Shown in pieces: positions 1-64,000 of a DNA stretch of 64,000 bases; position 1 is the stretch's first letter, and every line of letters begins with the position of its first letter. Below the pieces are notes generated by a model. It searched no databases, had not been told where the DNA came from, and was given only the letters and a program-made list of their open reading frames with translations. The stretch comes from Nephrocerus scutellatus (taxonomy: Eukaryota; Arthropoda; Insecta; Diptera; Pipunculidae). The position numbers and the translations under genes were made by a program. The stretch spans positions 61,165,016 to 61,229,015 of the forward strand of contig OX352763.1 in assembly GCA_947095585.1 (NCBI GenBank). The letters run 5' to 3'.

Positions 1-22
1 ATCAACACCTAAAGATAATTCA

Positions 23-1314
23 GTGACATTAGCAGCTTGTGATGACCATTATAACCGCAGTTATACACTCTTGGGCACCGCAATAGTAAAACTGGTAACC
101 AATGAAGGGAACGAACTTGAATGCCATGCTCTCTTAGACTCTGGATCTCAAGTGAACATAATACCGGAGCGAACTATCAAATGTCTTAAGGCGGCCACAA
201 GCTTCGACAAGATGGTCATTCAAGGAATTGGACAAGGGAAGCGAGAATCAACTCGAAGAATAAACATTAAGCTACTCTCCAAACTAAACGGATTCGACAC
301 AAGGTTGGAAGCCTTTATCCTACCTTAAATCGTTCCGCCACAACCATCACAGAATCTTGCTATTGACAAATGGCCCATTCCCAAAAATATCAAGCTTGCT
401 GATCCACAGTTTAACGCACCAGGAAAAATTGACCTATTATTTGGAGCGGACAATCTACCTACGCTACAAAATACAGTTTTTGGATGGATAGTCATGGGTA
501 GGGCTGGAAATGGTCGACTGAATTCAGCAACTTGTGGTATTAACTGTGTCACTGATGAAATGAAGACTAGTCAGTTAATTGAAAGGTTTTGGAAATTGGA
601 AGAATTAGGCCCGCTGGAAGCCAATACAACAGTCTCCGAGAAGCAATGTGAACTTCAGTTTAACCAGTCAGTTAAAAGGGACGAAAAAGGTCGCTTTATT
701 GCAGGACTACCATTCAAGGATAATCCAAAATGTCTGGGTGAATCCAAGCAGATCGCTCTAAATCCATTTGTTGCTATGGCAAAAAGGTTTTCCAGAGACC
801 AGCAGCTAAAGACTCAATATTCTAAGTTCATGGAGGAGTACCTCGCACTGAGCCACATGAAGGAATTGAACTTACATAACATTCCGTCACCGCACTCTTT
901 TCTGCCACACCACTGCGTCCTAAGGCCTGAAAGCAGCTCCACTAAACTGCGAGTAGTCTTCAATGCATCAAGCACAACTTCCACCGGGTATTCTCTCAAC
1001 GACCTACTGCATACAGGGCCGACTGTGCAAAGTGACTTGTTCGCCATTTTATTACGTTTTCGCCTACCAAGATTTGTCTTCACCACTGATATTGAAAAAA
1101 TTTACCGGCAAATCCTTATTCAACAAGAGGATCAAAAATATCAATTGATCCTGTGGAGAAACCACCCGCAGGAGACCATGCGATGTTATCAGTTATCAAC
1201 AGTCACATACGGAACCAGATCTGCTCGATACCTAGCCACAAAGTGTCTGCAGCGATTGGGACAAGAAAATATCACAACTCATCCACTCGGATCACAGACG
1301 TTGGTTAAAAAAAT
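23..1314 (+). pseudogene. BEL1 pol: aspartic protease and N-terminal reverse transcriptase
   Basis: The protease carries the active-site motif LLDSGSQV at about 131-154. An in-frame TAA at 326-328 interrupts an otherwise continuous frame that resumes with a BEL-type linker and then the RT fingers (RFWKLEELG near 580, LRVVFNAS near 945, VFTTDIEK near 1075). The sequence is closely parallel to the second BEL element at 7745-9340. In BEL elements this polyprotein is cleaved into protease, RT/RNase H and integrase inside virus-like particles. The frame is lost in a run of seven A at about 1306-1312, just before the catalytic motif. Not functional as it stands. Confidence 0.85.
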
Positions 1315-2311
1315 TTCTACGTTGATGACGGCATGACGGGATCCGACAGTCTTGCAAGCGCTAAGGAAATGCAGCGACAATTAAATACAATTTTAAGAGG
1401 AGCTGGATTCAACTTGCGAAAATGGTGTGCAAATCATCCACAACTGTTGGAAGGAATTTCGCCAGAGGATAAGGATCTGGACTTCGATTCAAGGGTAGAA
1501 AATACCATCAAAACCTTGGGTTTATCTTGGCTGACTAAATCGGACCAATTCCGCGTAAGGGCGACTTGGAATAACAACGACCGTGTCACTAAACGAATCG
1601 TAAGCTCAGATCTGGCTCGTTTGTTCGATCCACTTGGACTCATGGCTCCAGTGGTCCATTGGTCACGGCAAAAATATTTGCACAGAATCTCTGGGAACTT
1701 AAGTTGCAATGGGATGAAGCTCTTCCAATAGAATTGCAAAGCAAATGGACATCGTTCCGCAACAGTTTGAAACTACTTGATAACGTTCGTGTTCCTCGCC
1801 ACGTCTTTGAGCATGAAGTTCCAAAACAATACAGATACACACTTTCGCTGACGCTTCTGAGAAGGCTTATGGTGCAGTGGTCTACCTGCGGTCTATCAAC
1901 AAAAAAGGAAGAGTCTTCGTCCGATTACTTTGTGCAAAATCCAGAGTTGCTCCACTTCAACATCAAACTATACTTCGCCTGGAGCTGTGTGCAGTGCTAT
2001 TAGCAACTGATTTATCCTTGCGAGTTAAAAAGGAATTACTCTTCGTTTCTCGTTCTGTGTTGGACAAATTCCAAGGCTGGACTTACTAAACAAAACGGCA
2101 GGAAATATTTGTCGCTAATAGGGTGGCAAAAATTCAAGAAAATTCATCAGTTCAACAATGGCATCATGTAGCATCTAAGGACAATTCTGCAGACATACTG
2201 TCACGGGGATTGGCACCAGAAAAAATAGCGGCATGCAGCATGTGGTTCTATGGGCCTATTTTCTTCATGGAAAGGAATCACTCTGGCCGCTGCCATACTT
2301 CAAGGAACTAG
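1315..2311 (+). pseudogene. BEL1 pol: RT palm and RNase H, multiply frameshifted
   Basis: The catalytic RT motif YVDDG is at 1318-1332, in a new frame after the A run. The BEL-characteristic blocks FNLRKWCANHP (about 1408-1440) and LARLFDPLGLMAPV (about 1612-1653) follow. The frame then shifts near 1660 and again near 1870-1880, where RNase H begins. The end of RNase H, with the ADILSRG block near 2190, is in yet another frame. At least three frameshifts and a probable small deletion near 2085 make this a decayed copy. All pieces are colinear with BEL/Pao pol. Confidence 0.8.
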
Positions 2312-3192
2312 ACGACCGAAGAAGAAAAATTCCAAGTGCATCTGTACAGGCTACATCGACAACACAGGTTAGCGATGACTGGTTGTACAAAATTAGTCAT
2401 GGGAATAGCTTTAAGAGGCTACTCCACATTGACGGTTATATGAAAAGATTCATCAACCACCTCAAGAGGCGAAGTGAAGCTCGTGCCACCCAAATACTTC
2501 TCACACCTCGGGAATTGGATGACGCCTTGTTTAACATTGTACGCACCATGCAAGAGGTGGATTTCAAAGATGCACGTACACAACTGAAAATGCACGGAGA
2601 AGTCAGCAATAGCAGTCCGATCAAAGGGTTGTCACCTTTCCTAGATAACAACGGAATAATCCGGGTTGGTGGACGGATTCAATCATCTAATTTAACATAT
2701 GATGCCAAACACCAAATGCTTCTGCCATACGCCGACCCTGTCACTAAGCTGATCGCCCAGTCAGTGCATGAAGGGCATTTGCATTGTGGACATCAAACAT
2801 CGCTAGCTCATTTGAGGCAAAGATTTTGGCCATTAAAAGGGAAACTAGTAACACGATCAGTTGTTCAGCATTGCCTTAAGTGTGCAAAGGCCAAACCCAA
2901 ACTATTTTCTCAGATGATGGGTAACTTACCATACCATAGGGTCCAACCAGCCAGACCATTCATTAATTCGGGAGTAGATTTTTGTGGACCCATCTGGATC
3001 CACTACAAGATAAGGGGTAAAAAGCCTCAAAAGGCGTACATTGCCATATTCTGCTGTTTTGCGACAAAGGCTGTCCACATGGAGCTTTCTAGCGACTTGA
3101 CGACTGCCACTTTCATCGGTGCCTTAAAACGTTTCATTGGAAGAAGAGGGCTAGTCAAAATCTATACAGCTACAATGCTACCAATTTTGTAG
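2233..3192 (+). pseudogene. BEL1 integrase, zinc-binding and catalytic core N-terminal part
   Basis: The HHCC zinc finger is at about residues 179-217 of this frame (H..GH with C214 and C217). The first catalytic Asp lies in GVDFCGP at about residue 249. The frame ends at a TAG at 3190-3192. Around the second catalytic position the matching frame reads SYN where the family has an Asp-Asn motif, so the second Asp appears to be changed to Tyr as well as frameshifted. This would abolish strand transfer. The N-terminal 150 residues are the usual BEL linker between RNase H and integrase. Confidence 0.85.
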
Positions 3193-3209
3193 GAGCACGC
3201 AATCAGCTC

Positions 3210-4013
3210 GTGGGGCTTAAAGAAGCCATATATTCTGAACGAGCTCGAATTCAGATATCGAAAATCTGTAGTGATAAGAGAATCACCTTCCACACAATTC
3301 CACCAAGAGCACCACACTTTGGAGGGCTGTGGGAAGCCGCAGTAAAGTCAGCCAAACATCTGCTACTTAGAAGCGTCTCAACTGCATCTCTCACGTATGA
3401 GGAATTAGAAACGGCCATCATAGAAATCGAATCCATTTTGAACTCACGGCCAATCACGCCTGTGTCAGACGATCCAGTAGATTTAGCAGCCCTTACACCA
3501 GGACACTTCTTGATTGGTGAACCACTGACAGCTCAAGTCGACCAAGGGAGCCAACCAGCAAACATCAGTCTACTAAAGCGATGGAAACAGATACAACAAA
3601 TCAAACAGGACTTTTGGAACCGGTGGTCAAGGGAATATCTAAACGAACTTCAATGCAGGTACAAGTGGAAGGAACAGTGTCGAAATGCCAAACCAGATAC
3701 GGTGGTCATTATTAAGGACGATAATCTACCGGTTATGCAATGGCCACTTGGACGAATCATTAACACTTACACGGGCGATGATGGCCTGGTCCGCGTAGCA
3801 GACATCAAAACATCAAAGGGAGTTATACGACGAGCCATTCATCGCTTGGCACCTCTGCTGGTGGATACTAATTCATCAGCAGCAACAGATATCGGCACTA
3901 AACAGGATGACCCAAAACAACAAGATGATAATGAACATAGCTCAGAAAAGAAAAAAAATCCAAGCATTAATGATAATGATGATGATTCCAAACAGGCACA
4001 CAAGAGAATAAAA
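3210..4013 (+). pseudogene. BEL1 integrase C-terminal part with BEL-type end domain
   Basis: The frame reopens after the break at 3180-3200. It holds the catalytic Glu block WEAAVKSAKH (about 3339-3368), then INSRPI-type residues (ILNSRPITP) and the conserved BEL/Pao C-terminal domain (DUF5641 type) with WNRWSREYL near 3617. An acidic, Asn/Asp-rich tail follows at about 3890-4000. The frame runs on into the envelope signal peptide from ATG 4014 without a stop. In an active element env would come from a spliced mRNA, so the overlap may be normal for the family or may be the result of decay. Confidence 0.82.
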
Positions 4014-5748
4014 ATGTCTCAGGGATTCTTTTTCACAACAATGCTTATAATTTGCTTGATGTGGCTCTCAGCAACCCCATCAGGATAAAAAACCTGAGTC
4101 CACATCCTAGCATACACTTCGACAACATCGGAGCGGTAAACTTTATCACAACAGAATGGGATCTAATTATATATTACGAACTAAGACCTTATTGGATAGA
4201 AATGGAAAACATTGTCAACGGTACACGTGCATTACGTCAATTATGCCAACAGATGCAGCAAAAAGACATGTGCAATGAAAGCATCAGTATCTTCGAGCAC
4301 ACTGAAAAGGAACTTCGACTAGACAATAGCCTATTTTTAACCAGAAGAAAAAGAGGCGCTGTTAATATCATCGGAAAAGTGGCAAATGCGCTTTTTGGAG
4401 TACTGGACTCAGAATATGCAGAACAAATGTCTCTCACAATCAACTCAGTTCAGGAGAATGAAAATTACTTGAAGATGCTATACGCAAATCGAACCTCAAT
4501 AATTGACTCCACATTGAACATCATAAAACAAGATCAATTGGTCACAGAGAAAAAATGTATGTCGTTTGACAATCGAGATAATTAACTAATTAACAGACTT
4601 TTAGACAACGAATTAGGAATTCATCAGATTAAGATCTTCCAGCTCTTCACATCTCTCGCTCTTCAAATGCCGGTCATGTCCTCGAATCTCTACCGAATAC
4701 AATCATCAATGCTTGACGCCTTGGCAGATACACACCATGGCAGGCTTCATCTCTTGCTGCTCTCTCCATCACAACTAAGGCAAGAATTATCAAAAATAAA
4801 GCATCATCTTCCAGCATCAATACAGTTACCTGTAGACCAGGAAGATCTCCTCCAGGTCTATAAACTACTGTCTGTACAAGGAGGAATCAGCAACAACCAC
4901 GTTATCTTCAAAATTACCCGGCCTCTTATAAACCAGGATCAGTTCAACCTCTACAAGTTAATCCAAATCCCAACTATGGAAAAGAAAAATCTTTTGGCGA
5001 TCGATCCATGCACGAGGTATATGGCAATCAACACAGACAGAGATTATTACTCTCCGCTGTCAGAATCTGAGCTAGCAGCTTGCAAACTAGTGAAGAAGGG
5101 ATATATATGTACAGCGTCACAGCCAATATATCATAAGGGCGCGGAGTTTTGTTCCTGTGAGATTCATCTTTTCAACAATGTTACGCAAGAAAACTGCAAA
5201 CTCAGAGAAGTGGCAAATAGTCCAGTATGGATCCAATTGAATCACCCAAACAAATTGATCTACGCCATGAAATCAAGGACAAGAGTCAACGTAATATGTG
5301 GCAACGAAATGTCTCAAATCGACTTAAACGGTTCTGGGTTGCTGCAGTTGGAGCCACAGTGCGTGGTTAAACAAGATGTCATTACCATACAAGGGCACCA
5401 TATCTATCCAAGCAGCATCGCCACCTCCTATTCAAATATCGGCAAGATTTCAGAAATATCACCACCAAGGCTGTTCCCACCAGTATTGGAAACAGTTGAT
5501 CTATACAAACCACAAAGCTAATGGCCTTGCAGGATCTCGTCAAGACGCATAAACTAATGGAACTGCCACATCAAGTCAAGACCAATGCTGTTCACCACTT
5601 TATCATAAGTTATATGGCATTGGGACTAGTCATCACTATCACAGGTCTGTTGTTATGGAAAAAATTTCATCACCACTTCAACCGGACAAAAGGGCCAAGT
5701 CCGCATCCCAAACAAAAGACAAATCAGAACTTTACTGTTCATATATAA
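4014..5748 (+). pseudogene. env: BEL1 envelope glycoprotein (insect retroelement/baculovirus F-like type)
   Basis: ATG 4014 starts a hydrophobic signal segment (FFFTTMLIICLMWLS). The body continues in another frame from about 4052. A dibasic cleavage site RRKR at 4343-4354 is followed by a Gly/Ala-rich stretch that looks like a fusion peptide. A Cys-rich ectodomain covers about 4990-5400. A single transmembrane segment (about 5600-5655) and a basic cytoplasmic tail end at 5748. This layout matches the class I-like fusion proteins of insect env-bearing retroelements. An in-frame TAA at 4583-4585 and frame changes near 4085 and at 5519-5521 break the gene into pieces. Confidence 0.8.
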
Positions 5749-5795
5749 AACTTAATTATTTTTTGTTTCTTCTTTGTTTTGAGTTATCATTCAAC

Positions 5796-5806
5796 GTGGG
5801 GGAGAA
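5796..5806 (+). other. BEL1 polypurine tract
   Basis: The purine-rich run GTGGGGGAGAA sits directly before the TG that opens the LTR. It is the expected primer for plus-strand DNA synthesis. Confidence 0.75.
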
Positions 5807-6361
5807 TGTTTGGACTCCTCCAGCCACGCATTTTATCATTGTAATGTAATGTAATGCATTTCCTAATATATGTTTGTATAATCAGTAATGCATTTCTTCA
5901 TATTTGGTATATTCCTATCTATACTGCATTTGTCATGTATTTTTGTGTCTTCTTATTTCTAATGCAGTTCTTCATATTTTGTGTATTCTTATCTATAATA
6001 CATTTTTGTCACGTATTTCGTATATTTTCTTTAATGCATTTGGTATGTTCTTATCCCGAATGTATTTTGATAACATAAGAGTATCTCTTATGTTGCAATA
6101 ACGTTTTCGTATTTTTCTCACGATTATTTAGTATTTAAGCAACCGTATTTGTTAAATAAATTTAGTTGTAATTAGCATTCAAGACAAAACGTTTTTTATT
6201 TCTTCGCGGATTGAACTCGGTAAAAGTGCCGTTGTTCAACATAAAACTTACAACTCATTGCCTCAACACATTGAACTCGGTTAAAGTGCCGTTTGTTCAA
6301 CTAAAACAATTTGTAACGCTACAAACTAACTCGGTTTATGTGCCGTTGTTAGGACACAACA
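5807..6361 (+). repeat. BEL1 3' LTR (about 555 bp)
   Basis: Begins TGTTTGGACTCC right after the polypurine tract and ends ACACAACA, where the LINE frame starts. The middle is T-rich with several ATTTC/TTCATA runs. AATAAA at 6155-6160 may be the poly(A) signal. The last 150 bp hold three related units with AACTCGG..GTGCCGTTGTT, starting near 6211, 6271 and 6327. The partner LTR is outside the window, so the ends rest on TG..CA, the tract and the interrupted LINE. Confidence 0.75.
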
Positions 6362-7140
6362 GATTTTAAATTCTTCAAAGATTCTGGTTTATGTGCCAGA
6401 AGATTTAGTAATATCAAACGAGATATTTTTACACCATCCATGAATAAGGGAAAGTCAGCTACGCAAAGTGTAGCTTCCAATTCCTTATGAATAAAAATTA
6501 AGTCTAAAATTCTGTTTAAGCTATTTTTAATATTATTAATTTGTATAAAATTCATCGAAAACATTTTATCAATGGTTTCAATTTCAATCGTTTGAGATAA
6601 ATTGTATGGCAAAAGGCATTTCTCTTCATTTGAAAATGACCATTCAATGTTACCTAGATTAAAATCACCTATAACTACAGCAAATGAATTTTCATCAAAA
6701 GATTCTATTATATGATTAATGTTATTTATATGAGCATTATAAATTTCAATTTTGCTGCCAGGTGGTATATAACTGATAAAATAATATATTTTTATTAATT
6801 CTCTTTTATCAGAAATAACACATAATTCAATGCATAATTGCTCGTTTTCTAGACTTATGTGATCGGGTAAAATTATTTCCTTACTATTGAATACAGATCT
6901 AAGGGCAAACAACACTCCACCGCCTCTTAAATGTCCAGAGAGATCAGCATTTCGGTCCTTTCTGTATACGACAAATTCTGAGTTGAATATTTCTGAAGAA
7001 TAGATGGCATCATGTAACCAGGTCTCAGTTAAAGCTACAGCATTATATGTACAGTCTTCAATCGCAGTAGAGAGTTCTCTTAACTAAGAGCGACATTTTT
7101 TTGGTAATAAACATAGAATGAATCGAAGTTAACAAGTCCA
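6362..7140 (-). pseudogene. LINE ORF2 endonuclease fragment (CR1/Jockey-like)
   Basis: Read on the minus strand this is the N-terminal apurinic-type endonuclease of a non-LTR retrotransposon. ALTETWLHD (metal-binding Glu) is near 7035, GGGVLFALR near 6915 and GDFNLGNIEW near 6665. The frame is open from about 6915 to the LTR boundary, with frame changes upstream near 7080-7110. The coding sequence stops at 6361 because the BEL element inserted there. The remainder of this LINE should lie beyond the left edge of the window. Confidence 0.78.
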
Positions 7141-7249
7141 TTGATTGTATTGGTCCTATTGATAGAACGATTATTGATATTCTTGGATGTGTTGTTTTCT
7201 GCAAACACACAAGAATGAGCCGAAACAGCTTCTGCACCGGCAGATGTGA

Positions 7250-7740
7250 AGTCTTAAATCAGTGTTTTCATTATCGCCGACAACTTGCTTTATGATCTCC
7301 TTATTTTCTGCGTCCGAACAACTGTCTTATTTTTCACAGTATTGCCTCTAATATTTTGGGAGCTAGGAGCAGCAATAACTGTGCCAAAAGTACGTGCAGA
7401 AGGTAGAGCGGATGGTGTAGAAAAATGTTGATCATTGTTATTAGATGTAGTTGCAACAACTGATGCAAAAGAAGGAGATAGAGTGATGTCCACTTCTTCA
7501 GCAGCACCCAATGTTGGAGCGGTCGCAGAGCAGAGTGTCGCACTATGTGTTGTTATGTTTTAATTAACACGGAGGTCATTCACCTTTTGTACACTGTGCA
7601 AAGAGATAATTTTTTACCACTTTTGTCCTCTACAAAGTCATTGAACTTTATTTTTAAATGTGCTAGCTCTTTAGATATATCAGAGAGCATTGACATGAAC
7701 ACTGACGACGTTTTGGCGCAATGGACACAAGAAAAAAATG
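7250..7740 (-). pseudogene. Probable LINE ORF1 remnant, upstream of the endonuclease
   Basis: Two short minus-strand frames lie upstream of the endonuclease. One has a Cys-x-x-Cys pair followed by a coiled-coil-like stretch (MSMLSDISKELAHLKIKF, near 7700-7650). The other is Ser/Thr/Ala-rich (7290-7511). Position and composition suit an ORF1 with a PHD-type zinc finger and coiled coil, but similarity is not clear enough to be sure. The boundary with the BEL element to the right is near 7730-7745. Confidence 0.45.
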
Positions 7741-7744
7741 TTTC

Positions 7745-9340
7745 TTAATGTTTTTATGGAGTCAGCTTTTGTCCCTTCAAAATCTAAATTTACCTCTAAA
7801 TTCGCTTAAGGAATGTTTAGGAGCAATTGTGGGTGGTTTGCACACCATTTTCGTAATTTAAAACCACTTTCTTTCATGATCTGCGTTAGTTGTTCTTGTA
7901 ATTGTATTGCAGTCACCAAACTATCTGCTCCGCCGAGGCCGTCATCCATATAGAAATTCTCTTGAAGATATTGCGCGGCCAGCGGGTAACGAACGGTGAT
8001 CTCTTTTGCCAGTTGTTGTAAACACTTGGTCGCTAAATACGGAGCAGACCTTGTGCAATAAGTAACCGTGTTGGTAGTACACTATGGGCTTGGCGGCATC
8101 TTTTCTCCAGATAATGAGTTGAAATTGACGATCTTCGGGTGAGATGAAGACTTGTCTACACATTTTTTCGACATCGGTGGTAAAGACGAATCTTGGAAAT
8201 CGAAATCTAAGCAGTATAGAGAATAGTTCGCTTTGCACTCTCGGTCCTGTATACATCAGGTCGTTTAGTGAATGTCCTGATAATGTTTTGGCGGATGCAT
8301 CGAACACTACGCGCAGCTTAGTAGTGGAGCTGTCAGGTCTTAACACGCAGTGGTGTGGAATGAAGTAGTTTGGTGAGATGACTGCATCTGCTGATATTTT
8401 TGTCATATGCCCCATTGATTCGTATTCGTCCATAAATTTAATGTATTCAGCCTTTACTTCGGGATTTTTCTGCAGTCGACGCTCGAGCGAGAGAAATCTG
8501 TTAAGAGCAATTCCGTGTGAATCGCCTAACGCATTAGGGCTTTGGTGAAATGGTATTTTCACTATGAATCGATTTTCATTGTTCTTGATGGTGTGTTGCG
8601 CGAAGTGTTCTTCACATTGTCTTTCTGCCATGGAGAGATGTTTTTCATTGGTTTTGATTTCATCCAATTCCCATAAACGAGCTATGGAAAGCTCGAGACT
8701 TTCATCTGTTGTGCATACCCCGCATGCTACATTTGTGGAGTTTTCTTCTTGAAGTTTTCCTGAGACAACCCATTTGTAATATTGGAAGTCGTTTTGATAA
8801 TTTAATTTGTCCAATTGATAGAAGCTGATGATAATGTTCTGCACCCAATAATATATCAATTTTGTCTGGGCGATTGAAGGCTGGATCTGCTAGCACGAGA
8901 TTTTTGGGTAGTGACCATTCATCTGTGTTGATGTATTGCGATGGTTGCGGCGAAATGATGCGAGGCAGTACAAGTGCTTCAAGTCGTGTTGAAAAGCCAT
9001 TAATGCGAGACTGTAGTGGCACGTTGATTCGATGCTGTGTTTTGGTGTTAGTTGCTCCAATTCCATTAATGTTTACAGATGATGGCTGCATTGAAATGCC
9101 AAGTTGTTTTACTAGGCGTTCAGTTACAAAATTGACTTGAGAACCTGAGTCCAGTAAAGCACGGCACTCGACTTCTGTTTGTTCGCTCTTTACCTTTAAT
9201 ACTGCTGTGCTGAGTAGAACGTAAGAATTTGATGATTGTTTATTGGCTGCAGCAAGTGAGGCGGCTTCTGATTCATCTGGCGACCTTGGAGTTGTTTCTA
9301 TTAGATGATACTTGATTTGATGAATTGCTTGCGTTTTCAA
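7745..9340 (-). pseudogene. BEL2 pol: protease and reverse transcriptase, truncated
   Basis: Protease motif LLDSGSQVNF is near 9160. RT blocks include LWELDEIKTNE (about 8680), LRVVFDASAKT (about 8320) and FVFTTDVEK (about 8185). The catalytic YMDDG is at 7938-7952, in a different frame from the preceding block, so there is a frameshift just upstream. The block KLRKWCANHPQLL follows, then the sequence ends in LINE DNA at about 7740. A second frame change separates protease from RT near 8850-8760. About half of pol is absent. Confidence 0.82.
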
Positions 9341-10806
9341 GGCGTAGCAGTGAATTGTGTTTCTTGTTGCATATCGTGCATGAGGTGCAATTTTTAGTTG
9401 AATGGCCTGATTTCAAACAGTTGACGCACAATTTTTGTTCTTGAGCGAAATTCAGGCGTTCAGGAGGTGTTAATTGTTGAAATTTTTGACACCGAAATAG
9501 TGGATGAGTACCGTTTTTACAAAGGGCACATGAGTTTCCATTTTGGTTAGAAGAAGCAGCTGAAGCACATACCTTCGTTGATGATTTTTCTTTCCCATTG
9601 CTTCCATTGATTGAAACCGGGTTTCCAGAAACGCCAAAAAATGTTTGACTTGTGGAAGTTCTTTTGGACTGGTTATTGATCGCTCATAAAGAACATGTAT
9701 GCCACGATCTAGTTTTTTAACTAGTAGGTAGAGCAAAATAGGATCCCAAGAGGTTGTGTCGTTGTGCATTCTTGTGTGACGTCATGCAGCTTCTTGATGG
9801 CTGCTGCCGGTGACCCGGCTGATGGTGGTTCGAGCAGTTGCTGTATTAGCGTTTTGACAAGAACCCGCTTATTGTTGTACCGTTCTTGTAACAATTTCCA
9901 TGCTGTATCATAGTTTTCAGCTGTAGCTGAAAGATGACTTATTAGTTTTTCAGCTTCTCCTATGACATTTTATTTGAGGTACCACATCTTTTGTACCGTG
10001 GGAAGTCGCTGATTGTCGACAAGTTGAGAAAAGAGATCGTGAAATGCTTTCCATTTAAGATAATCCTCATTGAGTTTTGGAATGGTTGCCTTAGGGAGCG
10101 GTAGAACGTTGTTTTGCTCAAATTCTCTTTGTTCTGGTGCAATATTTGATGACAGTTTAAAATTGTCGATGATTTGTTTCTCAATATTTGTGTATTAGTC
10201 CATATTATATCCTTCTTTCTGTGGATCATGACTGCTTTCCCATATTGAAAAATGCAAATTTTTGATTTGCTCCCACAGAATTTCTTTGAGAGTCATATTT
10301 GTTGCTGTCGGGACCATGGTGAGAAACCGTTTCAGAGATCCCATCATCACATTTTGTCTTCTAATTGCGGAATTTGTTGAGAAGAGTGGTGGTGTTGTGT
10401 CGCTGTTGTTTGTAGTTGTCCTTACGGCTACAGCGGGCTTATTGGCAGGAGAGTGTTGATTTGTCTCTTCTGTTTTCCCTTTTGAAGTTTCCATCATGGC
10501 TGCTTCAAATGATTCTTGGTACTTTGTTGTAAGTTCTGGTATTTTGTCGTAGAACTTGTCGGTGAAGTACTTGTGGTCTATTGGAATATTTTCGAGACAC
10601 CATATTTTTTTGTCGGTAGTTTCGAATGCAGACCATGCCACATCTAATCTTCTTAGTCGTTCCTCATAGTAAGTAACTGTTTTTCTGGAAGCTGGATCCT
10701 TTTTGACGTTGCGAATAATGCTTTCTATAAGTTAACCAGTTGAGCTTCGGGAGGCTGTTAGTTGATTAAACGAAGTCATATCCGAGTCCTCTGGAGCCGT
10801 TGCCAT
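9341..10806 (-). pseudogene. gag: BEL2 gag
   Basis: The frame starts at ATG 10806-10804 (MATAPEDSD). It runs through an N-terminal Pao-type gag domain (AWSAFETTDKK near 10620, the DUF1759-like block LPKATIPKLNEDYLKWKAF near 10070) and DTTSWDPILLYLL near 9755. It ends with zinc knuckles (CVNCLKSGHSTKNC near 9430). The gene packages the RNA and forms the particle shell. Stops and frame shifts near 10730, 10200, 9970 and 9470 break it. It directly precedes the protease frame, as in other BEL elements. Confidence 0.75.
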
Positions 10807-11096
10807 TTTCAGAATTCCTGTTGCGTACGTTGAAGATTAGAAAATTGTTGTCCTGTTCTTCTGAACTGGATGTTCCTTGAAGATCGCGTTGTTGACAGCG
10901 GGTATTGCAATTCCGAATAAGGACTGCTTGTATGAATCATTTTCGTTCGATACTATCACGTAATAGAATAGAAGATAGTAATAGAATAGTATAATTATCG
11001 CGAGTATCGAAAGTCGATTCGAACGATAATGATACTATTCTCTCACTCAAATTATTTCAAATGATAGTATCGAACGAAAGTGATGGTACAACATCC
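10807..11096 (-). repeat. BEL2 leader, possibly 5' LTR remnant
   Basis: This 290-bp noncoding stretch lies upstream of gag ATG and left of the Gypsy-A LTR. Read on the minus strand it has TG..CA-like ends and a BEL-like gag leader. No second copy is present to prove an LTR. A foldback element fills its centre. Confidence 0.35.
10936..11084. mobile_element. 149-bp foldback element (MITE-like) in BEL2 leader
   Basis: The two ends are 23-bp inverted repeats, 10936-10958 and 11062-11084, that differ at one position (core TTCGTTCGATACTATCA). The interior is AT-rich and noncoding, and repeats parts of the terminal motif. No clear target duplication is seen. It could be a MITE or a hairpin belonging to the BEL leader. 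Confidence 0.55.
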
Positions 11097-11103
11097 CAGC
11101 ACA

Positions 11104-11772
11104 GGGCTCCGTAGGGCGGCAGATACCGAAAATATGAGGAATAGTCGTCAGGTTTACTGTAAGATTACGAGTGATTTTATTGGAATGTTTTCGACTCTTG
11201 CATGCCTATTCATCGATATTCAAAAATAATGCTCGATACGCATAATGTGTGTAAGTATGTAGAATATGACCGCCCGCGTCAAGTATTTTTGGGTTCGTTC
11301 GCCTGTGCTGCTGCGTTGACATATTTATTTCCACAAGCGAACGACCTCATTATTTCATTACCATTTCCATGAGTCGCTTACTCAGCGCAATGCATGGAAA
11401 GGGTAATTAACGTTTTAAGCGGCCAGCGCTCGTTTGCCCATGATGCTTAGATTGCATATTTATTTTCATAGGCGAACGACCGCTGGTCATAAATTATGCT
11501 ATTGGAAATGTTTTATATTTTTGTTCTTATGCACCGTGCGTGCTATTAAAAAATACGTATGGGTTATTTTTGTTTGATTTTGTTTTCATGCACCAAGCAT
11601 ATTATTGATTTGTGTATTCTTTTGTTTTCATACACCGAGCGTGCTATTAATGAATGCATATTAAGTTTTGTATTTTGCTTTACACTTTGTGAGGCACTAG
11701 AGTCGATGTAAGGTCGAAAGCGTTGTATGTTTTTAGGCATGTTATTCATGTGATCGCTGGTGCGATCCCTCA
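11104..11772 (-). repeat. Gypsy-A 3' LTR (left copy)
   Basis: Matches 23779-24493 from GGGCTCCGTAGGGCG to GCGATCCCTCA with many small differences and one indel of about 45 bp. On the minus strand it starts TGAGGGATCGC. The purine-rich GAAATGGTGG precedes it at 11774-11786. The divergence between the two LTRs contrasts with the near identity of the internal duplicates. Confidence 0.75.
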
Positions 11773-13160
11773 CACCACCATTTCAAAATGTTATGTTATT
11801 TCAAAATGTTATGTTATTTCAAAATGTTATGTTTGCTATGAATAATTATTAACTTGGTTTTTATTTACTATGAATAATTATTTTATTTACCTAAATTTAC
11901 AATGTCTTAATTTTAAATAAATTCATTTAAATTATTAACTTTTTACAAATTTACTTACATTATTTTTATTAAAAGTGACAAAATTTTTTTTTTTAATAAT
12001 GTTATTAATAAATGGTTTTGCTTAGTATTTATAATACTTCTTAATTACTAGGGCATTTTAAAGTAATTTGATCTTTATTATTCTCGTTTCTAATCCTAGT
12101 ACTTATTCCTAACGTTATCTATTTTATTAATTATTCTGGATATATCCTAGTACTTAAATTGTTAAAATTCTATTATTCTATTATTAATTCTAATACTTAT
12201 TCTAAACCGGTTTCTTCTAATCTGCAAACTTGTGGTCTCTCTCCTTCCTTTTCTTTTTTAAAATCTCTATATTAACTTCGCGTGCACGTGGATGGGTGGC
12301 TGGCTGGTCAGATGGTCTGATCAATTTCAACCCACTTCCCATAGCCCGATTTTATTGAAATTTTGCATACATGTATATTTCCGGTGACAACACTTTCTAT
12401 TAAAACTTGAGGCCCCTCGGACCTCGGGGTCTCCCGCAAAAAGTCTCTCCACCGGTCCCGATTTCGAGCCGATGTCATCCAGTTTGGCATGTGCATACCC
12501 AATAAAAAATACTTTTTCTAAAATTTGGTAGTGATCAGGCCCCGGGTTCGGCATTTTTTTTAATTTCTTATAGTGGCATCAGAAACCGTCGTACTTTAAT
12601 GACTGTGTGCGGTGGGTGCTGCGCAGTCGGCTGCGCTACATGGTTTTGGTGGTGGAGAGAGAAAGAAATCTTAGCTCACGCACAAATGAACCCAGCAAAT
12701 GAAACGAGACATAAATGTTTTATGCTTAATTCAACTTACTTACTTATTTACTGAATTGTATTTTTATTGATGTCGTTTTTTGTTGTCGATATCAACTTAC
12801 AGATAGAACAACAAGTTTTCACAATATTCTGTCATTTGGCATTTTCAAAAATTATTTCAGAGCAGTCTCAGATCAGAACTCTTTCTCAAGAAAAATGCTC
12901 GTGTTTCTTATTTGCTCAGAGTATGAGCGTGCTCTAAGTGCTCAGAATAAAATGATATGAGCATTTTCAAATTTGAAATCTGATGTCAAATGTCTCTTTC
13001 GATTATTTTCTCCTACAATAAAAAAAATAAAAAATGACCCAGAATCGAGGGGCTGCCATATCAATTTCTGCGATTAGAGAATTTAGATGAAAAATTTTTT
13101 ATGGGTTGTTTTTTTTTGAGAAGAGAAAAAAAAATAAGTTAGTCTAAACTGAAAAACAGT
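11773..13160 (-). other. Gypsy-A 3' noncoding region, copy A
   Basis: About 1.4 kb between the integrase remnant and the 3' LTR. It is AT-rich at both ends. A GC-richer block at about 12240-12650 has short open frames on the minus strand that I take to be chance. No env or other domain is recognised. The region recurs almost unchanged at 14726-16115, with only a few base changes seen by eye. Confidence 0.6.
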
Positions 13161-14150
13161 TGTTTTAATATATACACAAGAAATTTCTTTATTCGGTTTC
13201 GGATCTTCGTTTTCTTGCCCTTGTATTAGATTACGCAGTTTACTCCTTCTTCAGATAATAATATGTAAATAGGATCCAGTTTTCTTCTATTTTCGTTTTC
13301 AACAAAACTAAACTACCTATCTCAAAACTAGTTTCTTTACTTCTAGCCTTCCTGTGTTCCTATCGTTTTTTCTGTCTAGAAGTGTATCTCTCGTATTTCT
13401 ATGAGCGATTTGAAACTTCTTTCTAAGTCAATTACGTAATCTTCGTAGTTGTATCTTGGTTCTACATGTCTTGTTAAGTTTGAAGGTAATGTACATCGTC
13501 GACCGAATACTTATTCAAATGGTGTATAACTGTATACCCTGTTTCTGTATGTACTGTGGTGTTGTAACAAGATACGTAATACGGTAACCAAGTACACCAG
13601 TCGGTATGCTTATCGCATACGTAGCTTCTGAGGTATGCTCCGAGAACCTTATGGGAATTTTCTAACGCTCCTATACTTTCGTGATGGTAGGCTGTAGATT
13701 ACAATTGTTCTGTTTTTAGTAATTTGCACACATCCCTAAAAATGTTGTTTATAAATTCTGTTCCTTGATCAGAGGCTACAGTTTTTGTAACTCCATAATT
13801 TGAATTCTCCGTGAATTTGGTCAGTTCGTCTTGTAAAGTCAGTACGTACCTATATCCATTCACCGATTCGTCTAAAGGACCTAGTAAGTCCAAATATATT
13901 TTGTCGAAACTGGATTCTGCAGTTGAAGTTATTTCCATTGGCTGTTTCTTGGGTGTAATATGTTTATACTTCTGACACATTGTACAATGCTTTACATATG
14001 TAGCTATGTCGTTCTGCATTCCTGTCCAGAAGTATTTTTGTTTAATCGTTTTCATCATGCGGTTTATTCCTGCATGTCCCCTTGTTGGAATATATGATAA
14101 TCGTTGAGCAATAGTTTCTTTTTATGAGGATGAGTTATTTTATTTCAGTC
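13160..14150 (-). pseudogene. Gypsy-A integrase remnant, copy A
   Basis: From right to left: part of the HHCC zinc finger (HCTMCQKYK near 13970), the first catalytic Asp in YLDLLGPL, then ASDQGTEF with the second Asp near 13765. Between ELTKF and the SNYGVTK block the core is shorter than usual by roughly 25 residues. A stop follows LLKTEQL at 13699-13701, and the Glu-bearing block (GALENSHK) lies just beyond it in frame. The same deletion and stop are found in copies B and C. Confidence 0.75.
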
Positions 14151-14479
14151 TGAATTTTGTTAATCTACTTGATGGTTCTTTAAGGGAAAAAGGTAAACTA
14201 ATGGTCTGTGATCTGTCATAATTTTAAATTTTCGTCCAAACAAATATGGTCGTTGTGTTTTATCGCCCATACTATTGCCAGTAACTCTTTTTCGATAGTG
14301 CTATAATTCTTCTCGGCACTTTTCAGAGTCTCGCATAAGCAATGGGTTTGTCATCGAAATTGGACAATACAGCCCCTAGTGCAAAACCTGAGGCGTCTGT
14401 CCGTAAAATGAATTCTTAGTCGAAATTCGGGAATTGAAGAATTTGGGGACTAGTTAGGGTTGTTTTAAGAAGTTGAAAA
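14150..14479 (-). pseudogene. Gypsy-A RNase H fragment, copy A, ending at a breakpoint
   Basis: Minus-strand RNase H-like residues (RTDASGFALGAVLS near 14395) are followed on the upstream side by an abrupt break at 14479. There GAAGTTGAAAAGAC joins unrelated plus-strand env sequence. In copies B and C the same sequence continues into RT. Confidence 0.65.
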
Positions 14480-14693
14480 GACATACGAATACGAAAATTA
14501 CGAATAATAACAATCAAGTTGTCATAAATAGATTAACTATAGAGAAAATAAACGAAATTTCTAATTTAACAAATAACAGGAAAATATAGAAAACCATATT
14601 GTAACGAAAATTAAATATAAGCTAGAATTGATAAAGGAAGAAATCGTTAATATTGCATACGCAATACATTGGGCAAAAGCCAACATCGTGAAC
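14480..14693 (+). pseudogene. env: Trapped errantivirus env fragment
   Basis: Plus-strand reading gives NNNNQVVINRLTIEKINEI and, after a frame change near 14590, KLELIKEEIVNIAYAIHWA and ANIVN. This has the look of the helical region of a gypsy-type env. The env frame at 24494 begins with residues that would follow it (ALEFANIKIAS). The simplest reading is that Gypsy-A sequence sits within one env gene. The right edge joins the last 30-35 bp of a Gypsy-A LTR. Confidence 0.55.
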
Positions 14694-16114
14694 ATGTTAT
14701 TCATGTGATCGCTGGTGCGATCCCTCACACCACCATTTCAAAATGTTATGTTATTTCAAAATGTTATGTTATTTCAAAATGTTATGTTTGCTATGAATAA
14801 TTATTAACTTGGTTTTTATTTACTATGAATAATTATTTTATTTACCTAAATTTACAATGTCTTAATTTTAAATAAATTCATTTAAATTATTAACTTTTTA
14901 CAAATTTACTTACATTATTTTTATTAAAAGTGACAAAATTTTTTTTTTTAATAATGTTATTAATAAATGGTTTTGCTTAGTATTTATAATACTTCTTAAT
15001 TACTAGGGCATTTTAAAGTAATTTGATCTTTATTATTCTCGTTTCTAATCCTAGTACTTATTCCTAACGTTATCTGTTTTATTAATTATTCTGGATATAT
15101 CCTAGTACTTAAATTGTTAAAATTCTATTATTCTATTATTAATTCTAATACTTATTCTAAACCGGTTTCTTCTAATCTGCAAACTTGTGGTCTCTCTCCT
15201 TCCTTTTCTTTTTTAAAATCTCTATATTAACTTCGCGTGCACGTGGATGGGTGGCTGGCTGGTCAGATGGTCTGATCAATTTCAACCCACTTCCCATAGC
15301 CCGATTTTATTGAAATTTTGCATACATGTATATTTCCGGTGACAACACTTTCTATTAAAACTTGAGGCCCCTCGGACCTCGGGGTCTCCCGCAAAAAGTC
15401 TCTCCACCGGTCCCGATTTCGAGCCGATGTCATCCAGTTTGGCATGTGCATACCCAATAAAAAATACTTTTTCTAAAATTTGGTAGTGATCAGGCCCCGG
15501 GTTCGGCATTTTTTTTAATTTCTTATAGTGGCATCAGAAACCGTCGTACTTTAATGACTGTGTGCGGTGGGTGCTGCGCAGTCGGCTGCGCTACATGGTT
15601 TTGGTGGTGGAGAGAGAAAGAAATCTTAGCTCACGCACAAATGAACCCAGCAAATGAAACGAGACATAAATGTTTTATGCTTAATTCCACTTACTTACTT
15701 ATTTACTGAATTGTATTTTTATTGATGTCGTTTTTTGTTGTCGATATCAACTTACAGATAGAACAACAAGTTTTCACAATATTCTGTCATTTGGCATTTT
15801 CAAAAATTATTTCAGAGCAGTCTCAGATCAGAACTCTTTCTCAAGAAAAATGCTCGTGTTTCTTATTTGCTCAGAGTATGAGCGTGCTCTAAGTGCTCAG
15901 AATAAAATGATATGAGCATTTTCAAATTTGAAATCTGATGTCAAATGTCTCTTTCGATTATTTTCTCCTACAATAAAAAAAATAAAAAATGACCCAGAAT
16001 CGAGGGGCTGCCATATCAATTTCTGCGATTAGAGAATTTAGATGAAAAATTTTTTATGGGTTGTTTTTTTTTGAGAAGAGAAAAAAAAATAAGTTAGTCT
16101 AAACTGAAAAACAG

Positions 16115-17105
16115 TTGTTTTAATATATACACAAGAAATTTCTTTATTCGGTTTCGGATCTTCGTTTTCTTGCCCTTGTATTAGATTACGCAGTTTACTC
16201 CTTCTTCAGATAATAATATGTAAATAGGATCCAGTTTTCTTCTATTTTCGTTTTCAACAAAACTAAACTACCTATCTCAAAACTAGTTTCTTTACTTCTA
16301 GCCTTCCTGTGTTCCTATCGTTTTTTCTGTCTAGAAGTGTATCTCTCGTATTTCTATGAGCGATTTGAAACTTCTTTCTAAGTCAATTACGTAATCTTCG
16401 TAGTTGTATCTTGGTTCTACATGTCTTGTTAAGTTTGAAGGTAATGTACATCGTCGACCGAATACTTATTCAAATGGTGTATAACTGTATACCCTGTTTC
16501 TGTATGTACTGTGGTGTTGTAACAAGATACGTAATACGGTAACCAAGTACACCAGTCGGTATGCTTATCGCATACGTAGCTTCTGAGGTATGCTCCGAGA
16601 ACCTTATGGGAATTTTCTAACGCTCCTATACTTTCGTGATGGTAGGCTGTAGATTACAATTGTTCTGTTTTTAGTAATTTGCACACATCCCTAAAAATGT
16701 TGTTTATAAATTCTGTTCCTTGATCAGAGGCTACAGTTTTTGTAACTCCATAATTTGAATTCTCCGTGAATTTGGTCAGTTCGTCTTGTAAAGTCAGTAC
16801 GTACCTATATCCATTCACCGATTCGTCTAAAGGACCTAGTAAGTCCAAATATATTTTGTCGAAACTGGATTCTGCAGTTGAAGTTATTTCCATTGGCTGT
16901 TTCTTGGGTGTAATATGTTTATACTTCTGACACATTGTACAATGCTTTACATATGTAGCTATGTCGTTCTGCATTCCTGTCCAGAAGTATTTTTGTTTAA
17001 TCGTTTTCATCATGCGGTTTATTCCTGCATGTCCCCTTGTTGGAATATATGATAATCGTTGAGCAATAGTTTCTTTTTATGAGGATGAGTTATTTTATTT
17101 CAGTC
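16115..17105 (-). pseudogene. Gypsy-A integrase remnant, copy B
   Basis: Same sequence as copy A at +2955. The zinc-finger Cys pair, the DLLGPL Asp, the shortened core and the stop at 16654-16656 are all shared. Because the lesions are identical, copies A and B descend from one already defective template. Confidence 0.75.
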
Positions 17106-17765
17106 TGAATTTTGTTAATCTACTTGATGGTTCTTTAAGGGAAAAAGGTAAACTAATGGTCTGTGATCTGTCATAATTTTAAATTTTCGTCCAAACAAAT
17201 ATGGTCGTTGTGTTTTATCGCCCATACTATTGCCAGTAACTCTTTTTCGATAGTGCTATAATTCTTCTCGGCACTTTTCAGAGTCTCGCATAAGCAATGG
17301 GTTTGTCATCGAAATTGGACAATACAGCCCCTAGTGCAAAACCTGAGGCGTCTGTCCGTAAAATGAATTCTTAGTCGAAATTCGGGAATTGAAGAATTTG
17401 GGGACTAGTTAGGGTTGTTTTAAGAAGTTGAAAAGACTTTTTACAGTTTTGGTTAAAATTGAATTCTACGTTTTTCCTAAGTAATTTGTTAAGTGCGATG
17501 GCTATTGTGGCAAAGTTTGGAATAAATTTACGGTAGTAATTAGCAAATGCTACGAATCTTCTTACATCGTCTGCATTTGTTGGGGTAGGATAATTGCTAA
17601 TTGCTGCTGATTTTGTCGGATCTGGGTAAATTCCCTTTTCGGAAATAATGTGCCCTACATACAATACTTCTTTTCGTAGAAAGGCACACTTTCCTGGATG
17701 CATTTTTAGGTTTACTTTCCTAAGTCGTTTGAACACGTCTATCAAATTTTTGTTATGATCTATGA
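17105..17765 (-). pseudogene. Gypsy-A RT/RNase H fragment, copy B
   Basis: An open minus-strand frame at 17371-17745 covers the RT thumb and the start of RNase H: KMHPGKCAFLRKEVLYVGH, then DDVRRFVAFANYYRKFIPNF. It is truncated on its N-terminal side by the breakpoint at 17765, so the catalytic YLDD block is missing. A stop just after FPNFD separates it from the RNase H Asp block. Copy C carries the same region with a 1-bp deletion near 18884. Confidence 0.75.
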
Positions 17766-18560
17766 GCGTATTTCTATGAGCGATTTGAAACTTCTTTCTA
17801 AGTCAATTACGTAATCTTCGTAGTTGTATCTTGGCTCTACATGTCTTGTTAAGTTTGAAGGTAATGTACATCGTCGACCGAATACTTATTCAAATGGTGT
17901 ATAACTGTATACCCTGTTTCTGTATGTACTGTGGTGTTGTAACAAGATACGTAATACGGTAACCAAGTACACCAGTCGGTATGCTTATCGCATACATAGC
18001 TTCTGAGGTATGCTCCGAGAACCTTATGGGAATTTTCTAACGCTCCTATACTTTCGTGGTGGTAGGCTGTAGATTACAATTGTTCTGTTTTTAGTAATTT
18101 GCACACATCCCTAAAAATGTTGTTTATAAATTCTGTTCCTTGATCAGAGGCTACAGTTTTTGTAACTCCATAATTTGAATTCTCCGTGAATTTGGTCAGT
18201 TCGTCTTGTAAAGTCAGTACGTACCTATATCCATTCACCGATTCGTCTAAAGGACCTAGTAAGTCCAAATATATTTTGTCGAAACTGGATTCTGCAGTTG
18301 AAGTTATTTCCATTGGCTGTTTCTTGGGTGTAATATGTTTATACTTCTGACACATTGTACAATGCTTTACATATGTAGCTATGTCGTTCTGCATTCCTGT
18401 CCAGAAGTATTTTTGTTTAATCGTTTTCATCATGCGGTTTATTCCTGCATGTCCCCTTGTTGGAATATATGATAATCGTTGAGCAATAGTTTCTTTTTAT
18501 GAGGATGAGTTATTTTATTTCAGTCTGAATTTTGTTAATCTACTTGATGGTTCTTTAAGG
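17766..18560 (-). pseudogene. Gypsy-A integrase remnant, copy C
   Basis: Repeats 16348-17140 at an offset of 1420 bp, again with the shortened core and the same stop (18074-18076). It starts abruptly at about 17767, inside what would be the C-terminal part. The repeats near the junction share the string CTATGAG, which could have mediated the duplication. Confidence 0.75.
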
Positions 18561-18828
18561 GAAAAAGGTAAACTAATGGTCTGTGATCTGTTATAATTTT
18601 AAATTTTCGTCCAAACAAATATGGTCGTTGTGTTTTATCGCCCATACTATTGCCAGTAACTCTTTTTCGATAGTGCTATAATTCTTCTCGGCACTTTTCA
18701 GAGTCTCGCATAAGCAATGGGTTTGTCATCGAAATTGGACAATACAGCCCCTAGTGCAAAACCTGAGGCGTCTGTCCGTAAAATGAATTCTTAGTCGAAA
18801 TTCGGGAATTGAAGAATTTGGGGACTAG

Positions 18829-20110
18829 TTAGGGTTGTTTTAAGAAGTTGAAAAGACTTTTTACAGTTTTGGTTAAAATTGAATTCACGTTTTTCCTAAG
18901 TAATTTGTTAAGTGCGATGGCTATTGTGGCAAAGTTTGGAATAAATTTACGGTAGTAATTAGCAAATGCTACGAATCTTCTTACATCGTCTGCATTTGTT
19001 GGGGTAGGATAATTGCTAATTGCTGCTGATTTTGTCGGATCTGGGTAAATTCCCTTTTCGGAAATAATGTGCCCTACATACAATACTTCTTTTCGTAGAA
19101 AGGCACACTTTCCTGGATGCATTTTTAGGTTTACTTTCCTAAGTCGTTTGAACACGTCTATCAAATTTTTGTTATGATCTATGAGGTTCGTACCAAACAC
19201 TATTAAGTCATCAAGGTAAACAAAACAGCGTGAGTACGTAAGTCCGGCCATCGCTATTGACATCATCCTTGAGAATTTGCTTGGTGAGATTTTTAGTCCT
19301 ATTGGTAGTCGTTTTAGCTGATAGTGACCGTCCTCCGTTAAAAATGCTGTCATAGGTCTACTTTTCGTTTCCAGTTTCAATTTGGTAGTATCCTTGACTT
19401 AAATCAATACATAGAAAATATACTGCTCCTCCTACCATGTCGTAAATATCACAAATATTGGTTAACGGGAATTTGTCGTCCTCTATTCTCTCATTTACGT
19501 TAATGTAAACTATAACCATTCGGAATTTTTGCAGATTGGTAACAGGATCTCTCTTTTTTGGTACTACGAGTATCGGAGAGTTCCAAGCGGGTACTGATGG
19601 TTCTATTATGTCATTTTCTAGCATGTTGTCTATTTCGTTTTTTATATCCTGTTTTAGTGTATGTGGTAGTCGGTAGGGTTTGGTATATTTTGGTGTCGCT
19701 CCCTCTTTTAGTTTATTTCTGCTTGTCCTATGTGAGTGTAAGTAAGCTTTCAAGTGAAAAATATCGTGGAATTTTGTGCATATTGACTCGATTTCAGTTT
19801 TCTTCTCATTATTCATTGTATCGAAATTTATTTCGCTTAGTAACTTCTTTATTCTCGTGCTTGGTACAGCGTCTTCCTTTTTGTACTGTAAAACGTAATG
19901 CTCGGATACTGGGAATGATATTGGTTCTGCCCATTTAAGGTTTACAGCAATTTCGCGAGTGTTGAGAATTTTGATGGCGATTTTGCCTTGTATGGCCGTA
20001 GATATGGATCCAGCCATGTAAACACCTTTGCACAATTCTTGAGGATAGAATATTGTGGAAACTATATGCTTTGTATTCATCCAATATGTTGCTTCACATC
20101 TTGGAGCCAC
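18829..20110 (-). pseudogene. Gypsy-A reverse transcriptase, copy C
   Basis: Two overlapping minus-strand frames. 19358-20110 holds the linker and fingers (PYRLPHTLKQDI, WNSPILVVPKK, and DLSQGYYQIE with the first catalytic Asp). 18829-19380 holds LPIGLKISPSKFSRMM, CFVYLDDLIVFG (the YLDD catalytic site near 19215) and the thumb. A frameshift near 19370 separates them, and a 1-bp deletion near 18884 breaks the RNase H side. It reaches the mariner insertion on its upstream side at about 20195. Confidence 0.82.
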
Positions 20111-20194
20111 GGTTATGTTATTTAAACTATGTTGTACACATATCGGAACCGAAAGTTGTCTATTATTAATTTTGAAATTTAAATGTAAGGTTTC

Positions 20195-21481
20195 TAAAGG
20201 GTGTTTTTTTTAGGAGGTTTGTTTTTCCGATAGATGTCGTTTTATTTTATGACAGTTGTTTTGACAGCTCAAAGTGGCATTTCTACTCAGTATTGTTTGG
20301 CAAATCATTATGAATAGGTTAACTCCAGAACAACGTTTTCAAATCGTGGAAATTTATTTTCAAAATCAGTGTTCAATTAAAAATGTTTATAGAGCACTTC
20401 GTGAATTTTATGGTGCACATAATCGTCCGTCAGAGACCACCATAAAGAACGTAATTACCAAATTTCGGTCTACATTCACTCTTTTGGATGCCAAGCCACC
20501 GACAAGAATGAGAAGAGTTCGTACAGAAGAAAATATTGCTGTCGTTGAGGCCAGTGTCGAAGAAAACGACAATTTATCGATTCGTCGTCGTGCTCAGCAA
20601 ATTGGACTTTGTCCATCGACTTTATGGAAAATTTTACGTAAAGATTTGGGTTTGGTGCCATACAAAATTCAATTGGTGCAAGAATTAAAGCCACACGACC
20701 ATCGTTTGCGCCGTGAATTCAGTGATTGGTCGTTAAATCAATTGAACGAAGATCCATTTTTTTACCGTAAAATTCTCTTCAGTGATGAGGCGCATTTTTT
20801 GTTAAATGGATACGTCAACAAACAAAATTGTCGCATTTGGAGCAAAGATAATCCACACGCCGTTCAAGAATTACCAATGCATCCTGATAAATGTACTGTT
20901 TGGTGCGGTCTATGGGCTGGTGGGATCATCGGTCCATATTTCTTTAAAAATGAGGAAGGACGACGCGTTACCGTGAATGGAAATCGATACAGAACCATGT
21001 TAAATGAGTTTTTGTTGTCAAATCTTGAAGATATGGATATGGATGAAATGTGGTTTCAACAAGATGGTGCCACTTGCCATACAGCACGTGAAACAATCGA
21101 CTTATTGAAAGAAACTTTCAACGACAACATTATTTCGAGAAATGGTCCGGTGAATTGGCCTCCGCGTTCGTGCGATTTGACGCCACTCGATTACTTTTTG
21201 TGGGGATACGTGAAGTCATTGGTTTATGTGGATAAACCTCAATCGATTGACGCTTTGGAAACCAATATTCAACGTGTCATTGCTGACATACACCCTCAAA
21301 TGCTTGAAAAAGTGCTGGAAAATTGGACCTCCAGAATGACATTTGTGAAAAATAGTCGTGGTAGCCATATGCCAGAAATTGTGTTTAAATGTTAAATGCC
21401 AAAAAATTTTGGTCATTTCATAATTTTATATGTGTTTTATTCAAAAAAAAAATCGGCAACCTCTTAAAAAAACACCCGTTA
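20195..21481 (+). mobile_element. Mariner/Tc1-type DNA transposon, apparently complete
   Basis: The element is 20197-21479 (1283 bp), flanked by TA at 20195-20196 and 21480-21481. Terminal inverted repeats start AAGGGTGTTTTTTTT on the left and, read inward, ACGGGTGTTTTTTT on the right, and extend about 25 bp with a few mismatches (AGGAGGTTTG / AAGAGGTTGCC). It carries one uninterrupted transposase gene. It lies inside Gypsy-A between protease and RT and interrupts that pol frame, so it is younger than Gypsy-A. Confidence 0.9.
20310..21395 (+). CDS. Mariner/Tc1-superfamily transposase, intact
   Basis: A DDE/D transposase that would bind the terminal repeats and cut and paste the element at TA sites. 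The frame is open from 20274, but the ATG at 20310 (MNRLTPEQRF) is the likely start because it opens the conserved helix-turn-helix domain. A second HTH is at about residues 75-115 (IRRRAQQIGLCPSTLWKIL). Catalytic residues are visible: Asp in LFSDEAHF, Asp in FQQDGATCH and Asp in PRSCDLTPLD. I count 36 residues between the second and third. The C-terminal WGYVKSLVY block is typical. About 361 residues, within the family's normal size, with no stops or frameshifts. Confidence 0.92.
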   Translation: MNRLTPEQRFQIVEIYFQNQCSIKNVYRALREFYGAHNRPSETTIKNVITKFRSTFTLLDAKPPTRMRRVRTEENIAVVEASVEENDNLSIRRRAQQIGLCPSTLWKILRKDLGLVPYKIQLVQELKPHDHRLRREFSDWSLNQLNEDPFFYRKILFSDEAHFLLNGYVNKQNCRIWSKDNPHAVQELPMHPDKCTVWCGLWAGGIIGPYFFKNEEGRRVTVNGNRYRTMLNEFLLSNLEDMDMDEMWFQQDGATCHTARETIDLLKETFNDNIISRNGPVNWPPRSCDLTPLDYFLWGYVKSLVYVDKPQSIDALETNIQRVIADIHPQMLEKVLENWTSRMTFVKNSRGSHMPEIVFKC

Positions 21482-21740
21482 GATCGATTACCGCACCAAA
21501 CTCCATTAGGAAGTTTGCTCCAATAATACCATCGACGGGTATCGGGAAGGAATGGGGTACTACATGGAATTCGTACGGAATGCTGTTCTTTCCGAAATGT
21601 AAGGTGCTAGTACAAGTGCCATTTGAACGTAGATTCCCTGCTATACCTATAATGTTCGTACTATAGTTTTCTTCTATTGGTATAATTCCCTCAACTACGG
21701 AACTTTTTATTACGCAAATCCGGTGACTAATAAGCATCAT
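21441..21740 (-). pseudogene. Gypsy-A protease remnant
   Basis: The minus-strand frame holds the C-terminal half of a retropepsin (FPIPVDGIIGANFLMEFGA), followed downstream by the mariner. The N-terminal half with the catalytic Asp is not recognisable; stops occur at about 21741-21760. The pol frame resumes across the mariner at about 20180. Inactive as it stands. Confidence 0.65.
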
Positions 21741-21749
21741 GTGACTTTG

Positions 21750-22157
21750 TTATTGTTAGATTTTGTTTGTACATAAAGGCCGTTTTCTATCCCCGTCGTA
21801 TATATGGTACTTAGTATATCGGGACTTATAGACTCCCCTTCGAAGGGTCGGCTGTCCCCTCGGTGGGTTGTTCGTTTCCCAATGCTCTTACCATTTGGTT
21901 GTTACTTGGGTTTACCATTGTTTGTCCTTATAGTATTGTTATTATCTATATCTCTATTCGGAACGTAGTTTCTATTATCGTAACCCTGTCAGTAGTTGTT
22001 ATTCTGGTAGCTTGCTCTATGGCGATTATCAGAATTGCTCTGTGGAATTACTCTGTTATTGTTATTCTGGTTGGAGTTGTAATTGTTGATCATGTTATTG
22101 TCGTTGCGTCCCCTAGAGTTTTTTCCTCTTAAATTTTGTTCTCTTAAGTTTTGTCCT
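21750..22157 (-). pseudogene. Gypsy-A gag C-terminal, Asn/Arg-rich nucleocapsid remnant
   Basis: Minus-strand translation is rich in Asn, Arg and Gln (NSRGRNDNN, NNYNSNQNNNN) and is interrupted by stops. This is the nucleic-acid-binding end of gag. No zinc knuckle is visible, as in several Mdg1-like and errantivirus-like gags. The DNA at 22130-22225 contains four to five short tandem repeats of TCTAAAGTTNTGTCC that code for the TLED repeats at the end of the gag frame. Confidence 0.55.
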
Positions 22158-22817
22158 CTAAGTTGTGTCCTCTAAAGTTGTGTCCTCTAAAGTTCTGTCC
22201 TCTAAAGTTGTGTACTCTAAAGTTCTCTGGTTATAGTTGAGATAGTTCACCGAGATATTTGTTGACCGTTGGTCAATTTCCAGTAAATGCTGTGCCGCTT
22301 CTTGAAAAGTCGTGTGCCTGGCGCTGTCGAGTATAATACGTAGTCTGTCATTCGCCCCTTTTTTTAGGAATGCTAGTCCCCTACGATCATTGGCTGTGGT
22401 TAATGTTGCTCGGGTGCTATCACCATGGCAAGCTACTTCCAGTTCCATCATTTTGGTTACTTGTGTCTCAATGTCTGTTACGAATTCTCGTATAGGTCGG
22501 TTTCCCTGATGAGTTCTACTAAGTTTTGTTTGTATGAGTTCTATGGTTTCCTTTGGTCCGCATTTTTCCGTAAGATATTTTTTAAGTTGTGCAAAATCTT
22601 CTGGTTTTTGACTTTCCAACACGGTGAGTGCCATACCTTGAATTTTGCATTTAAGTATGAACTTTATTAATGTTTGTTTTGCTGTCGGGGAGAGTGTATC
22701 GTAATATAACTCGATACTGTTTAGAAAGTCCCTAATGTTTTCCAGTCTTTTACCTTCTTCTTCATACGTAAGGGTTGGTAGCTTCTGAGCGAAACTGAAA
22801 CTGAATTCGTCTGTCAT
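22158..22817 (-). pseudogene. gag: Gypsy-A gag capsid domain
   Basis: A 219-residue minus-strand frame starts with MTDEFSFSFAQKL at 22817. It has a helical capsid-like organisation: an FLNSIELYYD-type block, then TLIKFILKCKIQG and IREFVTDIETQ. It forms the particle shell in LTR elements. A run of TLED repeats ends the frame at a stop. Frame remnants continue upstream to about 22920 (EAIDRIEKSIIQEIG), so the natural start may be further upstream. Confidence 0.72.
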
Positions 22818-22899
22818 TTTGCTTATGTTCGTTAGTGTTTCGTTTGGTGTAAGATTTCTGTCTTCTGTTCCTATCTCTTGTATTATACTTTTTTCGATT

Positions 22900-23185
22900 C
22901 TGTCTATTGCTTCTATCTAATAACTTTGTAATTTATCATATAGTGTTTGAAGTTCTTTTTTTTCAGGTATGGTTTCTTCTAGACCTTTTTCTATAGTTTG
23001 TGCCTGTTTAAAAAATTTTATGAACTTGTTCTAACTTTTTTTCACCTAATTCCCTAGTTTTTTTCCTATTTGTTCCATTCTTTCATAGATTCTTCACGAT
23101 AGTGTAAAGATCTTCTATTAAAGAACAGAGCTCTTCCATAAGAAAGAAAAAAAAAGGTTTTTGTGTTATTGAATTTAATTAATCA
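22900..23185 (-). other. Gypsy-A leader between small ORFs and gag
   Basis: About 285 bp, T-rich on the plus strand, with a few Glu/Lys-rich minus-strand codons that may belong to a degraded gag N-terminus. No intact frame. Confidence 0.4.
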
Positions 23186-23386
23186 TTATACCGATAACCG
23201 CCTTCCTATTACATTCTGTTTTATAATCTGTTTTTTTATAACATTGTTTACTTTCCTGCTTATAAGGATTCTACGGATATAATTAAATCCTAGAATTATT
23301 ATTAATACTAATATTATTGTGACTATGTCTATTCCATAGTTCATGGTGTCGTTACTTTTATTGGTTTGAGGTCCATTGTTATTCAC
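23186..23386 (-). CDS. Small membrane-protein ORF upstream of gag in Gypsy-A
   Basis: A 66-residue frame (MNNNGPQTNKSN start) with one strong predicted transmembrane stretch (IVTIILVLIIILGFNYI, residues about 21-37) followed by a basic tail (RRILISRK). It overlaps the next upstream small ORF by 4 bp. Small ORFs upstream of gag are known in 412-like elements, and their function is unclear. It is intact here while gag and pol are broken. It could still be chance in AT-rich DNA. Confidence 0.5.
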   Translation of the reverse strand: MNNNGPQTNKSNDTMNYGIDIVTIILVLIIILGFNYIRRILISRKVNNVIKKQIIKQNVIGRRLSV

Positions 23387-23565
23387 AATTTCTTCTCTTC
23401 GATTTCTGGCGTCGTTGGTATTCTTCTATCGACAGTGGCTTTGGTCTTGTTGCTTGTTGTTTGGTATTGTTCCACCGGAGCCTCGGGCTGGAACAGGGCT
23501 TGTGCTTCCCTTATATAGTTGGCTGCAAGTTCAAGTTTTCCTTGCTGTCGTTCATTGGACGACAT
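23383..23565 (-). CDS. Second small ORF upstream of gag in Gypsy-A
   Basis: A 60-residue hydrophilic frame (MSSNERQQGKLELA start; helix-forming, Glu/Gln-rich; ends EIEEKKL). Its stop overlaps the start of the membrane-protein ORF (ATGA-type overlap at 23383-23386), suggesting coupled translation. Balanced codon composition distinguishes it from the AT-rich surroundings. Function unknown. Confidence 0.5.
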   Translation of the reverse strand: MSSNERQQGKLELAANYIREAQALFQPEAPVEQYQTTSNKTKATVDRRIPTTPEIEEKKL

Positions 23566-23778
23566 GTGCGGCGATGAAATAATTTTAGTTTGTTCGAGGA
23601 AAAAAGATTATTCTTTGTTTTAACCTCCGAAGATTAAAAGACTTTTGCTCCTGCCATATAAATTTTTTTTTATGAACAACTTAGCTGTAAGAAGTTAAAA
23701 GAAGATTATGATACTAGATACTAAGTCGATAGCTGACTCGTCCGGCGAATTGCCTGGATAACGAAAACCCAAAAGCCG
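23566..23778 (-). other. Gypsy-A leader and presumed primer-binding region
   Basis: About 210 bp between the small ORFs and the 5' LTR. The primer-binding site should begin next to 23778 (minus-strand sequence GGCTTTTGGGTTTTCG). I cannot match it securely to a tRNA. Confidence 0.4.
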
Positions 23779-24493
23779 GGGCTCCGTAGGGCGTCAGATA
23801 CCGAGAATAAGAGGAATATTCGTCGGGTTTACTGTAAGATTACAAGTGATTTTAGTAAGAAAATATTCCTTCTTTTATACAAAAAAAAATTGGATTGTTT
23901 TCGACCATACATCGACTCTTGCATGACTATTCATCGATATTCCTAAATAATGCTCGATCAGCATAATGTGTTTAAGTATGAGCATATGACCGACCGCATG
24001 AAGTATTTTTGGGTTCGTTCGCCTTTGCTGCTGCGTTGATATATTTATTTCCACAAGCGAACGAACTCATTATTTCATTACCATTTTCATGCGCCGCTTA
24101 CTCAGCGCAATGCATTGAAAGTGTAATTAACGTTCTAAGCGGCCAGCGCTCGATTGCCCATGATGCTTAGATTGCATATTTATTTTCATAGGCGAACGAC
24201 CGCTGGTCATTAATTATGCTATTGGAAATGTTTTATATTTTTTGTTCTCATGCACCGAGTGTGCTATTAATGAATACGTATGGGTTATTTTTGTTTGCTT
24301 TTGTTTTCATGCACCAAGCATATTATTAATTCGTGTATTCTTTTATTTTCATGCTCCGAGCGTGCTATTAATGAATGCATATTAAGTTTTGTATTTTGCT
24401 TTACACTTTGTGAGGCACTAGAGTCGATGTAGGTTCGAAAGCGTTGTATGTTTTTAGGAATGTTATTCATTTGGTCGCTGGTGCGATCCCTCA
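23779..24493 (-). repeat. Gypsy-A 5' LTR (right copy)
   Basis: Homologous to 11104-11772 along its full length, with an extra stretch near 23865-23915. On the minus strand it starts TGAGGGATCG. It directly abuts env coding sequence at 24494. A 144-codon open frame within it is not a gene. Confidence 0.75.
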
Positions 24494-25240
24494 CAGAAGC
24501 TCTAGAATTTGCCAATATAAAAATTGCTTCCGATAATAAAAATATAATATATATTCTAGATTTACCTACAAGCGAAAGTAATACTTCTAATCTTTCGATT
24601 TTAAAAGCCGTAAAGAAAAATAATATAATAAATAAAATTTCATATGAAAATGTTTTAGAATGCAGAAATAAAATCTTTGGAACAATTAGAGAATATAAGA
24701 AATACAATGAATTAGCCATATGTTATTAAAAAAAAATATAATTAATATAAGCACTTCTGCCTGCATACCAAATTTACTGAAGAGCATAACGCCCACCTGC
24801 ACGCAAATCAACAAAGAGCACATCCCATCTGTAGAAGAAATAGCACCAGGAATACTTTTCCTCAACCAATTCAATGGTCTAGCAGTCATCAACAACACTA
24901 GACCTCAAAGGAACCTACATTATTCGTCACAAAAAATCTTCGATTCGAATAGATGGCAGAGAAATCAACAACAGTGAGATAATCCACTACCAGCCAATGC
25001 CTGCAATTCTTCAACCAGCATCAATGCTAGAAGGGAATGAAGAATTTCTATCACTTGAGAGGCTTAAACAACTATACTCGAACGGTACATAAAAAATAGA
25101 GCTACTGGAAAAGAAGAACATCATCTACACTACAACCAGCTCAGTACTTGCCATTTGCTTCATGTTAATGACAATAGTATTCGCCTTAAAATTCTTCAAT
25201 AAATTAAAAACCAAGATGATAATAAAGATCAAGAATTAAC
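24494..25240 (+). pseudogene. env: Errantivirus (gypsy-type) envelope, C-terminal part
   Basis: The plus-strand frames give ALEFANIKIASDNKN and LDLPTSESN, an ectodomain with CIPNLL and TCTQINKEHIPSVEE, then after a frame change LLEKKNIIYTTTSSVLAIC leading into a transmembrane stretch near 25140-25195 and a Lys-rich tail. Env-type proteins of gypsy-like elements end this way just before the 3' LTR. Frame changes occur near 24725, 24900 and 25090. The N-terminal part is missing except for the piece at 14480-14693. Confidence 0.68.
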
Positions 25241-25338
25241 ATCAGCATCAACACCAACTGAAAGAACAAGACCAAAAATTATAGGAATCAAAGATATTTC
25301 GAAGCATTTGAGGTCATAGAAACGAGGACGTTCGAATT

Positions 25339-25629
25339 TAAGGGCGGTGGAGTTAACTCCAACAAAATTACCCAAAATACACGATTTCTGCTACACTGAT
25401 GACACTGCAGTTCACACGAACAAAGTCAACACAGGTGAACGATCGTCGACCGTGGGATTGCAACATCAACATCAACTTATGCTGACGTCGCCTCTGATGG
25501 CAGCAGAAGTTCGGTTTCAAGCCTATTATTAGTAATTATTGTAAGTCAGTTGCATTTTAGAGTTAGAAAAGTGAAGTTGAATGAATTAATAAATAAAGAA
25601 TCAAAAGAAAAAATATTTTTTTTATCTAA
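25339..25629 (+). repeat. Errantivirus polypurine tract and 3' LTR
   Basis: The tract AAGGGCGGTGG at 25340-25350 precedes AGTTAACTCC at 25351, the kind of LTR start known for gypsy-type errantiviruses (AGTTA rather than TG). AATAAA near 25591 may be the poly(A) signal. The right end (about 25629, near TCTAAT) is estimated because no partner LTR is in the window. Confidence 0.5.
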
Positions 25630-25934
25630 TGAAGACTAAGAAAATAATAACTTGCATAATAAGCATATATGGCATAAACAAACGTCCGCTGATCACGCTA
25701 TAATTACTTTGTATTTATTGTGTGGTTCATATGCGGAAGGCATTGCAAGGATTACTTAAATTAGTTGTTTGGATCGTATGCAGAAGGCATTGCGAGGATT
25801 CACATCATTTTGGTATGGATTTTCGGGAACAAAGCAATTTCTCAAGCAAATCGCATTAAATTCGGTATGTAGCACTAAGATGCGATTATAAGACTTATTC
25901 TTATAGAAATTCTGGAATTTGGTTTTAAAAAGAA
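25630..25934. repeat. Noncoding stretch with one satellite unit
   Basis: No gene. Two related 26-bp blocks (GGAAGGCATTGC core) lie near 25735 and 25787. 25805-25925 is one diverged unit of the 118-bp satellite found in tandem at 58206-58675 (TTCGGGAACAAAGCAATTTCT). Confidence 0.55.
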
Positions 25935-26810
25935 AACCGAACAAATTTTAAACGAGCCAGAAATGATTGCAATGCTCTTCTTCGGCGAGTCAAATTCGCC
26001 TACGACCAAAAATTGATGCAAAAAACACTACAATGTCCCAAAGGTAGTAAAAATTTTTGGTCATTCGCGAAAAGAATCAAAAATACAGCCTCGTCGTCCA
26101 TTCCAACGCTTATTTATAATAACAATCCATTTGTCAACCCTAAAGACAAAGCCAATCTGCTTGCTGCACATTTTGCAGCTAGCTCCACGCTTCCAGATTG
26201 TGCATTGATGCCGCCTGCACCCCCGAGTATTGAACACTCTATGAGACAGATCTTCATTCGTACTCGTGCAGTTGCTAGAGTTTAAAACGATCTCAACATT
26301 CACAAATCCGCTGTGCCAGATGGTATTTCCCCATTAGTTCTGAAGAGGTGTTCTACCAAGCTGGCATTACCATTGCGTTGGAAAACAGCCTTTGTCCAGC
26401 CCATACCCAAAAATGGTGAGGCGTCACCTCCTTCTTCGTACCAAACCATAGCACTTACACACATTTTTTCCAAGGTCACAGAAACGCTGATCAATTTTCA
26501 GCTCATGAAACCAATAAAATCCTTAGTGACCGGCAGTACGGATTTCGTGGACAACGTGCCACTGGTGATATGACGGTATATCTCACCGAACAGTGGAACC
26601 GGTCTTTGCATAAATTTGGTGAAAGCAAAGCAGTTGCACTCGATATTTCTAAGGCATTTGACAGACTTTGGCATCAAGCTCTTTTGTCAAAAATGCGTGC
26701 CTTTAGTGTCGATTATAAACTGCTTCATTGGATTAGAAGCTATCTTTTGGACCGCTCAATTCAAGTTGTTCAAGTTGGACGGTTTCAAGTCTGAAATACA
26801 CCACATAGCG
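25935..26810 (+). pseudogene. LINE reverse transcriptase fragment (CR1/Jockey-like)
   Basis: The pre-RT linker (NFWSFAKRIKN near 26060) is followed by RT blocks VPDGISPLVLKRC (about 26310), QPIPKNGEASPPSSYQTIAL (about 26398) and then DISKAFDRLWHQALLSKM (near 26640) with the first catalytic Asp. The frame changes at 26285, near 26360 and near 26570. The sequence ends near 26810, at the point where the PQG block would start. It is close in motifs to the LINE at 62065-63729 but not identical. Confidence 0.75.
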
Positions 26811-27500
26811 GCAAGACAGAGACGAACTGACCCTGCAGCCCTGAGAAATATCTACACTCGTTTTCATGAGAGTATCAACATTTCTTCTTCCACTGTGGCT
26901 ACAGACCTTTCAACCTATGCTTTTCATATTGGCTCCAAACGTCTCTCGTATCTTAAAAAATCCCGCAATAACCATAAAAATTATTTTCGCCCCTAACTTC
27001 CAAAACCTCAATGGTGTACCTTCACTCACAAATACTTCCTTATGACATTTTTGCCCTTACCAAAACCAACATCTGTCCCAACTTTCTTAACGGTGAACTT
27101 TTCACTTCTGACTTCGCAGTCTATCGCTTTGACGGCCAGAATAATATTGGCCTCTCCCTCGGTCGCGGTGTTCTTTTAGCCATACGCAATAATCTCGATG
27201 CAACCCTCATTAAATGCTCAAACGCCCCTTCATTTGAATTCGTTTGTGCTAAATTATCCTTATCCAAGCTTATACATATGTTGCTATTATATTCGCCCTG
27301 CTCAACCAACCCAAGTATACCAATTAGCTGTTGATGCAGTTGATTCTTTATTTGATGTCGCTGATCCTGAGGACGATCTTAAAATTGTTGGCTATTTCAA
27401 CCTCCCGCATTTGAAATGGACTCTATCAGAGGACGAATCATCCTTTGTTCATCGTCTGACGCTCGCCGGTCACCCAGGGTTCTTCTCCTCTATTACGGTG
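26811..27500 (+). pseudogene. LINE fragment: ORF1 end and endonuclease
   Basis: The first 180 bp reads as an ORF1 tail that stops at 26994-26996. The endonuclease frame 27011-27334 continues to about 27500 in another frame. Motifs: IFALTKTN (the usual Glu of the TET motif is Lys here), YRFDGQNNIG, GRGVLLAIRNN and GYFNLPHLKW (GDFN-type with Tyr for Asp). It may be the 5' piece of the LINE continued at 45105, but about 100 codons would be missing between them. Confidence 0.6.
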
Positions 27501-27617
27501 TTACAAATTGTTGTTTTAAATGATAATTCGGTTTTGTTGGTATTTTGTTTTGTTTTTTTTTCTTCTTGATCTTAATACTAATTTACAGCTTTCTGATACT
27601 TAAGCAAAGAATAACTA

Positions 27618-27652
<35 letters not shown>

Positions 27653-28264
27653 ATACCTACATATAGGGGTATTTGCCTATATAGGGGTTTGGCGCTTCCA
27701 ATACCCTATAACACAGTCGTACCTCTCGGTCGACGGAAGAGAGCTGGCTACAGTGGGGAAACGCAGATTGAAATCACTTATTCCCCGCTGTATGCGATGC
27801 TGTATTGACCATAAGGGCTTTAATGATGAAGAGGCGATTAAATCTACTTACTTCCTATTAGGTGCAGTGCCGATCAGTAGACTATGGCGCAAGTAAGAAA
27901 AGGCGATTCAATCTACCAATCCCTTACAAGCCCACGAGGAGTTTCGGCAAAAAATACCGTCAGTGACGAAAAGGCGATTGAATCTACCAATTTCGCACTG
28001 CGTGTATTGCCTGTCGATTTCCAGCCAGGTTGCAATATGTTAGTAAGAGAAGGCGATTGAATCTACCAATTTCTTACTAAAATACTACAGGAGCTGCTAT
28101 ATATATATAGGGTTCAGTAGATTACTGTCCCCTTCAAAATGTGTTCGTGCAGAACTTTGAGAGACTCTCCAGTATTTGGAATTTCTTTCCCTTGTTCGTG
28201 TAGAACCCAGAAAGACGTATACTGAAGTTGGTGTTTGGAGTTTATTCTCTGTTTGTACTGAATT
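27500..28264. repeat. Noncoding stretch: TA microsatellite and 70-80 bp spaced repeats
   Basis: No coding sequence recognised. A (TA)n microsatellite covers 27620-27650. Four copies of AAGGCGATTGAATCTACCAA, more or less exact, start near 27830, 27900, 27971 and 28050. A hairpin CAGTGGGGAA..TTCCCCGCTG is at about 27751-27790. The stretch might be part of a solo LTR (TGTTACA at 27500), but no partner was found. Confidence 0.5.
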
Positions 28265-28464
28265 TTCGGTCCCTATGTCTTTAATTAAAAATAAAGGCTT
28301 GTTGAGAATTATATGGGTATAAAAACCAAAAAGTAATTTCTAATAATCATTAACTGATTATTTAGTGTTTAATTAACAATGATATTTTATGTGGATATAA
28401 GTTTTTCTCCATTGTTTATAACAAATTCCAGCCTTTTCCTTTATTATAAAGACATAGGGCCGAA
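28265..28464. mobile_element. About 200-bp foldback element (MITE-like)
   Basis: The ends are imperfect inverted repeats of about 33 bp: TTCGGTCCCTATGTCTTTA at 28265-28283 and its complement at 28445-28464 (with one deleted base), continuing into AAAGGCTTG/CCAGCCTTT. The interior is AT-rich and noncoding. No certain target duplication. Confidence 0.5.
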
Positions 28465-28505
28465 TGGGTATTTTATTACAGGTCATATATAAATTAAAAA
28501 AATCC

Positions 28506-28578
28506 GAGTCAATGCCGGGGTATGAACTCGGCAACTAGAGATTTCTAGTTCATAGCTCTTCTCTGGCGCTATTGACTC
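28506..28578 (-). other. 73-nt palindromic, tRNA-like sequence
   Basis: The ends GAGTCAAT and ATTGACTC are perfect complements. Inside are a perfect 6-bp hairpin (AACTAG/CTAGTT) and a third imperfect stem with TTCATAC loop residues like a T arm. Minus-strand TAGCGCCAGAG and AGTTCATACCC loosely resemble A and B boxes, and seven T follow directly. The D arm lacks GG and the anticodon arm does not fit, so it is not called a tRNA. A tRNA-derived SINE head or a cruciform repeat would also explain it. Confidence 0.35.
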
Positions 28579-28587
28579 ACTTGAGTA
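28575..28587. repeat. Target-site duplication of LOA LINE, left copy
   Basis: ACTCACTTGAGTA, identical to 44958-44970. It borders the poly(A) tail of the LOA element. The sequence is nearly palindromic itself (ACTCA..TGAGT). Confidence 0.85.
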
Positions 28588-28600
28588 TTTTTTTTTTTTG

Positions 28601-28751
28601 GGAACCCTAGTCCAAGTGACTGACACCGCGACCTGAAAGATCTATTGTATCAATAGGGCATTAATTGTCTAAAAGACATACAACCTTCCTAATAAAGGCT
28701 AATATGTCCTTAGTAGCAGAGTTTTTCAACTCCGCTGTTGAGCACATTTCC
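28601..28751 (-). other. LOA LINE 3' UTR
   Basis: 150 bp of noncoding sequence between the RNase H frame and the poly(A) tail. Nothing else seen. Confidence 0.7.
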
Positions 28752-29477
28752 TTATGGAATATGCGTTTCCTTAACCAAATAATAATCTTGGCAATCGCAG
28801 AGAACATGTTCGGATGACTCCTCATCCTCCGCACAGAATCTGCATTCTGTTAGAGAGCCCACACCTATTTTGCTAAGATGGTATCTAAGGCCACAGTGGC
28901 CAGTTAGAAAACCTACTATTTTCCTAATGCTACCTTTATCAAGATTCAGGATTTCTTTGTATGAATAGGGTCTGATCAGTTGTTTGGATTGATTTAGCCC
29001 TGGGGTATTAATCCAATGTGCCAGGCGAAGTTCGCCCTCCCAACAGTTTAACACCTTTGTGGCGGCACACCAGTTGACGCTACAAAAAGGTTCGGGTCCT
29101 ATGAGTGCAGTTTCTGAGCCAGCTCTAGATAGTTCATCTGCGGCTTCGTTGCCTGCGATACCTCTATGACCTGGTACCCAACCGAGCTTAACACTGTTGT
29201 GTCTGGCCAGAGATTGCAATGCTTCGTAGCAGCTTTTTACTATTAAAGAGTCCATTAAGTTGGACGACAGCGCTTTGATTGCTGCCTGGATGTCTGAGTA
29301 AATATATATTCTAGCGCCTTTAACGCCTTTGCTAAGGTTTAACCTGGCACAGATCTTAATGGCATGGAGTTCGGCTTGGAAGACCGTTGGACTGTCTCCC
29401 ATTGGTATCGAGACCTTTGTATTAGGTCCGTAGACACCGGCTCCAACTCCAGATTCCATCTTTAATCCATCAGTGAA
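28752..29477 (-). pseudogene. LOA LINE RNase H and C-terminal zinc motif
   Basis: RNase H residues are visible: FTDG next to the stop, ELHAIKICA (Glu), IYSDIQAAI (Asp) and WVPGHRGIAGNEAADELS. They are followed by a C-terminal Cys/His cluster (CRFCAEDEESSEHVLCDC). RNase H would remove the RNA template during target-primed reverse transcription. A TAG at 29478-29480, in the same frame as RT, separates the two; in related sequences this position is likely a Trp. Confidence 0.85.
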
Positions 29478-31644
29478 CTAAACCAGACCATTAGTGTCTA
29501 GTGTCGGAGCACCATTTGACCAGCTTGCGCGGTCTGAGATCTCTACTTCAAATAACCTTCCGAAACAGTACTCCCTGACCATAACGTCCGGTATTGTGCA
29601 GAACATGTCTCTTTGGGGAATTGAGTTGAGAATACTCAGGTGTCCCACAAGGTCGCCTGGTTTATACTTAAATTCTAGTTGCAGCTTAATAGCGCATCTA
29701 GCGGCCGTCTTCCTGATGAATACATGAAGGGGCGAAAGACCTACGATAGCTTCTAATGCTGTCGTTGGGCAGGTGCGCATAGCACCTGTAATACCTAGAC
29801 AGGCAATTCTTTGGAGCTCCTGAAGCTCGTTTGCCGTTTTTCGCTCGAGTACCTTGGGCCACCATATTATGGCTGCATACGAGATTATGGGTCTCACCTT
29901 GAATGTGTAAATCCAATATATCATCTTAGGATTGAGGCCCCAAGTACTGCCGTGAAGTCTCCTGCAGGCCCATAGGGCCCTTGTAGCGCGTTTAGTAGCA
30001 GACTTGATATGAGCATTCCAGTTAAGTCTTTTATCAAGGATAACACCGAGGTATTTGACCTCGCTGGAGTACTTAAGAGTGGTGCCTTTAATGGTGATTG
30101 GGTTTAAGTCAATCAAAATTCTTTTGGTGAAAGGCACTAGAACCGTCTTGCAAGGATTGATGGATAACCCTTCCCTGCTACACCAGTCTAAAACTTTTAA
30201 GAGCGCACATTGCATGACAGCAGAGATAGTCTTGCAGTGTTTGCCTCTAATTATAATTGCCAGGTCGTCAGCATAACCAATGGCGGTGTAGCCTGATCTG
30301 TGTAGATTGGCCAAGTGATCATCTATGACCAGTGACCACAGAAGGGGAGAGAGAACTCCTCCTTGGGGGCATCCCTTTACTGCGGTCACAGACACTGACA
30401 CTCCTCCTGAGAAAGATGTAATATCCCGACTCTCGAGCATAGCCCTAATCCACAGATTGGTCGAGATTTCGATACCCTTGTTGCTAATAGCTCTCTCTAT
30501 AGAGTCATAGCCAGTGTTATCGAAGGCGCCTTCAATGTCCAGAAATGCACACAAAGCAACCTCCTTGGATCGAAATGTTCCTTCTATCTTTTTAACCAGA
30601 TAGTGGAGGGCACCTTCTGTGCTTTTGCCTTTTCTGTATGCAAACTGGCTTAAGGGCAAAGGAGCAGACACCTCTAGTCTGCTTCTATTATGAACATTAA
30701 TGAGTCTCTCCATGATTTTCAGGACAAACGATGTTAGACTGATTGGTCTGTATGATTTAGGTAGTTCACTATGCCTATTGCCTGGTTTGGGGATAAAAAT
30801 CACGTTTACCTGTCTCCAGGCAAAAGGGATGTATCCCCAGTTAAAGCTAGCTCTAAATAATAAAATTAAACTCGGAAGGATTGCATCGATCGCCTTCTGT
30901 AGAAGAGCAGGAAAGATGCCATCCCCCCAGTGGCTTTGAGTGGTTTGAAGGAGCCTACTGCCCATCTAACCTTATCTGAGGCAAATATTTTACCAGATAA
31001 ACTATTAGCTCTACTAGCGATACTAACCCTACGGTCAATCGTGTTCGAATTTGTGTGTGGTACACTGTTGTACGAGCCGAGGAAATGAACATGTAGAAGT
31101 GTTTTTAGTGTGTCCTCCCGGTGCCGTCATTCTTTTTCAACAGACCCACACTATTTGTCTGATCCTTAACAAGTGCCTTGTGGATTCGCGCAGCTGCTGG
31201 CATTTCAGCGATATTCTCGCAGCACTTCCTCCACGTGGCCCGCTTAGATCGTCTTAATTCAGAGTTATATTCTGTAAGGGCGGACTTATATTCGTCCCAC
31301 CTCTTTGTGTGTTTAGCTGAGTTGAAGAGCTTTCTAACTTTCCTCCTGAGCTTGGCCACTATGTCATTCCACCAAGGAACTTTGCGTTTACAAAGATTAG
31401 TTTTGACGACACAACTGCCATGGTAGGAAGTAAGTAGTAAATCATTTACTTGGTAAGCTGCCTCGTCTAGTACCTCTATTGAGTCAATAGTTGAGACAAG
31501 CATATCTGATTTGGAGAGAACTAGTCCTCGATAAAGATTCCAGTCGGTTGACTTAGGATCGTATCTGGGAGAGGCATGTTCCAACGCGCCTGGAATGTCA
31601 AACCTGATGTATTGGTGGTCTGACAGCGAGGCCTTATCGGACAC
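29478..31644 (-). pseudogene. LOA LINE reverse transcriptase
   Basis: The minus-strand frame 29478-30965 holds RT blocks: PKSYRPISLTSFVLK (near 30760), AFLDIEGAFDNT with the catalytic Asp (near 30540), GCPQGGVLSPLLW (near 30370), IGYADDLAIII (catalytic Asp pair, near 30270) and YLGVILDKRLNWN (near 30040). Upstream, 31105-31644 is the linker after the endonuclease with SDHQYIRF (endonuclease His) near 31610, in another frame. A frameshift lies near 30960-31100. Otherwise the RT is well preserved. Confidence 0.85.
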
Positions 31645-32254
31645 ATGCCAATTAAAAATTGAATTTGAGATAAATGGACTCGCGAGTGTGAGATCTAGTA
31701 TCTCTTCGCGAATCGCATTTACGAAAGTTGGTTTAGAGCCCTTGTTTGCGATATCTACATTATTGCTAATAAGATAATCTAAAAGACACTCACCCCTTCG
31801 ATTGATACTGCTGCTTCCCTAAACCTCATGATGAGCGTTGGCATCACATCCTATGATGAAATGGATGTTTCTATCTTTACAGTGCGTGATCATATCCTGC
31901 ACCTCTTTAGGCGGAATCGCCGGGGAAGTATGCCGAGGCACATACAATATTTTGTTTCCCCCTCTCGGTCGGAACCTCCACTAGAACGGCAACCAGGTCC
32001 CTAGTTGTAAATTCTGGAATGGGAAGGAAGTTAATGTTAGATCTAATAAGGCAGGCCGCTCTTGGAACTGCCTCCCCACATTTTACTATTAACTTACCTT
32101 TCCCGTCCTTTAGACCCTTTACCTGTCCGCTAATAGCCGAAGGCTCCTGTATGAGGCCAAGGGCTATGTTCTCTTCGGCGAATCTTTTGCTAAGTGTAGC
32201 GGACGCCCCCTTAGCATGATGTAGATTCGCCTGTAGCACCTTTATGGTGCTCAT
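31560..32254 (-). pseudogene. LOA LINE endonuclease
   Basis: The frame starts at ATG 32254 with STIKVLQANLHHAKGASA, followed by LIQEPSAI (metal-binding Glu) and ASAYFPGD. It breaks at about 31907 and continues in another frame with GCDANAHH (Asp/Asn) near 31850 and EEILDLTLAS near 31700, ending at SDHQYIRF. It nicks target DNA for insertion. One frameshift and one stop are present. The ORF2 start codon overlaps the ORF1 end region. Confidence 0.82.
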
Positions 32255-32863
32255 CCTTCCTCCTTCTGAGAAAGAGCCTGCCGGATTAGAACCGCTTTTT
32301 TGGGGCCCTTACCCTTACGGCAGGCGGTCTGGCTCGGTTGGCCCGTTGGTCTACCATTGCCTATCCTACTCCTAGGAGTAAGTGCAGCTCTTGCTGCGTT
32401 TTTACCATTTCTGGGGGGAATTGAACCAGATGGCTTGGTAGCCTTGTTGGACGATGGAGCTGGTCGTATTACCAGCTTTGATGTTTCGGTTCCAGACCCG
32501 CTGTGGTCAACCTGCCCGGAAGAGCTGGTGACCGAAGAGACAGTCTTTTGTTCAGCTGGCGCTGGGTCGGAGCCACTCAGACACGCTGGCTCAGTGGTAT
32601 TTTGAGCAGAGCAGTCTGTGTTAGAGGTGCATTTGTCAGATGCTGAGTTCTTATCGGTGCTCTTAAGAATCAGCCTAATCTGACCAAAGCGTTACCCTAT
32701 AATGCCTTTGTTGGCACAGAGTCTTATCATGGAGGCGTCGTCAACCGCCATTACAAGATGAAGGAGCGCACCTTCCTTCTTTCTCTGTACCACCTTCCAT
32801 GAAGTGGCATTTAAGCCTTCGTTCTGGGCCTCGATTGTGGCCAGAACCTTCTCTGAAGGGAGT
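32255..32863 (-). pseudogene. LOA LINE ORF1, C-terminal part
   Basis: Minus-strand reading gives EKVLATIEAQNEGLNATSW and VVQRKKEGALLHLVMAVDD near 32700-32850, then a Ser/Thr/Pro-rich tail ending in basic residues at about 32290. A stop near 32690 interrupts it. The N-terminal part lies at 43564-44675, on the other side of the Osvaldo-like insertion. ORF1 proteins of LOA elements bind the element RNA. Confidence 0.7.
32860..32863. repeat. Target-site duplication of Osvaldo-like element 1, left
   Basis: GAGT, repeated at 43560-43563 immediately outside the other LTR. Four bp is a usual duplication length for Gypsy-type integrases. Confidence 0.8.
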
Positions 32864-35356
32864 TGTAACGAGGTTTTTCCCAGCCGGGGTAAAACTCAGT
32901 GTGATCAGGGTTCCTTCTACTACTAGGGTCGTTACAATAAAAAGAATTTGTTTGTTTAGGGAATGGAATTCAATTGTTTTTATTATTGTTTCCTTTTCTT
33001 AGCTTAATCCGTAAACTTAAAACTATTATTGGCTTAAAACTACGTATAAGGTTAAATTGTGTTTGTTAGGCAAGGATTTCACTCTTGCACTCTCGGCCGT
33101 GAGGATAGTTGTACTAGCGTAAGGCGTGGACGTGAAGGCAAGGATTTCACTCTTGCACTTTCAAGCGTGAGGATAGTTGTACTAGCGTAAAGCGTGGACG
33201 TGAAGGTAAGGATTTCACTCTTGCACTTTCAAGCGTGAGGATAATGATACTAGCGTGAAGGCAAGGATTTCACTCTTGCACTTTCAAGCGTGAGGATAAT
33301 GATACTAGCGTGAAGGCAAGGATTTCCCTCTTGCACTTTCAAGCGTGAGGATAATTGCGTTAGCGGAAAGCGTGGATGTGAAGGCAAGGATTTCACTCTT
33401 GCACTTTCAGGCGTGAGGGTAGTTATACTAGCGTAAAGCGTGGGCGTGAAGGCAAGGATTTCACTCTTGCACTTTCAGGCGTGAGGATAGTTATACTAGC
33501 GTAAAGCGTGGACGTGAAGGCAAGGATTTCACTCTTGCACTTTCAGGCGTGAGGGTAGTTATACTAGCGTAAAGCGTGGGCGTGAAGGCAAGGATTTCAC
33601 TCTTGCACTTTCAAGCGTGAGGATAACGATACTAGCGTGAAGGCAAGGATTTCACTCTTGCACTTTCAGGCGTGAGGATAATGATACTAGCGTGAAGGCA
33701 AGGATTTCACTCTTGCACTTTCAGGCGTGAGGATAGTTATACTAGCGTAAAGCGTGGGCGTGAAGGCAAGGATTTCACTCTTACACTTTCAGGCGTGAGG
33801 ATAGTTATACTAGCGTAAAGCGTGGGCGTGAAGGCAAGGATTTCACTCTTGCACTTCCAGGCGTGAGGATAGTTATACTAGCGTGAAGGCAAGGATTTCA
33901 CTCTTGCACTTTCAGGTGTGAGGATAATGATACTGGCGTAAAGCGTGGATGGGAAGGCAAGGATTTCACTCTTGTACTTTCGATCGTACACTTGTTGCCG
34001 GGAGGAGGGATCACTAGGAAAGAAGACCGACTGTTGGGACTGCTGGCCTTTTATACTCTTCCGTCGAGTGAAGGAATCCCGTTAATGCTACGATCGAAGA
34101 GTCCGTTAAATCGTACGATCGGTCGATGGTGTATTGTTGTTGCTTCCTTTGTTTTGGCATTGTTGTTGTTGTTTGTTGTTGGCCGGTTAGCATTGCTGTG
34201 CTTGATGGCTTGTTGTTGGCCGGTTAGCATTGCTGCGCTTGATGGCTTGTTGTTCCCAGGTCCCGTTGATGCAACGATAGGGAAATCCGTTAAATCATAC
34301 GATCGACCAGTGGTGTAGCGTTGTTGTTGCCTCCGTCGACCCTATGTTGTTTGTTGGTTTTCCTGGTCACCATGCATTGCGTGCTGTTTGTTGTTGTTCT
34401 ATTTGTGATTCGGTGCCATCTTATATTACATGCTCGTTGTTGTTGTCATCGATCGGATCTTTCGAGTCTGCATTGCCCGTTTGTTGTTATTGTACCTCTC
34501 TGCTTGTCTAGTAATGTTGCGAACTGTGGAATGTACGCGGCCATGTATGCATATATTATTTGTTGTTGTTTCCTTCCTAAGTCTGCCCCGTTTTGTAGTG
34601 CATGCTTATTGTTGTTGTTTTCTTGAATCGATCTTCCGAGTCTGCATTGCCCGTTTGTTGTTGTTGTATCTCTCTACTTGTCTGATAATGCTGCGAACTG
34701 TGAACTGTACGCGGCCATGTATTGCATATTGTTTGTTGTTGTTTCTTGAATCGACATCGATCGGATCTTCCGAGTCTGTGTTCTTTGCTTGTTGTTGTTG
34801 TACCTCTCTACTTGTCTGATAATGCTGCGAACTGTGAAGTGTACGCGGCCATGTATTGCATATTGTTTGTTGTTGTTTCTTGAATCGACATCGATCGGAT
34901 CTTCCGAGTCTGTGGTGACTCGTACTGCCTGTGTGTTGTTGTTGCTTCCGAGTGTATTGCGGGTGCGTTTACTCCTTAGTCATTGATTTGAGTATTCCCA
35001 GTCTGTGTGATCTCGTATTATGTTGTTGTTGTTTCGCTCAGCCGCTTGATGATGATGCGTACTAGCTATGTGTGGTGAGTTTACGAGAGAAGAGAGGAAA
35101 AGGGGAAACAATAGAAAACTGGAGTTTCCTGAACCATAAGACGAGAGTATTCTTTTGGTGAGTGTTTTGCAATTTACTCAAGGAGAGTGGGCAGCATGTT
35201 GCAATCCACTTAAGGAGAGTGGGCAACACGTTAAATGAGAAACAAAATACTATGGCGTCTGTTTGTAATGGGTATACAAGTTTACTTTTATTCAAATTAA
35301 AAATGTATATACGAATAGTGTGGAAAAAATTGTGTGGGACAATTTTTTTCCTCACA
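32864..35356 (-). repeat. Osv1 3' LTR (2493 bp) with minisatellites
   Basis: Plus-strand ends are TGTAACGAGG and CCTCACA. It is colinear with 41558-43559 but about 490 bp longer. The difference is mostly in the minisatellite at 33073-33985. A GTT-rich block at about 34130-35040 holds a second set of repeats (about 140 bp, TACCTCTCTACTTGTCTG). Open frames rich in Cys and Leu in this block are by-products of the GTT repeats. Confidence 0.88.
33073..33985. repeat. LTR minisatellite, about 15 units
   Basis: Units of about 52-70 bp start with GCAAGGATTTCACTCTTGCAC and continue GCGTGAGGATA..TACTAGCG, with an optional TAAAGCGTGGACGTGAAG segment that makes long and short forms. The core forms a small hairpin (GCAAG..CTTGC). 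The partner LTR has about 7 units at 41763-42180. Confidence 0.9.
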
Positions 35357-35370
35357 CCTCCCCCTCACTT
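35357..35370 (-). other. Osv1 polypurine tract
   Basis: Minus-strand AGTGAGGGGGAGG directly before TGTGAGG of the LTR. The last codons of ORF3 are encoded by this tract, and the ORF3 stop TGA is the third to fifth base of the LTR. Confidence 0.85.
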
Positions 35371-35699
35371 CGGCGGATGTTGCCTTTCTCTTTCCAAGTA
35401 ACTAGTACTCCAAACCGAGTTTTCCATTGTGTGTGGAGGAAATGTATTCGCCGCATCGTTCCAGTTGCCACCCTTTCCTTGGCTTCATTTATTCTGGCCT
35501 GGAGTTCTTGTGGCAAGATTTCAGCCGTGGTCCCGCCGTCGTGCACCGTGTCGCTTCCTGTGAGTGGCAGGACGTCGTTATGCTGCCTGGGCGCCTCTGG
35601 GTTTGGGGGGTCACGTTCATCCGATACGAGCTTGGTGGGGTCTTCCTGGTGGTGGGCGGTCGTACGGGTGGAATTTCCTCTTTTCCTCTTGTTGTCGGT

Positions 35700-35800
35700 T
35701 TCGCTGTTGCTGCTGCTACTGCTGCTGCTACTGTTGCTACTACTACTGCTGCTGCTGCTGCTACTGTTGCTACTGCTGCTACTGCTGCTGCTACTTCTAT
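35700..35800. repeat. Imperfect trinucleotide repeat coding poly-Ser in ORF3
   Basis: Plus-strand CTG/CTA triplets with a few TTG and TTC (AGC/AGT/AAC on the coding strand). It encodes the Ser/Asn run of ORF3. The AGC/AGT mixture means the amino acid, not just the DNA repeat, has been kept. Confidence 0.8.
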
Positions 35801-36790
35801 CTTGTCTGCTACGGCTCCGGTAGCGATGGCGAGTGCGGCGCGGAGTTCTTTGCCTACTGCGATTGTTCCTCTCTCGTCCTAGGTCGTCGTCGTCTAGTTT
35901 GAGGTCTGGGAGTTTTATCGTTCGTTCGGCATTGCTCCGGATAAAAGCTGCGAGCATCCTTCGTTTCTTGTGGGTGCTGTCCACCGACATCTTCTGTCCT
36001 GGTGATTCGGGTCCAGATAATCCCCATGCGAGGACCTTTTCTGCGGCCTCCAGGAGGAATGCGCCGCAATCCACCCCGTTTTGTTGCTGTGGCATATCCA
36101 TATGACGGCCTGGATAGCAAGTTCGAATTCGGCCCAGGTCCACGGATGCCCCTTCGCTAGGTGCTGTTGTATGACATACCCGCGGATAATTTGGATGGTT
36201 TCCGTCCTCGGTGAATTGGCCCACGAGTTATACACGTCGATGGTGGCGCGGAGTGGTCTGCCCGGGTTGGTAACCACCACGAGGTACCAATGGTTGCCAT
36301 CACAGATGGGCACTAAGACCAGGTCCTTTTCGATGACCTCCTTACGCCGGTCCCACATACTCACCAGTGCGTGTCGCCTGATGGCTGTCCTCTCAGGGTC
36401 CTCTTGCTGCTCTGGTCGGTACTGCTGCATGCGTGAAAAGAGGAACGTGCTACAAACCATGATCCTGTCCCTGTATTCTCCCTCCATCCTTCCTCCTAGC
36501 CACCTTAGTCCGACTTCTACCAGGACGTCGTTTAGATAGACTCCCCTCTTCAGTCGGCAGTAGTCGGCCATTCGTACGTCGACGCCGCCTGGCTCTGGGG
36601 GAAAACTCCCGATCACTTGGCCCAGATCGATTTCTTCGGATGCGGGTGCAATACCTGTGCCCTTTTCGATGATACGTCGTACGGCTTCGTTGTCTTCCTT
36701 TAGTATCCTCTGGTTGTTCATCATGTTTGCTTTCTTCTGAATTTTTGGTTTACTGTTCGGGTTTGATGTCTGACTGGATTCAGTAATCAC

Positions 36791-37006
36791 TTTAGACTAA
36801 TTTTTACTTGCTGAGTGCACTTGAAACGAAAACAAGTTGCGGGACCTGTGTTCCGTTGTTTTCTCCTCTGGCGCAGTTCACTTCGTTGTTATTCCAGTGT
36901 GTTTTGGTCGGTTACAGCATTTAAGCGTCGTGGCGTTGATTTCGATGTTTTCGAGTTGTTGTCACAGCTTTACAGTAGTTCCAGATGAGGTCGTCAAATG
37001 CCGTTT
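36791..37006 (-). other. Osv1 spacer between integrase and ORF3
   Basis: About 215 bp without a coding frame on the minus strand. ORF3 thus has its own start and would need a spliced or separate message. No splice site is claimed. Confidence 0.5.
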
Positions 37007-38524
37007 TTATTTTAAGTGTAAGTGTGCTGTTGATGTGTTGTGCTGGATTTCGTGGATGAGGTTGTCGATCGCTGTCGCATTTTCATCATGCATCTGGCTT
37101 CTCTTTTCGGCTTGTGCTCTGTGGTGTGGTTGCTTGAGGTTTGTTGCTGAGTGTTTTGGCTTCGTGGTTTTAATGGACAGGCGTTTTGCTTGCAAGTTAT
37201 GTGGGTAGCTATACCCTTTATTCTGCCGTTTGCTACTGTAATGTATTTCTGTTGATTCCTGAGGGTGTTCCACGTGAGGTGGCATTGTTGTTGCGATGCG
37301 GTTTGTCTTTTCTGGCTCGGGTGGGGGGTTTCCGTGAAGGTCCTTTAGTTCACTGACATGGGCTGTGCGCTCCTTACTTTGTCCATGTTTCCTCAGCCTT
37401 ACGATGACTGGCGAGATGAAGTCCATCACGTAGTATGGTCCATCGTATCGCGGCGCTAGCTTACTGGCGAACCCTTCTACTGCTTTCGATAAGTGGTGCT
37501 GTTTGACCAGTACTAACTTCCCGATTTCTGGCTTCCAAGTACGTCGCCTGAGATTGTAGTGGCGGGCTTGGTCCTTTGCGGCTCGTTCCAGGTTCTGTCG
37601 CACGATCTCGAAGATTTCTCTCACTCGGGTCTCTCGGTCCTCGGGGTCTTTACCTAGCGTGCCTGTCCCCGGAGTGGTCTCGTCATATAGTGTGTGTGGG
37701 AGGCGTGGTTCTCGGCCTTGTGTCAGAAAGGCTGGGCTGTACCCCGTTGAGTCCTGAACGCTTGAGTTTATCGCCAACATGACTTCGGGCAGCCTTTCGT
37801 CCCAAGTGCGTTGTTGTGACCCTGATAGTTGTGCAATTATCGTTTTGATGGTGCGGTTGGCTCTTTCCGTAGGGTTTTCCTGGGGAGTGTACGGTGCTGT
37901 AAACTGTTGGCGTATGCCCATGGTCTCCAAAAATCGACGAAACGCTCTGCTGCTGAATTGTGCCCCGTTGTCCGTTATCAGGATTTTGGGCACGCCGTAT
38001 CGTGCCAGTATACGTTCGCGAAACGCCCGTTGAACTCTTTCCGTCGTTGCCCTCCTCATTGGGATCAGTTCAACCCACTTTGAGAACCGATCAAAAAAGA
38101 CTAGTAGCATGGTATTTCCGTGTTTCGATCTGGGAAGTGGCCCAATGAAGTCACTGTACAACGTGGCCCATGGTTCGTCGGCCACCTGGGTTAGCATCTT
38201 CCCTGCTGCTTGCTGTTGACTGGGTTTGTAGCACTGGCAGCTTTCGCATCTCTTCACGTGCTGTCGGATGTCGCGAAACATACCCGGCCAATAGTAGCGA
38301 CCACATATTCTCGCCGTGGTCTTCCGGATTCCTAGGTGTCCTGCTGACGCGCTGTCGTGGTTCTCTTGTATTACTCGACTTCGCAGGGTACTCGGCACAC
38401 ACAGCTTCCATGGTGCGTTGTCGTCGTCTCCGGCTCGATGCCCTATGTGTCGATACAGTTGTTGACCTTCGATCACGTAGTCGGGAAATTTGGCGGGGTC
38501 CTCTGCGACCTGGTGGATTTTCTT
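37007..38524 (-). pseudogene. Osv1 integrase
   Basis: A 489-residue open frame from 38476, with N-terminal residues up to 38524. It holds the HHCC zinc finger (HLGIRKTTARICGRYYW, RCESCQCYK), catalytic Asp in SDFIGPLP, Asp in ITDNGAQF and Glu in NPTERANRTIK, and a GPFxV-type C-terminal block (APRYDGPYYVMDF). A basic tail of about 90 residues ends the frame. The integrase itself looks intact. Only an in-frame stop at 38525-38527 separates it from RNase H, so the polyprotein would end early. Confidence 0.88.
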
Positions 38525-39900
38525 CTACAGCCAGTGGCACTTCTGTTGCCCGATGTGTTCTTCGGAGGTCGTCATCAGCGTTTCTTGAGGTTGTCTTGAT
38601 AGCGCGTCTGCGACGACGTTGAGTTTACCCCGCCTGTATTGTATGTCATAAGTGTATTGTTGTAGCTCCAGTGCCCATCGTGCGATCCGACCGGAGGGGC
38701 TGGATATGGAGTTGAGCCATTTGAGGGAGAGGTGGTCTGTTACTACCGTGAACCTATACCCTTCGATATACGCCCGCATCTTCCGTATTCCCCATATGAT
38801 AGACAGGCATTCCTTCTCGGTCTGCGAGTAATTCCTCTCTGCAGGGTTTAGGTGCCGGCTGGCGTAAGCTATGACCCGTTCACTGTCGTCGATCTCCTGG
38901 GTAAGGACTACTCCCAAGCCGTAATCGCTGGCATCTGTCTGAAGTGTGAATTTCTTAGAGAAATCGGGGCATGCCAGGATTGGGGCCTCGGTAAGTTTAA
39001 CCTTCAGTGTTTCGAATGCTTCCTGTTGCTCCTCTCCCCACTTCCAGTGCTTCCCTTTCTTGAGTAAGTTGGTCATCGGTCGTACGGTCTCGGCAAAATC
39101 TGGGACAAACCGTCGGTACCATGAAGCGATGCCCAGATACCGGCGCACTTCTCGTACATTCCTTGGTGGTTGGAGTTCTTTGATCGCCGCCACTTTGTCG
39201 GGGTCAGTGTGTATGCCTTTGTTACTGACCACGTGTCCTAGGTATCGTATTTCTGTTTTGCAGAATTCACACTTTTCCGGGTTAATTTTTAAGTTAGCCA
39301 TTTGCAATCGCTTGAACACCTTGCGCAGATTTTCTATGTGTTCGTCAAACGTCCTCCCGATGACAACTATGTCATCCAGGTATGCAAACGCATGGGGCTC
39401 CATCTCTGGTCCGATGACTCGATCGAGCGCTCGCTGGAAGGTTGCGGGGGCCGAGAGGCAGTCCAAACGGCATAACGCGCCATTGAAACAGTCCACGGCC
39501 GGGTACCGTAAAGGCGGTGTACTGCTTACTCCTCTCCTCCATGGGGATTTGCCAATATCCATTTCTCAGGTCCAGGCTACTGATGAATTTTGCGCCGCGA
39601 AGCTTTTCTAAGATGTGTTGGATTCGTGGTAAGGGGTATGCGTCGGGCACCGATCGTGCGTTCAGTTCTCGATAGTCGATACAGAGTCTCCATTTGCCCG
39701 TCTTCTTTCGCACGAGAACTATGGGCGCGCTGTGGGGGCTATGCGAAGGCTCGATACATCCTTTTTCCAACAACTCGTCGATCTCTGTATTTATTATTTC
39801 CTGCATGGCTGGATTACGGGAGAAGTAGCGTTATTTTATGGGACGCTCGTCGTGCATGACGATTCTGTGTTCCGCGATGTTAGAGACGGCGGGTAGTTGA
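38525..39900 (-). pseudogene. Osv1 reverse transcriptase and RNase H
   Basis: 39372-39806 holds the RT fingers (SAPIVLVRKKTGKWRLCIDY, SLDLRNGYWQI with the first Asp). 38525-39562 holds FAYLDDIVVIG (catalytic YLDD near 39375), the thumb, then RNase H (LQTDASDYGLG, KECLSIIWG, VVTDHLSLKW, NVVADALSR). A frameshift near 39480 separates the two, and a TAA near 39834 lies just upstream. All domains are present in normal order and length. Confidence 0.87.
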
Positions 39901-40494
39901 TCAAATTTCTTGAATTCTTGTTGCAGAAACGCTGAAAGCTGTTCCTGTTCTCTCCGCGGTGTTTCCTGCGTGGTGGTGCATAGTCGGATGTGTTCGGCGG
40001 GCGTGTTGTAATTTTATGGTCTGGCCACCGCAGCTTAGATGGGCCTCCACCCGTGACAAAAAGTCCAAACCTAATATTACTTCGTCCATTGCATCGGGGA
40101 GAATCAAGAATGGAAACTGTATCTCCCTATTACCTATCTTGACATCTAGCTGTAGGGCTTCTCGGATCAGCTTGGCTGTCCCTTCGGCCATCCGCACGGT
40201 CACATCTACGGGTAGGCCCTTTGTTGTTCCTCTTTTGTCCTCCGCAAAACGTTCGCTTACGAAACTCCTAGTAGCCCCTGTGTCAATCGTAGCTTTTACC
40301 GGTCTTCCTCCTAGGGTGATGGTGGCGAATATCCGGTTGGAATCAAATGCGAGGAAGTTTACTGAGTCCGGGGTGTCGGCCTTGGGGTTTCCGTCGCACC
40401 ACGGTTTCGACGGTCCCCTTGCTCGTTTCCCGATCGTTCGACGCGTTTCCGGCAGCATTCCACGGTCCGAACATTTCGCAAGCCGCAGCCCCAA
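39901..40494 (-). pseudogene. Osv1 aspartic protease
   Basis: The retropepsin motif ATIDTGATRSFV (catalytic Asp) is near 40280, and the closing block VILGLDFLS is near 40075. The frame opens at 40494, overlaps the end of gag in another frame, and stops at 39901. The stop may be natural or a lesion, since RT follows after a short gap. Confidence 0.8.
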
Positions 40495-41474
40495 CAGAAT
40501 ATGGTTTGGGGGTTACGACAGTCCCCCCTCATGTGTCCGTCCTGGCCACATCGCAGGAAAGCTGTCCTTACACTTATTCGTCCTTCCAGATTTTGTGCTA
40601 CCATGAAACTCCTTTCGGGTTGTCTGGTCCGAGGCGAGGGTTTGATAGATTCTGCTGCTCCAGCGATGCCTTCAAAGTCTTCCGCTAGGCTGATGAGTTC
40701 GTTGAGGTCTCTAAAGTCCTTCCTCCGGATATAGTACTGGTACTCTTGACGACAGTTCCGGAAGATCCTTTCGACCTGTTGTGCAGTGGTGTAGTTAGCG
40801 TGCCTCATGAGATTTTGCATGACGATGACGAAATCCTTGAAGCACTCCTTTGGCTTTTGTTGGCGTTGACGAATTTCGTCTTCCAAGTGTTCCCAGTACC
40901 TGGAGGGCAGGAAGAACTGTAGGAAGTCTGTCGTGAAGGCGTTCCAGGTCTCCCATTTTCGGTTGTTGTTGCGGAACCATAATAACGCACGGTCATGGAG
41001 CAGTTCCGGCATGGTTGTCGGCAGGAGGTCCCTGTTTAAACAGTAGGCATCCGCCAGTTCTTCTAGCCTTTCGATGAACAGAAGGGGCTCCTTACCCCCA
41101 TCGTATCTCACTGACCACTTCCTCACTTGGTCCATTATTTGAGCGTACGACGTAACTGTCGTGCCCGTCCTGTTTCGCGTTGGAACCAGTTCCGGTGGTG
41201 TCGGAGATGTTGCCCTGATGGTTGTCTTTAGTTCGTCGCGTGCCGTATCTTCAGACGGGTTTAGAGTTATCACGGGCGCTGGTGACAGGCTGCGTTTATG
41301 CTTCTCCTCGAGCTCACTTATCTCGTCCTCCGACGTAACGTCTCGTCCCGAAACATAGCTGGAAAACCTTTTCCTCAACTCTTCCACTGCGCCGTTGCTG
41401 TCGATTCGGAACTCGCTCATGTAGCTCTTCAACTCCTCTTTTGACAGTGTATAAATCCAACTGGTCTTAACCAT
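40359..41474 (-). CDS. gag: Osv1 gag
   Basis: A 371-residue frame starts at ATG 41474 (MVKTSWIYTLSKEEL), 83 bp inside the LTR edge and right after the primer site. The N-terminal 45 residues have a SAP-like helix pair (LKSYMSEF..VEELRKRF). The capsid domain follows (VRKWSVRYDGGKEPLLFIERLEEL is split here as VRKWSVRYDGG and LLFIERLEEL; AQQVERIFRNC). Zinc-knuckle residues CGQDGHMRGDC and CWGC are near residues 315-335. The same N-terminus occurs in Osv2 at 47323. The frame is open, though its last 50 residues may be shifted. Confidence 0.82.
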   Translation of the reverse strand: MVKTSWIYTLSKEELKSYMSEFRIDSNGAVEELRKRFSSYVSGRDVTSEDEISELEEKHKRSLSPAPVITLNPSEDTARDELKTTIRATSPTPPELVPTRNRTGTTVTSYAQIMDQVRKWSVRYDGGKEPLLFIERLEELADAYCLNRDLLPTTMPELLHDRALLWFRNNNRKWETWNAFTTDFLQFFLPSRYWEHLEDEIRQRQQKPKECFKDFVIVMQNLMRHANYTTAQQVERIFRNCRQEYQYYIRRKDFRDLNELISLAEDFEGIAGAAESIKPSPRTRQPERSFMVAQNLEGRISVRTAFLRCGQDGHMRGDCRNPQTIFCWGCGLRNVRTVECCRKRVERSGNEQGDRRNRGATETPRPTPRTQ

Positions 41475-41537
41475 CGTGGTTATATAATTGTGTTCTGTCT
41501 TTATTGGTATAATTTCTTTTCTCTATCAAATTCCAGT

Positions 41538-41555
41538 GTCCCTGCTCGGGCGCCA
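41538..41555 (-). other. Osv1 primer-binding site, tRNA-Lys type
   Basis: Minus-strand TGGCGCCCGAGCAGGGAC, two bases inside the 5' LTR end (CGTTACA). It matches, with few changes, the tRNA-Lys(UUU)-complementary site known from lentiviruses and Osvaldo. Osv2 has the same site at 47208-47225. Confidence 0.85.
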
Positions 41556-41557
41556 AT

Positions 41558-43559
41558 TGTAACGAGGTTTTTCCAAGCCGGGGTAAAACTCAGTGTGACC
41601 AGGGTTCCTTCTACTACTAGGGTCGTTACAATAAAAAGAATTTGTTTGTTTAGGGAATGGAATTCAATTGTTTTTATTATTATTTCCTTTTCTTAGCTTA
41701 ATCCGTAAACTTAAAACTATTATTGGCTTAAAACTACGTATAAGGTTAAATTGTGTTTGTTAGGCAAGGATTTCACTCTTGCACTCTCGGCCGTGAGGAT
41801 AGTTGTACTAGCGTAAGGCGTGGACGTGAAGGCAAGGATTTCACTCTTGCACTTTCAAGCGTGAGGATAATGATACTAGCGTTAAGGCAAGGATTTCGCT
41901 CTTGCACTTTCAAGCGTGAGGATTATTGCGTTAGCGTAAAGCGTGGATGTGAAGGCAAGGATTTCACTCTTGCACTTTCAGGCGTGAGGGTAGTTATACT
42001 AGCGTAAAGCGTGGGCGCGAAGGCAAGGATTTCACTCTTGCACTTTCAGGCGTGAGGGTAGTTATACTAGCGTAAAGCGTGGACGTGAAGGCAAGGATTT
42101 CACTCTTGCACTTTCAGGCGTGAGGATAATGATACTGGCGTAAAGCGTGGATTGGAAGGCAAGGATTTCACTCTTGTACTTTCGATCGTACACTTGTTGC
42201 CGGGAGGAGGGATCACTAGGAAAGAAGACCGACTGTTGGGACTGCTGGCCTTTTGTACTCTTCCGTCGAGTGAAGGAGTCCCGTTAATGCTACGATCGAA
42301 GAGTCCGTTAAATCGTACGATCGGTCGATTGTGTATTGTTGTTGCTTCCTTTGTTTTGGCATTGTTGTTGTTGTTTGTTGTTGGCCGGTTAGCATTGCTG
42401 TGCTTGATGGCTTGTTGTTGGCCGGTTAGCATTGCTGCGCTTGATGGCTTGTTGTTCCCAGGTCCCGTTGATGCAACGATAGGGAAATCCGTTAAATCAT
42501 ACGATCGACCAGTGGTGTAGCGTTGTTGTTGCCTCCGTCGACCCTATGTTGTTTGTTGGTTTTCCTGGTCACCATGCATTGCGTGCTGTTTGTTGTTGTT
42601 CTATTTGTGATTCGGTGCCGTCTTATATTACATGCTCGTTGTTGTTGTCATCGACCGGATCTTCCGAGTCTGCATTGCCTGTTTGTTGTTATTGTACCTC
42701 TCTGCTTGTCTAGTAATGTTGCGAAGTGTGGAATGTACGCGGCCATGTATGCATATTATTTGTTGTTGTTTCCTTCCTAAGTCTGCCCCGTTTTGTAGTG
42801 CATGCTTATTGTTGTTGTTTTCTTGAATCGATCTTCCGAGTCTGTGTTGTTTGCTTGTTCTTGTTGTATCTCTCTACTTGTCTGATAATGCTGCGAACTG
42901 TGAACTGTACGCGGCCATGTATTGCATATTGTTTGTTGTTGTTTCTTGAATCGACATCGATCGGATCTTCCGAGTCTGTGTTCTTTGCTTGTTGTTGTTG
43001 TACCTCTCTACTTGTCTGATAATGCTGGGAACTGTGAAGTGTACGCGGCCATGTATTGCATATTGTTTGTTGTTGTTTCTTGAATCGACATCGATCGGAT
43101 CTTCCGAGTCTATGGTGACTCGTACTGCTTGTTGTTGCCTGTTGTTGCTTCCGAGTGTATTGCGGGTGCGTTTACTCCTTAGTCATTGATTTGAGTATTC
43201 CCAGTCTGTGTGATCTCGTATCATGTTGTTGCTGTTTCGCTCAGCCGCTTGATGATGATGCGTACTAGCTATGTGTGGTGAGTTTACGAGAGAAGAGAGG
43301 AAAAGGGGAAACAATAGAAAACTGGAGTTTCCTGAACCATAAGACGAGAGTATTCTTTTGGTGAGTGTTTTGCAATTTACTCAAGGAGAGTGGGCAGCAT
43401 GTTGCAATCCACTTAAGGAGAGTGGGCAACACGTTAAAAGAGAAACAAAATACTATGGCGTCTGTTTGTAATGGGTATACAAGTTTACTTTTATTCAAAT
43501 TAAAAATGTATATACGAATAGTGTGGAAAAAATTGTGTGGGACAATTTTTTTCTTCACA
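41558..43559 (-). repeat. Osv1 5' LTR (2002 bp)
   Basis: TGTAACGAGG..TTCACA on the plus strand, colinear with the 3' LTR. It contains about 7 minisatellite units at 41763-42180 and the GTT-rich repeat block at about 42340-43250. Outside the repeats the two LTRs are very similar, with scattered single-base changes, indicating a fairly recent insertion. Confidence 0.88.
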
Positions 43560-43563
43560 GAGT

Positions 43564-44675
43564 TCAGTGCTTTGTGGAAATAACCCACGGACGATGTGTG
43601 TCTTCGGGAAAGATCCCTCTTCCACTAGCATCACGTCCAGTCCACTTTAATTCTTAATTTTTTGGAAATTGGAGCACATCCACCCGGCAGTAGAGCTGTC
43701 TAGACAGATGAAAATCATCCATCCTGATTTGGGATACGTTCCAGTGAAGCGCGGCCAAACGCCGCAGCCGATCATCTCAATCGAGGTGTCGATTACCGCT
43801 TCTTGAATGTGAGCGATTTGCTCCTTTGTCAGCGGTTTCTTCGACAGGTCGATCGGGACAACCCCCAGTCTGACAGCACTGGTCACTTGACTGAAAGTGG
43901 GATTGTCAGGTGAGGGTCCTGCTCTGGCCTTCTTGGCAGTCGATGCGGGCGGTGTCTGGTCTTCCGACCTGACGCGTTTGACAACGCTCTTAGTAGGATG
44001 CACCACTTTGGCAAAAACAAGAGCACTGTCTCTGTCTTTCCCTATGCGTAAAGCATGCTTAAAGCGTCTTTTCTCCCTCGAAGTTAACTTAACATAAGCC
44101 TGTTGTTGGATCTGCATTCCCCCTAATGCGATCCCAACCGAGGAGCATCCGGATTTCTCCGATATGACGCTGATGGTGTCGACAACTTCGGATGTGTCAG
44201 ACTCGGATGAATTCGAATCCACACCCTTGTTGCCAACATCTAAGAGTGACGTTGTGTTCAACACGGGGTTGATCTTGGAGAGCTTATCCCCCACCGACGA
44301 AACAACGATCTGCATTTGAGCAGGTTCCGCGTTTGCTGTCAACACTTGATTGACCGTCGGAAGGGAATCAGTTCCTGACGAGGTTTCGAGTGGCCCAGAA
44401 GCACATCTCGATATTGGTGTCACCACTGGGATGACTGTCAGGGGTACAGAAGCCTCTGACACTACAACGGGCCGCTCTAACGCAGGTCCCGAGGTTGACG
44501 CGATTGGAGATGCATCGGTCTCATAAATTATATTTGGATTCTCAATAATTCCCACGAGTATCCGGGAAAATATGTCACCCACGGTAGAGCCCGGTATACC
44601 ACCAGAAGACCGGTTAAAATCGGAGGTTGCCAGGTATCCGAAGTCCCGTGCTAGCGACCAACAACTGATGGCCAT
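43564..44675 (-). pseudogene. LOA LINE ORF1, N-terminal part
   Basis: A 342-residue frame from ATG 44675 (MAISCWSLARDFG). It has a Ser/Thr/Val-rich N-terminus, a basic segment (REKRRFKHALRIGKD), a nuclear-localisation-like stretch (KSVVKRVR, KKARAG), then the conserved IQEAVIDTSIEMIGCGVW and GTYPKSGWMIFICLD. A stop at 43647-43649 is followed in the same frame by LKWTGRDVMLVEEGSFPK, which continues across the Osv1 insertion. The protein is expected to coat LINE RNA. Confidence 0.72.
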
Positions 44676-44957
44676 GCATCCCTGGGCGCACGTGTCTCAC
44701 CACTGGATTTAGGATTTTTTAGTCTATCGAGGTTTACACCTCCACTTGCTTTATTGAGGATAGGGTTGCCCCGTTACCCCACACCCTCCTCCGTTACCCG
44801 GTCTTTGGACCGGCATGCTGTCTACGTACTAGGAGAGGTCTCATTCTCTTGCCAAAAAAATCACTCCTACTCATCTCTAAAGAGTGAACAGCTGTGATTT
44901 GTGACCAACTCAGAGACCACTCCCACTCACACACGATGGAAAACAAGGCGGAGTTAA
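44676..44957 (-). other. LOA LINE 5' UTR
   Basis: About 280 bp upstream of ORF1, ending at the 13-bp target duplication. No TATA box expected or seen; promoters of such LINEs are internal. Confidence 0.6.
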
Positions 44958-44970
44958 CTCACTTGAGTAA
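44958..44970. repeat. Target-site duplication of LOA LINE, right copy
   Basis: ACTCACTTGAGTA, identical to 28575-28587. Confidence 0.85.
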
Positions 44971-45104
44971 CCCAAGAATATCTCTCAATATCAACGTCTG
45001 GCAGTATGCCTATGAATGAGTTATTCTGCCGCATACTTGCTTCGTTGCTATTGCCTCTCCTAGATGGTTTCTCACGAAAGGGATAGGTGCAACTTCGTTA
45101 CACC

Positions 45105-46058
45105 TAGTCAATAGCTTAAATTTCAGCCTCTTTCTAAACAATAACACTCCCATTGACATCGCTCTCGAATTCTTCTCAACAGCAATTTTTGACTGTCTTC
45201 TCCAATCTGTGCCTTATGTGCCACGTAAAAACTGCTCGTCCTCCCCTCCCTGGTATAATAAAGAATTACGTACTCTTCGCAATGCCAGAAACAAATTATG
45301 GAAAACTTACCTGTTATCCAGATCAGACTCAGACTTTTCTTTCTACCAACAAGCTTACTTCCGCTTTTCCACCCTCTGCGAATCTCTCTATCTGGAATAC
45401 CTCTACAGAATGCAACATAGCCTTATCACTGATCGTATACGTTTCTACCAATTTATAAACGTCAAAAGAAAGTCTAAAACTAATCAACACTTCATCAGCA
45501 GACCTAAAGTAATAGCCAACCTCTTTGCCACATTTTTCAGCCAATCATTTAGTGACCACCCTCACTTGACACTTGACTATTTTAACTTCCTGAATAATGG
45601 ATCGCAAACTTCTTTTGTCTCTGTCGATAGGACTGATATAGTGCGCGAAAAGATTAATCGTCTCAAGGATGACTTTTCCCCCGGTCCCGATGGTCTGCCC
45701 GCCATATTCTTAAAAAAATGTGTAAATGCTATAAGTCAGCCCCTTACGACATTATTTAGACTCTCACTCTCCCAAGCCGTTTTCCCAACATTATGGAAGG
45801 ACTCCTTTATTTTCCATATTCATAAAAAGGTAGTAAGAGCGAGGTATCAAACTAGCGACCCGTAGCTAAACTCTCTTCAATGCTTTCACTTCGAAAGCAT
45901 TGTCTACGACTCCCTGTTCTTTCACTGCAAATCGATATTTTCTCCACAACAGCACGGTTTCTTAAAGGCCAGGTCTACTATGACTAACCTCACCGAATTT
46001 GTCTCTTTAACTCTTCAAGCCTTAGAGTATAGTAAGGAAGTGGATGTCATCACAATTT
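45105..46058 (+). pseudogene. CR1/Jockey-like LINE-B: linker and RT N-terminal part
   Basis: The frame 45209-45865 carries the linker (WYNKELRTLRNARNKLWK), then RT blocks FSPGPDGLPAIFLKKC and FPTLWKDSFIFHIHKK. After a frame change near 45870, QHGFLKARSTMTNLTEFV follows. The sequence is cut at about 46055 just before the first catalytic Asp block, where Osv2 begins. It continues at 52531, colinear, with about 20 bp unaccounted for. Confidence 0.8.
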
Positions 46059-47205
46059 GACCACAAATTCACCCCACACATTTTTTTATATATGTATATA
46101 TTTGCACCTTTACTATAAAAAATATCAAATATCAAAATCAATAAAAACCCCGCATGGGAGAAGTATTACTATGCGATTATATTTATTATGAAAAAACAGA
46201 AAACACCGACGGCATCTCTGCTCAGGCCGAATGCACTTCTCCAATATATGATTGCGATTACTAGGCCACACCTCCATTTTTGGGACACTGATCGCAATCA
46301 GCAGAAAACACATTACGAGTATCAAGTAGCCGCGCCTCCACTGCAACCACCATAATGGAGCAATGGGAGAAGAAAAGAGACAGCGCATACTACATACAAA
46401 ATTCTGTGTGCAGTCGGGAGCACAGAAGCGTAGGCAGAAACTCAACAAACGCATGCACAACACCAACACAGTACAAACGCAAGCAGGAAACGAATGATCA
46501 AAAATCAACAGATGAGGTCAACGACCAAGAAGCGTTGACCAACAAGGCAATGCATACACAACGATACAACAATGCTATGCACAAACAGAAAAGCCACTGT
46601 AGACCAACGGAATCCCCTGCAACAACAAATTACAAAGGGGATTTCGTCAACTTTTTTGTGAACAACGATGCCGTTGACAGTGGACAAATTGAAAGGAGAA
46701 AATACAACAACAAAACATCCGTAGCATCCTCATTTCACAGATCAGAACACATAGACACAGCGACTCCTGATAGTGAATTGAGTGAGCATCCTCCTTTCAC
46801 TGATGAAAACACATAGAAAACACATCAAACTACGTGGATACGGAGACTTTGGCAACGAACTGAGCGTAGCATCCTCTTTTCGCTGGTCAACATACTGGAG
46901 CGTAGCAACTCTTTGCAGCGAACAGTGCGTAGCATCCTCTTTTCGCTGGTCAGCACTTCGACGTAACGCAGACGATTTACTTCGATCCCGCTGGACCAAG
47001 GCATCAAAACCACAGGACACACTACGTAGCATCTAAGACCTAAATCAATTATTTCATAATCGATTTTCATTTGTTTTAAAAGAAGGAAATAAAACATTGA
47101 ATTCAGAGTTCCGAACCAAAAATAAATCTTTTATTGTAACGACCCTTTATAACAACGAACCCTGGTCAGACTGAGGGTACCCCGGCTGGGAAAAACCTCG
47201 TTACA
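46059..47205 (+). repeat. Osv2 5' LTR (about 1147 bp)
   Basis: Shares with 50944-52530 the start TGACCACAAATTCACC and the end AAACCTCGTTACA. It lacks about 250 bp present in the 3' LTR after CAACAACAAAAC and has fewer minisatellite units (about 46700-46980, core GCGTAGCATCCTCTTTTCGCTG). AATAAA at about 47086 and 47121 may serve as poly(A) signals. Confidence 0.82.
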
Positions 47206-47207
47206 AT

Positions 47208-47225
47208 TGGCGCCCGAGCAGGGAC
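47208..47225 (+). other. Osv2 primer-binding site, tRNA-Lys type
   Basis: TGGCGCCCGAGCAGGGAC, two bases after the LTR end. Identical to the Osv1 site. Confidence 0.85.
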
Positions 47226-47322
47226 TCTGGAAAATAAGTATCAAGCGAAGAAAATGTATCAAGAAAATAAGTATCAAGCGAAGAAAACCGAATAGCGAAC
47301 AAAGAAAACCAAATTAGCCAAG

Positions 47323-48160
47323 ATGGTGAAAACAAGTTGGGTATATAACCTCACGAAAGACAACCTACAAAGTTACATGGCGGAATTTAGGCTGGACGTA
47401 AACGGCGGGGTAGACGAGCTGAGAAAGCGTTTCACGACTTTCATCACAGGACGAGATGTAACCTCAGACGACGAACAACGCCTGGCGCAACTGGAAGCAA
47501 GACACCAACGTAATCCGTCACCAACGCCCCCACCACTATTAAATTTATATGACGCGACAGAAGAAGAGAAAGTCAAAACACCGGGGTTAACAATCCCACC
47601 ACCACATTTCAGCGTTCACAGACCGAGCACCGAACCGAGGAACAACGGCAACACCTGGTACATCATACGCGATGGTGATCGACCAAGTAAGGAAATGGTC
47701 AGTTCGTTACGACGGAGGCAAAGACCCATTGTCATTCGTCGAAAGACTGGAGGAGCTGGCCGACGCATATTCTTTAGACAAGGATCTGCTCCCGAGAACT
47801 ATGCCCGAATTGCTTCGCGACAGTGGACTGATGTGGTTCTGGAGTAACAACCAGAGATGGCAAAGCTGGAGGGCATTTAAGGGAGACTTCCTGAAATTCT
47901 TTTTGACCACCCGATATTGGGAACATCTGGACGACGAAATCTGCAACGACGCCAGACCGGAAATGAAAGTTTCAAAGATTTCGTGATAACGATGCAGAAC
48001 TTGATGAGGCAGGCAGATTACACTGCGGTACAGCAGGTAGAAAGGATACATAAGAAACATAAGAACGACAGAATTTTGTCGGAGATAAGCGGGAAACGAC
48101 CGAGGGGATCTTCGGAACAGAGGTGCAGCGAAACCCCAGATGATGACACCTCAAACCCAA
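47323..48160 (+). pseudogene. gag: Osv2 gag remnant
   Basis: ATG 47323 opens MVKTSWVYNLTKDNLQ, the same N-terminus as Osv1 gag. The capsid block RKWSVRYDGGKDPLSF is in a second frame (47672-47986), and ESFKDFVITMQNLMRQADY in a third (47917-48309). The zinc knuckles are deleted: the capsid block AVQQVERI runs straight into pre-protease sequence. Confidence 0.8.
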
Positions 48161-48400
48161 TAAATTGCCTACACTTCGACGCAACTCGAGTCTACGCCAC
48201 CATCACCCTAGGGAACGAAATTGTCAAAGCCACGATCGACACTGGTGCGACAAAGAGCTTCATCCGAGAAGCCCTAACCTTTGTCGTACGAATTGGAAGA
48301 GAATTTTGATACTCCCGGAAGTGGTTGACAACAACGTCCTCGGACTAGACTTCCTATTAGAAGTGAACGCCAAATTGAGCTGTGGCGCTTGCAGCTGACT
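48161..48400 (+). pseudogene. Osv2 protease remnant
   Basis: The active-site block ATIDTGATKSFI is near 48235, followed by a deletion of roughly 40 residues. The closing block NVLGLDFLLEV is near 48330 in another frame. Inactive. Confidence 0.75.
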
Positions 48401-48407
48401 TGCAGCT

Positions 48408-49290
48408 TTGCTCCAAGAAGAATTCCAAAAGTTTGACAAACTACCAGCGGTGTCTAACATCACTGAACATAAGATCCTGATGCACGACGAGCGACCAATC
48501 AAGCAACGATATTTTCCCCGCAACCCGGCAATGCAGGAGATAATCAACTCAGAGATAGATGAACTGCTAGCAAAAGGCTGCATAGAACTCTCGCACAGCC
48601 CTCACAGCGCACCTATTGTGCTCGTCAAGAAGAAGACGGGAAACGGAGGCTTTTGTGTAGACTATCGTGAACTCAATGCACGGTCAACCCCCGATGCATA
48701 CCCATTGCCCCGAATCCAACACATTCTGGAACGACTACGAGGCGCTCGGTTTATAAGTAGCCTGGACTTACGGAACGGGTACTGGCAAATACCCATGGAG
48801 GAGAACAGCAAGAAATTCACTGCCTTCACGGTGCTGGTGGAGCACCGGCTACATTTCAGCGGGCACTCGATCGGGTTATCGGACCAGAGATGGAGCCACA
48901 CGCATTTGCATACCTCGATGACATCATCATCATCGGGAGGACTTTTGAAGAGCACTTAGCGAATCTACGCAAGGTGTTCAGACGACTACAAGCGGCAAAC
49001 TTAAAGATCAATCCAGAGAAGTGCGAGTTCTGCAAGACGGAACTGAAATACCTGGGACACGTAGTCAGTAGAGAAGGAATCCATACGGACCCAGAAAAGG
49101 TCGCCGCCATCAAAGAACTGCAGCCCCCACGGAACGTGCGAGAGGTACGACGATACTTGGGAATCGCGTCTTGGTATCGCCGTTTCTTCCCCGACTTCTC
49201 GGAAACCACACGACCACTGACCGCTCTGCTGAAAAAGGGAAAGCATTGGAAGTGGACAGAGGAACAACAAACAGCGTTCGACTAGATGCA
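48408..49290 (+). pseudogene. Osv2 reverse transcriptase remnant, RNase H deleted
   Basis: 48408-48959 holds the fingers (SAPIVLVKKKTG, SLDLRNGYWQIPM). A deletion near 48840 removes the MPFGL block. 48890-49285 continues with FAYLDDIIIIG (catalytic YLDD) and the thumb up to EEQQTAFD. At about 49285 the sequence jumps to the very end of RNase H, so the RNase H catalytic residues are gone. Confidence 0.8.
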
Positions 49291-50300
49291 TTGTCACCAC
49301 AACCACACGACTTACTGATGGAAAGTTCCGAAGACAGCACACCGAGTCCCAAGTGTAGATGGCTGGAGAGGAAAATAAACCAGATCCGAGAAGACCCCAA
49401 GAAGTATCCCGACTACGTGATAGAAGCAGGGCAACTATATCGCCACATAGAACAGAGGGCTGGAGATGAAGACACAGCACCTTGGAAACTTTGTGTCCCC
49501 GATGCACTTCGTGACCAAGTTCTCAGGGAGAATCACGACAACCCACCGGCACGACATCTAGGCATCCGGAAGACAACTGCGCGGAAACGTGCACGTTATT
49601 ACTGGCCAGGGATGTTCCGTGACATCCACAAGCATGTCAAACGTTGCGAGAATTGTCAACGCTACAAGCCGAATCAGCAGCAGGCGGCAGGAAAGATGCT
49701 CACGCAGGTGGCAGAAGAACCATGTGCCATGTTATGCGCTGACTTCGTAGGACCACTACCACGATCGAAACATGGGAACACCATGTTATTAGTATTCTTC
49801 GACCGTTTCTCGAAATGGGTCGAGCTAGTGTCAGTGAGACGAGCAACCACCGACTACAAAAAGCGTTTCGCGAACGCATACTTGCACGATATGGGGTACC
49901 CAAAGTCACCACTGGAACCGGCACACTGCCCAAAACACCAGATGACAGAGCGAAACAGTTGTCAGAAGTCTTCGTGGTAGTTCGACGCAATATGGAACGG
50001 GCAGCAGGAGAGCAGACGCGACACTATAAACTTCGACGACGCCCCTGGAAACCGGAGGTCGGGCAACTTATCCTGGTCAAACAGCATCATCTGTCCAACG
50101 CACTCGAAGGATTTCCCAGCAAGCTCGCACCAAAGTACGACGGACCATACCAAGTGCTAGATTTCGTCTCGCCGGTCATCACAAAACTGAGGTTGTGCGG
50201 CCAGACGAAGGAACGTACCGCCCACGTGGAAGAACTCAAGCAGTTCAACCAAAACTCCCCAATCGACACAGGCAACGGTACATACCGCAGAGAACAGTAG
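49290..50300 (+). pseudogene. Osv2 integrase remnant
   Basis: HHCC finger (HLGIRKTTARKRARYYW, RCENCQRYK), first Asp in CADFVGPLP, then after FDRFSKWVELV the core is cut near 49850-49915. The second Asp and the Glu are missing. The C-terminal part (LRRRPWKPEVGQLILVKQ, GPYQVLDFVSPV) follows in another frame to the stop at 50300. Confidence 0.82.
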
Positions 50301-50399
50301 TCACACAGAAATCCACCAACAACAGACCCGAAACATGTTCGGCTACACAGAGATGAGAACAAAGTCCTGAAACAAGTTTCAACGCAGGCAAGGAGTCAC

Positions 50400-50943
50400 A
50401 ATGTGTCATCAACAACTCAAACTATCTAAGCAATAACAACATCCTAGAACAGACATAGTAGCAGTAGAAGCAGTTGCAGTAGCAGCAGTAGCAATAGCAA
50501 CAGTAACAGCAGCAATCATAATAGCAGCGACAGCCACAGAAAGGACAACAACAGTGGTAACAGCCGACAGCATAACAACACCAGCAGCGGCAGCACATGA
50601 AACAACACAACCGGCGACGACAGACGCAGCGACACCAGCAGCACAGACGACGAACTCACCCACACGAACCTCGGGAAACGCCCTGGCGACCGCCAACACC
50701 AGCCGGCACCAAAACGGCAGAAGGAGATCCCCATAAGGGAGGACACCCCAACAGAAGACCTCCAAACCAACGGAGAGGTCGCCACGACCGACTGGCCCCA
50801 AGGTCTACGAGAGAAGGTCGAACAGGCAATAGGGAACATCGTGACGAGAGGATGGCGGAGAATAAAGTTCTCTCACCAACAGGACACGAACACCGGAAGG
50901 ATCAGCGTCGTCCGACGTGACCGAGAATTGTAAGGAGTCAATT
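50400..50943 (+). pseudogene. Osv2 ORF3 remnant: Ser-rich tail without the Ulp1 domain
   Basis: In the frame starting near 50457 the translation is Ser/Asn-rich (AGC/AGT/AAC triplets) to a TGA at 50597-50599. It then continues in the same frame as an Asp/Thr-rich, basic segment and ends with WPQGLREKVEQAIGNI and TRGWRRIKFSHQQ before the TAA at 50932-50934. Position, composition and the end block resemble ORF3 of Osv1 (LPQELQARINEAKERV, TMRRIHFLHTQWK). The protease domain is deleted between the integrase stop and about 50450. Confidence 0.68.
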
Positions 50944-52530
50944 TGACCACAAATTCACCCCACACATTTTTTTATACATGTATATATTTGCACCTTTACT
51001 ATTCAATAAAAACCCCGCATGGGAGAAGTATTACTATGAGATTATATTTTTTTATGAAAAAACAGAAAACACCGACGGCATTTCTGCTCAGGCCGACTGC
51101 ACTTCTCAAATATATGATTGCGATTACTAGGCCACACCTCCATTTTTGAGACACTGATCGCAATTAGCAGATAACACATTACGAGTATCAAGTAGCCGCG
51201 CCTCCACTGCAACCACCATAATGGAGCAATGGGAGAAGGAAAGAGACAGTGCACACTACATACAAAATTCTGTGTGCAGTCGGGAGCACAGAAGCGTAGG
51301 CAGAAATTCCACAAATGCATGCACAACACCAACACAGTACAAACGCAAGCAGGAAACGAATGATCAAAAATCAACAGATGAGGTCAACGACCAAGGAGCG
51401 TTGACCAACAAGGCAATGCATACACAACGATATTACAATGCTATGCACAAACAGAAAAGCCACAGTAGACCAACGGAATCCCCTGCAAAAACAAATTACA
51501 AAGGGAATTTCGCCAACATTTTTGCGAACAACGATGCCGTTGACAGTGGACAAATTGAAAGGAGAAAATACAACAACAAAACACACATGGAATTCCGTCA
51601 ACATTCTTCAGCGTACATACACAAGCGGCAACAATAAGAATAACAACAACAAATAACGTATACGCACTGCAGTTCCGATTAAACTAACCCTAGAAAGGAA
51701 AATAAAACTTCATAGAAACAACGGTAATTTACCGAATGAAAAACATGGAAACGGAACAGCCCGGTTCGAAGTTTTAAACCGCTTCACGTGCTATAAAAGG
51801 GGACACCGGCCCAGCATACACTGTCTTCTTCTTCGGACAGACTCCTGATAGTGAACTGAGCGTTGCATCCTCTTTCACTGATCAAAGTACTTGGATAAGG
51901 CAACTCTTCTCTTCGTCATCTGACTGACTCCTGATAGTGAATCGAGCGTAGCATCCTCTTTTCACTGATCAAACTACATAGACACAGGGAAACCTGATAG
52001 TGAATCGAGCGTAGCATCCTCCTTTCGCTGATCAAAGCACATAGACACAGCGACTCCTGATAGTTAATTGAGCGTATTATCCTTCTTTCACTGATCAAAC
52101 CACATAGACACACCGACTCCTGATAGTGAACCGAGCGTAGCATCCTCCTCTCACTGATCAAACTACGTGGTCAACTTTAGCAACGAACTGGGCGTAGCAT
52201 CCTCTTTTCGCTGGTCAACACACGGAAACGTAGCAACTCTTGGCAGCGAACTGAGCGTAGCATCCTCTTTTCGCTGTTCAGCACTTGGACGTAACACAGA
52301 CGATTTACTTCGATCCCGCTGGACCAAGGCATCAAAACCACAGGACACACTACGTAACATCTAAGTCAATATTATTTCATAATCGATTTTCATTTGTTTT
52401 TAAAATAAGGAAATAAAAACATTGAATTCAGAGTTCCTAACCAGAAATAAATCTTTTATTGTAACGACCCTTTATAACAAAGAACCTTGGTCACACCGAG
52501 GATACCCCGGCTGGGAAAAACCTCGTTACA
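50944..52530 (+). repeat. Osv2 3' LTR (about 1587 bp)
   Basis: Starts TGACCACAAATTC after GTAAGGAGTCAATT and ends CCTCGTTACA, beside the resumed LINE-B frame. A TATAAAAGG-type box lies at 51793-51801, about 45 bp before repeats of CTCCTGATAGTGAA (51840 on). Minisatellite units with GAGCGTAGCATCCTC cover 51840-52300, about 8 copies. Confidence 0.82.
51793..51801 (+). promoter_or_regulatory. Candidate TATA box in Osv2 LTR
   Basis: CTATAAAAGGGGACACC in the 3' LTR resembles a canonical TATA box. The 5' LTR lost this segment by deletion, so the Osv2 copy could not be transcribed from it. Confidence 0.5.
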
Positions 52531-53052
52531 TGGCTTTTGATATAATATGTCACCAAACCATTTACCTTAAACTTAAAGCCCTCGGTTTTCCACCCTTTTC
52601 ATTTCATGGCTGAAATCGTACCTTGAGAAGCGCCAGTACAGGGTTCTCTTTAGATTCTCAATCTCAGACCCCATTAACGCCACTTCAGGTGTTCCTCAAG
52701 GCAGTCATCTCGGTTCATTGATCTTTGTCCTTACAATAAACGATGTTGGTCACATCATTAAAAACTCAGATCTGTCCATTAATGCGGATGATATGAAAAT
52801 AATCAAGGTAATATTACCCCCAACGATTCTTTATTACTTCAAAATGTCCTAAATTCATTCTACGCCTGTTCCGACAAAAACTTCTTAGAACTTAATGTCG
52901 GTAAATGTCAATCCATTACGTTCTCCCGCAAACGACTTCCCACACCCCTCAGAACCTATTACTTTCGGAACAATCCAGTTCCTTCAGTCTCTTCTATATG
53001 TGATCTGGGTTTTATCTGTGACAGGAGCTCAACTTCCGTTCCCATATCGATC
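52531..53052 (+). pseudogene. LINE-B RT central part
   Basis: Starts AFDIICHQTIYLKLKALGF next to the Osv2 LTR, then SGVPQGSHLGSLIF (near 52690) and INADDMKII (catalytic Asp pair, near 52785), SFYACSDKNFLELNVGKC and CDLGFICDRS. Frame shifts occur near 52615 and 52810. It is cut at 53057 by the copia insertion and resumes at 57244. Confidence 0.8.
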
Positions 53053-53057
53053 ATATT

Positions 53058-53201
53058 TGTTGAACTATTTCTCTAAGAAACAAGAATTATGCCAGAACAA
53101 TAAAAAAGAGTACCGCACTGTTCGGCTTAATAGTACTAACTGCGTACAGCATTTATTCAATATGTGTTTTTCTGTGTTAGACTAAATACATATATTCAAT
53201 A
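53058..53201 (-). repeat. Copia 3' LTR
   Basis: 144 bp from TGTTGAACTATT to TATTCAATA (plus strand), matching 57101-57238 apart from a small variable block near 53100-53140. The minus-strand tract AAGTGGGAG precedes it at 53202-53210. Confidence 0.88.
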
Positions 53202-53261
53202 CTCCCACTTATAGTCTAACATCGAATAATACAAAAATTCAAGATATACAATAAGTGAAAA

Positions 53262-54300
53262 TTAATTAGAAACAATGCCCAACAATTTACGTAACCGTTG
53301 AAATGTAATCCTTGGAATTGCTTTAGTAAGAATATCCGCCAACTGCTCATCGCTTGGTACATATTTCAAATTGAAAACGCCTCCCTCGAAACATTCTCGT
53401 ATGTAGTGATATCGTACATCGATATGCTTGGTTCGTTTGTGAAACTCAGGATTTTTTACAAGTCGAATCGCTCCTTGATTATCCATACAAAAAAATGGTT
53501 TATCGGCACCTTTAAGACCGATTTCGCTTACAAGTCGTTGCAACCATACTAATTCCTTGACTGCGTTTGAGGCCGCTATGTACTCGGACTCTGTTGTGGA
53601 GAGTGCTACGGATTTTTGCCTTTCCGAACACCAACTGATAACATTACCACCAAGCAAGAACACATAGCCTGATGTTGATCTACGAGTGCTAATATCGCCA
53701 GCGTAATCAGCATCACTGTAACCAACCAAGCTCTGATTGTCACTGCCATTAAAAGAGATGCCATGTTCAGCTGTTCCAGCGACATACTTGAAAATGCGTT
53801 TTACTACATTCACGTGAGCTTCCGAAGGCGTATCTAAGAAACGGCTCACATTTCCTACTGCGAAACTGATATCAGGGCGCGTGCCGACAGCTAGGTATAT
53901 AAGACTACCTATGGCCTCACGGTATGGGTACTTCACCATATTCGACGACTCGGATTTGGTCAGCGTTTGATTTGAAAAAGACGGAGTTGACACGGGATTA
54001 CAGTCAATCATTCCAAAGTGACGTAGAATTTTTCTTGCGTATGCAGTCTGATGAATATGTAGAGAACCGTCACTTCGCCGATCCAGCTGCAGACCAAGAA
54101 AATACTCAGCTTCGAAAACTCTTGCATCAAATTGTTGTTGTAAAAAATATATAATAGGTTCAATTAATTTTTTGTCAGTTGTAGCGATTAAACCGTCATC
54201 TACATAAATGGCTAAATAGATTTTGTTATTTCCATTTATACTCACGAATACGCATGGATCAGACAAGCTCGTTGTGAAGTTGAACCTTTTTTTCCACTAC
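53262..54300 (-). pseudogene. Copia RT C-terminal part and RNase H
   Basis: Frame from 54266: IYVDDGLIA (catalytic RT Asp pair), FLGLQLDRR, then RNase H blocks YSDADYAGD, SRSTSGYVF-type residues, STTESEYIAA and a C-terminal ADILTKAIP. The frame is open to its stop at 53262. It is separated from the upstream RT frame by a frameshift and a deletion of about 20 residues at about 54295 that removes the conserved block between QPKGF and FNFTTSLSD. Confidence 0.88.
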
Positions 54301-56125
54301 CATCGTCGAATCCCTTGGGTTGATTCATGTACACGTCCTCATTTAAATCACCGTACAAAAATGCAGTTTTCACATCAAACTGCAGCAGCTTCATTTTGTT
54401 AATGACGACCAACGACAAAATTCTACGAATTGATGCGAAACGAACAACAGGACTGAACGTCTCAAAGTAGTCGATTCCATATTCCTGTGTGAAACCTCGA
54501 GCGACCAAACGTGCTTTATATCTGTCAACGCTTCCATCTGCATTGCACTTAACTTTGAATAACCATCGGTTATCTATCAGCTTCTGACCATTCAATCTCT
54601 CAACCAACTTCCAGGTGTTGTTGTTGATTAACGAATCATACTCGTCATTCATAGCAGCAGTCCACTGCTCTCGTTCTTCCGATTTTAGTGCCTCTTCGAT
54701 AGTTCGCGGCTCTTCAATTGATGCATAGAAAACACATGGCTCAGTTGACGCATGAGCATTGCCACCTGTCATACGATCACACATTTGAGTCTTTGAGCGC
54801 AAGCGAGAAGGTAATAGATTCATGGTATCCAAATCACATAGTGATCCAGACACCCTTTGCTTTCGCTCTAAATTTTCTTCACCTTTGACACCACTGTCAC
54901 CTCCATTGCTATTATTACAGTCATTGTCGTGGTAATTTGTGTCTTCAGAACCATTTCTGCTTTCACTCATTAAAACTGGCGAATTTTTTTCAGTCACCCG
55001 CAGTAACACCGCTTCATTTTCAATGAAAATTACATCACGTGCAATATCTACCTTGTCATTTAACGGATTCCAGACTCTGAATCCCTTTGTGTTGTCGTCG
55101 TATCCTACGAAGATACATTTCTCAGATTTTCGGTCAAATTTGCGCCTTAATGGTTTTGGCACATGAGCGAAAACTTCGGAGCCAAAAACACGTAGATGAT
55201 CGAATTTTACATTCTTCCCAGACCATAATTCATAAGGCGTTTTTCCGTCGACGGAACTAGTGCCTGTTAGATTCAACACATGCACTGCTGTGTTGACAGC
55301 CTCTGCCCACAACTTCAAATGCAGGCCCTTTAAAAAAATAATTGAGCGGGCCGACTCAACAATTGTTCGCATTTCTCGTTCAGCTGAACCATTTTGTTCC
55401 GGAGTATATGGCACCGAACGTTGATGACGAATACCCATCTCTTCAAGAAAATGACGCACTTCATTATTGACAAATTCTGTGCCGTTGTCTGTACGCAAGA
55501 TACGCACATTGTGTCCACACTGCTGTTGTGATAACCTCACGAATGCTTTTATCTTTCCAGCGACTTCAGACTTATTTCGTAAAAAATAAACAATTCGAAA
55601 ATGAGAAAAGTCATCTTTCAAAATTAAAAAATACCTGGACCCGCCTATTGAGGTTTCTTGCATTGGTCCACACACATCTGCGTGTACAATGTCACCACAT
55701 GTCGTCGACGTTTGCTCTCGACTGATAAAACTAAATCGATGTTGCTTGCCGTATATGCACGCTTCGCATGCAAAATCTTCATTTTCAAACGAAACGTCGT
55801 TTCTTTGTAGTACCTTTTTTACATGTGCAATATTTTGATGGCCAAAACGCTCGTGCCAAGTCTTGAGAGAATTCAGTTTTGTTGCCACATGCACCGTGCT
55901 GGATTCCTCTTGTGATACACTTATCACTTTGAACAGCATTCTGTACAGCTTAGATCGACGAACTCCCACTGCAACAACACGATCGTCGAGCAACAGTTCA
56001 CACTTTGCTTTATTTGAGCGAAGGATAAAACCCTTATCTTGCACTTTGCCGGCCGAAAACAAATTTGCAGTAATATTTGGAATATACAACACATCCAGAA
56101 GCTCTTTCTTATTCCACTTCTCCAC
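54242..56125 (-). pseudogene. Copia integrase and RT N-terminal part
   Basis: A 627-residue frame. The pre-integrase zinc finger ([18 protein letters not shown]) is at about residues 85-125, catalytic Asp in HADVCGP, Asp in LRTDNGTEF and Glu in [14 protein letters not shown] Copia-type linker follows, then RT ([33 protein letters not shown] with the first Asp). The start lies inside the former protease, whose Asp block is missing. Confidence 0.9.
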
Positions 56126-56979
56126 TTCTTATTCCACGTATCATTATCACTCGAAGAAATCATTTCGTTGCACATAAATGCATTGCTTGTTCCACCGTTC
56201 GGTGAACTCGAAGCCCTTTCAGCCAAATCTTTCGGTCTCTTTTTCGCTTTGCAGCCCCTACGCCAGTGATCTATTCCACCACACTCAAAACATGCACCTC
56301 GTTTCTTCTGTTTGTCAAATCTGCGCGATTTTTGATTACTCGAAAAATTTGGTTTTGCCAGCAACGCGTTGTTTTGCTCCGGTACAGTCTGTGATTGCAT
56401 TCGGCTTTCCTCTGTCATTAAACGAGCGCGTAAATTTTCCAATGTACGTTCATTTTTTGGTGTAGATTCCCAAGCACTACTAAAATGGAGATATTCTGTT
56501 GGTAAACTCAAAATAATTTTTGATACTACCATTTGTTCAGGTATTTCTAATTCCAAATCCCTTAGTTGTTGCACGATCTCTTCAAGTTTCGATATAAAAG
56601 ACGTCATATCATCTTGCGGGTCCCTTACATAACTGTAATACCGTTGTTGCAAATATAAAATGCCGGTTTAATTTTTCTTTTCGAATACACTGTGTAATCG
56701 ATTCCACATTTCGCATGAAGTTTCACAATTGATGATATGCACCATAACCTTTTGTGTAACTGTTGTAACAATTACCCGTTGTGCCTTAATATCTTCCTTT
56801 TTCCAAATTGCAAGCTTCGCCTCAAAGTCTTGCTCTGTTGTAAATTCTGGTCGTATTCTTTCGCCAGCTACAACTTCATATACGTCCATGGATTTTAAAA
56901 TAATTTTAATTTGAAATTTCCACATGGACCATTGCGACTGCGACAACAGTTTCTCCACTTTAAGAATTTCGTTTTCCAT
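55924..56979 (-). pseudogene. gag: Copia gag with zinc knuckle
   Basis: The likely start is ATG 56979 (MENEILKVEKLL), although the frame is open to 57126. Capsid blocks WSMWKFQIKIIL and CEMWNRLHSVFE lead to a frame break near 56665. The second frame continues with MTSFISKLEEIV and the knuckle CFECGGIDHWRRGC (near 56275). After about 56135 this frame runs on out of phase through former protease sequence. One frameshift and the protease deletion make it inactive. Confidence 0.85.
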
Positions 56980-57086
56980 TTCACTTGGTTCAACAAAAAT
57001 ACGTTCGAAGACAATTAATGGTACGAGTATGTGCGCAGCAAAAAAATTTACGCACTCGGTTCGTTGGCAATACATAAAAAACACAG

Positions 57087-57100
57087 CTGGGCCCATAACC
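57087..57100 (-). other. Copia primer-binding site
   Basis: Minus-strand GGTTATGGGCCCAG immediately after the 5' LTR end CAACA. Known Copia elements prime from a cleaved initiator tRNA-Met at this sequence. Confidence 0.85.
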
Positions 57101-57238
57101 TGTTGAACTATTTCTCTAAGAAACAAGAATTATGCCAGAACAATAAAATTCGGCTTCAAGTAGTGAACTGTACTAACTTCGTACAGCATTTATTCAATAT
57201 GTGTGTTTCTGTGTTAGACTAAATACATATATTCAATA
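57101..57238 (-). repeat. Copia 5' LTR
   Basis: 138 bp matching the 3' LTR. Read in element orientation it starts TATTGAATATATG and ends GTTCAACA. Confidence 0.88.
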
Positions 57239-57243
57239 ATATT

Positions 57244-57975
57244 ATAAAAAAGGCAAATTCTTCTCTCGGTTTCATAAAACGATGGTCCAAAGAATTTTCT
57301 AACCCCTACGTTACTAAATCCCTTTACATTACCTTGGTCAGACCACAGCTTGAATACGCCAGCCAAATCTGGTCTCCATTTCACGACACCCACTCCCTTA
57401 GAATTGAAGCTGTGCAGCGCAGGTTTATCCGTTTTGCGTTACGCGGTCTCCCATGGGCCAACAACTATATCCTGCCCCCTACAAAAACAGGCTAAAATTG
57501 ATCAGCTTGCAAACCCTTGCAAAACGTCGCGAAGTTGCTGACATACTCTTCATACACTAATTATTAACTAGAACAATCGATTTTCCCGTACTATTAGAAA
57601 TAATCTCCCTTCACCCTAACAAACGTAGCCTTAGATCTGTTCCGCTCTTCTGTCTCCCTCACCACCGCACAACTACGGCTATTTTGAACCAATGTCCAAT
57701 ATGCTGCGTCTGGCCAACAAGGCACAGCACACCTTTGATTTCCATTCAAGTGTATCCTCCCTTAGAAATTCTCTCTATACCTCCCCTTGACATTTCTCCC
57801 CTTTAAATTAAGTGTTATTATTAAGTATTATTAAAGAAAAAAAATATAAAAAGTCCAGTGGGCCCCTGGGCCCGCCCGTTGGGAAAAAAAAAAACAAAAA
57901 AAAACCATAGGTTAAGTCATAGGTTAAGTTAAGTTAAGCTTGTATTAAGCAAATAAATAAATAAATGCTGGCGTT
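57244..57975 (+). pseudogene. LINE-B RT thumb, C-terminal domain and 3' tail
   Basis: Resumes directly after the copia duplication: ANSSLGFIKRWSKEF, LYITLVRPQLEYASQIWSP and RRFIRFALRGLPW. After frame changes near 57480 and 57560 it ends in a stop and a short 3' UTR. The tail AATAAATAAATAAATG at 57953-57967 is the simple-repeat end typical of CR1-related LINEs. Confidence 0.78.
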
Positions 57976-58206
57976 CCCCAGGGCTCTGGTCTGTCCAGGA
58001 CACTTTTTCTTATTTTTATTAATGATCTCTTATCTGTGACTTCTAATCAAATGCACTCTTTCGCTGACGACAACACTCTCAGCTTCTCATAAAAGTTTGA
58101 GGAACGTCCCTCAAACTCTCTTCTGGAACTCAAACAACTTCGTATGTTAAGCACGTTAAATTCTGAACTAGATAGCATAATAAAATGGGGAGAAATCAAT
58201 CGACTT
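57967..58206 (+). pseudogene. Small LINE RT fragment
   Basis: AGVPQGSGLSRTLFLIFIND followed by MHSFADDNTLSFS (catalytic Asp pair) and LNSELDSIIKWGEINRL. A TAA at 58090-58092 interrupts it. It joins tandem satellite DNA on its right. Confidence 0.78.
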
Positions 58207-58675
58207 GTTCCTATGGAAATTATGGAATATAATCATTATGGTCTGGAGTTTCGGGAACAAAGCAATTTCTCAAGCAATTCGCATGAAATTCGGTATGTAG
58301 GACTAAGATGCGATTAAAAGACTTATTCCTATGGAAATTCTGGAATATGGTCATTATTGTCTAGAATTTCGGGAACAAAGCAATTTCTGAAGCGATTCGC
58401 ATGAAAATCGTTATATAGGACTAAGATGGGAGTTTAGGACTTGTTCTTATGGAAATTCTGGAATATGGTCATTATGGCCTAGAATTTCGGGAACAAAGCA
58501 ATTTCTCAAGCGATTCGGTATGTAGGACTAAGATGCGACTATAAGACTTGTTCTTATGGAAATTCTGGAATATAGTCATTATGGTCTGGAATTTCGGGAA
58601 CAAAGAAATTTCTCAAGCGATTCGCATGAAATTTGTTATGTGGGACTAAGATGCGACTATAATAGCCTTGACACA
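58206..58675. repeat. Tandem satellite, about 118-bp unit, 4 copies
   Basis: Units marked by TTCGGGAACAAAGCAATTTCT start near 58250, 58368, 58488 and 58592 (the third is about 15 bp short). Each also has ATGGAAATTCTGGAATATGGTC and GGACTAAGATGCGA. A single diverged unit is at 25805-25925. Confidence 0.85.
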
Positions 58676-59084
58676 ACGGCATATGTTTTATTTTTGCCAA
58701 GTAAGTTACCGAATTGGTTTATTAAAAATTAGTTTACGGAACTAGTTTATCGCAGTTAACAAGCTAACTACAGCTGTTGGCCGATCGCAAAAGTGAGTTG
58801 AAATGTGAAAAGTGAAATGTGAGTTCGTATACGTACAAGGTGTATAGCATACAATTTTATTGTTGTGTGGTGCGGTTTCTTTCTTTGGGTTAGTGTAACT
58901 TTAATGACAGAATATACTAAAAAAATTTATTATACGATAATTTTCAAAGAAACCTACAACTTTTTCCAGCTGATTTTTCCAGTATTCAGTTGGAGTATAC
59001 GTAATAAAAAAATAAAAGTATAAGTAGATAATCGTACTTAAGTAGAAATAATGAAACACAGGAACACATAAGCCTGTAATTATA
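58676..59084. other. AT-rich stretch without recognised feature
   Basis: About 400 bp. Only a short unremarkable minus-strand frame at 58901-59110. Nothing recognised. Confidence 0.6.
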
Positions 59085-59753
59085 CAGGGTGGTCGGGTGT
59101 GGGATGCCAATCCGTTAAGGGTTGATTCCTTGGTTCATTCTAAGAAAAAAAATTTATGGGAGGGGTGTCAATTTTTTATATCCTTAAGATATTAAACTGT
59201 AACTTCCAAAATATTTATCGGAGAACAACCAACTTAGTTTTATTTGACTGATAATTGTATAGGCTAAGATCCAAGTGGTTATCTTGCATCTGCATCCGTT
59301 TTAGAGCTATGATGCTTTAATTTAAAAAAAAACTTGAAGGACATTTTGAGCATCGTTATACTACATGTAATAATTTTACCTAATAAAATATTTAAAAATA
59401 AAATGTTAATTTTTTCATTACATATTTAAACCTTTATACCGCAATAAATCGAGAGTCTCAATCCAAACTTTGTATTATGAGTTGTAGAGAATCTTAAAGC
59501 GAATTAAAATAAGGTTAAAAAAAATTATAACGGTTTTTTTTGAGAACAATTGAATTTTATAAAATATCATATTTTTTTATATATATTTTGGAACCTACAG
59601 TTAAATATTTGTGTGTATTGTTTTTCTGAACAACTGCACCCTGCATGTCAAATGATATCAAAAATTGACCCCCCATTCCCATATGATTTTTTTGACAGAA
59701 TGAACCAAGGAACAACCTTAACGGATTAGCATCCCAAACCCGAACAGCCTGTA
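59083..59753. mobile_element. 667-bp MITE with long terminal inverted repeats
   Basis: 59085-59751, flanked by TA on both sides. The outer 100 bp of each end are inverted copies at roughly 80-85 percent by eye: CAGGGTGGTCGGGTGTGGGA on the left, CAGGCTGTTCGGGTTTGGGA read inward on the right, both continuing into CCTTGGTTCATTCT. The interior is AT-rich without coding. TA duplication and CAGG termini suggest a nonautonomous Tc1/mariner relative. Confidence 0.78.
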
Positions 59754-60470
59754 TATTTTGTGCAATTGCAGAAAAGTCGAAAAATCAATTAAAAAATAGG
59801 TTTGTCATATAAAAGTGTTAATTATTTTTCTATTGGATTTTTTTAATTTTTTTTATAAATATTTTGATCGTGTGCTTCAATATACTCCCAAGTATCCTGG
59901 AATATACTCTGTTCACAAAATGCAAAATGTGTAACAGCAGTACTGCACTTGACAGAAGAACAAAACCAAGTAATACGCACGCGTTAAAAAATCATACTAA
60001 CGCACACAACACCTACTAACACTGCAAATATGAGGTTCTGCAGGTATGTACTCACTTTGGCGACCATAATAGGCCAACTTATTTTGACAGGTGGCGATTT
60101 TATTGTTGATTTGATTTTGATTTGTTGAACGAACTAAATATTATACCCATTGGCGTCGGAAGCGGGTTACAAAGGTTTCACTTGCACCATCTGGCTTGGA
60201 AGAAGAAAATATATAATTTAATAAATTGAATATGAAGTTGTTATATTAAATATTTATTGTTAATTGATACACATACATTATGAAAATGAATGTTTATTTG
60301 TTTTATAAATATAAGTATTAGCTTTGAATAAAAGCTTCAAGCGTTGTTGTCAAAAATTTTGACATTTCACGTGTCTAACCTATAATTTATAGGATAAATA
60401 GATATAAATTGTATTGTATGGTTGTACCCACTGCATATAACCATTTTGGTGCCTATGTTGACAGCATATG
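59754..60470. other. AT-rich stretch without recognised feature
   Basis: About 700 bp, no coding frame, no repeat found elsewhere in the window. Confidence 0.55.
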
Positions 60471-61180
60471 GACGAATACAGAGGTACTCCCTCTAGCCAA
60501 TGCTTAATACAGCGCTTGCTTGAGATGATCGACACTTTGGTATTTTTTTGTCCCAACCCTGCTTTTCAAAATACTTTAAACCGAGAAATCTAGAGGATTT
60601 GCATCCGGTGAATTTGATGGCCATTGGGCAGAGGAAATGTACCGCGGAACGTTGTTTCTCAGCCAATCTTGATTGACGCGCGCTTTATGAGTCGGCGTCG
60701 AGTCCTGTTGAAATGTCCAGGCTCTGCGTCCAAAATGTTTTTGTGCCCAAGGCTTCAACGCTCCCTCCAACACATGATTCCGATAAATTTGAGCATTTAT
60801 CTTGATGTCACGGTCCAAAAAGCGAGCGGTGAACGGCTTTCGGCCGGTACGGCGGCCCAAACCATCACCATCGTCGGCGCAAATTTGGCCTTCACCTTCC
60901 GAATGATATCCGGCGATGTTGCAGTGCGTTTCGGTCCACCACCATGGCGTTTTGCAATGCTGTCAGTATCGTTATAACGATTTATGGTGCGATACAAAAA
61001 CATTTTATTCACATGGTTGAATTTCATTGCGGATAATTTTTTTCTGAATATTTCCCACTAAAATGCTTTTGTACGATTGTAAACAATGGAATGAACTGTC
61101 ATTAGTGTAAATTTGAGCGCTCTGTCATCACTGCTTTGACAGCAATGACAGTCCGAAGTTGGTAACATCTCGTGTCAGTC
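60470..61180 (-). pseudogene. Mariner-type transposase remnant
   Basis: From ATG 61027 the minus strand reads MKFNHVNKMFLYRTINRY and KRHGGGPKRTAT (HTH domain). A large deletion removes the first catalytic Asp region and joins VMVWAAVP. A frame change then leads to WTFQQDSTPTHKARV (second Asp) and SAQWPSNSPDANPLDFSVW (third Asp), with stops after. It differs from the mariner at 20310. Possible outer end with CACCCGGTATA at about 61179-61190; the other terminus was not found. Confidence 0.78.
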
Positions 61181-61187
61181 ACCCGGT

Positions 61188-62064
61188 ATATAAGAAATTA
61201 TAGTGTTGTCTCGCTATTGGCTTGGAAGAGGGCTCGTGTTATTCCCATCCCTAAAAAAGGTAATTCTTATGTAATCACTAACTTGAGGCCCATTAGCATC
61301 CTCCCGGCTCTATCCAAGGTCTGCGAGCGTCTTGTCAAAAACCAATTAACATCATACCTCAACGATAATTCCTTACTTAGCCCTTTTCAGAGTGGTTTTA
61401 GGAAGTTTCACAGTACTACCTCTACTATAACTGATATCACTGAGTTTGCTCGAAAGAATATGGACCAGGGTTGGGTCACAGTTCTTATTCTCCTTAATTT
61501 CTGCAAAGCTTTCGATAGTATTGACCATAATATTCTTTTGTCTAACCCTCGTTTCATTTTAAATTGTCTAGCCCTTCTATTAACCTAGTTCATTCATACT
61601 TGACCAATCGGTCTCAATGTATCTCAGTGGGGGAGATTTGTTGCTGCCCTTGCTGAAAGATCCCTGGGGGACATCTTTGGGGCCCCCTGCTTTTTTCTTT
61701 CTTTATAAACGATTTTCCTCTTGTAACCTGTTTTTCTCAAATCCAACTGCTTGCCGATGATGCACAGCTACTTCACTTTGCACCTCTTGCCGAACTTACG
61801 TCATGTGTTTCAGAGGTAAAGAATGACCTTATGTCTATCTATTACTGTGTCAATAACAACAACCTCACGATAAACGAGGGTTTAAGAGTCAGGCTATGGT
61901 ACTTTATAGTATCATATAGGCTATGGTACTTTATAGTATACAATTTCCCACCTGCTTAGCCCAATTATCCTTAACGGAATGTCTGTGCCATTCTCTCAGA
62001 GTCTCAAGAGCCTTGGTTTCATACTTCACGAGAGTTTATCTGGTATTATCATATCAATACAATT
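61188..62064 (+). pseudogene. LINE RT fragment (CR1/Jockey-like)
   Basis: 61205-61588: WKRARVIPIPKKG, LRPISILPALSKV, QSGFRKFHSTTS and LLNFCKAFDSIDHNIL (in place of the usual LDFSKAFD). Beyond 61588 several frames give a degraded PQGS block, the LADDAQLL-type catalytic pair near 61752 and SLKSLGFILHESLS near 62000. A 25-bp duplication of GGCTATGGTACTTTATAGTAT is at 61891-61940. Confidence 0.75.
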
Positions 62065-63729
62065 ATTTCTGGAATGTGGTCGTTTGCTGCATTGGTTAAA
62101 AGAAACTTTGAAGACAATACTTCGTCTATTCCTTCTTTATTGTTTAATGGTATTCATTATAGAACTGATATTGAGAAAGCTAATCTCTTAGCTTCTCATT
62201 TAGCTTGTGCGTCTTCCCTTCCTTTAACTAACCAAAGCCCTCCAATTCTCCAGAATCTAGGCTTAGGTATGTCTAAAATCTATTTCCGGCCACGGGTTGT
62301 TTCAAAGATTGTTAAAGAACTTGACCCCAATAAAGCGACTGGCCCCGACGGTATTCCGCCATTAGTATTGAAAAGATGTCATCATACTTTGGCAAAACCT
62401 CTTAGCATCTCTTTCATCTCTCAATGAAGTCAAGTGTTTTTCCATCAATTTGGAAAATAACAAATATTCAACCTGTTCCGAAAAAAGGTGATAGATGGCA
62501 CCTACTCACTACCGTCCTATTGCTTTGTTGTTGGTTCTATCGAAGGTAATGGAATCTATAATTAATTTCAGACTAATGAGCTATCTGGATTCGAATGGTC
62601 TTTTCTCCGATGTGCAGTATGGATTTCGTAAAAATCGCTCTTATTGTCCATGGCATGTATGGCATAATTGTTTTATTAATAAGAATCGTGCGCTGAACTT
62701 ACACACCTTTCTCATTGCATGGATTGAGAATTATTTATGGAACCGTAAAACAAAAGTTGTATTAAATGGTATATCTTCAGCTTCACATGGGATCAATGCT
62801 GGCGTGCCTCAATGGTCATCCTTGTCGCCCACGCTCTTCTTGATATATATCAACGACCTGATGTCTTCTACAACCTGTGATATCTATTCCTTTGCTGATG
62901 ATACAACATTATCGGCTACCATTGAGTTTGTTAGTCAAAAAGAATGCAATTCTCGCTTGAATAGTTCGCCTGAATTAATGAATTGACTATTCTGTCGAAT
63001 ATTCAAGTCATTCTCGATTGGGGCATTTCTAATAGAGTAGAATTTAACCCAAATAAATTCCAGTCTTGTCTTTTTTCTCAGAAGACAATTCAACATTACG
63101 TTCCACCTGTTATTAATCGTGCCCCTATCGCGAAATCAGATTCACTCAAGTTGTTAGGTTTAAAAGTATCAAGTGATCTTTCCTGGAAGGAACATATTTA
63201 TTTCAAAAGAGCTAGCCAATGTTTGGGCTTCTACTTCACTCCTTCTGAAGCATTAAGATTATATAAATCTTATGTTAGACCAATTGAAGAATTTAATTCA
63301 TGTGTGTGGGGTGGGGCTCCAAGATCGCATTTGCTTTATCTTGATAGAATTCAAAATAGAGTTATGCGTTTGATAAACGATGTAACCATTACTTCGTCTC
63401 TTGATACATTGGAGCAGAGACGAAATGTAGGAGCTTTATCTGTTTTCTACAAATTTTACTACGATATATGTTCTTTAGAAACCCGTTCTCTAGTTCCAGT
63501 CCCTTTTGTCAGCAACGTCAACACTCGTTTAAGGTCCAATCAACATAGATTTACCTTAAAACTTTTTTCATGTAGAATCCAACACTTTAAATTCTCCTTT
63601 TTTCCGAGAGTCTCTTCGATGTGGAATCAATTGGTCGAGCCCGTGTTTCCCGAATCTTATTATCTGCAGGCCTTCAAATTAGCCGTTAACACATTCATGA
63701 AGGATGAGTTGCTCATAAACTGTTTATAA
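62065..63729 (+). pseudogene. LINE RT, nearly complete C-terminal half
   Basis: 62074-62427: ANLLASHLACASSLP and ATGPDGIPPLVLKRC. 62495-62986: HYRPIALLLVLSKVME, VQYGFRKNRS, a deletion across the first catalytic Asp, then AGVPQWSSLSPTLFLIYIND (Gly of PQG changed to Trp) and YSFADDTTLSA (Asp pair). 62983-63729 is an open 248-residue thumb and C-terminal domain (KLLGLKVSSDLSWKEH, RPIEEFNSCVWGG, FFPRVSSMWNQL, VFPESYYLQAFK). Frame changes near 62425 and 62985. Confidence 0.82.
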
Positions 63730-64000
63730 AATATAAAATATAAATTAAATACATAAAAAAAAATAGTTGTTGTATCAGTATTATTTACAATATTTTTAAA
63801 ATTTGTAATATTTTCTAGGTCAAGGTTTTTTGTAGTTTTCCCTGACCATGATCCATTGATGAAAGCATTTAGACTCGCGTCGTTTTAGTTTTCTTGTTCG
63901 TTTTTTCGCATTGCTTTTTCAATGAATCAGAGAGAATTCTGAGAAAATAAATTAAAACCGGCTACAAACGTGAGGAATGTGATATATTGTAAATCACATT
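63730..64000 (+). other. LINE 3' UTR and AT-rich flank
   Basis: AT-rich with TATAAAATATAAATTAAATAC right after the stop, which may be the simple-repeat 3' end of the LINE. No gene in the remaining 230 bp. Confidence 0.5.

What the first reader, a model, noticed from the sequence alone, without database searches (positions are those of the whole stretch)
35352..36790. Ulp1/C48 cysteine protease as third ORF of an Osvaldo-like LTR retrotransposon
Seen: the ORF between integrase and the 3' LTR has the ordered C48 signature, with LND start, GNHW (His), IDVYNSW (Asp), PQQQNGVDCG (Gln and Cys), then an RS/Ser-rich tail. Established: Ulp1/SENP enzymes process and remove SUMO; Ulp1-like domains are known in some DNA transposons, and the third ORF of Osvaldo/Ulysses-type elements has been discussed as env-like. 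Inference: a captured deSUMOylase-type protease could counter SUMO-dependent silencing (the piRNA/heterochromatin pathway in flies uses SUMO) or process element proteins. I do not know of a described case in this clade.
Basis: partly seen in the sequence, partly recalled or inferred. Interest (0 to 1): 0.88.

Follow-up and report, generated by a model that had tools for sequence, protein, structure and literature searches.

The report
SUMO-protease gene inside an LTR retrotransposon
A jumping gene in this genome carries, after its usual replication genes, its own copy of an enzyme that cells use to trim SUMO tags from proteins, which may help it get past SUMO-based silencing of jumping genes.

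Summary
The ORF between integrase and the 3' LTR (minus strand, 35352-36796) encodes a Peptidase_C48 domain. In the same genome the ORF is a family trait. In 28 representative ORFs, chosen mostly for open frames, His, Gln and Cys are present in 28 of 28 and Asp in 27 of 28. It follows integrase, evolves under constraint (dN/dS 0.12-0.42 in 14 measurable of 19 pairs) and its distances track integrase's. By profile and tree it is ULP2/SENP6-7-type, the SUMO-chain-editing branch, not Ulp1-type; the host's own SENP6/7-like gene was found. The retroviral aspartic protease is kept, so C48 does not replace it. C48-deleted derivatives have amplified, so C48 is not needed in cis. I favour a trans-acting SUMO-chain protease that loosens SUMO-dependent silencing; this is inference. 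Seven literature searches listed no LTR element with C48. One or several captures cannot be decided.

The parts
32864..43559 (-). whole LTR retrotransposon copy (degenerate)
   Evidence: LTR pair; TG...CA ends and ACTC target duplication at 32860-32863 and 43560-43563 (read)
41558..43559 (-). 5' LTR (2002 bp)
32864..35356 (-). 3' LTR (2493 bp; longer because of a 55/68-bp tandem array at 33068-33981)
41538..41555 (-). primer binding site TGGCGCCCGAGCAGGGAC, tRNA-Lys type
   Evidence: sequence read; that this is a tRNA-Lys complement is recalled; PMC3286476 (passages) gives tRNA-Lys for the Osvaldo lineage
40359..41522 (-). gag frame
   Evidence: Pfam Retrotrans_gag 8.3e-9
39901..40512 (-). aspartic protease frame (retropepsin retained)
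   Evidence: Pfam gag-asp_proteas 2.2e-16
38525..39565 (-). reverse transcriptase / RNase H frame (part of RT lies in another frame, 39372-39830)
   Evidence: Pfam RVT_1 2e-15, RT_RNaseH 2.6e-40; frames
37007..38524 (-). integrase frame (H2C2, rve; GPY module read by eye)
35915..36796 (-). third ORF, first frame: C48 domain from the LND helix through His and the (Asn) Asp position; its end beyond the overlap is out of register
   Evidence: Pfam C48 1.4e-13; SENP7 1.8e-13
35352..36227 (-). third ORF, second frame: Gln/Cys box (PQQQNGVDCG), Ser/Arg-rich tail and conserved end module; its stop codon lies in the first five bases of the 3' LTR

Best explanation
The third ORF is a cellular-type SUMO protease of the ULP2/SENP6-7 (fly Velo) branch that this retrotransposon lineage has carried, probably since before its families split. 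SHOWN by sequence: C48 domain, conserved catalytic residues in relatives, ULP2 branch, position after integrase, dN/dS below 1, distances that track integrase, Ser-rich tail plus a conserved end module, retained aspartic protease, amplified C48-deleted derivatives. INFERRED: the protein is an active isopeptidase that acts in the nucleus on poly-SUMO, in trans, as an accessory factor. [quoted passage not shown] Deleted derivatives could then profit from intact relatives. The window copy itself is broken and should make no active enzyme.
For: Profile of 20 C48 domains vs PDB: SENP7 7e-54 (186 bits) against SENP1 3.5e-29 (105 bits). Tree: element rows + SENP7 + host SENP6/7-like gene + P0001 apart from the ULP1 rows, support 100/99. 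His/Gln/Cys 28 of 28, Asp 27 of 28 element rows. dN/dS 0.12-0.42 in 14 of 19 pairs; 5 pairs saturated. Integrase vs C48 distances r=0.86, Mantel p=0.0001, 17 elements. Aspartic protease kept in the window element and in the pol frames of L058 and L028. 46 of 140 genome matches lie in frames of 447 aa or more with no stop inside the match (my count by eye). Copies of one family are 97.0-99.5% identical over ORF3 (13 pairs printed), so recently amplified. SENP6/7 and Ulp2 mainly edit SUMO chains, and SENP7 acts on KAP1 and is targeted by HP1 (review PMC4281951, passages). [quoted passage not shown]
Against: No enzyme, RNA or localisation data. C48-less derivatives have amplified: 36 of 113 closest integrase matches have no listed C48 downstream, and 4 of 4 looked at lack it, so it is not strictly needed in cis. 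The window copy and one near copy have Asn at the Asp position. The element C48 rows are not one clade in the best tree and are one side of a branch in only 8% of 200 bootstrap trees, with a long-branch warning; one clade is not rejected (p-AU 0.336), but a single capture is not shown. Structure prediction gave pLDDT 50 and no PDB match at E<=0.001. PMC6117582 (passages) warns that SENP6/7 loop 1, essential for activity there, is not conserved in yeast or plant ULP2s, so specificity cannot be read from homology. In some copies C48 is fused to pol (L028), which fits a role inside the particle as well. That the host is an insect with the fly SUMO/piRNA route was not tested.
Confidence: 0.5

Rival explanations
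1. Replication-cycle role: the protease removes SUMO from integrase, Gag or repair factors around integration, helping nuclear entry, integration or repair, as was suggested for Ulp1/OTU domains of transposons such as Ginger1.
For: C48 follows integrase in the fetched loci that reached upstream; in L028 and at C6:16507121-16509658 C48 and integrase lie in open frames of the same length, 1743 and 1774 aa, so the domain could be packaged with pol. The suggestion for Ginger is in PMC2836005 (passages).
Against: C48-deleted copies with open integrase frames have spread, although particles may be complemented in trans.
Confidence: 0.22
2. Second maturation protease: C48 cuts the element's own Gag/Pol, like adenoviral protease, a distant fold relative.
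For: Structural similarity of the SENP catalytic region to adenoviral proteases, which cleave viral proteins, is noted in PMC4281951 (passages); fused pol-C48 frames exist.
Against: A canonical aspartic protease is retained (window frame 39901-40512, L058, L028; other families were not checked for it); best match is a SUMO-chain editor; C48-less copies spread.
Confidence: 0.1
3. Active on another modifier (ubiquitin, Nedd8) rather than SUMO.
For: SENP8 of the same family acts on Nedd8, not SUMO (PMC4281951, passages); it is matched weakly here (1.6e-7).
Against: Profile favours SENP7 by about 80 bits over SENP1 and about 150 over SENP8; the tree agrees on the ULP2 branch (SENP8 was not in it).
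Confidence: 0.12
4. Passenger or binding-only domain without selected catalysis.
For: Asn at the Asp position in two copies; repeated loss.
Against: His/Gln/Cys 28 of 28 and Asp 27 of 28 across families down to about 27-30% identity; dN/dS well under 1. Rows were chosen mostly for open frames, so the first figure is biased upwards.
Confidence: 0.06

Closest known systems
SENP6/SENP7, yeast Ulp2, fly Velo (host ULP2-type SUMO proteases)
   Same: C48 domain with the same motif style (FLND, RRHxxVRxWT, VPVNExxHWYL, DSL, QxNxxDCG); best PDB match SENP7; a host homologue was found in this genome (L067)
   Different: In the element the domain is in one exon-free frame, lacks the 55-residue insert of the SENP7 chain (residues 144-198 unmatched), is multi-copy behind integrase, with a Ser-rich tail and an end module of its own; 25-44% identical to the host gene in six rows
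Ginger1 DNA transposons (Hydra and others) with Ulp1 domain
   Same: Gypsy-type integrase together with a Ulp1-family domain
   Different: Ginger1 is a DNA transposon with terminal inverted repeats and the domain inside the transposase (PMC2836005, passages); here an LTR retrotransposon with gag, aspartic protease, RT, RNase H and usually a separate ORF. Ginger domains were not compared by sequence
Mutator-like elements with Ulp1 domain (plants, hydra, lancelet)
   Same: mobile element carrying a ULP domain (PMC2836005, passages)
   Different: other transposase class; not compared by sequence here
Osvaldo lineage of Ty3/gypsy (Osvaldo, Ulysses, woot, mosquito elements)
   Same: tRNA-Lys primer site, LTRs of 1-2 kb, mostly 4-bp duplications, about 9-12 kb elements (PMC3286476, passages)
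   Different: the passages seen mention no C48 ORF; among the lineages curated in PMC12992720 (species not named in the passage seen) the 17 with a third ORF, a predicted env, all belong to gypsy/gypsy, not gypsy/osvaldo

Membership tests
Peptidase family C48 (Pfam PF02902) | profile match above the curated cut-off | tested here: met
   window first frame 51.6 bits vs 20.7, second frame 19.1, below it; 9 of 9 whole third ORFs of relatives 62.8-117.8 bits
Peptidase family C48 (Pfam PF02902) | His-Asp-Gln-Cys catalytic residues, family as a whole | tested here: met
   H, Q, C 28 of 28, D 27 of 28 chosen element rows
Peptidase family C48 (Pfam PF02902) | His-Asp-Gln-Cys catalytic residues in the window copy itself | tested here: not met
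   two frames, Asn at the Asp position
Peptidase family C48 (Pfam PF02902) | papain-type Ulp fold | tested here: inconclusive
   AlphaFold2 of the window fragment, 5-row alignment: pLDDT 50.2, no PDB match at E<=0.001
ULP2/SENP6-7 branch | closer to SENP6/7 than to SENP1/2/Ulp1 | tested here: met
   (100/99)
ULP2/SENP6-7 branch | preference for SUMO chains | not testable with these tools
   needs biochemistry
Ty3/gypsy LTR retrotransposon | LTRs, target duplication, primer site, gag-PR-RT-RH-IN order | tested here: met
Osvaldo lineage | groups with Osvaldo/Ulysses in a pol tree | not tested
   no named Osvaldo-lineage sequence was at hand
Osvaldo lineage | tRNA-Lys primer site and long LTRs | tested here: met
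   vs PMC3286476 (passages); 5' LTR 2002 bp in, 3' LTR 2493 bp above the stated range
Ginger1 transposon | DNA transposon without LTRs and reverse transcriptase | tested here: not met
   direct LTRs and RT present

The most novel reading that the evidence does not exclude
A whole lineage of LTR retrotransposons (host probably an insect) encodes a heritable, trans-acting SUMO-chain protease taken from a host ULP2 gene as an anti-silencing factor against SUMO-dependent (piRNA/heterochromatin) repression, with C48-deleted derivatives living off the carriers: a retroelement-encoded eraser of a silencing signal.
Probability: 0.35. Interest if true: 0.9.

Novelty: new variant of a known kind. Interest (0 to 1): 0.74.

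Why it matters
SUMO is a hinge of transposon silencing in flies (Su(var)2-10, SetDB1) and bears on KAP1/HP1 chromatin in mammals. A retrotransposon that carries its own ULP2-type protease would make a direct arms race over that step testable, and carriers and deleted derivatives in one genome are natural comparisons. It also widens the set of mobile elements with ULP domains from DNA transposons to an LTR retrotransposon, and points to ULP2 rather than ULP1.

Tried and rejected
Env-like third ORF: not supported; C48 explains the domain part; no search for envelope features was made. Retropepsin replacement: rejected for the window element, L058 and L028, where the aspartic protease is present. 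Similarity of the N-terminal module of some families to the conserved C-terminal module: not supported (hhalign probability 0.5%). Identity of the C-terminal module: best PDB match only E=0.19. Structure of the window fragment: uninformative. Relatives elsewhere: none in the protein collection with the window frame, 4 distant proteins with the 20-row alignment, none confirmed in viral contigs; the collections seem poor in insects, so breadth over species is untested. Time and donor of capture are open: neither one clade of all element C48 (p-AU 0.336), nor element C48 with the host gene (0.311), with SENP7 (0.098), nor the L029 group with the host gene (0.086) is rejected. L049, first taken for a possible host gene, is an element fragment (82-86% to element ORFs in the four whole-length rows).
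Full report
WHAT IS THERE. The element lies on the minus strand at 32864-43559: LTRs with TG...CA ends, an ACTC duplication at both outer ends, and a primer site TGGCGCCCGAGCAGGGAC two bases inside the 5' LTR. Reading inwards: gag (40359-41522), aspartic protease (39901-40512), RT/RNase H, integrase (37007-38524), third ORF (35352-36796), whose stop lies in the first five bases of the 3' LTR. LTR identity over the longest aligned piece (1801 columns) is 95.4%; the rest holds a tandem array that differs in length between the LTRs.

THE THIRD ORF. The first frame (35915-36796) matches Peptidase_C48 at 1.4e-13; the Gln/Cys box is in a second, overlapping frame (35352-36227) that alone scores 0.0013. 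The copy is therefore broken; open copies exist elsewhere.

A FAMILY TRAIT. The source genome (613 Mb, unnamed) could be searched. With the window frame 140 matches came back, with the Pfam profile 150, with a second family's domain 150; only the best candidates are scored and the lists overlap, so these are lower bounds. 46 of the 140 rows lie in frames of 447 aa or more with no stop inside the match (my count by eye). I read 62 loci in six frames. The 19 short loci L009-L027 did not reach integrase. Of the other 43, 41 show an integrase match beside the C48; in L042 its pieces lie on both strands and L045 is rearranged. The two without are L049 (an element fragment) and L048 (a host gene). 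I aligned 28 element ORFs, chosen mostly for open frames (a bias towards intact ones): His, Gln, Cys in 28 of 28, Asp in 27 of 28. After the domain come a Ser-rich or repetitive tail and a conserved end module of about 45 residues (12 rows aligned, 19-64% identical to the first; missing, cut or shifted in L042, L045, L052, L061, L062), without a PDB match. In one of the 46 rows C48 is fused to pol (L028, 1743 aa); a second fused copy follows from equal frame lengths of 1774 aa for integrase and C48 at C6:16.507-16.510 Mb.

WHICH PROTEASE. A profile of 20 domains finds SENP7 at 7e-54 (186 bits), SENP1 at 3.5e-29 (105), SENP2 at 4e-27, Ulp2 at 3e-20, Ulp1 at 2.9e-16, SENP8 at 1.6e-7. The window's own fragment also finds SENP7 first (1.8e-13; next protein SENP2, 1.3e-4). 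The genome's own genes were found: a Ulp1/SENP1-like frame (L048) and a SENP6/7-like gene whose domain is spread over two frames, presumably exons (L067). In a tree of 28 rows (21 of the 28 element rows; 7 near-duplicates or damaged rows left out; 7 others) elements, SENP7, L067 and P0001 stand apart from the ULP1 rows with 100/99 support. In the best tree the element rows need two changes, and they form one side of a branch in 8% of 200 bootstrap trees; the program warns of long branches; one clade is not rejected, p-AU 0.336. Element C48 is 25-44% identical to the host gene in six rows compared.

SELECTION AND DESCENT. Nei-Gojobori estimates on the domain: 19 pairs, 14 with measurable dS, dN/dS 0.12-0.42; 5 saturated. 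Pairs within families are not independent, no test of significance was made, and integrase was not put through the same estimate. Integrase and C48 distances correlate (17 of the 21 elements had a usable integrase stretch; r=0.86, Mantel p=0.0001), and both trees are compatible with the same three groups, with C48 diverging faster, e.g. 0.04 vs 0.22 and 0.16 vs 0.53. In one family 13 printed pairs among nine copies are 97.0-99.5% identical over ORF3. So ORF3 travelled with pol and was still kept in recent bursts.

LOSS. Of 113 integrase matches nearest to the window's, 77 have a listed C48 downstream on the same strand; 36 do not (C48 lists only, both capped, so 36 is an upper bound). By integrase identity the 36 are 9 rows at 96-98%, 3 at 86-91% and 24 at 79-80%. 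I looked at 4 of the 36: all 4 lack the domain and keep the ORF3 end. Two of the 96-98% rows share one junction (L070, L071; about 1.05 kb missing relative to the window element); two of the 79% rows share another, larger loss (L068, L069). A junction shared by dispersed copies means that the deletion came before the spread. The second element in the window (46053-52530) also lacks C48 relative to L044. C48 is thus dispensable in cis, as expected for a trans-acting accessory protein, or for a gene of modest use.

MECHANISM. I favour a nuclear SUMO-chain protease that works in trans against SUMO-dependent silencing. Support from papers (passages only): SENP6/7 and Ulp2 chiefly edit SUMO chains, SENP7 acts on KAP1 and is brought by HP1 (PMC4281951); [quoted passage not shown] Against easy inference: SENP6/7 loop 1 is not conserved in yeast or plant ULP2s (PMC6117582). 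That the host is a fly is only my guess from chromosome sizes and was not tested.

LITERATURE. Searches of the held PMC library on this question: Osvaldo+retrotransposon+Ulp1 (1 paper, on Ginger), LTR retrotransposon+Peptidase C48 (0), and the term sets (113 papers, 20 listed; 10; 547, 25 listed; 23, 20 listed; 9). In the listings I saw no title or abstract on an LTR retrotransposon with a ULP/C48 ORF. I saw passages of seven papers (PMC2836005, PMC3286476, PMC5408442, PMC12992720, PMC7272611, PMC4281951, PMC6117582) and read none whole. Repbase notes and most subscription papers were not searched, so 'not in print' means not in those searches.

Noticed in passing
46053-52530 (+): A second LTR element of the same lineage (69-72% nt in RT/IN pieces), facing the first, with the C48 part of its third ORF deleted and only the tail left (about 50456-50933).
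   Followed up: partly
28752-32691 (-): Non-LTR retrotransposon frames with RT (PF00078, 1e-32) and RNase H (PF00075, 9.1e-11), close beside the 3' LTR.
   Followed up: no
11738-19185: Near-perfect tandem duplication: 2745 bp at 99.9% plus 1420 bp at 99.6%; recent duplication or assembly effect.
   Followed up: no
58202-58662 and 25804-25923: Tandem array with ~118-bp unit; a single related unit (92%) lies 32 kb away.
   Followed up: no
G000 C1:59912999-59914540; C2:56.345-56.465 Mb; C5:66745758-66748387: Two C48 matches within one open frame (900 aa on C1; 1267 aa on C2) or side by side (C5), and a cluster of C48 frames up to 1482 aa on C2; only partly fetched (L037, L060), unexplained.
   Followed up: partly
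L028 (G000 C6:14430330-14437444): C48 fused in frame to pol in one 1743-aa frame; a second such frame of 1774 aa at C6:16.507-16.510 Mb.
   Followed up: partly
L036, L038, L041, L046, L052: An extra N-terminal module (ending DPKTGxxxVKR or similar) before the C48 domain; no similarity to the C-terminal module.
   Followed up: partly
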